Source: Henricia sp. BOLD:AAB3569
Taxonomy: Eukaryota; Echinodermata; Asteroidea; Spinulosida; Echinasteridae
Length of the DNA stretch: 64,000 nt
NCBI GenBank assembly: GCA_037783545.1
Contig: JBBELK010001241.1
Location: 62,001 to 126,000, forward strand
Reading direction: 5' to 3'
Positions 1 to 64,000 of the stretch are shown here, piece by piece. Below the pieces are notes generated by a model. That model saw nothing but the letters and a program-made list of their open reading frames with translations, did not search any database and was not told where the DNA came from. Within the stretch, counting starts at the first letter, position 1. Each line of letters begins with the position of its first letter. The position numbers were made by a program, and so were the translations under genes.

Positions 1-299
1 AAATCAAGGAATTTCCAACCAACTTCAAATTTTGCATGCTCCAAACTGTATATATTCCGCACCTTGACATGCAAAATTGACAGATTTTCGCTGGGAAATG
101 ACGGAGAAATTTCAGAGTGTAGGGAAAACGGAGCTCGGCTGGTGGTTATTCCCCTAACCGTGGCTGTTGGAACACCCTGCGCCGCGCTGGTGTACATTTG
201 TACGGCCGTTGACTCACCCCAGATTGTGACGGGAATTAGGTCAAAGTGTGTCCCAATGCCGGCAAATTTGGAAATCAAGGAATTTTCCAACCAACTTCA

Positions 300-349
300 A
301 ATTTTGCATGCTCCAAACTGTATATATTCCGCACTTGTCATGCAAAATT
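300..349. repeat. Inverted repeat inside the monomer (first intact copy)
   Basis: AATTTTGCATG at 300-310 and its exact reverse complement CATGCAAAATT at 339-349 are separated by 28 bases that include TATATATT. The pair recurs in nearly every monomer and could form a hairpin or cruciform with an 11-bp stem. The right arm contains the bond CATG|CAAAA, at which the satellite is broken at the island and at the inversion. Structure formation in vivo is inference. Confidence 0.9.
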
Positions 350-3300
350 GACAGATTTTCGCTGGGAAATGACGGAGAAATTTCAGAGTTTAGGGAAAAC
401 GGAGCTCGGCTGCGTGGTTATTCCCCTAACCGTGGGCTGTTGGGACACCCTGCGCCGCGCTGGTGTACATTTGTACGGCCGTTGACTCACCCCAGATTGT
501 GACGGGAATTAGGTCAAAGTGTGTCCCAAATGCCGGCAAATTTGGAAATCAAGGAATTTTCCACCAACTTCAATTTTGCATGCTCCAAACTGTATATATT
601 CCGCACTTGTCATGCAAAATTGACAGATTTTCGCTGGGAAATGACGGAGAAATTTCAGAGTTTAGGGAAAACGGAGCTCGGCTGGCGGTGGTTATTCCCC
701 TAACCGTGGCTGTTGGGACACCCTGCGCATGCGCCGCGCTGGTGTACATTTGTACGGCCGTTGACTCACCCCAGATTGTGACGGGAATTAGGTCAAAGTG
801 TGTCCCAAATGCCGGCAAATTTGGAAATCAAGGAATTTTCCAACCAACTTCAAATTTTGCATGCTCCAAACTGTATATATTCCGCACTTGTCATGCAAAA
901 TTGACAGATTTTCGCTGGGAAATGACGGAGAAATTTCAGAGTTTAGGGAAAACGGAGCTCGGCTGGTGGTTATTCCCCTAACCGTGGCTGTTGGACACCC
1001 TGCGACGCGCTGGTGTACATTTGTACGGCCGTTGACTCACCCCAGATTGTGACGGGAATTAGGTCAAAGTGTGTCCCAAATGCCGGCAAATTTGGAAATC
1101 AAGGAATTTTCCAACCAACTTCAAATTTTGCATGCTCCAAACTGTATATATTCCGCACTTGTCATGCAAAATTGACAGATTTTCGCTGGGAAATGACGGA
1201 GAAATTTCAGAGTTTAGGGAAAACGGAGCTCGGCTGCGTGGTTATTCCCCTAACCGTGGCTGTTGGGACACCCTGCGCCGCGCTGGTGTACATTTGTACG
1301 GCCGTTGACTCACCCCAGATTGTGACGGAATTAGGTCAAAGTGTGTCCCAAATGCCGGCAAATTTGGAAATCAAGGAATTTCCAACCAACTTCAATTTTG
1401 CATGCTCCAAACTGTATATATTCCGCACTTGTCATGCAAAATTGACAGATTTTCGCTGGGAAATGACGGAGAAATTTCAGAGTTTAGGGAAAACGGAGCT
1501 CGGCTGCGTGGTTATTCCCCTAACCGTGGCTGTTGGGACACCCTGCGCATGCGCCGCGCTGGTGTACATTTGTACGGCCGTTGACTCACCCCAGATTGTG
1601 ACGAGAATTAGGTCAAAGTGTGTCCCAAATGCCGGCAAATTTGGAAATCAAGGAATTTTCCAACCAACTTCAAATTTTGCATGCTCCAAACTGTATATAT
1701 TCCGCACTTGTCATGCAAAATTGACAGATTTTCGCTGGGAAATGACGGAGAAATTTCAGAGTTAGGGAAAACGGAGCTCGGCTGGGTGGTCATTCCCCTA
1801 ACCGTGGCTGTTGGGAACACCCTGCGCCGCGCTGGTGTACATTTGTACGGCCGTTGACTCACCCCAGATTGTGACGGGAATTAGGTCAAAGTGTGTCCCA
1901 AATGCCGGCAAATTTGGAAATCAAGGAATTTTCCAACCAACTTCAAATTTTGCATGCTCCAAACTGTATATATTCCGCACTTGTCATGCAAAATTGACAG
2001 ATTTCGCTGGGAAATGACGGAGAATTTCAGAGTTTAGGGAAAACGGAGCTCGGCTGCGTGGTTATTCCCCTAACCGTAGGCTGTTGGGACACCCTGCGCC
2101 GCGCTGGTGTACATTTGTACGGCCGTTGACTCACCCCAGATTGTGACGGGAATTAGGTCAAAGTGTGTCCCAAATGCCGGCAAATTTGGAAATCAAGGAA
2201 TTTTCCAACCAACTTCAAATTTTGCATGCTCCAAACTGTATATATTCCGCACTTGTCATGCAAAATTGACAGATTTTCGCTGGGAAATGACGGAGAAATT
2301 TCAGAGTTAGGGAAAACGGAGCTCGGCTGCGTGGTTATTCCCCTAACCGTGGCTGTTGGGACACCCTGCGCATGCGCCGCGCTGGTGTACATTTGTACGG
2401 CCGTTGACTCACCCCAGATTGTGACGAGAATTAGGTCAAAGTGTGTCCCAAATGCCGGCAAATTTGGAAATCAAGGAATTTTCCAACCAACTTCAAATTT
2501 TGCATGCTCCAAACTGTATATATTCCGCACTTGTCATGCAAAATTGACAGATTTTCGCTGGGAAATGACGGATAAATTTCAGAGTTTAGGGAAAACGGAG
2601 CTCGGCTGCGTGGTTATTCCCCTAACCGTGGCTGTTGGGACACCCTGCCAGCCCGCGCTGGTGTACATTTGTACGGCCGTTGACTCACCCAGATTGTGAC
2701 GGGAATTAGGTCAAAGTGTGTCCCAAATGCCGGCAAATTGGAAATCAAGGAATTTTCCAACCAACTTCAAATTTTGCATGCTCCAAACTGTATATATTCC
2801 GCACTTGTCATGCAAAATTGACAGATTTTCGCTGGGAAATGACGGAGAAATTTCAGAGTTTAGGAAAACGGAGCTCGGCTGCGTGGTTATTCCCCTAACC
2901 GTGGCTGTTGGGACACCCTGCGCTGCGCGCTGGTGTACATTTGTACGGCCGTTGACTCACCCAGATTGTGACGGAATTAGGTCAAAGTGTGTCCCAAATG
3001 CCGGCAAATTTGGAAATCAAGGAATTTTCCAACCAACTTCAAATTTTGCATGCTCCAAACTGTATATATTCCGCACTTGTCATGCAAAATTGACAGATTT
3101 TCGCTGGGAAATGACGGAGAAATTTCAGAGTTTAGGGAAAACGGAGCTCGGCTGCGTGGTTATTCCCCTAACCGTGGCTGTTGGGACACCCTGCGCATGC
3201 GCCGCGCTGGTGTACATTTGTACGGCCGTTGACTCACCCCAGATTGTGACGAGAATTAGGTCAAAGTGTGTCCCAAATGCCGGCAAATTTGGAAATCAAG

Positions 3301-4025
3301 GAATTTTCCAACCAACTTCAAATTTTGCATGCTCCAAACTGTATATATTCCGCACTTGTCATGCAAAATTGACAGATTTTCGCTGGGAAATGACGGAGAA
3401 ATTTCAGAGTTTAGGGAAAACGGAGCTCGGCTGCGTGGTTATTCCCTAACCGTGGCTGTTGGGACACCCTGCGCCGCGGCTGGTGTACATTTGTACGGCC
3501 GTTGACTCACCCCAGATTGTGACGGGAATTAGGTCAAAGTGTGTCCCAAATGCCGGCAAATTTGGAAATCAAGGAATTTTCCAACCAACTTCAAATTTTG
3601 CATGCTCCAAACTGTATATATTCCGCACTTGTCATGCAAAATTGACAGATTTTCGCTGGGAAATGACGGAGAAATTTCAGAGTTTAGGGAAAACGGAGCT
3701 CGGCTGCGTGGTTATTCCTCTAACCGTGGCTGTTGGGACACCCTGCGCCGCGCTGGTGTACATTTGTACGGCCGTTGACTCACCCCAGATTGTGACGGGA
3801 ATTAGGTCAAAGTGTGTCCCAAATGCCGGCAAATTTGGAAATCAAGAATTTTCCAACCAACTTCAAATTTTGCATGCTCCAAACTGTATATATTCCGCAC
3901 TTGTCATGCAAAATTGACAGATTTTCGCTGGAAATGACGGAGAAATTTCAGAGTTTAGGGAAAACGGAGCTCGGCTGCGTGGTTATTCCCTCTAACCGTG
4001 GCTGTTGGGACACCCTGCGCCGCGC

Positions 4026-4045
4026 TGGTGTACATTGGTGTACAT
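4026..4045 (+). repeat. Private 10-bp tandem duplication in one monomer
   Basis: TGGTGTACAT occurs twice in a row at 4,026-4,035 and 4,036-4,045, in a place where every other monomer has it once. It looks like a single slippage event, or an assembly error, in one copy. Confidence 0.85.
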
Positions 4046-7000
4046 TTGTACGGCCGTTGACTCACCCCAGATTGTGACGGGAATTAGGTCAAAGTGTGTC
4101 CCAAATGCCGGCAAATTTGGAAATCAAGGAATTTTCCAACCAACTTCAAATTTTGCATGCTCCAAACTGTATATATTCCGCACTTGTCATGCAAAATTGA
4201 CAGATTTTCGCTGGGAAATGACGGAGAAATTTCAGAGTTTAGGGAAAACGGAGCTCGGCTGCGTGGTTATTCCCTAACCGTGGCTGTTGGGACACCCTGC
4301 GCCGCGCTGGTGTACATTTGTACGGCCGTTGACTCACCCCAGATTGTGACGGGAATTAGGTCAAAGTGTGTCCCAAATGCCGGCAAATTTGGAAATCAAG
4401 GAATTTTCTAACCAACTTCAAATTTTGCATGCTCCAAACTGTATATATTCCGCACTTGTCATGCAAAATTGATAGATTTTCGCTGGGAAATGACGGAGAA
4501 ATTTCAGAGTTTAGGGAAAACGGAGCTCGGCTGCGTGGTTATTCCCCTAACCGTGGCTGTTGGGACACCCTGCGCATGCGCCGCGCTGGTGTACATTTGT
4601 ACGGCCGTTGACTCACCCCAGATTGTGACGAGAATTAGGTCAAAGTGTGTCCCAAATGCCGGCAAATTTGGAAATCAAGGAATTTTTCAACCAACTTCAA
4701 ATTTTGCATGCTCCAAACTGTATATATTCCGCACTTGTCATGCAAAATTGACAGATTTTCGCTGGGAAATGACCGATAAATTTCAGAGTTTAGGGAAAAC
4801 GGAGCTCGGCTGCGTGGTTATTCCCCTAACCGTGGCTGTTGGGACACCCTGCGCATGCGCCGCGCTGGTGTACATTTGTACGGCCGTTGACTCACCCCAG
4901 ATTGTGACGGGAATTAGGTCAAAGTGTGTCCCAAATGCCGGCAAATTTGGAAATCAAGGAATTTTCCAACCAACTTCAAATTTTGCATGCTCCAAACTGT
5001 ATATATTCCGCACTTGTCATGCAAAATTGACAGATTTTCGCTGGGAAATGACGGAGAAATTTCAGAGTTAAGGGAAAACGGAGCTCGGCTGCGTGGTTAT
5101 TCCCCTAACCGTAGCTGTTGGGACACCCTGCGCCGCGCTGGTGTACATTTGTACGGCCGTTGACTCACCCCAGATTGTGACGGGAATTAGGTCAAAGTGT
5201 GTCCCAAATGCCGGCAAATTTGGAAATCAAGGAATTTTCCAACCAACTTCAAATTTTGCATGCTCCAAACTGTATATATTCCGCACTTGTCATGCAAAAT
5301 TGACAGATTTTCGCTGGGAAATGACGGAGAAATTTCAGAGTTTAGGGAAAACGGAGCTCGGCTGCGTGGTTATTCCCCTAACCGTGGCTGTTGGGACACC
5401 CTGCGCATGCGCCGCGCTGGTGTACATTTGTACGGCCGTTGACTCACCCCAGATTGTGACGAGAATTAGGTCAAAGTGTGTCCCAAATGCCGGCAAATTT
5501 GGAAATCAAGGAATTTTCCAACCAACTTCAAATTTTGCATGCTCCAAACTGTATATATTCCGCACTTGTCATGCAAAATTGACAGATTTTCGCTGGGAAA
5601 TGACGGATAAATTTCAGAGTTTAGGGAAAACGGAGCTCGGCTGCGTGGTTATTCCCCTAACCGTGGCTGTTGGGACACCCTGCGCATGCGCCGCGCTGGT
5701 GTACATTTGTACGGCCGTTGACTCACCCCAGATTGTGACGGGAATTAGGTCAAAGTGTGTCCCAAATGCCGGCAAATTTGGAAATCAAGGAATTTTCCAA
5801 CCAACTTCAAATTTTGCATGCTCCAAACTGTATATATTCCGCACTTGTCATGCAAAATTGACAGATTTTCGCTGGGAAATGACGGAGAAATTTCAGAGTT
5901 TAGGGAAAACGGAGCTCGGCTGCGTGGTTATTCCCCTAACCGTGGCTGTTGGGACACCCTGCGCCGCGCTGGTGTACATTTGTACGGCCGTTGACTCACC
6001 CAGATTGTGACGGGAATTAGGTCAAAGTGTGTCCCAAATGCCGGCAAATTTGGAAATCAAGGAATTTTCCAACCAACTTCAAATTTTGCATGCTCCAAAC
6101 TGTATATATTCCGCACTTGTCATGCAAAATTGACAGATTTTCGCTGGAAATGACGGAGAAATTTCAGAGTTTAGGGAAAACGGAGCTCGGCTGCGTGGTT
6201 ATTCCCTAACCGTGGCTGTTGGGACACCCTGCGCATGCGCCGCGCTGGTGTACATTTGTACGGCCGTTGACTCACCCCAGATTGTGACGAGAATTAGGTC
6301 AAAGTGTGTCCCAAATGCCGGCAAATTTGGAAATCAAGGAATTTTCCAACCAACTTCAAATTTTGCATGCTCCAAACTGTATATATTCCGCACTTGTCAT
6401 GCAAAATTGACAGATTTTCGCTGGAAATGACGGAGAAATTTCAGAGTTTAGGGAAAACGGAGCTCGGCTGCGTGGTTATTCCCCTAACCGTGGCTGTTGG
6501 GACACCCTGCGCCGCGCTGGTGTACATTTGTACGGCCGTTGACTCACCCCAGATTGTGACGGGAATTAGGTCAAAGTGTGTCCCAAATGCCGGCAAATTT
6601 GGAAATCAAGGAATTTTCCAACCAACTTCAATTTTGCATGCTCCAAACTGTATATATTCCGCACTTGTCATGCAAAATTGACAGATTTTCGCTGGGAAAT
6701 GACGGAGAAATTTCAGAGTTTAGGGAAAACGGAGCTCGGCTGCGTGGTTATTCCCCTAACCGTGGCTGTTGGGACACCCTGCGCCGCGCTGGTGTACATT
6801 TGTACGGCCGTTGACTCACCCCAGATTGTGACGGGAATTAGGTCAAAGTGTGTCCCAAATGCCGGCAAATTTGGAAATCAAGGAATTTTCCAACCAACTT
6901 CAAATTTTGCATGCTCCAAACTGTATATATTCCGCACTTGTCATGCAAAATTGACAGATTTTCGCTGGGAAATGACGGAGAAATTTCAGAGTTTAGGGAA

Positions 7001-8496
7001 AACGGAGCTCGGCTGCGTGGTTATTCCCTCTAACCGTGGCTGTTGGGACACCCTGCGCCGCGCTGGTGTACATTTGTACGGCCGTTGACTCACCCCAGAT
7101 TGTGACGGGAATTAGGTCAAAGTGTGTCCCAAATGCGGCAAATTTGGAAATCAAGGAATTTTCCAACCAACTTCAAATTTTGCATGCTCCAAACTGTATA
7201 TATTCCGCACTTGTCATGCAAAATTGACAGATTTTCGCTGGGAAATGACGGAGAAATTTCAGAGTTTAGGGAAAACGGAGCTCGGCTGCGTGGTTATTCC
7301 CTAACCGTGGCTGTTGGGACACCCTGCGCCGCGCTGGTGTACATTTGTACGGCCGTTGACTCACCCAGATTGTGACGGGAATTAGGTCAAAGTGTGTCCC
7401 AAATGCCGGCAAATTTGGAAATCAAGGAATTTTCCAACCAACTTCAAATTTTGCATGCTCCAAACTGTATATATTCCGCACTTGTCATGCAAAATTGATA
7501 GATTTTCGCTGGGAAATGACGGAGAAATTTCAGAGTTTAGGGAAAACGGAGCTCGGCTGCGTGGTTATTCCCCTAACCGTGGCTGTTGGGACACCCTGCG
7601 CATGCGCCCGCGCTGGTGTACATTTGTACGGCCGTTGACTCACCCCAGATTGTGACGAGAATTAGGTCAAAGTGTGTCCCAAATGCCGGCAAATTTGGAA
7701 ATCAAGGAATTTTTCAACCAACTTCAAATTTTGCATGCTCCAAACTGTATATATTCCGCACTTGTCATGCAAAATTGACAGATTTTCGCTGGGAAATGAC
7801 CGATAAATTTCAGAGTTTAGGGAAAACGGAGCTCGGCTGCGTGGTTATTCCCCTAACCGTGGCTGTTGGGACACCCTGCGCATGCGCCGCGCTGGTGTAC
7901 ATTTGTACGGCCGTTGACTCACCCAGATTGTGACGGGAATTAGGTCAAAGTGTGTCCCAAATGCCGGCAAATTTGGAAATCAAGGAATTTTCCAACCAAC
8001 TTCAAATTTTGCATGCTCCAAACTGTATATATTCCGCACTTGTCATGCAAAATTGACAGATTTTCGCTGGGAAATGACGGAGAAATTTCAGAGTTTAGGG
8101 AAAACGGAGCTCGGCTGCGTGGTTATTCCCCTAACCGTGGCTGTTGGGACACCCTGCGCCGCGCTGGTGTACATTTGTACGGCCGTTGACTCACCCCAGA
8201 TTGTGACGGGAATTAGGTCAAAGTGTGTCCCAAATGCCGGCAAATTTGGAAATCAAGGAATTTTCCAACCAACTTCAAATTTTGCATGCTCCAAACTGTA
8301 TATATTCCGCACTTGTCATGCAAAATTGACAGATTTTCGCTGGGAAATGACGGAGAAATTTCAGAGTTTAGGGAAAACGGAGCTCGGCTGCGTGGTTATT
8401 CCCTCTAACCGTGGCTGTTGGGACACCCTGCGCCGCGCTGGTGTACATTTGTACGGCCGTTGACTCACCCCAGATTGTGACGGGAATTAGGTCAAA

Positions 8497-8769
8497 GTGT
8501 GTCCCAAATGCCGGCAAATTTGGAAATCAAGGAATTTTCCAACCAACTTCAAATTTTGCATGCTCCAAACTGTATATATTCCGCACTTGTCATGCAAAAT
8601 TGACAGATTTTCGCTGGGAAATGACGGAGAAATTTCAGAGTTTAGGGAAAACGGAGCTCGGCTGCGTGGTTATTCCCCTAACCGTGGCTGTTGGGACACC
8701 CTGCGCCGCGCTGGTGTACATTTGTACGGCCGTTGACTCACCCCAGATTGTGACGGGAATTAGGTCAAA
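8497..8769 (+). repeat. Representative 273-bp satellite monomer
   Basis: This copy is free of the private indels seen in many neighbours and serves as a reference. In order it carries a kappa-B-like GGAATTTTCC (8,531-8,540), a long inverted repeat around GCATG and CATGC, a TATATATT stretch (8,573-8,580), GAGCTC, a short CCCTGCGCCGCGCTGG segment that defines the 273-bp class, and TGACTCA (8,734-8,740). One of its six frames is open from end to end, for 91 codons. By chance about 1.3% of random 91-codon frames would be open, so roughly 7-8% of such monomers would have at least one. This is weak evidence for coding. Confidence 0.95.
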
Positions 8770-11700
8770 GTGTGTCCCAAATGCCGGCAAATTGGAAATC
8801 AAGGAATTTTCCAACCAACTTCAAATTTTGCATGCTCCAAACTGTATATATTCCGCACTTGTCATGCAAAATTGATAGATTTTCGCTGGGAAATGACGGA
8901 GAAATTTCAGAGTTTAGGGAAAACGGAGCTCGGCTGCGTGGTTATTCCCCTAACCGTGGCTGTTGGGACACCCTGCGCATGCGCCGCGCTGGTGTACATT
9001 TGTACGGCCGTTGACTCACCCCAGATTGTGACGAGAATTAGGTCAAAGTGTGTCCCAAATGCCGGCAAATTTGGAAATCAAGGAATTTTTCAACCAACTT
9101 CAAATTTTGCATGCTCCAAACTGTATATATTCCGCACTTGTCATGCAAAATTGACAGATTTTCGCTGGGAAATGACCGATAAATTTCAGAGTTTAGGGAA
9201 AACGGAGCTCGGCTGCGTGGTTATTCCCCTAACCGTGGCTGTTGGGACACCCTGCGCATGCGCCGCGCTGGTGTACATTTGTACGGCCGTTGACTCACCC
9301 CAGATTGTGACGGGAATTAGGTCAAAGTGTGTCCCAAATGCCGGCAAATTTGGAATCAAGGAATTTTCCAACCAACTTCAAATTTTGCATGCTCCAAACT
9401 GTATATATTCCGCACTTGTCATGCAAAATTGACAGATTTTCGCTGGGAAATGACGGAGAAATTTCAGAGTTTAGGGAAAACGGAGCTCGGCTGCGTGGTT
9501 ATTCCCCTAACCGTGGCTGTTGGGACACCCTGCGCCGCGCTGGTGTACATTTGTACGGCCGTTGACTCACCCAGATTGTGACGGGAATTAGGTCAAAGTG
9601 TGTCCCAAATGCCGGCAAATTTGGAAATCAAGGAATTTTCCAACCAACTTCAAATTTTGCATGCTCCAAACTGTATATATTCCGCACTTGTCATGCAAAA
9701 TTGACAGATTTTCGCTGGGAAATGACGGAGAAATTTCAGAGTTTAGGGAAAACGGGCTCGGCTGCGTGGTTATTCCCCTAACCGTGGCTGTTGGGACACC
9801 CTGCGCATGCGCGCGCTGGTGTACATTTGTACGGCCGTTGACTCACCCCAGATTGTGACGAGAATTAGGTCAAAGTGTGTCCCAAATGCCGGCAAATTTG
9901 GAAATCAAGGAATTTTCAACCAACTTCAAATTTTGCATGCTCCAAACTGTATATATTCCGCACTTGTCATGCAAAATTGACAGATTTTCGCTGGGAAATG
10001 ACCGATAAATTTCAGAGTTTAGGGAAAACTGAGCTCGGCTGCGTGGTTATTCCCTAACCGTGGCTGTTGGGACACCCTGCGCATGCGCCGCGCTGGTGTA
10101 CATTTGTACGGCCGTTGACTCACCCCAGATTGTGACGGGAATTAGGTCAAAGTGTGTCCCAAATGCCGGCAAATTTGAAATCAAGGAATTTTCCAACCAA
10201 CTTCAAATTTTGCATGCTCCAAATTGTATATATTCCGCACTTGTCATGCAAAATTGACAGATTTTCGCTGGGAAATGACGGAGAAATTTCAGAGTTTAGG
10301 GAAAACGGAGCTCGGCTGCGTGGTTATTCCCCTAACCGTGGCTGTTGGGACACCCTGCGCCGCGCTGGTGTACATTTGTACGGCCGTTGACTCACCCAGA
10401 TTGTGACGGGAATTAGGTCAAAGTGTGTCCCAAATGCCGGCAAATTTGGAAATCAAGGAATTTTCCAACCAACTTCAAATTTTGCATGCTCCAAACTGTA
10501 TATATTCCGCACTTGTCATGCAAAATTGACAGATTTTCGCTGGGAAATGACGGAGAAATTTCAGAGTTTAGGGAAAACGGAGCTCGGCTGCGTGGTTATT
10601 CCCCTAACCGTGGCTGTTGGGACACCCTGCGCATGCGCCGCGCTGGTGTACATTTGTACGGCCGTTGACTCACCCCAGATTGTGACGAGAATTAGGTCAA
10701 AGTGTGTCCCAAATGCCGGCAAATTTGGAAATCAAGGAATTTTCCAACCAACTTCAAATTTTGCATGCTCCAAACTGTATATATTCCGCACTTGTCATGC
10801 AAAATTGACAGATTTTCGCTGGGAAATGACGGAGAAATTTCAGAGTTTAGGGAAAACGGAGCTCGGCTGCGTGGTTATTCCCCTAACCGTGGCTGTTGGG
10901 ACACCCTGCGCCGCGCTGGTGTACATTTGTACGGCCGTTGACTCACCCAGATTGTGACGGGAATTAGGTCAAAGTGTGTCCCAAATGCCGGCAAATTTGG
11001 AAATCAAGGAATTTCCAACCAACTTCAAATTTTGCATGCTCCAAACTGTATATGTTCCGCCCTTGTCATGCAAAATTGACAGATTTTCGCTGGGAAATGA
11101 CGGAGAAATTTCAGAGTTTAGGGAAAACGGAGCTCGGCTGCGTGGTTATTCCCCTAACCGTGGCTGTTGGGACACCCTGCGCCGCGCTGGTGTACATTTG
11201 TACGGCCGTTGACTCACCCAGATTGTGACGGGAATTAGGTCAAAGTGTGTCCCAAATGCCGGCAAATTTGGAAATCAAGGAATTTTCCAACCAACTTCAA
11301 ATTTTGCATGCTCCAAACTGTATATATTCCGCACTTGTCATGCAAAATTGACAGATTTTCGCTGGGAAATGACGGAGAAATTTCAGAGTTTAGGGAAAAC
11401 GGAGCTCGGCTGCCTGGTTATTCCCCTAACCGTGGCTGTTGGGACACCCTGCGCATGCGCCGCGCTGGTGTACATTTGTACGGCCGTTGACTCACCCAGA
11501 TTGTGACGAGGAATTAGGTCAAAGTGTGTCCCAAATGCCGGCAAATTTGGAAATCAAGGAATTTTCCAACCAACTTCAAATTTTGCATGCTCCAAACTGT
11601 ATATATTCCGCACTTGTCATGCAAAATTGACAGATTTTCGCTGGGAAATGACGGAGAAATTTCAGAGTTTAGGGAAAACGGAGCTCGGCTGCGTGGTTAT

Positions 11701-14700
11701 TCCCCTAACCGTGGCTGTTGGGACACCCTGCGCCGCGCTGGTGTACATTTGTACGGCCGTTGACTCACCCAGATTGTGACGGGAATTAGGTCAAAGTGTG
11801 TCCCAAATGCCGGCAAATTTGGAAATCAAGGAATTTTCCAACCAACTTCAAATTTTGCATGCTCCAAACTGTATATATTCCGCACTTGTCATGCAAAATT
11901 GACAGATTTTCGCTGGGAAATGACGGAGAAATTTCAGAGTTTAGGGAAAACGGAGCTCGGCTGCGTGGTTATTCCCTCTAACCGTGGCTGTTGGGACACC
12001 CTGCGCCGCGCTGGTGTACATTTGTACGGCCGTTGACTCACCCCAGATTGTGACGGGAATTAGGTCAAAGTGTGTCCCAAATGCCGGCAAATTTGGAAAT
12101 CAAGGAATTTTCCAACCAACTTCAAATTTTGCATGCTCCAAACTGTATATATTCCGCACTTGTCATGCAAAATTGACAGATTTTCGCTGGGAAATGACGG
12201 AGAAATTTCAGAGTTTAGGGAAAACGGAGCTCGGCTGCGTGGTTATTCCCTCTAACCGTGGCTGTTGGGACACCCTGCGCCGCGCTGGTGTACATTTGTA
12301 CGGCCGTTGACTCACCCCAGATTGTGACGGGAATTAGGTCAAAGTGTGTCCCAAATGCCGGCAAATTTGGAAATCAAGGAATTTTCAACCAACTTCAAAT
12401 TTTGCATGCTCCAAACTGTATATATTCCGCACTTGTCATGCAAAATTGACAGATTTTCGCTGGGAAATGACGGAGAAATTTCAGAGTTTAGGAAAACGGA
12501 GCTCGGCTGCGTGGTTATTCCCCTAACCGTGGCTGTTGGGACACCCTGCGCCGCGCTGGTGTACATTTGTACGGCCGTTGACTCACCCAGATTGTGACGG
12601 GAATTAGGTCAAAGTGTGTCCCAAATGCCGGCAAATTTGGAAATCAAGGAATTTTCCAACCAACTTCAAATTTTGCATGCTCCAAACTGTATATATTCCG
12701 CACTTGTCATGCAAAATTGATAGATTTTCGCTGGGAAATGACGGAGAAATTTCAGAGTTTAGGGAAAACGGAGCTCGGCTGCGTGGTTATTCCCTAACCG
12801 TGGCTGTTGGGACACCCTGCGCATGCGCCGCGCTGGTGTACATTTGTACGGCCGTTGACTCACCCCAGATTGTGACGAGAATTAGGTCAAAGTGTGTCCC
12901 AAATGCCGGCAAATTTGGAAATCAAGGAATTTTCAACCAACTTCAAATTTTGCATGCTCCAAACTGTATATATTCCGCACTTGTCATGCAAAATTGACAG
13001 ATTTTCGCTGGGAAATGACCGATAAATTTCAGAGTTTAGGGAAAACGGAGCTCGGCTGCGTGGTTATTCCCCTAACCGTGGCTGTTGGGACACCCTGCGC
13101 ATGCGCCGCGCTGGTGTACATTTGTACGGCCGTTGACTCACCCAGATTGTGACGGGAATTAGGTCAAAGTGTGTCCCAAATGCCGGCAAATTTGGAAATC
13201 AAGGAATTTTCCAACCAACTTCAAATTTTGCATGCTCCAAACTGTATATATTCCGCACTTGTCATGCAAAATTGACAGATTTTCGCTGGGAAATGACGGA
13301 GAAATTTCAGAGTTTAGGGAAAACGGAGCTCGCTGCGTGGTTATTCCCCTAACCGTGGCTGTTGGGACACCCTGCGCCGCGCTGGTGTACATTTGTACGG
13401 CCGTTGACTCACCCAGATTGTGACGGGAATTAGGTCAAAGTGTGTCCCAAATGCCGGCAAATTTGGAAATCAAGGAATTTCCAACCAACTTCAAATTTTG
13501 CATGCTCCAAACTGTATATATTCCGCACTTGTCATGCAAAATTGACAGATTTTCGCTGGGAAATGACGGAGAAATTTCAGAGTTTAGGGAAAACGGAGCT
13601 CGGCTGCGTGGTTATTCCCTAACCGTGGCTGTTGGGACACCCTGCGCATGCGCCGCGCTGGTGTACATTTGTACGGCCGTTGACTCACCCCAGATTGTGA
13701 CGAGAATTAGGTCAAAGTGTGTCCCAAATGCCGGCAAATTTGGAAATCAAGGAATTTTCCAACCAACTTCAAATTTTGCATGCTCCAAACTGTATATATT
13801 CCGCACTTGTCATGCAAAATTGACAGATTTTCGCTGGGAAATGACGGAGAAATTTCAGAGTTTAGGGAAAACGGAGCTCGGCTGCGTGGTTATTCCCCTA
13901 ACCGTGGCTGTTGGGACACCCTGCGCCGCGCTGGTGTACATTTGTACGGCCGTTGACTCACCCCAGATTGTGACGGGAATTAGGTCAAAGTGTGTCCCAA
14001 ATGCCGGCAAATTTGGAAATCAAGGAATTTTCCAACCAACTTCAAATTTTGCATGCTCCAAACTGTATATATTCCGCACTTGTCATGCAAAATTGACAGA
14101 TTTTCGCTGGGAAATGACGGAGAAATTTCAGAGTTTAGGGAAAACGGAGCTCGGCTGCGTAGTTATTCCCCTAACCGTGGCTGTTGGGACACCCTGCGCA
14201 TGCGCCGCGCTGGTGTACATTTGTACGGCCGTTGACTCACCCCAGATTGTGACGAGAATTAGGTCAAAGTGTGTCCCAAAATGCCGGCAAATTTGGAAAT
14301 CAAGGAATTTTTCAACCAACTTCAAATTTTGCATGCTCCAAACTGTATATATTCCGCACTTGTCATGCAAAATTGACAGATTTTCGCTGGGAAATGACCG
14401 ATAAATTTCAGAGTTTAGGGAAAACGGAGCTCGGCTGCGTGGTTATTCCCCTAACCGTGGCTGTTGGGACACCCTGCGCATGCGCCGCGCTGGTGTACAT
14501 TTGTACGGCCGTTGACTCACCCCAGATTGTGACGGGAATTAGGTCAAAGTGTGTCCCAAATGCCGGCAAATTTGGAAATCAAGGAATTTTCCAACCAACT
14601 TCAAATTTTGCATGCTCCAAATTGTATATATTCCGCACTTGTCATGCAAAATTGACAGATTTTCGCTGGAAATGACGGAGAAATTTCAGAGTTTAGGGAA

Positions 14701-17700
14701 AACGGAGCTCGGCTGCGTGGTTATTCCCCTAACCGTGGCTGTTGGGACACCCTGCGCCGCGCTGGTGTACATTTGTACGGCCGTTGACTCACCCAGATTG
14801 TGACGGGAATTAGGTCAAAGTGTGTCCCAAATGCCGGCAAATTTGGAAATCAAGGAATTTTCCAACCAACTTCAAATTTTGCATGCTCCAAACTGTATAT
14901 ATTCCGCACTTGTCATGCAAAATTGACAGATTTTCGCTGGGAAATGACGGAGAAATTTCAGAGTTTAGGGAAAACGGAGCTCGGCTGCGTGGTTATTCCC
15001 CTAACCGTGGCTGTTGGGACACCCTGCGCATGCGCCGCGCTGGTGTACATTTGTATGGCCGTTGACTCACCCCAGATTGTGACGAGAATTAGGTCAAAGT
15101 GTGTCCCAAATGCCGGCAAATTTGGAAATCAAGGAATTTTCCAACCAACTTCAAATTTTGCATGCTCCAAACTGTATATATTCCGCACTTGTCATGCAAA
15201 ATTGACAGATTTTCGCTGGGAAATGACGGAGAAATTTCAGAGTTTAGGGAAAACGGAGCTCGGCTGCGTGGTTATTCCCCTAACCGTGGCTGTTGGGACA
15301 CCCTGCGCCGCGCTGGTGTACATTTGTACGGCCGTTGACTCACCCCAGATTGTGACGGGAATTAGGTCAAAGTGTGTCCCAAATGCCGGCAAATTTGGAA
15401 ATCAAGGAATTTTCCACCAACTTCAAATTTTGCATGCTCCAAACTGTATATATTCCGCCCTTGTCATGCAAAATTGACAGATTTTCGCTGGGAAATGACG
15501 GAGAAATTTCAGAGTTTAGGGAAAACGGAGCTCGGCTGCGTGGTTATTCCCCCTAACCGTGGCTGTTGGACACCCTGCGCATGCGCCGCGCTGGTGTACA
15601 TTTGTACGGCCGTTGACTCACCCAGATTGTGACGGAATTAGGTCAAAGTGTGTCCAAATGCCGGCAAATTTGGAAATCAAGAATTTTTCAACCAACTTCA
15701 AATTTTGCATGCTCCAAACTGTATATATTCCGCACTTGTCATGCAAAATTGACCGATTTTCGCTGGGAAATGACGGAGAAATTTCAGAGTTTAGGGAAAA
15801 CGGAGCTCGGCTGCGTGGTTATTCCCCTAACCGTGGCTGTTGGGACACCCTGCGCCGCGCTGGTGTACATTTGTACGGCCGTTGACTCACCCCAGATTGT
15901 GACGGGAATTAGGTCAAAGTGTGTCCCAAATGCCGGCAAATTTGGAAATCAAGGAATTTTCCAACCAACTTCAAATTGTGCATGCTCCAAACTGTATATA
16001 TTCCGCACTTGTCATGCAAAATTGACAGATTTTCGCTGGGAAATGACGGAGAAATTTCAGAGTTTAGGGAAAACGGAGCTCGGCTGCGTGGTTATTCCCC
16101 TAACCGTGGCTGTTGGGACACCCTGCGCCGCGCTGGTGTACATTTGTACGGCCGTTGACTCACCCCAGATTGTGACGGGAATTAGGTCAAAGTGTGTCCC
16201 AAATGCCGGCAAATTTGGAAATCAAGGAATTTTCCAACCAACTTCAAATTTTGAACGCTCCAAACTGTATATATTCCGCACTTGTCATGCAAAATTGACA
16301 GATTTTCGCTGGGAAATGACGGAGAAATTTTAGAGTTTAGGGAAAACGGAGCTCGGCTGCGTGGTTATTCCCCTAACCGTGGCTGTTGGGACACCCTGCG
16401 CCGCGCTGGTGTACATTTGTACGGCCGTTGACTCACCCCAGATTGTGACGGGAATTAGGTCAAAGTGTGTCCCAAATGCCGGCAAATTTGGAAATCAAGG
16501 AATTTTCCAACCAACTTCAAATTGTGCATGCTCCAAACTGTATATATTCCGCACTTGTCATGCAAAATTGACAGATTTTCGCTGGGAAATGACGGAGAAA
16601 TTTCAGAGTTTAGGGAAAACGGAGCTCGGCTGCGTGGTTATTCCCCTAACCGTGGCTGTTGGGACACCCTGCGCCGCGCTGGTGTACATTTCTACGGCCG
16701 TTGACTCACCCCAGATTGTGACGGGAATTAGGTCAAAGTGTGTCCCAAATGCCGGCAAATTTGGAAATCAAGGAATTGTCCAACCAACTTCAAATTTTGC
16801 ATGCTCCAAACTGTATATATTCCGCACTTGTCATGCAAAATTGACAGATTTTCGCTGGGAAATGACGGAGACATTTCAGAGTTTAGGGAAAACGGAGCTC
16901 GGCTGCGTGGTTATTCCCCTAACCGTGGCTGTTGGGACACCCTGCGCCGCGCTGGTGTACATTTCTACGGCCGTTGACTCACCCCAGATTGTGACGGGAA
17001 TTAGGTCAAAGTGTGTCCCAAATGCCGGCAAATTTGGAAATCAAGGAATTTTCCAACCAACTTCAAATTTTGCATGCTCCAAACTGTATATATTCCGCAC
17101 TTGTCATGCAAAATTGACAGATTTTCGCTGGGAAATGACGGAGAAATTTCAGAGTTTAGGGAAAACGGAGCTCGGCTGCGTGGTTATTCCCCTAACCGTG
17201 GCTGTTGGGACACCCTGCGCCGCGCTGGTGTACATTTGTACGGCCGTTGACTCACCCCAGATTGTTACGGGAATTAGGTCAAAGTGTGTCCCAAATGCCG
17301 GCAAATTTGGAAATCAAGGAATTTTCCAACCAACTTCAAATTTTGCATGCTCCAAACTGTATATATTCCGCACTTGTCATGCAAAATTGACAGATTTTCG
17401 CTGGGAAATGACGGAGAAATTTCAGAGTTGAGGGAAAACGGAGCTCGGCTGCGTGGTTATTCCCCTAACCGTGGCTGTTGGGACACCCTGCGCCGCGCTG
17501 GTGTACATTTGTACGGCCGTTGACTCACCCCAGATTGTGACGGGAATTAGGTCAAAGTGTGTCCCAAATGCCGGCAAATTTGGAAATCAAGGAATTTTCC
17601 AACCAACTTCAAATTTTGCACGCTCCAAACTGTATATATTCCGCACTTGTCATGCAAAATTGACAGATTTTCGCTGGGAAATGACGGAGAAATTTTAGAG

Positions 17701-18757
17701 TTTAGGGAAAACGGAGCTCGGCTGCGTGGTTATTCCCCTAACCGTGGCTGTTGGGACACCCTGCGCCGCGCTGGTGTACATTTGTACGGCCGTTGACTCA
17801 CCCAGATTGTGACGGGAATTAGGTCAAAGTGTGTCCCAAATGCCGGCAAATTTGGAAATCAAGGAATTTTCCAACCAACTTCAAATTGTGCATGCTCCAA
17901 ACTGTATATATTCCGCACTTGTCATGCAAAATTGACAGATTTTCGCTGGGAAATGACGGAGAAATTTCAGAGTTTAGGGAAAACGGAGCTCGGCTGCGTG
18001 GTTATTCCCCTAACCGTGGCTGTTGGGACACCCTGCGCATGCGCCGCGCTGGTGTACATTTGTACGGCCGTTGACTCACCCCAGATTGTGACGGGAATTA
18101 GGTCAAAGTGTGTCCCAAATGCCGGCAATTTTGGAAATCAAGGAATTTTCCAACCAACTTCAAATTCTGCATGCTCCAAACTGTATATATTCCGCACTTG
18201 TCATGCAAAATTGACAGATTTTCGCTGGGAAATGACGGAGAAATTTCAGAGTTTAGGGAAAACGGAGCTCGCCTGCGTGGTTATTCCCCTAACCGTGGCT
18301 GTTGGGACACCCTGCGCATGCGCCGCGCTGGTGTACATTTGTACGGCCGTTGACTCACCCCAGATTGTGACGGGAATTATGTCAAAGTGTGTCCCAAATG
18401 CCGGCAAATTTGGAAATCAAGGAATTTTCCAACCAACTTCAAATTTTGCATGCTCCAAACTGTATATATTCCGCACTTGTCATGCAAAATTGACAGATTT
18501 TCGCTGGGAAATGACGGAGAAATTTCAGAGTTTAGCGAAAACGGAGCTCGGCTGCGTGGTTATTCCCCTAACCGTGGCTGTTGGACACCCTGCGCATGCG
18601 CTGGTGTACATTTATACGGCCGTTGACTCACCCCAGATTGTGACGGGAATTAGGTCAAAGTGTGTCCCAAATGCCGGCAAATTTGGAAATCAAGGAATTT
18701 TCCAACCAACTTCAAATTTTGCATGCTCCAAACTGTATATATTCCGCACTTGTCATG

Positions 18758-19266
18758 GTACACATGGTGATTATGTGGCACACGCAAAGTACTGTATGCA
18801 CGGTATATTCTACATGTATGTCGAATATCAAAATGGAAGTTGACAAAGTTTGCGATGGTATATGTCAAGCAAATCGCATACCATTGTCGATGAGTGGCAG
18901 TTCCGTTGCAACTTTGCCGTAAACTCGATGGAGGAATAATCCAGGTCCCCGGTACGCTAGTTCGTGGCTCACAATCTGTCGATATCAGTTCTGTAAATTC
19001 GCATTCCTCACCGGCGTTCGATCCTGTCTGCACCCGTGCCTCGGTCGGTCTATGCGTACATGTAGCTCATCCGCCGTGTGCATGATGCGCACACAGTTCG
19101 GTTGGTCGGTACACAATTATCGTTAATTCATTGCTTGCGCTGCTGTTGTTTGTCACGAAGACAATCCCCACGGATCCGTTCTGACTGGCGAAAGTTTTCA
19201 GTTTTGTTTTGGTAGCATTTTGCGTGCAATCTTTCCTCTGCTGCCACCATGAAGTGGTAGAGCAGA
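18758..19266. other. Unrecognised unique sequence, no gene supported
   Basis: About 509 bp with no similarity I recognise to the satellite, the SINE or the LINE. The longest minus-strand frame (about 100 non-satellite codons ending at 18,758) continues into satellite and has no recognisable motif. A small hairpin lies at 19,076-19,094 (GTGTGC, a 7-base loop, GCACAC). A textbook-looking start context GCCACCATG at 19,243-19,251 opens only three codons before a stop. If the SINE interrupted the LINE, LINE sequence would continue here on the minus strand, but I see no reverse-transcriptase C-terminal motif in it. Confidence 0.6.
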
Positions 19267-19279
19267 CACGTTCTAGCAG
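19267..19279. repeat. SINE target-site duplication, left copy
   Basis: CACGTTCTAGCAG, matching 19,566-19,578 at 12 of 13 bases (last nine identical). It abuts the (TTG)n tail of the SINE. Confidence 0.85.
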
Positions 19280-19295
19280 TTGTTGTTGTTGTTGT
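19280..19295 (+). repeat. (TTG)n microsatellite, SINE 3' tail
   Basis: Five TTG units and one extra T, next to the left target duplication. On the SINE strand this is a CAA-repeat tail. Simple-repeat tails are typical of tRNA-derived SINEs and of the LINE machinery that mobilises them. Confidence 0.9.
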
Positions 19296-19499
19296 ATATT
19301 TTATGGCATCTTCGGCAACTAAGGCCCTTTATGCCATCAACTATACGGTTTTAGCTTTAACTATACTATATTATCAACTTGAGATGACGAAGAAGGAGTT
19401 GCAGTTTAGAAGTGGGAGGAAAACCCCCAGAGAAAATGCCCCAGGGGAAAAACCCACGCGGTCAAGTAGGGACTGCAAACCCAATCCACATACACGCCC

Positions 19500-19510
19500 G
19501 GATTCGAACC
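19500..19510 (-). promoter_or_regulatory. Pol III B box of the SINE
   Basis: On the minus strand this reads GGTTCGAATCC, an exact match to the B-box consensus GGTTCGANTCC (T-arm of a tRNA). It is the strongest single piece of evidence that the element is tRNA-derived. Confidence 0.92.
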
Positions 19511-19542
19511 CGGGACCCCAGAGGTGAAAGGCGAGGAAAGAA

Positions 19543-19553
19543 CCCGTACGCCA
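19543..19553 (-). promoter_or_regulatory. Pol III A box of the SINE
   Basis: On the minus strand this reads TGGCGTACGGG, which fits TRGYNNARNGG except at one position. It lies about 32 bases upstream of the B box, within the usual spacing for tRNA-type internal promoters. Confidence 0.75.
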
Positions 19554-19565
19554 ACCCGACCGCCC

Positions 19566-19578
19566 CACATTCTAGCAG
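19566..19578. repeat. SINE target-site duplication, right copy
   Basis: CACATTCTAGCAG, pairing with 19,267-19,279 (one mismatch, G to A at the fourth base). It marks the 5' end of the minus-strand SINE. Confidence 0.85.
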
Positions 19579-19600
19579 CGTCTATGATCTAAGTCTTTAT

Positions 19601-20369
19601 TCATGTAACACACTGAATAGGAGCGGAGTGCCGCATGTTTCCTACGCACATGAAATAGTCCCTTACAATAATACAACAATAGGGGGACACATACATGTAG
19701 TTGCCGTAAAGCCACCGGATAGAAACGAAGTCACTGACGGTTAGGTGGAAATGCTTCAACTTACCTAACATAAACAAGCGTGAGTTAACACGCTTGATCA
19801 TTGAATTAATTTATATACACGTCCCAATTAAAATCTGCTTGGATGAACACACCTAGCAGTTTAACCACATCACTACGCTCAATTGTGGCGTGATTCTGAC
19901 TTTGTACGGTTGGAACTGGTTTGACACGTGAGAAACAGATGTCTAAAATTTGGCACTTTGAAGGGTTTAGTTGGATCTTGTTCCGAACAGACCAATGATG
20001 CAACTCAGCAAGGGCTGTGGAGAGGTTAGATCTCGTATCTACTCCATGGGTTTCGACCAAAGTGACGTCATCAACGTATTTAAAATGTTGTATATTGGTC
20101 AAGTGATTGAAATTGATATCATTAACGACGGCCAAAAAACCAAAGGGCCCAATTTTGTGCCTTGCGGGACACCAGCGCAGACAGGGGACCAATCTGACAC
20201 AGATTGACCAATCTGACACAGATTGACCGTACTTCACACAACAAATCGGCAATCCATACAACTAAGGAGGATGGAACACCCATAGTCATCAAGAGCTTGG
20301 AAATGGCTAGGGTGTGATCAACTTGATCGAACGCCTTAAAGAAATCTTAGACAAAACAGATGATGCCGG
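19601..20369 (-). mobile_element. Decayed LINE (non-LTR retrotransposon) reverse-transcriptase fragment
   Basis: Minus-strand translation shows reverse-transcriptase landmarks in the right order but in different frames. Motif A DFFKAFDQVDH is at 20,314-20,346, followed by the family-typical LLMTMGVPSSLVVW. AGVPQGTKLGPL (motif B) is at 20,141-20,176. The catalytic motif C, FKYVDD, has its YVDD at 20,067-20,078. LNPSKCQIL is at 19,944-19,970. The thumb region KLLGVFIQADFNWD lies at about 19,812-19,864, and the connection region IKRVNSRLFMLGKLKHF at 19,748-19,798. LINE proteins use this domain for target-primed reverse transcription. Several frame changes and an in-frame stop before motif A make it a dead copy. 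One frame change is explained by a 19-bp tandem duplication at 20,191-20,228. The endonuclease end is missing, cut by the satellite at 20,369, and the 3' end is not recognisable past about 19,600. GVPQGTKLGP followed by KYVDD resembles jockey/CR1-like elements of invertebrates. I do not assign a clade. Confidence 0.9.
20191..20228. repeat. 19-bp tandem duplication within the LINE fragment
   Basis: AATCTGACACAGATTGACC occurs twice in direct succession (20,191-20,209 and 20,210-20,228). Nineteen is not a multiple of three, so it shifts the reverse-transcriptase frame between motif A and motif B. Confidence 0.95.
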
Positions 20370-20544
20370 CAAAATTGACAGATTTTCGCTGGGAAATGAC
20401 GGAGAAATTTCAGAGTTTAGGGAAAACGGAGCTCGGCTGCGTGGTTATTCTCCTAACCGTGGCTGTTGGGACACCCTGCGCCGCGCTGGTGTACATTTGT
20501 ACGGCCGTTGACTCACCCCAGATTGTGACGGGAATTAGGTCAAA

Positions 20545-20818
20545 GTGTGTCCCAAATGCCGGCAAATTTGGAAATCAAGGAATTTTCCAACCAACTTCAA
20601 ATTTTGCATGCTCCAAACTGTATATATTCCGCACTTGTCATGCAAAATTGACAGATTTTCGCTGGGAAATGACGGAGAAATTTCAGAGTTTAGGGAAAAC
20701 GGAGCTCGGCTGCGTGGTTATTCCCCTAACCGTGGCTGTTGGGACACCCTGCGCATGCGCTGGTGTACATTTCTACGGCCGTTGACTCACCCCAGATTGT
20801 GACGGGAATTAGGTCAAA
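20545..20818 (+). repeat. Representative 274-bp monomer class
   Basis: This class reads CCCTGCGCATGCGCTGG at the variable spot. It keeps the palindrome of the 279-bp class but lacks the five bases CCGCG that follow. It nearly always carries CATTTCTACGG in place of CATTTGTACGG just downstream, so the two changes are linked and define a subfamily. It is common right of 20.4 kb on both strands and almost missing left of 18.5 kb. Its length shifts the long open frame. Confidence 0.95.
20751..20760. repeat. Palindrome GCGCATGCGC at the length-variable spot
   Basis: A perfect 10-bp palindrome made of strictly alternating purines and pyrimidines, present in the 274-bp and 279-bp classes and absent from the 273-bp class. 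All three length classes differ exactly here. Alternating GC-rich tracts of this kind are known to favour Z-DNA and slippage. That this drives the length change is inference. Confidence 0.85.
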
Positions 20819-21365
20819 GTGTGTCCCAAATGTCGGCAAATTTGGAAATCAAGGAATTTTCCAACCAACTTCAAATTTTGCATGCTCCAAACTGTATATA
20901 TTCCGCACTTGTCATGCAAAATTGACAGATTTTCGCTGGGAAATGACGGAGAAATTTCAGAGTTTAGGGAAAACGGAGCTCGGCTGCGTGGTTATTCCCC
21001 TAACCGTGGCTGTTGGGACACCCTGCGCATGCGCTGGTGTACATTTCTACGACCGTTGACTCACCCCAGATTGTGACGGGAATTAGGTCAAAGTGTGTCC
21101 CAAATGTCGACAAATTTGGAAATCAAGGAATTTTCCAACCAACTTCAAATTTTGCATGCTCCAAACTGTATATATTCCGCACTTGTCATGCAAAATTGAC
21201 AGATTTTCGCTGGGAAATGACGGAGAAATTTCAGAGTTTAGGGAAAACGGAGCTCGGCTGCGTGGTTATTCCTCTAACCGTGGCTGTTGGGACACCCTGC
21301 GCCGCGCTGGTGTACATTTGTACGGCCGTTGACTCACCCCAGATTGTGACGGGAATTAGGTCAAA

Positions 21366-21644
21366 GTGTGTCCCAAATGCCGGCAAATTTGGAAATCAAG
21401 GAATTTTCCAACCAACTTCAAATTTTGCATGCTCCAAACTGTATATATTCCGCACTTGTCATGCAAAATTGACAGATTTTCGCTGGGAAATGACGGAGAA
21501 ATTTCAGAGTTTAGGGAAAACGGAGCTCGGCTGCGTGGTTATTCCCCTAACCGTGGCTGTTGGGACACCCTGCGCATGCGCCGCGCTGGTGTACATTTGT
21601 ACGGCCGTTGACTCACCCCAGATTGTGACGGGAATTAGGTCAAA
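21366..21644 (+). repeat. Representative 279-bp monomer class
   Basis: Identical in plan to the 273-bp form but with six extra bases at the GC-rich spot, giving CCCTGCGCATGCGCCGCGC. The extra bases create the perfect palindrome GCGCATGCGC. Because 279 is also a multiple of three, the open frame is kept. The class is found in all three satellite blocks. Confidence 0.95.
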
Positions 21645-22189
21645 GTGTGTCCAAATGCCGGCAAATTTGGAAATCATGGAATTTTGCAACCAACTTCAAA
21701 TTTTGCATGCTCCAAACTGTATATATTCCGCACTTGTCATGCAAAATTGACAAATTTTCGCTGGAAATGACGGAGAAATTTCAGAGTTTAGGGAAAACGG
21801 AGCTCGGCTGCGTGGTTATTCCCCTAACCGTGGCTGTTGGGACACCCTGCGCATGCGCTGGTGTACATTTCTACGGCCGTTGACTCACCCCAGATTGTGA
21901 CGGGAATTAGGTCAAAGTGTGTCCCAAATGCCGGCAAATTTGGAAATCAAGGAATTTTCCAACCAACTTCAAATTTTGCATGCTCCAAACTGTATATATT
22001 CCGCACTTGTCATGCAAAATTGACAGATTTTCGCTGGAAATGACGGAGAAATTTCAGAGTTTAGGGAAAACGGAGCTCGGCTGCGTGGTTATACCCCTAA
22101 CCGTGGCTGTTGGGACACCCTGCGCATGCGCTGGTGTACATTTCTACGGCCGTTGACTCACCCCAGATTGTGACGGGAATTAGGTCAAA

Positions 22190-25100
22190 GTGTGTCCCAA
22201 ATGTCGGCAAATTTGGAAATCAAGGAATTTTCCAACCAACTTCAAATTTTGCATGCTCCAAACTGTATATATTCCGCACTTGTCATGCAAAATTGACAGA
22301 TTTTCGCTGGGAAATGACGGAGAAATTTCAGAGTTTAGGGAAAACGGAGCTCGGCTGCGTGGTTATTCCCCTAACCGTGGCTGTTGGGACACCCTGCGCG
22401 CGCTGATGTACATTTGTACGGCCGTTGACTCACCCCAGATTGTGACGGGAATTAGGTCAAAGTGTGTCCCAAATGCCGGCAAATTTGGAAATCAATGAAT
22501 TTTCCAACCAACTTCAAATTTTGCATGCTCCAAACTGTATATATTCCGCACTTGTCATGCAAAATTGACAGATTTTTCGCTGGGAAATGACGGAGAAATT
22601 TCAGAGTTTAGGGAAAACGGAGCTCGGCTGCGTGGTTATTCCCCTAACCGTGGCTGTTGGGACACCCTGCGCCGCGCTGGTGTACATTTGTACGGCCGTT
22701 GACTCACCCAGATTGTGACGGGAATTAGGTCAAAGTGTGTCCCAAATGCCGGCAAATTTGGAAATCAAGGAATTTTCCATCCAACTTCAAATTTTGCATG
22801 CTCCAAACTGTATATATTCCGCACTTGTCATGCAAAATTGACAGATTTTCGCTGGGAAATTACGGAGAAATTTCAGAGTTTAGGGAAAACGGAGCTCGGC
22901 TGCGTGGTTATTCCCCTAACCGTGGCTGTTGGGACACCCTGCGCATGCGCTGGTGTACATTTCTACGGCCGTTGACTCACCCCAGATTGTGACGGGAATT
23001 AGGTCAAAGTGTGTCCCAAATGCCGGCAAATTTGGAAATCAAGGAATTTTCCAACCAACTTCAAATTTTGCATGCTCCAAACTGTATATATTCCGCACTT
23101 GTCATGCAAAATTGACAGATTTTCGCTTGGAAATGACGGAGAAATTTCAGAGTTTAGGGAAAACGGAGCTCGGCTGCGTGGTTATTCCCCTAACCGTGGC
23201 TGTTGGGACACCCTGCGCCGCGCTGGTGTACATTTGTACGGCCGTTGACTCACCCCAGATTGTGACGGGAATTAGGTCAAAGTGTGTCCCAAATGCCGGC
23301 AAATTTGGAAATCAAGGAATTTTCCAACCAACTTCAATTTTGCATGCTCCAAACTGTATATATTCCGCACTTGTCATGCAAAATTGACAGATTTTCGCTG
23401 GAAATGACGGAGAAATTTCAGAGTTTAGGGAAAACGGAGCTCGGCTGCGTGGTTATTCCCCTAACCGTGGCTGTTGGGACACCCTGCGCATGCGCTGGTG
23501 TACATTTCTACGACCGTTGACTCACCCCAGATTGTGACGGGAATTAGGTCAAAGTGTGTCCCAAATGTCGGCAAATTTGGAAATCAAGGAATTTTCCAAC
23601 CAACTTCAAATTTTGCATGCTCCAAACTGTATATATTCCGCACTTGTCATGCAAAATTGACAGATTTTCGCTGGGAAATGACGGAGAAATTTCAGAGTTT
23701 AGGGAAAACGGAGCTCGGCTGCGTGGTTATTCCCCTAACCGTGGCTGTTGGGACACCCTGCGCATGCGCTGGTGTACATTTCTACGGCCGTTGACTCACC
23801 CCAGATTGTGACGGGAATTAGGTCAAAGTGTGTCCCAAATGCCGGCAAATTTGGAAATCAAGGAATTTTCCAACCAACTTCAAATTTTGCATGCTCCAAA
23901 CTGTATATATTCCGCACTTGTCATGCAAAATTGACAGATTTTCGCTGGGAAATGACGGAGAAATTTCAGAGTTTAGGGAAAACGGAGCTCGGCTGCGTGG
24001 TTATACCCCTAACCGTGGCTGTTGGGACACCCTGCGCATGCGCTGGTGTACATTTCTACGGCCGTTGACTCACCCCAGATTGTGACGGGAATTAGGTCAA
24101 AGTGTGTCCCAAATGTCGGCAAATTTGGAAATCAAGGAATTTTCCAACAACTTCAAATTTTGCATGCTCCAAACTGTATATATTCCGCACTTGTCATGCA
24201 AAATTGACAGATTTTCGCTGGGAAATGACGGAGAAATTTCAGAGTTTAGGGAAAACGGAGCTCGGCTGCGTGGTTATTCCCCTAACCGTGGCTGTTGGGA
24301 CACCCTGCGCCGCGCTGATGTACATTTGTACGGCCGTTGACTCACCCCAGATTGTGACGGGAATTAGGTCAAAGTGTGTCCCAAATGCCGGCAAATTTGG
24401 AAATCAATGAATTTTCCAACCAACTTCAAATTTTGCATGCTCCAAACTGTATATATTCCGCACTTGTCATGCAAAATTGACAGATTTTCGCTGGGAAATG
24501 ACGGAGAAATTTCAGAGTTTAGGGAAAACGGAGCTCGGCTGCGTGGTTATTCCCCTAACCGTGGCTGTTGGGACACCCTGCGCCGCGCTGGTGTACATTT
24601 GTACGGCCGTTGACTCACCCCAGATTGTGACGGGAATTAGGTCAAAGTGTGTCCCAAATGCCGGCAAATTTGGAAATCAAGGAATTTTCCATCCAACTTC
24701 AAATTTTGCATGCTCCAAACTGTATATATTCCGCACTTGTCATGCAAAATTGACAGATTTTCGCTGGAAATTACGGAGAAATTTCAGAGTTTAGGGAAAA
24801 CGGAGCTCGGCTGCGTGGTTATTCCCCTAACCGTGGCTGTTGGGACACCCTGCGCATGCGCTGGTGTACATTTCTACGGCCGTTGACTCACCCCAGATTG
24901 TGACGGGAATTAGGTCAAAGTGTGTCCCAAATGCCGGCAAATTTGGAAATCAAGGAATTTTCCAACCAACTTCAAATTTTGCATGCTCCAAACTGTATAT
25001 ATTCCGCACTTGTCATGCAAAATTGACAGATTTTCGCTTGGAAATGACGGAGAAATTTCAGAGTTTAGGGAAAACGGAGCTCGGCTGCGTGGTTATTCCC

Positions 25101-25740
25101 CTAACCGTGGCTGTTGGGACACCCTGCGCCGCGCTGGTGTACATTTGTACGGCCGTTGACTCACCCCAGATTGTGACGGGAATTAGGTCAAAGTGTGTCC
25201 CAAATGCCGGCAAATTTGGAAATCAAGGAATTTTCCAACCAACTTCAAATTTTGCATGCTCCAAACTGTATATATTCCGCACTTGTCATGCAAAATTGAC
25301 AGATTTTCGCTGGGAAATGACGGAGAAATTTCAGAGTTTAGGGAAAACGGAGCTCGGCTGCGTGGTTATTCCCCTAACCGTGGCTGTTGGGACACCCTGC
25401 GCATGCGCTGGTGTACATTTCTACGACCGTTGACTCACCCCAGATTGTGACGGGAATTAGGTCAAAGTGTGTCCCAAATGTCGGCAAATTTGGAAATCAA
25501 GGAATTTTCCAACCAACTTCAAATTTTGCATGCTCCAAACTGTATATATTCCGCACTTGTCATGCAAAATTGACAGATTTTCGCTGGGAAATGACGGAGA
25601 AATTTCAGAGTTTAGGGAAAACGGAGCTCGGCTGCGTGGTTATTCCCCTAACCGTGGCTGTTGGGACACCCTGCGCATGCGCTGGTGTACATTTCTACGG
25701 CCGTTGACTCACCCCAGATTGTGACGGGAATTAGGTCAAA
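22190..25740 (+). repeat. 7-monomer higher-order repeat (1,912 bp), nearly two copies
   Basis: Monomers 22,190-24,101 are repeated in the same order from 24,102. Matching private markers at an offset of 1,911-1,913 bp are CGCTGATGTAC, ATCAATGAATT, TTTCCATCCAAC, GGAAATTACGG (AAATTACGG in the second copy), TTTCGCTTGG and CTACGACCG. The second copy departs from the pattern at 25,741, where a 279-bp-type monomer replaces the expected 274-bp one. Confidence 0.9.
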
Positions 25741-26390
25741 GTGTGTCCCAAATGTCGGCAAATTTGGAAATCAAGGAATTTTCCAACCAACTTCAATTTT
25801 GCATGCTCCAAACTGTATATATTCCGCACTTGTCATGCAAAATTGACAGATTTTCGCTGGGAAATGACGGAGAAATTTCAGAGTTTAGGGAAAACGGAGC
25901 TCGGCTGCGTGGTTATTCCCCTAACCGTGGCTGTTGGGACACCCTGCGCATGCGCCGCGCTGGTGTACATTTGTACGGCCGTTGACTCACCCCAGATTGT
26001 GACGGGAATTAGGTCAAAGTGTGTCCCAAATGCCGGCAAATTTGGAAATCAAGGAATTTTCCAACCAACTTCAAATTTTGCATGCTCCAAACTGTATATA
26101 TTCCGCACTTGTCATGCAAAATTGACAGATTTTCGCTGGGAAATGACGGAGAAATTTCAGAGTTTAGGGAAAACGGAGCTCGGCTGCGTGGTTATTCCCC
26201 TAACCGTGGCTGTTGGGACACCCTGCGCATGCGCTGGTGTACATTTCTACGGCCGTTGACTCACCCCAGATTGTGACGGGAATTAGGTCAAAGTGTGTCC
26301 CAAATGCCGGCAAATTTGGAAATCAAGGAATTTTCCAACCAACTTCAAATTTTGCATGCTCCAAACTGTATATATTCCGCACTTGTCATG

Positions 26391-26551
26391 CAAAATTGAC
26401 AGATTTTCGCTGGGAAATGACGGAGAAATTTCAGAGTTTAGGGAAAACGGAGCTCGGCTGCGTGGTTATTCCCCTAACCGTGGCTGTTGGGACACCCTGC
26501 GCATGCGCTGGTGTACATTTCTACGGCCGTTGACTCACCCCAGATTGTGAC
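26391..26551. other. Inversion junction of the satellite (tail to tail)
   Basis: The plus-strand array runs to GATTGTGAC at 26,543-26,551. The minus-strand array begins with CATGACAAGTGCGG at 26,551. Only the single C is shared. The minus-strand side starts exactly at the monomer bond CATG|CAAAA. The plus-strand side extends 160 bases beyond its own copy of that bond (26,390), so the palindrome has a 160-base asymmetric centre. The arms are not mirror copies: within about 90 bases one has the CCGGC form and the other the GTCGG form. Tail-to-tail satellite joins arise by inversion, fold-back repair or joining of two arrays, and the sequence does not decide between these. Confidence 0.93.
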
Positions 26552-28849
26552 ATGACAAGTGCGGAATATATACAGTTTGGAGCATGCAAAATTTGAAGTT
26601 GGTTGGAAAATTCCTTGATTTCCAAATTTGCCGACATTTGGGACACACTTTGACCTAATTCCCGTCACAATCTGGGGTGAGTCAACGGTCGTAGAAATGT
26701 ACACCAGCGCATGCGCAGGGTGTCCAACAGCCACGGTTAGGGGAATAACCACGCAGCCGAGCTCCGTTTTCCCTAAACTCTGAAATTTCTCCGTCATTTC
26801 CCAGCGAAAATCTGTCAATTTTGCATGACAAGGGCGGAATATATACAGTTTGGAGCATGCAAAATTTGAAGTTGGTTGGAAAATTCCTTGATTTCCAAAT
26901 TTGCCGACATTTGGGACACACTTTGACCTAATTCCCGTCACAATCTGGGGTGAGTCAACGGCCGTAGAAATGTACACCAGCGCATGCGCAGGGTGTCCCA
27001 ACAGCCACGGTTAGGGGTATAACCACGCAGCCGAGCTCCGTTTTCCCTAAACTCTGAAATTTCTCCGTCATTTCCCAGCGAAAATCTGTCAATTTTGCAT
27101 GACAAGTGCGGAATATATACAGTTTGGAGCATGCAAAATTTGAAGTTGGTTGGAAAATTCCTTGATTTCCAAATTTGCCGGCATTTGGGACACACTTTGA
27201 CCTAATTCCCGTCACAATCTGGGGTGAGTCAACGGCCGTAGAAATGTACACCAGCGCATGCGCAGGGTGTCCCAACAGCCACGGTTAGGGGAATAACCAC
27301 GCAGCCGAGCTCCGTTTTCCCTAAACTCTGAAATTTCTCCGTCATTTCCCAGCGAAAATCTGTCAATTTTGCATGACAAGTGCGGAATATATACAGTTTG
27401 GAGCATGCAAAATTTGAAGTTGGTTGGAAAATTCCTTGATTTCCAAATTTGCCGGCATTTTGGGACACACTTTGACCTAATTCCCGTCACAATCTGGGGT
27501 GAGTCAACGGCCGTACAAATGTACACCAGCGCGGCGCAGGGTGTCCCAACAGCCACGGTTAGGGGAATAACCACGCAGCCGAGCTCCGTTTTCCCTAAAC
27601 TCTGAAATTTCTCCGTCATTTCCAGCGAAAATCTGTCAATTTTGCATGACAAGTGCGGAATATATACAGTTTGGAGCATGCAAAATTTGAAGTTGGTTGG
27701 AAAATTCCTTGATTTCCAAATTTGCCGACATTTGGGACACACTTTGACCTAATTCCCGTCACAATCTGGGGTGAGTCAACGGTCGTAGAAATGTACACCA
27801 GCGCATGCGCAGGGTGTCCCAACAGCCACGGTTAGGGGAATAACCACGCAGCCGAGCTCCGTTTTCCCTAAACTCTGAAATTTCTCCGTCATTTCCCAGC
27901 GAAAATCTGTCAATTTTGCATGACAAGTGCGGAATATATACAGTTTGGAGCATGCAAAATTTGAAGTTGGTTGGAAAATTCCTTGATTTCCAAATTTGCC
28001 GACATTTGGGACACACTTTGACCTAATTCCCGTCACAATCTGGGGTGAGTCAACGGCCGTACAAATGTACACCAGCGCATGCGCAGGGTGTCCCAACAGC
28101 CACGGTTAGGGGAATAACCACGCAGCCGAGCTCCGTTTTCCCTAAACTCTGAAATTTCTCCGTCATTTCCCAGCGAAAATCTGTCAATTTTGCATGACAA
28201 GTGCGGAATATATACAGTTTGGAGCATGCAAAATTTGAAGTTGGTTGGAAAATTCCTTGATTTCCAAATTTGCCGACATTTGGACACACTTTGACCTAAT
28301 TCCCGTCACAATCTGGGGTGAGTCAACGGCCGTACAAATGTACACCAGCGCGGCGCATGCGCAGGGTGTCCCAACAGCCACGGTTAGGGGAATAACCCAC
28401 GCAGCCGAGCTCCGTTTTCCCTAAACTCTGAAATTTCTCCGTCATTTCCCAGCGAAAATCTGTCAATTTTGCATGACAAGTGCGGAATATATACAGTTTG
28501 GAGCATGCAAAATTTGAAGTTGGTTGGAAAATTCCTTGATTTCCAAATTTGCCGGCATTTGGGACACACTTTGACCTAATTCCCGTCACAATCTGGGGTG
28601 AGTCAACGGCCGTAGAAATGTACACCAGCGCATGCGCAGGGTGTCCCAACAGCCACGGTTAGGGAATAACCACGCAGCCGAGCTCCGTTTTCCCTAAACT
28701 CTGAAATTTCTCCGTCATTTCCAGCGAAAATCTGTCAATTTTGCATGACAAGTGCGGAATATATACAGTTTGGAGCATGCAAAATTTGAAGTTGGTTGGA
28801 AAATTCCTTGATTTCCAAATTTGCCGGCATTTGGGACACACTTTGACCT

Positions 28850-31800
28850 AATTCCCGTCACAATCTGGAGTGAGTCAACGGCCGTACAAATGTACACCAG
28901 CGCGGCGCATGCGCAGGGTGTCCCAACAGCCACGGTTAGGGGAATAACCACGCAGCCGAGCTCCGTTTTCCCTAAACTCTGAAATTTCTCCGTCATTTCC
29001 CAGCGAAAATCTGTCAATTTTGCATGACAAGTGCGGAATATATACAGTTTGGAGCATGCAAAATTTGAAGTTGGTTGGAAAATTCCTTGATTTCCAAATT
29101 TGCCGACATTTGGGACACACTTTGACCTAATTCCCGTCACAATCTGGGGTGAGTCAACGGTCGTAGAAATGTACACCAGCGCATGCGCAGGGTGTCCCAA
29201 CAGCCACGGTTAGGGGAATAACCACGCAGCCGAGCTCCGTTTTCCCTAAACTCTGAAATTTCTCCGTCATTTCCCCAGCGAAAATCTGTCAATTTTGCAT
29301 GACAAGTGCGGAATATATACAGTTTGGAGCATGCAAAATTTGAAGTTGGTTGGAAAATTCCTTGATTTCCAAATTTGCCGGCATTTGGGACACACTTTGA
29401 CCTAATTCCCGTCACAATCTGGGGTGAGTCAACGGCCGTAGAAATGTACACCAGCGCATGCGCAGGGTGTCCCAACAGCCACGGTTAGGGGAATAACCAC
29501 GCAGCCGAGCTCCGTTTTCCCTAAACTCTGAAATGTCTCCGTCATTTCCCGGCGAAAATCTGTCAATTTTGCATGACAAGTGCGGAATATATACAGTTTG
29601 GAGCATGCAAAATTTGAAGTTGGTTGGAAAATTCCTTGATTTCCAAATTTGCCGGCATTTGGGACACACTTTGACCTAATTCCCGTCACAATCTGGGGTG
29701 AGTCAACGGCCGTAGAAATGTACACCAGCGCATGCGCAGGGTGTCCCAACAGCCACGGTTAGGGGAATAACCACGCAGCCGAGCTCCGTTTTCCCTAAAC
29801 TCTGAAATTTCTCCGTCATTTCCCAGCGAAAATCTGTCAATTTTGCATGACAAGTGCGGAATATATACAGTTTGGAGCATGCAAAATTTGAAGTTGGTTG
29901 GAAAATTCCTTGATTTCCAAATTTGCCGGCATTTGGGACACACTTTGACCTAATTCCCGTCACAATCTGGGGTGAGTCAACGGCCGTACAAATGTACACC
30001 AGCGCGGCGCAGGGTGTCCCAACAGCCACGTTAGGGGAATAACCACGCAGCCGAGCTCCGTTTTCCCTAAACTCTGAAATTTCTCCGTCATTTCCCAGCG
30101 AAAATCTGTCAATTTTGCATGACAAGTGCGGAATATATACAGTTTGGAGCATGCAAAATTTGAAGTTGGTTGGAAAATTCCTTGATTTCCAAATTTGCCG
30201 GCATTTGGGACACACTTTGACCTAATTCCCGTCACAATCTGGGGTGAGTCAACGGCCGTACAAATGTACACCAGCGCGGCGCATGCGCAGGGTGTCCCAA
30301 CAGCCACGGTTAGGGGAATAACCACGCAGCCGAGCTCCGTTTTCCCTAAACTCTGAAATTTATCCGTCATTTCCCAGCGAAAATCTGTCAATTTTGCATG
30401 ACAAGTGCGGAATATATACAGTTTGGAGCATGCAAAATTTGAAGTTGGTTGGAAAATTCCTTGATTTCCAATTTGCCGGCATTTGGGACACACTTTGACC
30501 TAATTCCCGTCACAATCTGGGGTGAGTCAACGGCCGTACAAATGTACACCAGCGCGGCGCAGGGTGTCCCAACAGCCACGGTTAGGGGAATAACCACGCA
30601 GCCGAGCTCCGTTTTCCCTAAACTCTGAAATTTCTCCGTCATTTCCCAGCGAAAATCTGTCAATTTTGCATGACAAGTGCGGAATATATACAGTTTGGAG
30701 CATGCAAAATTTGAAGTTGGTTGGAAAATTCTTTGATTTCCAAATTTGCCGGCATTTGGGACACACTTTGACCTAATTCCCGTCACAATCTGGGGTGAGT
30801 CAACGGCCGTACAAATGTACACCAGCGCGGCGCATGCGCAGGGTGTCCCAACAGCCACGGTTAGGGGAATAACCACGCAGCCGAGCTCCGTTTTCCCTAA
30901 ACTCTGAAATTTCTCCGTCATTTCCTAGCGAAAATCTGTCAATTTTGCATGACAAGTGCGGAATATATACAGTTTGGAGCATGCAAAATTTGAAGTTGGT
31001 TGGAAAATTCCTTGATTTCCAAATTTGCCGGCATTTGGGACACACTTTGACCTAATTCCCGTCACAATCTGGGGTGAGTCAACGGCCGTACAAATGTACA
31101 CCAGCGCGGCGCAGGGTGTCCCAACAGCTACGGTTAGGGGAATAACCACGCAGCCGAGCTCCGTTTTCCCTAAACTCTGAAATTTCTCCGTCATTTCCCA
31201 GCGAAAATCTGTCAATTGTGCATGACAAGTGCGGAATATATACAGTTTGGAGCATGCAAAATTTGAAGTTGGTTGGAAAATTCCTTGATTTCCAAATTTG
31301 CCGGCATTTGGGACACACTTTGACCTAATTCCCGTCACAATCTGGGGTGAGTCAACGGCCGTACAAATGTACACCAGCGCGGCGCAGGGTGTCCCAACAG
31401 CCACGGTTAGGGGAATAACCACGCAGCCGAGCTCCGTTTTCCCTAAACTCTGAAATTTCTCCGTCATTTCCCAGCGAAAATCTGTCAATTTTGCATGACA
31501 AGTGCGGAATATATACAGTTTGGAGCATGCAAAATTTGAAGTTGGTTGGAAAATTCCTTGATTTCCAAATTTGCCGGCATTTGGGACACACTTTGACCTA
31601 ATTCCCGTCACAATCTGGGGTGAGTCAACGGCCGTACAAATGTACACCAGCGCGGCGCAGGGTGTCCCAACAGCCACGGTTAGGGGAATAACCACGCAGC
31701 CGAGCTCCGTTTTCCCTAAACTCTGAAATTTCTCCGTCATTTCCCAGCGAAAATCTGTCAATTTTGCATGACAAGTACGGAATATATACAGTTTGGAGCA

Positions 31801-33780
31801 TGCAAAATTTGAAGTTGGTTGGAAAATTCCTTGATTTCCAAATTTGCCGGCATTTGGGACACACTTTGACCTAATTCCCGTCACAATCTGGGGTGAGTCA
31901 ACGGCCGTACAAATGTACACCAGCGCGGCGCAGGGTGTCCCAACAGCCACGGTTAGGGGAATAACCACGCAGCCGAGCTCCGTTTTCCCTAAACTCTGAA
32001 ATTTCTCCGTCATTTCCCGGCGAAAATCTGTCAATTTTGCATGACAAGTGCGGAATATATACAGTTTGGAGCATGCAAAATTTGAAGTTGGTTGGAAAAT
32101 TCCTTGATTTCCAAATTTGCCGGCATTTGGGACACACTTTGACCTAATTCCCGTCACAATCTGGGGTGAGTCAACGGCCGTAGAAATGTACACCAGCGCA
32201 TGCGCAGGGTGTCCCAACAGCCACGGTTAGGGGAATAACCACGCAGCCGAGCTCCGTTTTCCCTAAACTCTGAAATTTCTCCGTCATTTCCCAGCGAAAA
32301 TCTGTCAATTTTGCATGACAAGTGCGGAATATATACAGTTTGGAGCATGCAAAATTTGAAGTTGGTTGGAAAATTCCTTGATTTCCAAATTTGCCGGCAT
32401 TTGGGACACACTTTGACCTAATTCCCGTCACAATCTGGGGTGAGTCAACGGCCGTACAAATGTACACCAGCGCGGCGCAGGGTGTCCCAACAGCTACGGT
32501 TAGGGGAATAACCACGCAGCCGAGCTCCGTTTTCCCTAAACTCTGAAATTTCTCCGTCATTTCCCAGCGAAAATCTGTCAATTTTGCATGACAAGTGCGG
32601 AATATATACAGTTTGGAGCATGCAAAATTTGAAGTTGGTTGGAAAATTCCTTGATTTCCAAATTTGCCGGCATTTGGGACACACTTTGACCTAATTCCCG
32701 TCACAATCTGGGGTGAGTCAACGGCCGTAGAAATGTACACCAGCGCATGCGCAGGGTGTCCCAACAGCCACGGTTAGGGGAATAACCACGCAGCCGAGCT
32801 CCGTTTTCCCTAAACTCTGAAATTTCTCCGTCATTTCCCAGCGAAAATCTGTCAATTTTGCATGACAAGTGCGGAATATATACAGTTTGGAGCATGCAAA
32901 ATTTGAAGTTGGTTGGAAAATTCCTTGATTTCCAAATTTGCCGGCATTTGGGACACACTTTGACCTAATTCCCGTCACAATCTGGGGTGAGTCAACGGCC
33001 GTACAAATGTACACCAGCGCGGCGCAGGGTGTCCCAACAGCTACGGTTAGGGGAATAACCACGCAGCCGAGCTCCGTTTTCCCTAAACTCTGAAATTTCT
33101 CCGTCATTTCCCAGCGAAAATCTGTCAATTGTGCATGACAAGTGCGGAATATATACAGTTTGGAGCATGCAAAATTTGAAGTTGGTTGGAAAATTCCTTG
33201 ATTTCCAAATTTGCCGGCATTTGGGACACACTTTGACCTAATTCCGTCACAATCTGGGGTGAGTCAACGGCCGTACAAATGTACACCAGCGCGGCGCAGG
33301 GTGTCCCAACAGCCACGGTTAGGGGAATAACCACGCAGCCGAGCTCCGTTTTCCCTAAACTCTGAAATTTCTCCGTCATTTCCCAGCGAAAATCTGTCAA
33401 TTGTGCATGACAAGTGCGGAATATATACAGTTTGGAGCATGCAAAATTTGAAGTTGGTTGGAAAATTCCTTGATTTCCAAATTTGCCGGCATTTGGGGAC
33501 ACACTTTGACCTAATTCCCGTCACAATCTGGGGTGAGTCAACGGCCGTACAAATGTACACCAGCGCGGCGCAGGGTGTCCCAACAGCCACGGTTAGGGGA
33601 ATAACCACGCAGCCGAGCTCCGTTTTCCCTAAACTCTGAAATTTCTCCGTCATTTCCCAGCGAAAATCTGTCAATTTTGCATGACAAGTACGGAATATAT
33701 ACAGTTTGGAGCATGCAAAATTTGAAGTTGGTTGGAAAATTCCTTGATTTCCAAATTTGCCGGCATTTGGGACACACTTT
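28850..33780 (-). repeat. About 4.9-kb satellite block, first copy
   Basis: Near-identical to 37,350-42,830. Shared markers lie at an offset of 8,504-8,506 bp in the left part (CTGGAGTGAG at 28,866 and 37,371; AAATGTCTCCG with CCGGCG at about 29,533 and 38,037; AATTCTTTGATT at about 30,728 and 39,234). In the right part (31.1-33.8 kb) the offset is 9,053 bp. The change of 547 bp equals two extra monomers in the other copy. Confidence 0.85.
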
Positions 33781-34870
33781 GACCTAATTCCCGTCACAAT
33801 CTGGGGTGAGTCAACGGCCGTACAAATGTACACCAGCGCGGCGCAGGGTGTCCCAACAGCCACGGTTAGGGGAATAACCACGCAGCCGAGCTCCGTTTTC
33901 CCTAAACTCTGAAATTTCTCCGTCATTTCCCGGCGAAAATCTGTCAATTTTGCATGACAAGTGCGGAATATATACAGTTTGGAGCATGCAAAATTTGAAG
34001 TTGGTTGGAAAATTCCTTGATTTCCAAATTTGCCGGCATTTGGGACACACTTTGACCTAATTCCCGTCACAATCTGGGGTGAGTCAACGGCCGTAGAAAT
34101 GTACACCAGCGCATGCGCAGGGTGTCCCAACAGCCACGGTTAGGGGAATAACCACGCAGCCGAGCTCCGTTTTCCCTAAACTCTGAAATTTCTCCGTCAT
34201 TTCCAGCGAAAATCTGTCAATTTTGCATGACAAGTGCGGAATATATACAGTTTGGAGCATGCAAAATTTGAAGTTGGTTGGAAAATTCCTTGATTTCCAA
34301 ATTTGCCGGCATTTGGGACACACTTTGACCTAATTCCCGTCACAATCTGGGGTGAGTCAACGGCCGTACAAATGTACACCAGCGCGGCGCAGGGTGTCCC
34401 AACAGCTACGGTTAGGGGAATAACCACGCAGCCGAGCTCCGTTTTCCCTAAACTCTGAAATTTCTCCGTCATTTCCCAGCGAAAATCTGTCAATTTTGCA
34501 TGACAAGTGCGGAATATATACAGTTTGGAGCATGCAAAATTTGAAGTTGGTTGGAAAATTCCTTGATTTCCAAATTTGCCGGCATTTGGGACACACTTTG
34601 ACCTAATTCCCGTCACAATCTGGGGTGAGTCAACGGCCGTAGAAATGTACACCAGCGCATGCGCAGGGTGTCCCAACAGCCACGGTTAGGGGAATAACCA
34701 CGCAGCCGAGCTCCGTTTTCCCTAAACTCTGAAATTTCTCCGTCATTTCCCAGCGAAAATCTGTCAATTTTGCATGACAAGTGCGGAATATATACAGTTT
34801 GGAGCATGCAAAATTTGAAGTTGGTTGGAAAATTCCTTGATTCCAAATTTGCCGGCATTTGGGACACACT
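31625..34870 (-). repeat. 7-monomer higher-order repeat (1,913 bp) on the minus strand
   Basis: Private markers recur at 1,913 bp or within one base of it: GACAAGTACGG at about 31,775 and 33,688, CCCGGCGAAA at about 32,017 and 33,930, and alternating CAGCTACGG. The same 1,913-bp spacing is seen again at 40,827 and 42,740 in the distant copy. The unit is five 273-bp plus two 274-bp monomers. Confidence 0.85.
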
Positions 34871-37349
34871 TTGACCTAATTCCCGTCACAATCTGGGGTG
34901 AGTCAACGGCCGTACAAATGTACACCAGCGCGGGCGCATGCGCAGGGTGTCCCAACAGCCACGGTTAGGGGAATAACCACGCAGCCGAGCTCCGTTTTCC
35001 CTAAACTCTGAAATTTATCCGTCATTTCCCAGCGAAAATCTGTTTATTTTGCATGACAAGTGCGGAATATATACAGTTTGCAGCATGCAAAATTTGAAGT
35101 TGGTTGGAAAATTCCTTGATTTCCAAATTTGCCGGCATTTGGGACACACTTTGACCTAATTCCCGTCACAATCTGGGTGAGTCAACGGCCGTACAAATGT
35201 ACACCAGCGCGGCGCAGGGTGTCCCAACAGCCACGGTTAGGGGAATAACCACGCAGCCGAGCTCCGTTTTCCCTAAACTCTGAAATTTCTCCGTCATTTC
35301 CCAGCGAAAATCTGTCAATTTTGCATGACAAGTGCGGAATATATACAGTTTGGAGCATGCAAAATTTGAAGTTGGTTGGAAAATTCCTTGATTTCCAAAT
35401 TTGCCGGCATTTGGGACACACTTTGACCTAATTCCCGTCACAATCTGGGGTGAGTCAACGGCCGTACAAATGTACACCAGCGCGGCGCATGCGCAGGGTG
35501 TCCCAACAGCCACGGTTAGGGGAATAACCACGCAGCCGAGCTCCGTTTTCCCTAAACTCTGAAATTTCTCCGTCATTTCCCAGCGAAAATCGGTCAATTT
35601 TGCATGACAAGTGCGGAATATATACAGTTTGGAGCATGCAAAATTTGAAGTTGGTTGGAAAATTCCTTGATTTCCAAATTTGCCGGCATTTGGGACACAC
35701 TTTGACCTAATTCCCGTCACAATCTGGGGTGAGTCAACGGCCGTACAAATGTACACCAGCGCGGCGCATGCGCAGGGTGTCCCAACAGCCACGGTTAGGG
35801 GAATAACAACGCAGCCGAGCTCCGTTTTCCCTAAACTCTGAAATTTCTCCGTCATTTCCCAGCGAAAATCTGTCAATTTTGCATGACAAGTGCGGAATAT
35901 ATACAGTTTGGAGCATGCAAAATTTGAGGTTGGTTGGAAAATTCCTTGATTTCCAAATTTGCCGGCATTTGGGACACACTTTGACCTAATTCCCGTCACA
36001 ATCTGGGGTGAGTCAACGGCCGTACAAATGTACACCAGCGCGGCGCAGGGTGTCCCAACAGCCACGGTTAGGGGAATAACCACGCAGCCGAGCTCCGTTT
36101 TCCCTAAACTCTGAAATTTCTCCGTCATTTCCCAGCGAAAATCTGTCAATTTTGCATGACAAGTGCGGAATATATACAGTTTGGAGCATGCAAAATTTGA
36201 AGTTGGTTGGAAAATTCCTTGATTTCCAAATTTGCCGACATTTGGACACACTTTGACCTAATTCCCGTCACAATCTGGGGTGAGTCAACGGTCGTAGAAA
36301 TGTACACCAGCGCATGCGCAGGGTGTCCCAACAGCCACGGTTAGGGGAATAACCACGCAGCCGAGCTCCGTTTTCCCTAAACTCTGAAATTTCTCCGTCA
36401 TTTTCCCAGCGAAAATCTGTCAATTTTGCATGACAAGTGCGGAATATATACAGTTTGGAGCATGCAAAATTTGAAGTTGGTTGGAAAATTCCTTGATTTC
36501 CAAATTTGCCGACATTTGGGACACACTTTGACCTAATTCCCGTCACAATCTGGGGTGAGTCAACGGCCGTACAAATGTACACCAGCGCATGCGCAGGGTG
36601 TCCCAACAGCCACGGTTAGGGGAATAACCACGCAGCCGAGCTCCGTTTTCCCTAAACTCTGAAATTTCTCCGTCATTTCCCAGCGAAAATCTGTCAATTT
36701 TGCATGACAAGTGCGGGAATATATACAGTTTGGAGCATGCAAAATTTGAAGTTGGTTGGAAAATTCTTGATTTCCAAATTTGCCGACATTTGGGACACAC
36801 TTTGACCTAATTCCCGTCACAATCTGGGGTGAGTCAACGGCCGTACAAATGTACACCAGCGCATGCGCAGGGTGTCCCAACAGCCACGGTTAGGGGAATA
36901 ACCACGCAGCCGAGCTCCGTTTTCCCTAAACTCTGAAATTTCTCGTCCATTCCCAGCGAAAATCTGTCAATTTTGCATGACAAGTGCGGAATATATACAG
37001 TTTGGAGCATGCAAAATTTGAAGTTGGTTGGAAAATTCCTTGATTTCCAAATTTGCCGGCATTTGGGACACACTTTGACCTAATTCCGTCACAATCTGGG
37101 TGAGTCAACGGCCGTAGAAATGTACACCAGCGCATGCGCAGGGTGTCCCAACAGCCACGGTTAGGGGAATAAACCACGCAGCCGAGCTCCGTTTTCCCTA
37201 AACTCTGAAATTTCTCCGTCATTTCCCAGCGAAAATCTGTCAATTTTGCATGACAAGTGCGGAATATATACAGTTTGGAGCATGCAAAATTTGAAGTTGG
37301 TTGGAAAATTCCTTGATTTCCAAATTTGCCGGCATTTGGGACACACTTT

Positions 37350-40300
37350 GACCTAATTCCCGTCACAATCTGGAGTGAGTCAACGGCCGTACAAATGTAC
37401 ACCAGCGCGGCGCATGCGCAGGGTGTCCCAACAGCCACGGTTAGGGGAATAACCACGCAGCCGAGCTCCGTTTTCCCTAAACTCTGAAATTTCTCCGTCA
37501 TTTCCCAGCGAAAATCTGTCAATTTTGCATGACAAGTGCGGAATATATACAGTTTGGAGCATGCAAAATTTGAAGTTGGTTGGAAAATTCCTTGATTTCC
37601 AAATTTGCCGACATTTGGGACACACTTTGACCTAATTCCCGTCACAATCTGGGGTGAGTCAACGGTCGTAGAAATGTACACCAGCGCATGCGCAGGGTGT
37701 CCCAACAGCCACGGTTAGGGGAATAACCACGCAGCCGAGCTCCGTTTTCCCTAAACTCTGAAATTTCTCCGTCATTTCCCAGCGAAAATCTGTCAATTTT
37801 GCATGACAAGTGCGGAATATATACAGTTTGGAGCATGCAAAATTTGAAGTTGGTTGGAAAATTCCTTGATTTCCAAATTTGCCGGCATTTGGGACACACT
37901 TTGACCTAATTCCCGTCACAATCTGGGGTGAGTCAACGGCCGTAGAAATGTACACCAGCGCATGCGCAGGGTGTCCCAACAGCCACGGTTAGGGGAATAA
38001 CCACGCAGCCGAGCTCCGTTTTCCCTAAACTCTGAAATGTCTCCGTCATTTCCCGGCGAAAATCTGTCAATTTTGCATGACAAGTGCGGAATATATACAG
38101 TTTGGAGCATGCAAAATTTGAAGTTGGTTGGAAAATTCCTTGATTTCCAAATTTGCCGGCATTTGGGACACACTTTGACCTAATTCCCGTCACAATCTGG
38201 GGTGAGTCAACGGCCGTAGAAATGTACACCAGCGCATGCGCAGGGTGTCCCAACAGCCACGGTTAGGGGAATAACCACGCAGCCGAGCTCCGTTTTCCCT
38301 AAACTCTGAAATTTCTCCGTCATTTCCCAGCGAAAATCTGTCAATTTTGCATGACAAGTGCGGAATATATACAGTTTGGAGCATGCAAAATTTGAAGTTG
38401 GTTGGAAAATTCCTTGATTTCCAAATTTGCCGGCATTTGGGACACACTTTGACCTAATTCCCGTCACAATCTGGGGTGAGTCAACGGCCGTACAAATGTA
38501 CACCAGCGCGGCGCAGGGTGTCCCAACAGCCACGTTTAGGGGAATAACCACGCAGCCGAGCTCCGTTTTCCCTAAACTCTGAAATTTCTCCGTCATTTCC
38601 CAGCGAAAATCTGTCAATTTTGCATGACAAGTGCGGAATATATACAGTTTGGAGCATGCAAAATTTGAAGTTGGTTGGAAAATTCCTTGATTTCCAAATT
38701 TGCCGGCATTTGGGACACACTTTGACCTAATTCCCGTCACAATCTGGGGTGAGTCAACGGCCGTACAAATGTACACCAGCGCGGCGCATGCGCAGGGTGT
38801 CCCAACAGCCACGGTTAGGGGAATAACCACGCAGCCGAGCTCCGTTTTCCCTAAACTCTGAAATTTATCCGTCATTTCCCAGCGAAAATCTGTCAATTTT
38901 GCATGACAAGTGCGGAATATATACAGTTTGGAGCATGCAAAATTTGAAGTTGGTTGGAAAATTCCTTGATTTCCAAATTTGCCGGCATTTGGGACACACT
39001 TTGACCTAATTCCCGTCACAATCTGGGGTGAGTCAACGGCCGTACAAATGTACACCAGCGCGGCGCAGGGTGTCCCAACAGCCACGGTTAGGGGAATAAC
39101 CACGCAGCCGAGCTCCGTTTTCCCTAAACTCTGAAATTTCTCCGTCATTTCCCAGCGAAAATCTGTCAATTTTGCATGACAAGTGCGGAATATATACAGT
39201 TTGGAGCATGCAAAATTTGAAGTTGGTTGGAAAATTCTTTGATTTCCAAATTTGCCGGCATTTGGGACACACTTTGACCTAATTCCCGTCACAATCTGGG
39301 GTGAGTCAACGGCCGTACAAATGTACACCAGCGCGGCGCATGCGCAGGGTGTCCCAACAGCCACGGTTAGGGGAATAACCACGCAGCCGAGCTCCGTTTT
39401 CCCTAAACTCTGAAATTTCTCCGTCATTTCCCAGCGAAAATCTGTCAATTGTGCATGACAAGTGCGGAATATATACAGTTTGGAGCATGCAAAATTTGAA
39501 GTTGGTTGGAAAATTCCTTGATTTCCAAATTTGCCGGCATTTGGGACACACTTTGACCTAATTCCCGTCACAATCTGGGGTGAGTCAACGGCCGTACAAA
39601 TGTACACCAGCGCGGCGCAGGGTGTCCCAACAGCTACGGTTAGGGGAATAACCACGCAGCCGAGCTCCGTTTTCCCTAAACTCTGAAATTTCTCCGTCAT
39701 TTCCCGGCGAAAATCTGTCAATTTTGCATGACAAGTGCGGAATATATACAGTTTGGAGCATGCAAAATTTGAAGTTGGTTGGAAAATTCCTTGATTTCCA
39801 AATTTGCCGGCATTTGGGACACACTTTGACCTAATTCCCGTCACAATCTGGGGTGAGTCAACGGCCGTAGAAATGTACACCAGCGCATGCGCAGGGTGTC
39901 CCAACAGCCACGGTTAGGGGAATAACCACGCAGCCGAGCTCCGTTTTCCCTAAACTCTGAAATTTCTCCGTCATTTCCTAGCGAAAATCTGTCAATTTTG
40001 CATGACAAGTGCGGAATATATACAGTTTGGAGCATGCAACATTTGAAGTTGGTTGGAAAATTCCTTGATTTCCAAATTTGCCGGCATTTGGGACACACTT
40101 TGACCTAATTCCCGTCACAATCTGGGGTGAGTCAACGGCCGTACAAATGTACACCAGCGCGGCGCAGGGTGTCCCAACAGCTACGGTTAGGGGAATAACC
40201 ACGCAGCCGAGCTCCGTTTTCCCTAAACTCTGAAATTTCTCCGTCATTTCCCAGCGAAAATCTGTCAATTGTGCATGACAAGTGCGGAATATATACAGTT

Positions 40301-42830
40301 TGGAGCATGCAAAATTTGAAGTTGGTTGGAAAATTCCTTGATTTCCAAATTTGCCGGCATTTGGGACACACTTTGACCTAATTCCCGTCACAATCTGGGG
40401 TGAGTCAACGGCCGTACAAATGTACACCAGCGCGGCGCAGGGTGTCCCAACAGCCACGGTTAGGGGAATAACCACGCAGCCGAGCTCCGTTTTCCCTAAA
40501 CTCTGAAATTTCTCCGTCATTTCCCAGCGAAAATCTGTCAATTGTGCATGACAAGTGCGGAATATATACAGTTTGGAGCATGCAAAATTTGAAGTTGGTT
40601 GGAAAATTCCTTGATTTCCAAATTTGCCGGCATTTGGGACACACTTTGACCTAATTCCCGTCACAATCTGGGGTGAGTCAACGGCCGTACAAATGTACAC
40701 CAGCGCGGCGCAGGGTGTCCCAACAGCCACGGTTAGGGGAATAACCACGCAGCCGAGCTCCGTTTTCCCTAAACTCTGAAATTTCTCCGTCATTTCCCAG
40801 CGAAAATCTGTCAATTTTGCATGACAAGTACGGAATATATACAGTTTGGAGCATGCAAAATTTGAAGTTGGTTGGAAAATTCCTTGATTTCCAAATTTGC
40901 CGGCATTTGGGACACACTTTGACCTAATTCCCGTCACAATCTGGGGTGAGTCAACGGCCGTACAAATGTACACCAGCGCGGCGCAGGGTGTCCCAACAGC
41001 CACGGTTAGGGGAATAACCACGCAGCCGAGCTCCGTTTTCCCTAAACTCTGAAATTTCTCCGTCATTTCCCGGCGAAAATCTGTCAATTTTGCATGACAA
41101 GTGCGGAATATATACAGTTTGGAGCATGCAAAATTTGAAGTTGGTTGGAAAATTCCTTGATTTCCAAATTTGCCGGCATTTGGGACACACTTTGACCTAA
41201 TTCCCGTCACAATCTGGGGTGAGTCAACGGCCGTAGAAATGTACACCAGCGCATGCGCAGGGTGTCCCAACAGCCACGGTTAGGGGAATAACCACGCAGC
41301 CGAGCTCCGTTTTCCCTAAACTCTGAAATTTCTCCGTCATTTCCCAGCGAAAATCTGTCAATTTTGCATGACAAGTGCGGAATATATACAGTTTGGAGCA
41401 TGCAAAATTTGAAGTTGGTTGGAAAATTCCTTGATTTCCAAATTTGCCGGCATTTGGGACACACTTTGACCTAATTCCCGTCACAATCTGGGGTGAGTCA
41501 ACGGCCGTACAAATGTACACCAGCGCGGCGCAGGGTGTCCCAACAGCTACGGTTAGGGGAATAACCACGCAGCCGAGCTCCGTTTTCCCTAAACTCTGAA
41601 ATTTCTCCGTCATTTCCCAGCGAAAATCTGTCAATTTTGCATGACAAGTGCGGAATATATACAGTTTGGAGCATGCAAAATTTGAAGTTGGTTGGAAAAT
41701 TCCTTGATTTCCAAATTTGCCGGCATTTGGGACACACTTTGACCTAATTCCCGTCACAATCTGGGGTGAGTCAACGGCCGTAGAAATGTACACCAGCGCA
41801 TGCGCAGGGTGTCCCAACAGCCACGGTTAGGGGAATAACCACGCAGCCGAGCTCCGTTTTCCCTAAACTCTGAAATTTCTCCGTCATTTCCCAGCGAAAA
41901 TCTGTCAATTTTGCATGACAAGTGCGGAATATATACAGTTTGGAGCATGCAAAATTTGAAGTTGGTTGGAAAATTCCTTGATTTCCAAATTTGCCGGCAT
42001 TTGGGACACACTTTGACCTAATTCCCGTCACAATCTGGGGTGAGTCAACGGCCGTACAAATGTACACCAGCGCGGCGCAGGGTGTCCCAACAGCTACGGT
42101 TAGGGGAATAACCACGCAGCCGAGCTCCGTTTTCCCTAAACTCTGAAATTTCTCCGTCATTTCCCAGCGAAAATCTGTCAATTGTGCATGACAAGTGCGG
42201 AATATATACAGTTTGGAGCATGCAAAATTTGAAGTTGGTTGGAAAATTCCTTGATTTCCAAATTTGCCGGCATTTGGGACACACTTTGACCTAATTCCCG
42301 TCACAATCTGGGGTGAGTCAACGGCCGTACAAATGTACACCAGCGCGGCGCAGGGTGTCCCAACAGCCACGGTTAGGGGAATAACCACGCAGCCGAGCTC
42401 CGTTTTCCCTAAACTCTGAAATTTCTCCGTCATTTCCCAGCGAAAATCTGTCAATTGTGCATGACAAGTGCGGAATATATACAGTTTGGAGCATGCAAAA
42501 TTTGAAGTTGGTTGGAAAATTCCTTGATTTCCAAATTTGCCGGCATTTGGGACACACTTTGACCTAATTCCCGTCACAATCTGGGGTGAGTCAACGGCCG
42601 TACAAATGTACACCAGCGCGGCGCAGGGTGTCCCAACAGCCACGGTTAGGGGAATAACCACGCAGCCGAGCTCCGTTTTCCCTAAACTCTGAAATTTCTC
42701 CGTCATTTCCCAGCGAAAATCTGTCAATTTTGCATGACAAGTACGGAATATATACAGTTTGGAGCATGCAAAATTTGAAGTTGGTTGGAAAATTCCTTGA
42801 TTTCCAAATTTGCCGGCATTTGGGACACAC
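37350..42830 (-). repeat. About 5.5-kb satellite block, second copy
   Basis: Counterpart of 28,850-33,780, with about two additional monomers near 39.6-40.1 kb and few single-base differences. It ends where the next monomer switches to the AGCGTGGCGC form (about 42,888), which the first copy lacks. Confidence 0.85.
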
Positions 42831-43319
42831 TTTGACCTAATTCCCGTCACAATCTGGGGTGAGTCAACGGCCGTACAAATGTACACCAGCGTGGCGCAGG
42901 GTGTCCCAACAGCCACGGTTAGGGGAATAACCACGCAGCCGAGCTCCGTTTTCCCTAAACTCTGAAATTTCTCCGTCATTTCCCAGCGAAAATCTGTCAA
43001 TTTTGCATGACAAGTGCGGAATATATACAGTTTGGAGCATGCAAAATTTGAAGTTGGTTGGAAAATTCCTTGATTTCCAAATTTGCCGGCATTTGGGACA
43101 CACTTTGACCTAATTCCCGTCACAATCTGGGGTGAGTCAACGGCCGTACAAATGTACACCAGCGCGGCGCATGCGCAGGGTGTCCCAACAGCCACGGTTA
43201 GGGGAATAACCACGCAGCCGAGCTCCGTTTTCCCTAAACTCTGAAATTTATCCGTCATTTCCCAGAGAAAAACTGTCAATTTTGCATGACAAGTGCGGAA
43301 TATATACAGTTTGGAGCAT

Positions 43320-46300
43320 GCAAAATTTGAAGTTGGTTGGAAAATTCCTTGATTTCCAAATTTGCCGGCATTTGGGACACACTTTGACCTAATTCCCGTC
43401 ACAATCTGGGGTGAGTCAACGGCCGTACAAATGTACACCAGCGCGGCGCAGGGTGTCCCAACAGCCACGGTTAGGGGAATAACCACGCAGCCGAGCTCCG
43501 TTTTCCCTAAACTCTGAAATGTCTCCGTCATTTCCCAGCGAAAATCTGTCAATTTTGCATGACAAGTGCGGAATATATACAGTTTGGAGCATGCAAAATT
43601 TGAAGTTGGTTGGAAAATTCCTTGATTTCAAATTTGCCGGCATTTGGGACACACTTTGACCTAATTCCCGTCACAATCTGGGGTGAGTCAACGGCCGTAG
43701 AAATGTACACCAGCGCATGCGCAGGGTGTCCCAACAGCCACGGTTAGGGGAATAACCACGCAGCCGAGCTCCGTTTTCCCTAAACTCTGAAATTTCTCCG
43801 TCATTTCTAAGCGAAAATCTGTCAATTTTGCATGACAAGTGCGGAATATAAACAGTTTGGAGCATGCAAAATTTGAAGTTGGTTGGAAAATTCCTTGATT
43901 TCCAAATTTGCCGGCATTTGGGACACACTTTGACCTAATTCCCGTCACAATCTGGGGTGAGTCAACGGCCGTACAAATGTACACCAGCGCGGCGCATGCG
44001 CAGGGTGTCCCAACAGCCACGGTTAGGGGAATAACCACGCAGCCGAGCTCCGTTTTCCCTAAACTCTGAAATTTCTCCGTCATTTCCCAGCGAAAATCTG
44101 TCAATTTTGCATGACAAGTGCGGAATATATACAGTTTGGAGCATGCAAAATTTGAAGTTGGTTGTAAAATTCCTTGATTTCAAATTTGCCGGCATTTGGG
44201 ACACACTTTGACCTAATTCCCGACACAATCTGGGGTGAGTCAACGGCCGTAGAAATGTACACCAGCGCATGCGCAGGGTGTCCCAACAGCCACGGTTAGG
44301 GGAATAACCACGCAGCCGAGCTCCGTTTTCCCTAAACTCTGAAATTTCTCCGTCATTTCTAAGCGAAAATCTGTCAATTTTGCATGACAAGTGCGGAATA
44401 TATACAGTTTGGAGCATGCAAAATTTGAAGTTGGTTGGAAAATTCCTTGATTTCCAAATTTGCCGGCATTTGGGACACACTTTGACCTAATTCCCGTCAC
44501 AATCTGGGGTGAGTCAACGGCCGTACAAATGTACACCAGCGCGGCGCATGCGCAGGGTGTCCCAACAGCCACGGTTAGGGGAATAACCACGCAGCCGAGC
44601 TCCGTTTTCCCTAAACTCTGAAATTTCTCCGTCATTTCCCAGCGAAAATCTGTCAATTTTGCATGACAAGTGCGGAATATATACAGTTTGGAGCATGCAA
44701 AATTTGAAGTTGGTTGTAAAATTCCTTGATTTCAAATTTGCCGGCATTTGGGACACACTTTGACCTAATTCCCGTCACAATCTGGGGTGAGTCAACGGCC
44801 GTAGAAATGTACACCAGCGCATGCGCAGGGTGTCCCAACAGCCACGGTTAGGGGAATAACCACGCAGCCGAGCTCCGTTTTCCCTAAACTCTGAAATTTC
44901 TCCGTCATTTCTAAGCGAAAATCTGTCAATTTTGCATGACAAGTGCGGAATATATACAGTTTGGAGCATGCAAAATTTGAAGTTGGTTGGAAAATTCCTT
45001 GATTTCCAAATTTGCCGGCATTTGGGACACACTTTGACCTAATTCCCGTCACAATCTGGGGTGAGTCAACGGCCGTACAAATGTACACCAGCGCGGCGCA
45101 TGCGCAGGGTGTCCCAACAGCCACGGTTAGGGGAATAACCACGCAGCCGAGCTCCGTTTTCCCTAAACTCTGAAATTTATCCGTCATTTCCCAGCGAAAA
45201 TCTGTCAATTTTGCATGACAAGTGCGGAATATATACAGTTTGGAGCATGCAAAATTTGAAGTTGGTTGGAAAATTCCTTGATTTCCAAATTTGCCGGCAT
45301 TTGGGACACACTTTGACCTAATTCCCGTCACAATCTGGGGTGAGTCAACGGCCGTACAAATGTACACCAGCGCGGCGCAGGGTGTCCCAACAGCCACGGT
45401 TAGGGGAATAACCACGCAGCCGAGCTCCGTTTTCCCTAAACTCTGAAATTTCTCCGTCATTTCCCAGCGAAAATCTGTCAATTTTGCATGACAAGTGCGG
45501 AATATATACAGTTTGGAGCATGCAAAATTTGAAGTAGGTTGGAAAATTCCTTGATTTCCAAATTTGCCGGCATTTGGGACACACTTTGACCTAATTCCCG
45601 TCACAATCTGGGGTGAGTCAACGGCCGTACAAATGTACACCAGCGCGGCGCAGGGTGTCCCAACAGCCACGGTTAGGGGAATAACCACGCAGCCGAGCTC
45701 CGTTTTCCCTAAACTCTGAAATGTCTCCGTCATTTCCCAGCGAAAATCTGTCAATTTTGCATGACAAGTGCGGAATATATACAGTTTGGAGCATGCAAAA
45801 TTTGAAGTTGGTTGGAAAATTCCTTGATTTCCAAATTTGCCGGCATTTGGGACACACTTTGACCTAATTCCCGTCACAATCTGGGGCGAGTCAACGGCCG
45901 TACAAATGTACACCAGCGCGGCGCAGGGTGTCCCAACAGCCACGGTTAGGGGAATAACCACGCAGCCGAGCTCCATTTTCCCTAAACTCTGAAATTTCTC
46001 CGTCATTTCCCAGCGAAAATCTGTCAATTTTGCATGACAAGTGCGGAATATATACAGTTTGGAGCATGCAAAATTTGAAGTTGGTTGGAAAATTCCTTGA
46101 TTTCCAAATTTGCCGGCATTTGGGACACACTTGGACCTAATTCCCGTCACAATCTGGGGTGAGTCAACGGCCGTACAAATGTACACCAGCGCGGCGCATG
46201 CGCAGGGTGTCCCAACAGCCACGGTTAGGGGAATAACCACGCAGCCGAGCTCCGTTTTCCCTAAACTCTGAAATTTCTCCGTCATTTCCCAGCGAAAATC

Positions 46301-48280
46301 TGTCAATTTTGCATGACAAGTGCGGAATATATACAGTTTGGAGCATGCAAAATTTGAAGTTGGTTGGAAAATTCCTTGATTTCCAAATTTGCCGGTATTT
46401 GGGACACACTTTGACCTAATTCCCGTCACAATCTGGGGTGAGTCAACGGCCGTACAAATGTACACCAGCGCGGCGCATGCGCAGGGTGTCCCAACAGCCA
46501 CGGTTAGGGGAATAACCACGCAGCCGAGCTCCGTTTTCCCTAAACTCTAAAATTTCTCCGTCATTTCCCAGCGAAAATCTGTCAATTTTGCATGACAAGT
46601 GCGGAATATATACAGTTTGGAGCATGCAAAATTTAAAGTTGGTTGGAAAATTCCTTGATTTCCAAATTTGCCGGCATTTGGGACACACTTGGACCTAATT
46701 CCCGTCACAATCTGGGGTGAGTCAACGGCCGTAGAAATGTACACCAGCGCATGCGCAGGGTGTCCCAACAGCCACGGTTAGGGGAATAACCACGCAGCCG
46801 AGCTCCGTTTTCCCTAAACTCTGAAATTTCTCCGTCATTTCCCAGCGAAAATCTGTCAATTTTGCATGACAAGTGCGGAATATATACAGTTTGGAGCATG
46901 CAAAATTTGAAGTTGGTTGGAAAATTCCTTGATTTCCAAATTTGCCGGTATTTGGGACACACTTTGACCTAATTCCCGTCACAATCTGGGGTGAGTCAAC
47001 GGCCGTACAAATGTACACCAGCGCGGCGCATGCGCAGGGTGTCCCAACAGCCACGGTTAGGGGAATAACCACGCAGCCGAGCTCCGTTTTCCCTAAACTC
47101 TAAAATTTCTCCGTCATTTCCCAGCGAAAATCTGTCAATTTTGCATGACAAGTGCGGAATATATACAGTTTGGAGCATGCAAAATTTGAAGTTGGTTGGA
47201 AAATTCCTTGATTTCCAAATTTGCCGGCATTTGGGACACACTTTGACCTAATTCCCGTCACAATCTGGGGCGAGTCAACGGCCGTACAAATGTACACCAG
47301 CGCGGCGCAGGGTGTCCCAACAGCCACGGTTAGGGGAATAACCACGCAGCCGAGCTCCGTTTTCCCTAAACTCTGAAATTTCTCCGTCATTTCCCAGCGA
47401 AAATCTGTCAATTTTGCATGACAAGTGCGGAATATATACAGTTTGGAGCATGCAAAATTTGAAGTTGGTTGGAAAATTCCTTGATTTCCAAATTTGCCGG
47501 CATTTGGGACACACTTTGACCTAATTCCCGTCACAATCTGGGGTGAGTCAACGGCCGTACAAATGTACACCAGCGCGGCGCATGCGCAGGGTGTCCCAAC
47601 AGCCACGGTTAGGGGAATAACCACGCAGCCGAGCTCCGTTTTCCCTAAACTCTGAAATTTCTCCGTCATTTCCCAGCGAAAATCTGTCAATTTTGCATGA
47701 CAAGTGCGGAATATATACAGTTTGGAGCATGCAAAATTTGAAGTTGGTTGGAAAATTCCTTGATTTCCAAATTTGCCGGCATTTGGGACACACTTTGACC
47801 TAATTCCCGTCACAATCTGGGGCGAGTCAACGGCCGTACAAATGTACACCAGCGCGGCGCAGGGTGTCCCAACAGCCACGGTTAGGGGAATAACCACGCA
47901 GCAGAGCTCCGTTTTCCCTAAACTCTGAAATTTCTCCGTCATTTCCCAGCGAAAATCTGTCAATTTTGCATGACAAGTGCGGAATATATACAGTTTGGAG
48001 CATGCAAAATTTGAAGTTGGTTGGAAAATTCCTTGATTTCCAAATTTGCCGGCATTTGGGACACACTTTGACCTAATTCCCGTCACAATCTGGGGTGAGT
48101 CAACGGCCGTACAAATGTACACCAGCGCGGCGCATGCGCAGGGTGTCCCAACAGCCACGGTTAGGGGAATAACCACGCAGCCGAGCTCCGTTTTCCCTAA
48201 ACTCTGAAATTTATCCGTCATTTCCCAGCGAAAATCTGTCAATTTTGCATGACAAGTGCGGAATATATACAGTTTGGATC
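43320..48280 (-). repeat. 18-monomer unit (4,963 bp), first copy
   Basis: Repeated in direct tandem at 48,281-53,243 with all markers shifted by exactly 4,963 bp. Rare shared changes include CCCGACACAATC (44,219 and 49,182), GAAGTAGGTTGG (about 45,531 and 50,494), AAATTTAAAGTTGG (about 46,630 and 51,593) and CAGCAGAGCTCC (about 47,900 and 52,863). A difference is GTGTCCCAAC at about 43,728 against GTGTCTCAAC in the second copy. Left of about 43.3 kb the match breaks down. Confidence 0.92.
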
Positions 48281-51200
48281 ATGCAAAATTTGAAGTTGGT
48301 TGGAAAATTCCTTGATTTCCAAATTTGCCGGCATTTGGGACACACTTTGACCTAATTCCCGTCACAATCTGGGGTGAGTCAACGGCCGTACAAATGTACA
48401 CCAGCGCGGCGCAGGGTGTCCCAACAGCCACGGTTAGGGGAATAACCACGCAGCCGAGCTCCGTTTTCCCTAAACTCTGAAATGTCTCCGTCATTTCCCA
48501 GCGAAAATCTGTCAATTTTGCATGACAAGTGCGGAATATATACAGTTTGGAGCATGCAAAATTTGAAGTTGGTTGGAAAATTCCTTGATTTCAAATTTGC
48601 CGGCATTTGGGACACACTTTGACCTAATTCCCGTCACAATCTGGGGTGAGTCAACGGCCGTAGAAATGTACACCAGCGCATGCGCAGGGTGTCTCAACAG
48701 CCACGGTTAGGGGAATAACCACGCAGCCGAGCTCCGTTTTCCCTAAACTCTGAAATTTCTCCGTCATTTCTAAGCGAAAATCTGTCAATTTTGCATGACA
48801 AGTGCGGAATATAAACAGTTTGGAGCATGCAAAATTTGAAGTTGGTTGGAAAATTCCTTGATTTCCAAATTTGCCGGCATTTGGGACACACTTTGACCTA
48901 ATTCCCGTCACAATCTGGGGTGAGTCAACGGCCGTACAAATGTACACCAGCGCGGCGCATGCGCAGGGTGTCCCAACAGCCACGGTTAGGGGAATAACCA
49001 CGCAGCCGAGCTCCGTTTTCCCTAAACTCTGAAATTTCTCCGTCATTTCCCAGCGAAAATCTGTCAATTTTGCATGACAAGTGCGGAATATATACAGTTT
49101 GGAGCATGCAAAATTTGAAGTTGGTTGTAAAATTCCTTGATTTCAAATTTGCCGGCATTTGGGACACACTTTGACCTAATTCCCGACACAATCTGGGGTG
49201 AGTCAACGGCCGTAGAAATGTACACCAGCGCATGCGCAGGGTGTCCCAACAGCCACGGTTAGGGGAATAACCACGCAGCCGAGCTCCGTTTTCCCTAAAC
49301 TCTGAAATTTCTCCGTCATTTCTAAGCGAAAATCTGTCAATTTTGCATGACAAGTGCGGAATATATACAGTTTGGAGCATGCAAAATTTGAAGTTGGTTG
49401 GAAAATTCCTTGATTTCCAAATTTGCCGGCATTTGGGACACACTTTGACCTAATTCCCGTCACAATCTGGGGTGAGTCAACGGCCGTACAAATGTACACC
49501 AGCGCGGCGCATGCGCAGGGTGTCCCAACAGCCACGGTTAGGGGAATAACCACGCAGCCGAGCTCCGTTTTCCCTAAACTCTGAAATTTCTCCGTCATTT
49601 CCCAGCGAAAATCTGTCAATTTTGCATGACAAGTGCGGAATATATACAGTTTGGAGCATGCAAAATTTGAAGTTGGTTGTAAAATTCCTTGATTTCAAAT
49701 TTGCCGGCATTTGGGACACACTTTGACCTAATTCCCGTCACAATCTGGGGTGAGTCAACGGCCGTAGAAATGTACACCAGCGCATGCGCAGGGTGTCCCA
49801 ACAGCCACGGTTAGGGGAATAACCACGCAGCCGAGCTCCGTTTTCCCTAAACTCTGAAATTTCTCCGTCATTTCTAAGCGAAAATCTGTCAATTTTGCAT
49901 GACAAGTGCGGAATATATACAGTTTGGAGCATGCAAAATTTGAAGTTGGTTGGAAAATTCCTTGATTTCCAAATTTGCCGGCATTTGGGACACACTTTGA
50001 CCTAATTCCCGTCACAATCTGGGGTGAGTCAACGGCCGTACAAATGTACACCAGCGCGGCGCATGCGCAGGGTGTCCCAACAGCCACGGTTAGGGGAATA
50101 ACCACGCAGCCGAGCTCCGTTTTCCCTAAACTCTGAAATTTATCCGTCATTTCCCAGCGAAAATCTGTCAATTTTGCATGACAAGTGCGGAATATATACA
50201 GTTTGGAGCATGCAAAATTTGAAGTTGGTTGGAAAATTCCTTGATTTCCAAATTTGCCGGCATTTGGGACACACTTTGACCTAATTCCCGTCACAATCTG
50301 GGGTGAGTCAACGGCCGTACAAATGTACACCAGCGCGGCGCAGGGTGTCCCAACAGCCACGGTTAGGGGAATAACCACGCAGCCGAGCTCCGTTTTCCCT
50401 AAACTCTGAAATTTCTCCGTCATTTCCCAGCGAAAATCTGTCAATTTTGCATGACAAGTGCGGAATATATACAGTTTGGAGCATGCAAAATTTGAAGTAG
50501 GTTGGAAAATTCCTTGATTTCCAAATTTGCCGGCATTTGGGACACACTTTGACCTAATTCCCGTCACAATCTGGGGTGAGTCAACGGCCGTACAAATGTA
50601 CACCAGCGCGGCGCAGGGTGTCCCAACAGCCACGGTTAGGGGAATAACCACGCAGCCGAGCTCCGTTTTCCCTAAACTCTGAAATGTCTCCGTCATTTCC
50701 CAGCGAAAATCTGTCAATTTTGCATGACAAGTGCGGAATATATACAGTTTGGAGCATGCAAAATTTGAAGTTGGTTGGAAAATTCCTTGATTTCCAAATT
50801 TGCCGGCATTTGGGACACACTTTGACCTAATTCCCGTCACAATCTGGGGCGAGTCAACGGCCGTACAAATGTACACCAGCGCGGCGCAGGGTGTCCCAAC
50901 AGCCACGGTTAGGGGAATAACCACGCAGCCGAGCTCCATTTTCCCTAAACTCTGAAATTTCTCCGTCATTTCCCAGCGAAAATCTGTCAATTTTGCATGA
51001 CAAGTGCGGAATATATACAGTTTGGAGCATGCAAAATTTGAAGTTGGTTGGAAAATTCCTTGATTTCCAAATTTGCCGGCATTTGGGACACACTTGGACC
51101 TAATTCCCGTCACAATCTGGGGTGAGTCAACGGCCGTACAAATGTACACCAGCGCGGCGCATGCGCAGGGTGTCCCAACAGCCACGGTTAGGGGAATAAC

Positions 51201-53243
51201 CACGCAGCCGAGCTCCGTTTTCCCTAAACTCTGAAATTTCTCCGTCATTTCCCAGCGAAAATCTGTCAATTTTGCATGACAAGTGCGGAATATATACAGT
51301 TTGGAGCATGCAAAATTTGAAGTTGGTTGGAAAATTCCTTGATTTCCAAATTTGCCGGTATTTGGGACACACTTTGACCTAATTCCCGTCACAATCTGGG
51401 GTGAGTCAACGGCCGTACAAATGTACACCAGCGCGGCGCATGCGCAGGGTGTCCCAACAGCCACGGTTAGGGGAATAACCACGCAGCCGAGCTCCGTTTT
51501 CCCTAAACTCTAAAATTTCTCCGTCATTTCCCAGCGAAAATCTGTCAATTTTGCATGACAAGTGCGGAATATATACAGTTTGGAGCATGCAAAATTTAAA
51601 GTTGGTTGGAAAATTCCTTGATTTCCAAATTTGCCGGCATTTGGGACACACTTGGACCTAATTCCCGTCACAATCTGGGGTGAGTCAACGGCCGTAGAAA
51701 TGTACACCAGCGCATGCGCAGGGTGTCCCAACAGCCACGGTTAGGGGAATAACCACGCAGCCGAGCTCCGTTTTCCCTAAACTCTGAAATTTCTCCGTCA
51801 TTTCCCAGCGAAAATCTGTCAATTTTGCATGACAAGTGCGGAATATATACAGTTTGGAGCATGCAAAATTTGAAGTTGGTTGGAAAATTCCTTGATTTCC
51901 AAATTTGCCGGTATTTGGGACACACTTTGACCTAATTCCCGTCACAATCTGGGGTGAGTCAACGGCCGTACAAATGTACACCAGCGCGGCGCATGCGCAG
52001 GGTGTCCCAACAGCCACGGTTAGGGGAATAACCACGCAGCCGAGCTCCGTTTTCCCTAAACTCTAAAATTTCTCCGTCATTTCCCAGCGAAAATCTGTCA
52101 ATTTTGCATGACAAGTGCGGAATATATACAGTTTGGAGCATGCAAAATTTGAAGTTGGTTGGAAAATTCCTTGATTTCCAAATTTGCCGGCATTTGGGAC
52201 ACACTTTGACCTAATTCCCGTCACAATCTGGGGCGAGTCAACGGCCGTACAAATGTACACCAGCGCGGCGCAGGGTGTCCCAACAGCCACGGTTAGGGGA
52301 ATAACCACGCAGCCGAGCTCCGTTTTCCCTAAACTCTGAAATTTCTCCGTCATTTCCCAGCGAAAATCTGTCAATTTTGCATGACAAGTGCGGAATATAT
52401 ACAGTTTGGAGCATGCAAAATTTGAAGTTGGTTGGAAAATTCCTTGATTTCCAAATTTGCCGGCATTTGGGACACACTTTGACCTAATTCCCGTCACAAT
52501 CTGGGGTGAGTCAACGGCCGTACAAATGTACACCAGCGCGGCGCATGCGCAGGGTGTCCCAACAGCCACGGTTAGGGGAATAACCACGCAGCCGAGCTCC
52601 GTTTTCCCTAAACTCTGAAATTTCTCCGTCATTTCCCAGCGAAAATCTGTCAATTTTGCATGACAAGTGCGGAATATATACAGTTTGGAGCATGCAAAAT
52701 TTGAAGTTGGTTGGAAAATTCCTTGATTTCCAAATTTGCCGGCATTTGGGACACACTTTGACCTAATTCCCGTCACAATCTGGGGCGAGTCAACGGCCGT
52801 ACAAATGTACACCAGCGCGGCGCAGGGTGTCCCAACAGCCACGGTTAGGGGAATAACCACGCAGCAGAGCTCCGTTTTCCCTAAACTCTGAAATTTCTCC
52901 GTCATTTCCCAGCGAAAATCTGTCAATTTTGCATGACAAGTGCGGAATATATACAGTTTGGAGCATGCAAAATTTGAAGTTGGTTGGAAAATTCCTTGAT
53001 TTCCAAATTTGCCGGCATTTGGGACACACTTTGACCTAATTCCCGTCACAATCTGGGGTGAGTCAACGGCCGTACAAATGTACACCAGCGCGGCGCATGC
53101 GCAGGGTGTCCCAACAGCCACGGTTAGGGGAATAACCACGCAGCCGAGCTCCGTTTTCCCTAAACTCTGAAATTTATCCGTCATTTCCCAGCGAAAATCT
53201 GTCAATTTTGCATGACAAGTGCGGAATATATACAGTTTGGATC
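48281..53243 (-). repeat. 18-monomer unit (4,963 bp), second copy
   Basis: A near-exact tandem copy of the preceding 4,963 bp. The same unit begins a third time at 53,244 but departs after about 0.5 kb (TATATACAG in place of TATAAACAG near 53,776, then a different monomer order). The very low divergence points to a recent tandem duplication, or to a collapse or expansion by the assembler. Confidence 0.92.
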
Positions 53244-55031
53244 ATGCAAAATTTGAAGTTGGTTGGAAAATTCCTTGATTTCCAAATTTGCCGGCATTTG
53301 GGACACACTTTGACCTAATTCCCGTCACAATCTGGGGTGAGTCAACGGCCGTACAAATGTACACCAGCGCGGCGCAGGGTGTCCCAACAGCCACGGTTAG
53401 GGGAATAACCACGCAGCCGAGCTCCGTTTTCCCTAAACTCTGAAATGTCTCCGTCATTTCCCAGCGAAAATCTGTCAATTTTGCATGACAAGTGCGGAAT
53501 ATATACAGTTTGGAGCATGCAAAATTTGAAGTTGGTTGGAAAATTCCTTGATTTCAAATTTGCCGGCATTTGGGACACACTTTGACCTAATTCCCGTCAC
53601 AATCTGGGGTGAGTCAACGGCCGTAGAAATGTACACCAGCGCATGCGCAGGGTGTCTCAACAGCCACGGTTAGGGGAATAACCACGCAGCCGAGCTCCGT
53701 TTTCCCTAAACTCTGAAATTTCTCCGTCATTTCTAAGCGAAAATCTGTCAATTTTGCATGACAAGTGCGGAATATATACAGTTTGGAGCATGCAAAATTT
53801 GAAGTTGGTTGGAAAATTCCTTGATTTCCAAATTTGCCGGCATTTGGGACACACTTTGACCTAATTCCCGTCACAATCTGGGGTGAGTCAACGGCCGTAC
53901 AAATGTACACCAGCGTGGCGCAGGGTGTCCCAACAGCCACGGTTAGGGGAATAACCACGCAGCCGAGCTCCGTTTTCCCTAAACTCTGAAATTTCTCCGT
54001 CATTTCCCAGCGAAAATCTGTCAATTTTGCATGACAAGTGCGGAATATATACAGTTTGGAGCATGCAAAATTTGAAGTTGGTTGGAAAATTCCTTGATTT
54101 CCAAATTTGCCGGCATTTGGGACACACTTTGACCTAATTCCCGTCACAATCTGGGGTGAGTCAACGGCCGTACAAATGTACACCAGCGTGGCGCAGGGTG
54201 TCCCAACAGCCACGGTTAGGGGAATAACCACGCAGCCGAGCTCCGTTTTCCCTAAACTCTGAAATTTCTCCGTCATTTCCCAGCAAAAATCTGTCAATTT
54301 TGCATGACAAGTGCGGAATATATACAGTTTGGAGCATGCAAAATTTGAAGTTGGTTGGAAAATTCCTTGATTTCCAAATTTGCCGGCATTTGGGACACAC
54401 TTTGACCTAATTCCCGTCACAATCTGGGGTGAGTCAACGGCCGTACAAATGTACACCAGCGCGGCGCATGCGCAGGGTGTCCCAACAGCCACGGTTAGGG
54501 GAATAACCACGCAGCCGAGCTCCGTTTTCCCTAAACTCTGAAATTTATCCGTCATTTCCCAGCGAAAATCTGTCAATTTTGCATGACAAGTGCGGAATAT
54601 ATACAGTTTGGAGCATGCAAAATTTGAAGTTGGTTGGAAAATTCCTTGATTTCCAAATTTGCCGGCATTTGGGACACACTTTGACCTAATTCCTGTCACA
54701 ATCTGGGGTGAGTCAACGGCCGTACAAATGTACACCAGCGCGGCGCAGGGTGTCCCAACAGCCACGGTTAGGGGAATAACCACGCAGCCGAGCTCCGTTT
54801 TCCCTAAACTCTGAAATGTCTCCGTCATTTCCCAGCGAAAATCTGTCAATTTTGCATGACAAGTGCGGAATATATACAGTTTGGAGCATGCAAAATTTGA
54901 AGTTGGTTGGAAAATTCCTTGATTTCAAATTTGCCGGCATTTGGGACACACTTTGACCTAATTCCCGTCACAATCTGGGGTGAGTCAACGGCCGTAGAAA
55001 TGTACACCAGCGCATGCGCAGGGTGTCCCAA
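53244..55031 (-). repeat. About 1.8-kb satellite block repeated at 58,189-59,976 and 61.0-63.0 kb
   Basis: Shares AAATGTCTCC, GTGTCTCAAC, AGCGTGGCGC, CCCAGCAAAAATC and ATTCCTGTCAC in order with 58,189-59,976 at an offset of 4,945 bp. The block from about 61.0 to 63.0 kb has the same order plus one extra monomer. Confidence 0.85.
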
Positions 55032-55083
55032 CAGCCACGGTTAGGGGAATAACCACGCAGCCGAGCTCCGTTTTCCCTAAACT

Positions 55084-56815
55084 CTAAAATTTCTCCGTCA
55101 TTTCCCAGCGAAAATCTGTCAATTTTGCATGACAAGTGCGGAATATATACAGTTTGGAGCATGCAAAATTTGAAGTTGGTTGGAAAATTCCTTGATTTCC
55201 AAATTTGCCGGCATTTGGGACACACTTGGACCTAATTCCCGTCACAATCTGGGGTGAGTCAACGGCCGTAGAAATGTACACCAGCGCATGCGCAGGGTGT
55301 CCCAACAGCCACGGTTAGGGGAATAACCACGCAGCCGAGCTCCGTTTTCCCTAAACTCTGAAATTTCTCCGTCATTTCCCAGCGAAAATCTGTCAATTTT
55401 GCATGACAAGTGCGGAATATATACAGTTTGGAGCATGCAAAATTTGAAGTTGGTTGGAAAATTCCTTGATTTCCAAATTTGCCGGTATTTGGGACACACT
55501 TTGACCTAATTCCCGTCACAATCTGGGGTGAGTCAACGGCCGTACAAATGTACACCAGCGCGGCGCATGCGCAGGGTGTCCCAACAGCCACGGTTAGGGG
55601 AATAACCACGCAGCCGAGCTCCGTTTTCCCTAAACTCTAAAATTTCTCCGTCATTTCCCAGCGAAAATCTGTCAATTTTGCATGACAAGTGCGGAATATA
55701 TACAGTTTGGAGCATGCAAAATTTGAAGTTGGTTGGAAAATTCCTTGATTTCCAAATTTGCCGGCATTTGGGACACACTTTGACCTAATTCCCGTCACAA
55801 TCTGGGGCGAGTCAACGGCTGTACAAATGTACACCAGCGCGGCGCAGGGTGTCCCAACAGCCACGGTTAGGGGAATAACCACGCAGCCGAGCTCCGTTTT
55901 CCCTAAACTCTGAAATTTCTCCGTCATTTCCCAGCGAAAATCTGTCAATTTTGCATGACAAGTGCGGAATATATACAGTTTGGAGCATGCAAAATTTGAA
56001 GTTGGTTGGAAAATTCCTTGATTTCCAAATTTGCCGGCATTTGGGACACACTTTGACCTAATTCCCGTCACAATCTGGGGTGAGTCAACGGCCGTACAAA
56101 TGTACACCAGCGCGGCGCATGCGCAGGGTGTCCCAACAGCCACGGTTAGGGGAATAACCACGCAGCCGAGCTCCGTTTTCCCTAAACTCTGAAATTTCTC
56201 CGTCATTTCCCAGCGAAAATCTGTCAATTTTGCATGACAAGTGCGGAATATATACAGTTTGGAGCATGCAAAATTTGAAGTTGGTTGGAAAATTCCTTGA
56301 TTTCCAAATTTGCCGGCATTTGGGACACACTTTGACCTAATTCCCGTCACAATCTGGGGCGAGTCAACGGCCGTACAAATGTACACCTGCGCGGCGCAGG
56401 GTGTCCCAACAGCCACGGTTAGGGGAATAACCACGCAGCCGAGCTCCGTTTTCCCTAAACTCTGAAATTTCTCCGTCATTTCCCAGCGAAAATCTGTCAA
56501 TTTTGCATGACAAGTGCGGAATATATACAGTTTGGAGCATGCAAAATTTGAAGTTGGTTGGAAAATTCCTTGATTTCCAAATTTGCCGGCATTTGGGACA
56601 CACTTTGACCTAATTCCCGTCACAATCTGGGGTGAGTCAACGGCCGTACAAATGTACACCAGCGCGGCGCATGCGCAGGGTGTCCCAACAGCCACGGTTA
56701 GGGGAATAACCACGCAGCCGAGCTCCGTTTTCCCTAAACTCTGAAATTTATCCGTCATTTCCCAGCGAAAATCTGTCAATTTTGCATGACAAGTGCGGAA
56801 TATATACAGTTTGGA
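55084..56815 (-). repeat. Copy of 51,510-53,241 (offset 3,574 bp)
   Basis: Markers CTCTAAAATTT, GCCGGTATTTGG, GGGGCGAGTC and GGATCATGC recur in the same order 3,574 bp after the 18-monomer unit. The CAGCAGAGCTCC variant of the source is back to CAGCCGAGCTCC here, and a private CACCTGCGCGG is present at about 56,386. Confidence 0.85.
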
Positions 56816-58188
56816 TCATGCAAAATTTGAAGTTGGTTGGAAAATTCCTTGATTTCCAAATTTGCCGGCATTTGGGACACACTTTGACCTAATTCCCGTC
56901 ACAATCTGGGGTGAGTCAACGGCCGTACAAATGTACACCAGCGCGGCGCAGGGTGTCCCAACAGCCACGGTTAGGGGAATAACCACGCAGCCGAGCTCCG
57001 TTTTCCCTAAACTCTGAAATGTCTCCGTCATTTCCCAGCGAAAATCTGTCAATTTTGCATGACAAGTGCGGAATATATACAGTTTGGAGCATGCAAAATT
57101 TGAAGTTGGTTGGAAAATTCCTTGATTTCAAATTTGCCGGCATTTGGGACACACTTTGACCTAATTCCCGTCACAATCTGGGGTGAGTCAACGGCCGTAG
57201 AAATGTACACCAGCGCATGCGCAGGGTGTCTCAACAGCCACGGTTAGGGGAATAACCACGCAGCCGAGCTCCGTTTTCCCTAAACTCTGAAATTTCTCCG
57301 TCATTTCTAAGCGAAAATCTGTCAATTTTGCATGACAAGTGCGGAATATATACAGTTTGGAGCATGCAAAATTTGAAGTTGGTTGGAAAATTCCTTGATT
57401 TCCAAATTTGCCGGCATTTGGGACACACTTTGACCTAATTCCCGTCACAATCTGGGGTGAGTCAACGGCCGTACAAATGTACACCAGCGTGGCGCAGGGT
57501 GTCCCAACAGCCACGGTTAGGGGAATAACCACGCAGCCGAGCTCCGTTTTCCCTAAACTCTGAAATTTCTCCGTCATTTCCCAGCGAAAATCTGTCAATT
57601 TTGCATGACAAGTGCGGAATATATACAGTTTGGAGCATGCAAAATTTGAAGTTGGTTGGAAAATTCCTTGATTTCCAAATTTGCCGGCATTTGGGACACA
57701 CTTTGACCTAATTCCCGTCACAATCTGGGGCGAGTCAACGGCCGTACAAATGTACACCAGCGCGGCGCAGGGTGTCCCAACAGCCACGGTTAGGGGAATA
57801 ACCACGCAGCCGAGCTCCGTTTTCCCTAAACTCTGAAATTTCTCCGTCATTTCCCAGCGAAAATCTGTCAATTTTGCATGACAAGTGCGGAATATATACA
57901 GTTTGGAGCATGCAAAATTTGAAGTTGGTTGGAAAATTCCTTGATTTCCAAATTTGCCGGCATTTGGGACACACTTTGACCTAATTCCCGTCACAATCTG
58001 GGGTGAGTCAACGGCCGTACAAATGTACACCAGCGCGGCGCATGCGCAGGGTGTCCCAACAGCCACGGTTAGGGGAATAACCACGCAGCCGAGCTCCGTT
58101 TTCCCTAAACTCTGAAATTTATCCGTCATTTCCCAGCGAAAATCTGTCAATTTTGCATGACAAGTGCGGAATATATACAGTTTGGATC

Positions 58189-59976
58189 ATGCAAAATTTG
58201 AAGTTGGTTGGAAAATTCCTTGATTTCCAAATTTGCCGGCATTTGGGACACACTTTGACCTAATTCCCGTCACAATCTGGGGTGAGTCAACGGCCGTACA
58301 AATGTACACCAGCGCGGCGCAGGGTGTCCCAACAGCCACGGTTAGGGGAATAACCACGCAGCCGAGCTCCGTTTTCCCTAAACTCTGAAATGTCTCCGTC
58401 ATTTCCCAGCGAAAATCTGTCAATTTTGCATGACAAGTGCGGAATATATACAGTTTGGAGCATGCAAAATTTGAAGTTGGTTGGAAAATTCCTTGATTTC
58501 AAATTTGCCGGCATTTGGGACACACTTTGACCTAATTCCCGTCACAATCTGGGGTGAGTCAACGGCCGTAGAAATGTACACCAGCGCATGCGCAGGGTGT
58601 CTCAACAGCCACGGTTAGGGGAATAACCACGCAGCCGAGCTCCGTTTTCCCTAAACTCTGAAATTTCTCCGTCATTTCTAAGCGAAAATCTGTCAATTTT
58701 GCATGACAAGTGCGGAATATATACAGTTTGGAGCATGCAAAATTTGAAGTTGGTTGGAAAATTCCTTGATTTCCAAATTTGCCGGCATTTGGGACACACT
58801 TTGACCTAATTCCCGTCACAATCTGGGGTGAGTCAACGGCCGTACAAATGTACACCAGCGTGGCGCAGGGTGTCCCAACAGCCACGGTTAGGGGAATAAC
58901 CACGCAGCCGAGCTCCGTTTTCCCTAAACTCTGAAATTTCTCCGTCATTTCCCAGCGAAAATCTGTCAATTTTGCATGACAAGTGCGGAATATATACAGT
59001 TTGGAGCATGCAAAATTTGAAGTTGGTTGGAAAATTCCTTGATTTCCAAATTTGCCGGCATTTGGGACACACTTTGACCTAATTCCCGTCACAATCTGGG
59101 GTGAGTCAACGGCCGTACAAATGTACACCAGCGTGGCGCAGGGTGTCCCAACAGCCACGGTTAGGGGAATAACCACGCAGCCGAGCTCCGTTTTCCCTAA
59201 ACTCTGAAATTTCTCCGTCATTTCCCAGCAAAAATCTGTCAATTTTGCATGACAAGTGCGGAATATATACAGTTTGGAGCATGCAAAATTTGAAGTTGGT
59301 TGGAAAATTCCTTGATTTCCAAATTTGCCGGCATTTGGGACACACTTTGACCTAATTCCCGTCACAATCTGGGGTGAGTCAACGGCCGTACAAATGTACA
59401 CCAGCGCGGCGCATGCGCAGGGTGTCCCAACAGCCACGGTTAGGGGAATAACCACGCAGCCGAGCTCCGTTTTCCCTAAACTCTGAAATTTATCCGTCAT
59501 TTCCCAGCGAAAATCTGTCAATTTTGCATGACAAGTGCGGAATATATACAGTTTGGAGCATGCAAAATTTGAAGTTGGTTGGAAAATTCCTTGATTTCCA
59601 AATTTGCCGGCATTTGGGACACACTTTGACCTAATTCCTGTCACAATCTGGGGTGAGTCAACGGCCGTACAAATGTACACCAGCGCGGCGCAGGGTGTCC
59701 CAACAGCCACGGTTAGGGGAATAACCACGCAGCCGAGCTCCGTTTTCCCTAAACTCTGAAATGTCTCCGTCATTTCCCAGCGAAAATCTGTCAATTTTGC
59801 ATGACAAGTGCGGAATATATACAGTTTGGAGCATGCAAAATTTGAAGTTGGTTGGAAAATTCCTTGATTTCAAATTTGCCGGCATTTGGGACACACTTTG
59901 ACCTAATTCCCGTCACAATCTGGGGTGAGTCAACGGCCGTAGAAATGTACACCAGCGCATGCGCAGGGTGTCCCAA
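58189..59976 (-). repeat. Second copy of the 53,244-55,031 block
   Basis: Same marker order as 53,244-55,031 at an offset of 4,945 bp, including CCCAGCAAAAATC (about 59,226) and ATTCCTGTCAC (about 59,634). Confidence 0.85.
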
Positions 59977-60310
59977 CAGCCACGGTTAGGGGAATAACCA
60001 CGCAGCCGAGCTCCGTTTTCCCTAAACTCTGAAATTTCTCCGTCATTTCCCAGCGAAAATCTGTCAATTTTGCATGACAAGTGCGGAATATATACAGTTT
60101 GGAGCATGCAAAATTTGAAGTTGGTTGGAAAATTCCTTGATTTCCAAATTTGCCGGCATTTGGGACACACTTTGACCTAATTCCCGTCACAATCTGGGGT
60201 GAGTCAACGGCCGTACAAATGTACACCAGCGCGGCGCATGCGCAGGGTGTCCCAACAGCCACGGTTAGGGGAATAACCACGCAGCCGAGCTCCGTTTTCC
60301 CTAAACTCTG

Positions 60311-61402
60311 AAATTCATCCGTCATTTCCGAGCGAAAATCTGTCAATTTTGCATGACAAGTGCGGAATATATACAGTTTGGATCATGCAAAATTTGAAGT
60401 TGGTTGGAAAATTCCTTGATTTCCAAATTTGCCGGCATTTGGGACACACTTTGACCTAATTCCCGTCACAATCTGGGGTGAGTCAACGGCCGTACAAATG
60501 TACACCAGCGCGGCGCAGGGTGTCCCAACAGCCACGGTTAGGGGAATAACCACGCAGCCGAGCTCCGTTTTCCCTAAACTCTGAAATGTCTCCGTCATTT
60601 CCCAGCGAAAATCTGTCAATTTTGCATGACAAGTGCGGAATATATACAGTTTGGAGCATGCAAAATTTGAAGTTGGTTGGAAAATTCCTTGATTTCAAAT
60701 TTGCCGGCATTTGGGACACACTTTGACCTAATTCCCGTCACAATCTGGGGTGAGTCAACGGCCGTAGAAATGTACACCAGCGCATGCGCAGGGTGTCCCA
60801 ACAGCCACGGTTAGGGGAATAACCACGCAGCCGAGCTCCGTTTTCCCTAAACTCTGAAATTCATCCGTCATTTCCGAGCGAAAATCTGTCAATTTTGCAT
60901 GACAAGTGCGGAATATATACAGTTTGGATCATGCAAAATTTGAAGTTGGTTGGAAAATTCCTTGATTTCCAAATTTGCCGGCATTTGGGACACACTTTGA
61001 CCTAATTCCCGTCACAATCTGGGGTGAGTCAACGGCCGTACAAATGTACACCAGCGCGGCGCAGGGTGTCCCAACAGCCACGGTTAGGGGAATAACCACG
61101 CAGCCGAGCTCCGTTTTCCCTAAACTCTGAAATGTCTCCGTCATTTCCCAGCGAAAATCTGTCAATTTTGCATGACAAGTGCGGAATATATACAGTTTGG
61201 AGCATGCAAAATTTGAAGTTGGTTGGAAAATTCCTTGATTTCAAATTTGCCGGCATTTGGGACACACTTTGACCTAATTCCCGTCACAATCTGGGGTGAG
61301 TCAACGGCCGTAGAAATGTACACCAGCGCATGCGCAGGGTGTCTCAACAGCCACGGTTAGGGGAATAACCACGCAGCCGAGCTCCGTTTTCCCTAAACTC
61401 TG
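60311..61402 (-). repeat. Two-monomer tandem duplication (2 x 546 bp)
   Basis: The double variant AAATTCATCCG...TTTCCGAGCG occurs at 60,311 and 60,857 and nowhere else that I saw. The 546 bp between is followed by a near-identical second 546 bp. One difference is GTGTCCCAAC at about 60,791 against GTGTCTCAAC at about 61,337. Confidence 0.88.
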
Positions 61403-61847
61403 AAATTTCTCCGTCATTTCTAAGCGAAAATCTGTCAATTTTGCATGACAAGTGCGGAATATATACAGTTTGGAGCATGCAAAATTTGAAGTTGGTTGGA
61501 AAATTCCTTGATTTCCAAATTTGCCGGCATTTGGGACACACTTTGACCTAATTCCCGTCACAATCTGGGGTGAGTCAACGGCCGTACAAATGTACACCAG
61601 CGTGGCGCAGGGTGTCCCAACAGCCACGGTTAGGGGAATAACCACGCAGCCGAGCTCCGTTTTCCCTAAACTCTGAAATTTCTCCGTCATTTCCCAGCGA
61701 AAATCTGTCAATTTTGCATGACAAGTGCGGAATATATACAGTTTGGAGCATGCAAAATTTGAAGTTGGTTGGAAAATTCCTTGATTTCCAAATTTGCCGG
61801 CATTTGGGACACACTTTGACCTAATTCCCGTCACAATCTGGGGTGAG

Positions 61848-62393
61848 TCAACGGCCGTACAAATGTACACCAGCGTGGCGCAGGGTGTCCCAACAGCCAC
61901 GGTTAGGGGAATAACCACGCAGCCGAGCTCCGTTTTCCCTAAACTCTGAAATTTCTCCGTCATTTCCCAGCAAAAATCTGTCAATTTTGCATGACAAGTG
62001 CGGAATATATACAGTTTGGAGCATGCAAAATTTGAAGTTGGTTGGAAAATTCCTTGATTTCCAAATTTGCCGGCATTTGGGACACACTTTGACCTAATTC
62101 CCGTCACAATCTGGGGTGAGTCAACGGCCGTACAAATGTACACCAGCGTGGCGCAGGGTGTCCCAACAGCCACGGTTAGGGGAATAACCACGCAGCCGAG
62201 CTCCGTTTTCCCTAAACTCTGAAATTTCTCCGTCATTTCCCAGCAAAAATCTGTCAATTTTGCATGACAAGTGCGGAATATATACAGTTTGGAGCATGCA
62301 AAATTTGAAGTTGGTTGGAAAATTCCTTGATTTCCAAATTTGCCGGCATTTGGGACACACTTTGACCTAATTCCCGTCACAATCTGGGGTGAG
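61848..62393 (-). repeat. Single-monomer tandem duplication (2 x 273 bp)
   Basis: Two successive monomers carry the same pair of rare changes, AGCGTGGCGC and CCCAGCAAAAATC. The related block at 53.2-55.0 kb has only one such monomer in that place. This is a one-monomer gain. Confidence 0.88.
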
Positions 62394-64000
62394 TCAACGG
62401 CCGTACAAATGTACACCAGCGCGGCGCATGCGCAGGGTGTCCCAACAGCCACGGTTAGGGGAATAACCACGCAGCCGAGCTCCGTTTTCCCTAAACTCTG
62501 AAATTTATCCGTCATTTCCCAGCGAAAATCTGTCAATTTTGCATGACAAGTGCGGAATATATACAGTTTGGAGCATGCAAAATTTGAAGTTGGTTGGAAA
62601 ATTCCTTGATTTCCAAATTTGCCGGCATTTGGGACACACTTTGACCTAATTCCTGTCACAATCTGGGGTGAGTCAACGGCCGTACAAATGTACACCAGCG
62701 CGGCGCAGGGTGTCCCAACAGCCACGGTTAGGGGAATAACCACGCAGCCGAGCTCCGTTTTCCCTAAACTCTGAAATGTCTCCGTCATTTCCCAGCGAAA
62801 ATCTGTCAATTTTGCATGACAAGTGCGGAATATATACAGTTTGGAGCATGCAAAATTTGAAGTTGGTTGGAAAATTCCTTGATTTCAAATTTGCCGGCAT
62901 TTGGGACACACTTTGACCTAATTCCCGTCACAATCTGGGGTGAGTCAACGGCCGTAGAAATGTACACCAGCGCATGCGCAGGGTGTCCCAACAGCCACGG
63001 TTAGGGGAATAACCACGCAGCCGAGCTCCGTTTTCCCTAAACTCTGAAATTTCTCCGTCATTTCCCAGCGAAAATCTGTCAATTTTGCATGACAAGTGCG
63101 GAATATATACAGTTTGGAGCATGCAAAATTTGAAGTTGGTTGGAAAATTCCTTGATTTCCAAATTTGCCGGCATTTGGGACACACTTTGACCTAATTCCC
63201 GTCACAATCTGGGGTGAGTCAACGGCCGTACAAATGTACACCAGCGCGGCGCAGGGTGTCCCAACAGCCACGGTTAGGGGAATAACCACGCAGCCGAGCT
63301 CCGTTTTCCCTAAACTCTGAAATGTCTCCGTCATTTCCCAGCGAAAATCTGTCAATTTTGCATGACAAGTGCGGAATATATACAGTTTGGAGCATGCAAA
63401 ATTTGAAGTTGGTTGGAAAATTCCTTGATTTCCAAATTTGCCGGCATTTGGGACACACTTGGACCTAATTCCCGTCACAATCTGGGGTGAGTCAACGGCC
63501 GTACAAATGTACACCAGCGCGGCGCATGCGCAGGGTGTCCCAACAGCCACGGTTAGGGGAATAACCACGCAGCCGAGCTCCGTTTTCCCTAAACTCTGAA
63601 ATTTCTCCGTCATTTCCCAGCGAAAATCTGTCAATTTTGCATGACAAGTGCGGAATATATACAGTTTGGAGCATGCAAAATTTGAAGTTGGTTGGAAAAT
63701 TCCTTGATTTCCAAATTTGCCGGCATTTGGGACACACTTTGACCTAATTCCCGTCACAATCTGGGGTGAGTCAACGGCCGTACAAATGTACACCAGCGCG
63801 GCGCATGCGCAGGGTGTCCCAACAGCCACGGTTAGGGGAATAACCACGCAGCCGAGCTCCGTTTTCCCTAAACTCTAAAATTTCTCCGTCATTTCCCAGC
63901 GAAAATCTGTCAATTTTGCATGACAAGTGCGGAATATATACAGTTTGGAGCATGCAAAATTTGAAGTTGGTTGGAAAATTCCTTGATTTCCAAATTTGCC

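Follow-up and report, generated by a model that had tools for sequence, protein, structure and literature searches.

Three structural edges in the satellite DNA studied here, namely the two limits of a non-satellite island (18,757 and 20,370) and a switch in array orientation (26,551), can all be placed at one bond of the monomer, CAT|G, and we see an even chance that they are linked in some way. That the shared bond is the relic of such a linked local history, and not of a fragile site, is the reading we favour, at similarly even odds. The window (the whole stretch of DNA analysed, 64,000 nt) has a tandem period of 273 bp, with array limits at 1–18757, 20369–26551 and 26551–64000 according to TRF. 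These limits and the reading of the sequence confirm the three edge coordinates given in a preliminary description of the same DNA. The features are as follows:

1–18757, plus strand: satellite array L, 273-bp monomer (TRF and sequence reading)
18485–18757: last L monomer (L67), terminating ...CTTGTCATG
18579–18604, plus strand: rare haplotype TGTTGG-ACACCCTGCGCATGCGCTGG in the last L monomer
18758–20369, no strand: non-satellite island of 1.6 kb, a mosaic of transposable-element pieces
18780–19679, plus strand: part of a dispersed repeat 'A', reaching its right end and interrupted by a SINE-like insert
19280–19565, minus strand: SINE-like insert of 0.29 kb (length, tail, target duplication)
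19725–20368, minus strand: LINE fragment with a reverse transcriptase remnant, truncated on the right by the satellite
20370–26551, plus strand: satellite segment M, 22.6 monomers (TRF and monomer alignment), beginning with (G)CAAAATTG at M0 and ending at monomer position 160
26551–64000, minus strand: satellite array R, in inverted orientation (TRF and alignment), of which the monomer adjoining the inversion (R224) terminates, on its own strand, at CTTGTCAT(G)
26704–26729, minus strand: identical rare haplotype in the R monomer at the inversion

Arrays of opposite orientation thus surround a short spacer, with a plus-strand array up to 18,757 and a minus-strand array from 26,551, separated by a 7.8-kb insert made of the island and M. 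At the left island edge (18,757), the satellite ends in ...CCGCACTTGTCATG and is followed by GTACACATGG; at the right edge (20,370), it resumes with CAAAATTGACAG after ATGATGCCGG; at the inversion (26,551), ...CCCCAGATTGTGA is followed by CATGACAAGTGCGG. Microhomology blurs every edge by 1–2 bases. At 26,551, a single C is assignable to both sides. At 20,369, the window reads GCCGG, whereas the aligned LINE copies read GCCGA (6/7) or GCCAA (1/7), which makes it probable that the final G belongs to the satellite and that the break is CAT|GCAAAA. At 18,757, the sequence GTGGTAC in six relatives of the first island element leaves TG assignable to either side, although the homology over the first 22 island bases is doubtful. 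Despite the uncertainty in individual bases, the three edges agree with the single bond CAT|G. The preliminary claim of a common bond therefore stands in part: the position CATG|C is not exact, and of the two sides of the inversion the minus-strand one alone lies on the bond, the plus strand breaking at monomer position 160. The assembly contains no second copy of the inversion junction.

The island itself is composite. With 40 of the 941 candidates scored and 55 matches listed, the sole full-length match in the assembly was the island's own locus, and the idea that it is a single transposon or mobile unit was dropped because the scored matches include no second full copy. Copies of repeat 'A' at six other loci (L017–L020, L022, L023) are about 89% identical over island positions 23–522 and 97% over 809–922, its right end being placed where the right flanks of the copies differ. 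The SINE-like insert is flanked by 13 bases on each side, of which 12 agree (CACGTTCTAGCAG / CACATTCTAGCAG); a tRNA gene scan of it found none, and copies at 97–99% identity are also present in a sister satellite. The LINE fragment matches RVT_1 with an E-value of 1.9e-6 and 28.2 bits, slightly below the Pfam cut-off of 29.6 bits. Overall, tRNA and Rfam scans yielded no gene and nothing reaching the Rfam gathering score, two sub-threshold matches being disregarded.

One rival account assumes two independent ordinary events, i.e., a lossless island insertion into a plus-strand array and a later, unrelated orientation switch that hit the same bond by chance. The island flanks are indeed in phase and no satellite base has been lost, as in a simple insertion. 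Under a plain insertion of the island, the agreement of its two edges is trivial, and the match that remains is that of the inversion with the island edges. The chance of this extra match, put at about 1/270 in the preliminary description, rises by our own arithmetic to about 4/273 (1.5%) once the match may involve the one or the other side of the inversion, with two bonds on each. The variant pools speak against this account, which we regard as possible but somewhat unlikely. M carries the variant pool of near R, not that of L: the variant jump at L|M (1.22) exceeds every within-array value (maximum 0.32 in L and 0.82 in R), while the jump at R|M (0.2) is comparable to those between neighbouring blocks. 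In label shuffles with 22 monomers per side, the observed value was reached in 1/2000 cases for L–M and in 1144/2000 for R–M. No run of matching monomers was found across L|M. The monomers flanking the island therefore do not come from one local pool, as those around a simple insertion should, although an old insertion could have diverged since. As a point against linkage, L is not foreign to R overall, since the L|R jump (0.75) lies inside the range found within R and the last 20 L monomers are nearer to some distant R blocks (4.28–4.51) than to near ones (5.54).

The variant pool common to M and near R would also be expected if M were a piece of R flipped in place, with M starting on one side of a single broken bond, R ending on the other, and only the left island edge matching by chance. 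Under such a scenario, CAT and GCAAAA rebuild the joint with zero bases lost, but the second break of the inversion must coincide exactly with the island boundary. Moreover, monomer order gives no significant support to an original adjacency of R224 and M0 (65/588 null cuts equal it), and we consider the scenario improbable. An assembly artefact, with contig C1241 (which carries the window) fusing unrelated satellite reads, might alternatively lie behind the shift between variant pools at the island; the contig is satellite-rich, 150 kb long and one of 2,104. Two observations make this very improbable: the inversion is not a read-through palindrome, its sides breaking at positions 160 and ~272, and the CAT|G accounting is common to the island and inversion edges.

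The second line of evidence for linkage comes from the two monomers that end at the bond. Among the sampled monomers, deletion 98 and variant 112 occur together in L67 and R224 only, and of the 40 exact copies of the matching 27-mer in the genome, a number to be set against 144,604 intact joints, C1241 holds just these two. A haplotype exclusive among sampled monomers is shared by 9 of the 15,300 L × R monomer pairs, L67–R224 included, and 6 of the 15,300 score as high as L67–R224 in summed rarity, in a test that was picked post hoc, after inspection of the data. Variant 112 is found in 1/68 L monomers (L67 itself), 12/23 M monomers and 47/225 R monomers. This sharing speaks against two independent events and is left unexplained by a flipped M. 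Still, L67 and R224 differ by five variant entries, which is about average. At distance 4, 13 sampled monomers lie nearer to L67 than R224 does, and R220, R184 and M18 are each a single step away from R224. Besides, the 1-bp deletion common to L67 and R224 may be recurrent, since it is present in other backgrounds (L3, L56 and 14 counted in loci on other contigs). A collinear outward run of L67 with R224 was looked for and none was seen: in the monomer listings, L66 and its neighbours show no resemblance to, and no matching run with, R223 and its neighbours. The terminal monomers of L and R thus share the rare haplotype and those further out are unmatched in order; for L and R to be the arms of an inverted duplication, L would have had to be overwritten later as far as a single monomer from the island.

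Altogether, the pool shared by M and near R and the rare haplotype shared by L67 and R224 favour the linked ancestral event raised in the preliminary description, without proving it. One path can be proposed, tentatively, and in its exact form we hold it to be rather unlikely. An R-type array would have been broken once at CAT|GCAAAA, and its left-type broken end would have existed in two copies, either as sister chromatids or as a copied end. The first copy would have become the last L monomer at the island and the second the first R monomer at the inversion, while the right-type broken end would have become the start of M. The captured 1.6-kb island and the 6.2-kb piece M would then have bridged the two left-type ends in opposite orientation, and the joins would have used 0–2 bp of microhomology, as when broken ends are rejoined by end joining. 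Finally, the L array would have been replaced by exchange up to its last monomer. A fold-back primer, based on inverted homology of the beginning of the island with the end of segment M, was also considered and dropped, its score being reached by 456/3000 random island positions. A variant monomer, GATTGTGACATGACGGG, is a possible source of a 6-bp microhomology (CATGAC) for the inversion but is not needed; it was found at eight exact places in four contigs (four read), none on C1241. A restriction–ligation chimera at CATG was rejected because the right island edge, by inspection, has no CATG.

To the three coinciding edges the preliminary description had attached a preferred breakage or joining point, be it a hairpin-prone site or a nuclease target, and a genome-wide breakpoint check, carried out here with patterns on the assembly, gave no sign of a preference for the bond. 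Intact joints at the bond number 144,604. Left-side edge patterns required non-consensus bases directly after the bond (the pair catching about 46% of random flanks), and separate right-side patterns catch about 24% and 32% (our arithmetic); the patterns miss the inversion of this window, and a few further edges could escape them. The left-side patterns matched 2 and 8 places genome-wide and the right-side ones 75 and 55. Both places of the first left-side pattern were aligned and read as internal deletions, and all eight of the second were checked, corresponding to this island, a chance non-satellite match (L093, by eye) and six internal small changes (L039, L040, L096–L099). For the first right-side pattern, 30 of the 75 places were aligned, none of them an edge at the bond, and 44 were assessed from matched letters alone; the second comprises this island, L094 and L095, which were read, and 52 places assessed in the same way, bringing those judged by letters to 96. 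L100 (on C1843), a right-side match in poor-looking sequence, is a possible edge at the bond. Among all places read or aligned genome-wide, it is the one possible case outside this island and there is no certain one.

Three control bonds yielded similar kinds of matches: 16 places for one pattern (12 aligned, all internal; four judged by letters), 27 for another, judged by letters (24 with one inserted base, two with an inserted base and a substitution, one TCAA), and two for a third (both aligned, internal). A further pattern matched 10 places, i.e., this inversion, L087 (aligned) and eight recurrent ones (4/8 read). The other insertions seen fall at monomer positions 255/261 within satellite loci (locus L067) and, in a sister satellite, mostly at ~105–160, a single one (L037) being at 258. 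The bond is indeed spanned by an exact 11-bp inverted repeat (AATTTTGCATG/CATGCAAAATT, copies 28 nt apart), but this repeat belongs to the monomer consensus, bond edges are scarce all the same, and one monomer (18485–18757) folds no better than its shuffles (z = −0.58). Judged from the assembly, there is no support for what a hot spot should produce, namely edges in unrelated arrays piling up at a single monomer position, and breakage or joining favoured by a hairpin or nuclease site appears extremely improbable.

If the edges do represent one event, the rearrangement history of a satellite would be readable from its edge monomers and variant pools, among monomers that are about 98% alike. More generally, before a fragile site is invoked for a striking phase coincidence in satellite DNA, common descent should be tested. 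It is a speculative, and in our view doubtful, extension that bond-sharing edges with shared edge-monomer haplotypes identify sister-end fusions after the arms have been overwritten, array-edge monomers escaping homogenisation and so keeping a readable record of old breaks.

Satellite islands and inverted duplications with a spacer are both known kinds of structure. In the mouse, satellite arrays are interspersed with non-satellite DNA, including transposable elements (10% for the major and 1.77% for the minor satellite), and a subset of the continuous arrays has 'switched' monomers (0.85% and 1.92%, respectively; PMC10880262), a term that we take to mean orientation, a word that does not occur in that text. 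The present arrays resemble these in their island of transposable-element DNA, but here the island and the switch, separated by 6.2 kb, have the same phase, whereas no shared breakpoint phase appears in the passages of the mouse study used here. Inverted duplications of the fold-back or breakage–fusion–bridge type, as described in the portion of PMC3907307 used here, have spacers of 766–70,466 bp and short microhomology. The window is similar to them in its opposite arms, kilobase-size spacer (7.8 kb) and short microhomology, and differs in two respects: the arms reported there are mutual copies, whereas L and R are unmatched beyond their terminal monomers, and the spacer here contains island DNA of other origin.

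The window covers bases 62,001-126,000 of a contig (C1241) from an assembly of 740.7 Mb in 2,104 contigs. The 273-bp satellite fills the whole of it except 1.6 kb, and is arranged as follows:

Layout of the window (window coordinates)
to 18,757, + strand: array L, satellite
18,758-20,369: island, non-satellite
from the island to 26,551, + strand: segment M, satellite, 22.6 monomers
26,551 to window end, - strand: array R, satellite

To the right of the window, R goes on through the last 24 kb of the contig. One block of R, at window positions ~43000-53500 (estimated from monomer numbers), has an 18-monomer higher-order period, monomers R144-R164 matching R126-R146.

In the preliminary description, all three edges fell on a single monomer joint, CATG/CAAAA (hereafter, the bond). 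The edge letters are confirmed at all three junctions, but at the inversion the coincidence holds for one side only, as the + strand side stops at monomer position 160. The left island edge is CATG/ from the satellite letters alone, and up to 2 bases earlier if the donor had TG, while the inversion edge is CAT/ or CATG/, one C being common to both sides. The right island edge is placed at CAT/GCAAAA because seven dispersed LINE copies (GCCGA in six, GCCAA in one) differ from the GCCGG that precedes CAAAATTG in the window. On these letters, a joint at CAT/G is compatible with all three edges. The odds of the extra match, first put at about 1 in 270, are by arithmetic ~1.5% once either inversion side and microhomology are allowed, and a common origin has a real alternative in two events that were independent and, by a modest coincidence, fell on one bond. 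Elsewhere, a monomer variant carrying 5 inserted bp (GATTGTGACATGACGGG) is similar to the sequence at the inversion junction; matches indicate it at 8 sites on four contigs (C393, C632, C995 and C1643; four sites read). Another satellite type, ~71% identical (three loci), reads CATAACAAAA or CATAAAAAA at the equivalent joint.

A strong hot spot at the bond should have left other edges there. A 17-mer spanning the bond is intact at 144,604 places in the assembly, and breaks were searched for with patterns that exclude consensus bases either after the left half or before the right half; on random flanks, the sensitivity is ~46% for the left patterns together and, by arithmetic, ~24% and ~32% for the right ones. 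As a positive control, these patterns recovered both edges of the island of the window; they miss the inversion of the window because of the letters there. The other matches that were read or aligned are small indels, duplications and deletions inside arrays, plus a match outside the satellite that by eye is due to chance, and a single possible edge, where the sequence looks poor (C1843:39150-39310); of the right-side matches, 44 of 75 in one pattern and 52 of 55 in the other were judged from letters alone. At the latter, satellite with many small deletions adjoins A/C-rich low-complexity DNA, in what looks like a poorly assembled stretch. At the control bonds (positions 70, 160 and 200) the matches were of a similar type, those at position 70 being judged without surrounding sequence. 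The suggested preferred breakage point is thus not borne out, the pattern searches having yielded no certain edge at the bond besides those of the island itself. As for a hairpin-prone site, there is an inverted repeat of 11 bp across the bond, but it belongs to the monomer consensus.

Variants were called in L (68 monomers), M (23, with one partial monomer set aside) and R (225). Variants 112, 129C and 189T have frequencies of 0.55, 0.55 and 0.32 in M, 0.01, 0.03 and 0.00 in L, and 0.42, 0.35 and 0.23 in the nearest 40 R monomers. The variant jump from L to M (1.22) exceeds any jump within L (maximum 0.32) or R (maximum 0.82), while that from M to near R is 0.2; label shuffling with 22 monomers per side gave a value as high as that for L-M in 1 of 2000 trials, and one as high as that for R-M in 1144 of 2000. 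Therefore, the island was not simply inserted, in recent times, into a single uniform array. The jump from L to near R (0.75) lies inside the range found within R, and some distant R blocks are closer than near R to the end of L, so L and R are not strangers as wholes.

The last monomers of L and R, L67 and R224, both end at the bond and have in common a 1-bp deletion at 98 and variant 112, a combination seen only in these two among the sampled monomers. Across the genome, the 27-mer that represents this combination occurs in 40 exact copies, of which C1241 has two, in L67 and R224. Among the 303 monomers bearing one variant or more, 9 of 15,300 L-R pairs carry a haplotype exclusive to the pair (~6 in 10,000, or ~2 in 1,000 after allowing for three testable terminal pairs). 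Several observations weigh against this: deletions such as that at 98 recur (4 in the window and 14 counted at loci on other contigs), L67 and R224 have five entries that differ, 13 of the sampled monomers are nearer than R224 to L67, and R220, R184 and M18 are each a single step from R224. The idea that island and inversion stem from a linked ancestral event is favoured by the variant pool of M and by this shared haplotype, but L and R were not found to be collinear past the terminal monomers, and the monomer order expected if R224 once adjoined M0, the first monomer of M, is not significant (equalled by 65 of 588 null cuts).

The island does not look like a single mobile element. Its components are a portion of A, a dispersed repeat, a SINE-like insert flanked by a target duplication of its own, and a piece of a LINE truncated by the satellite; no second copy of the complete mosaic was found among the scored matches (40 of 941 candidates). 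The SINE-like insert also has copies, 97-99% alike, that recur within a sister satellite ~72% identical to that of the window. There, in assembly loci L025-L031 and L036-L038, they lie mostly at monomer positions ~105-160, with a spacing that suggests a higher-order repeat. Another locus carries a 0.44-kb insert (L067:1046-1485) with an apparent target duplication, ATATTCC, at monomer position 255-261; it seems to have been amplified along with the array, since its start recurs 1.8 kb onward, from 2869.

Whether the edges are linked in some way is, in our judgement, evenly balanced. The locus is most economically accounted for by a single local rearrangement: a satellite end left by a break would have existed in two copies, joined to each other in inverted orientation via an insert made of the island and M, the start of M being the opposite side of the same break. 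Such an event would explain why three edges lie on one bond, why M has the variants it has and why L67 and R224 share a haplotype. It also supposes that L was later replaced up to one monomer from the island, which is its weakest point. Misassembly is, likewise, a real alternative.

A literature search, not exhaustive, found no title on an island and a switch having a common breakpoint phase. In human, inverted duplications with kilobase spacers and microhomology are described in PMC3907307. Mouse satellite arrays, according to PMC10880262, contain islands, and a small subset has monomers that “switched”, which we take to mean orientation, a word absent from that text. In having an island within a satellite array, the window resembles these mouse satellites, as far as that text describes them.
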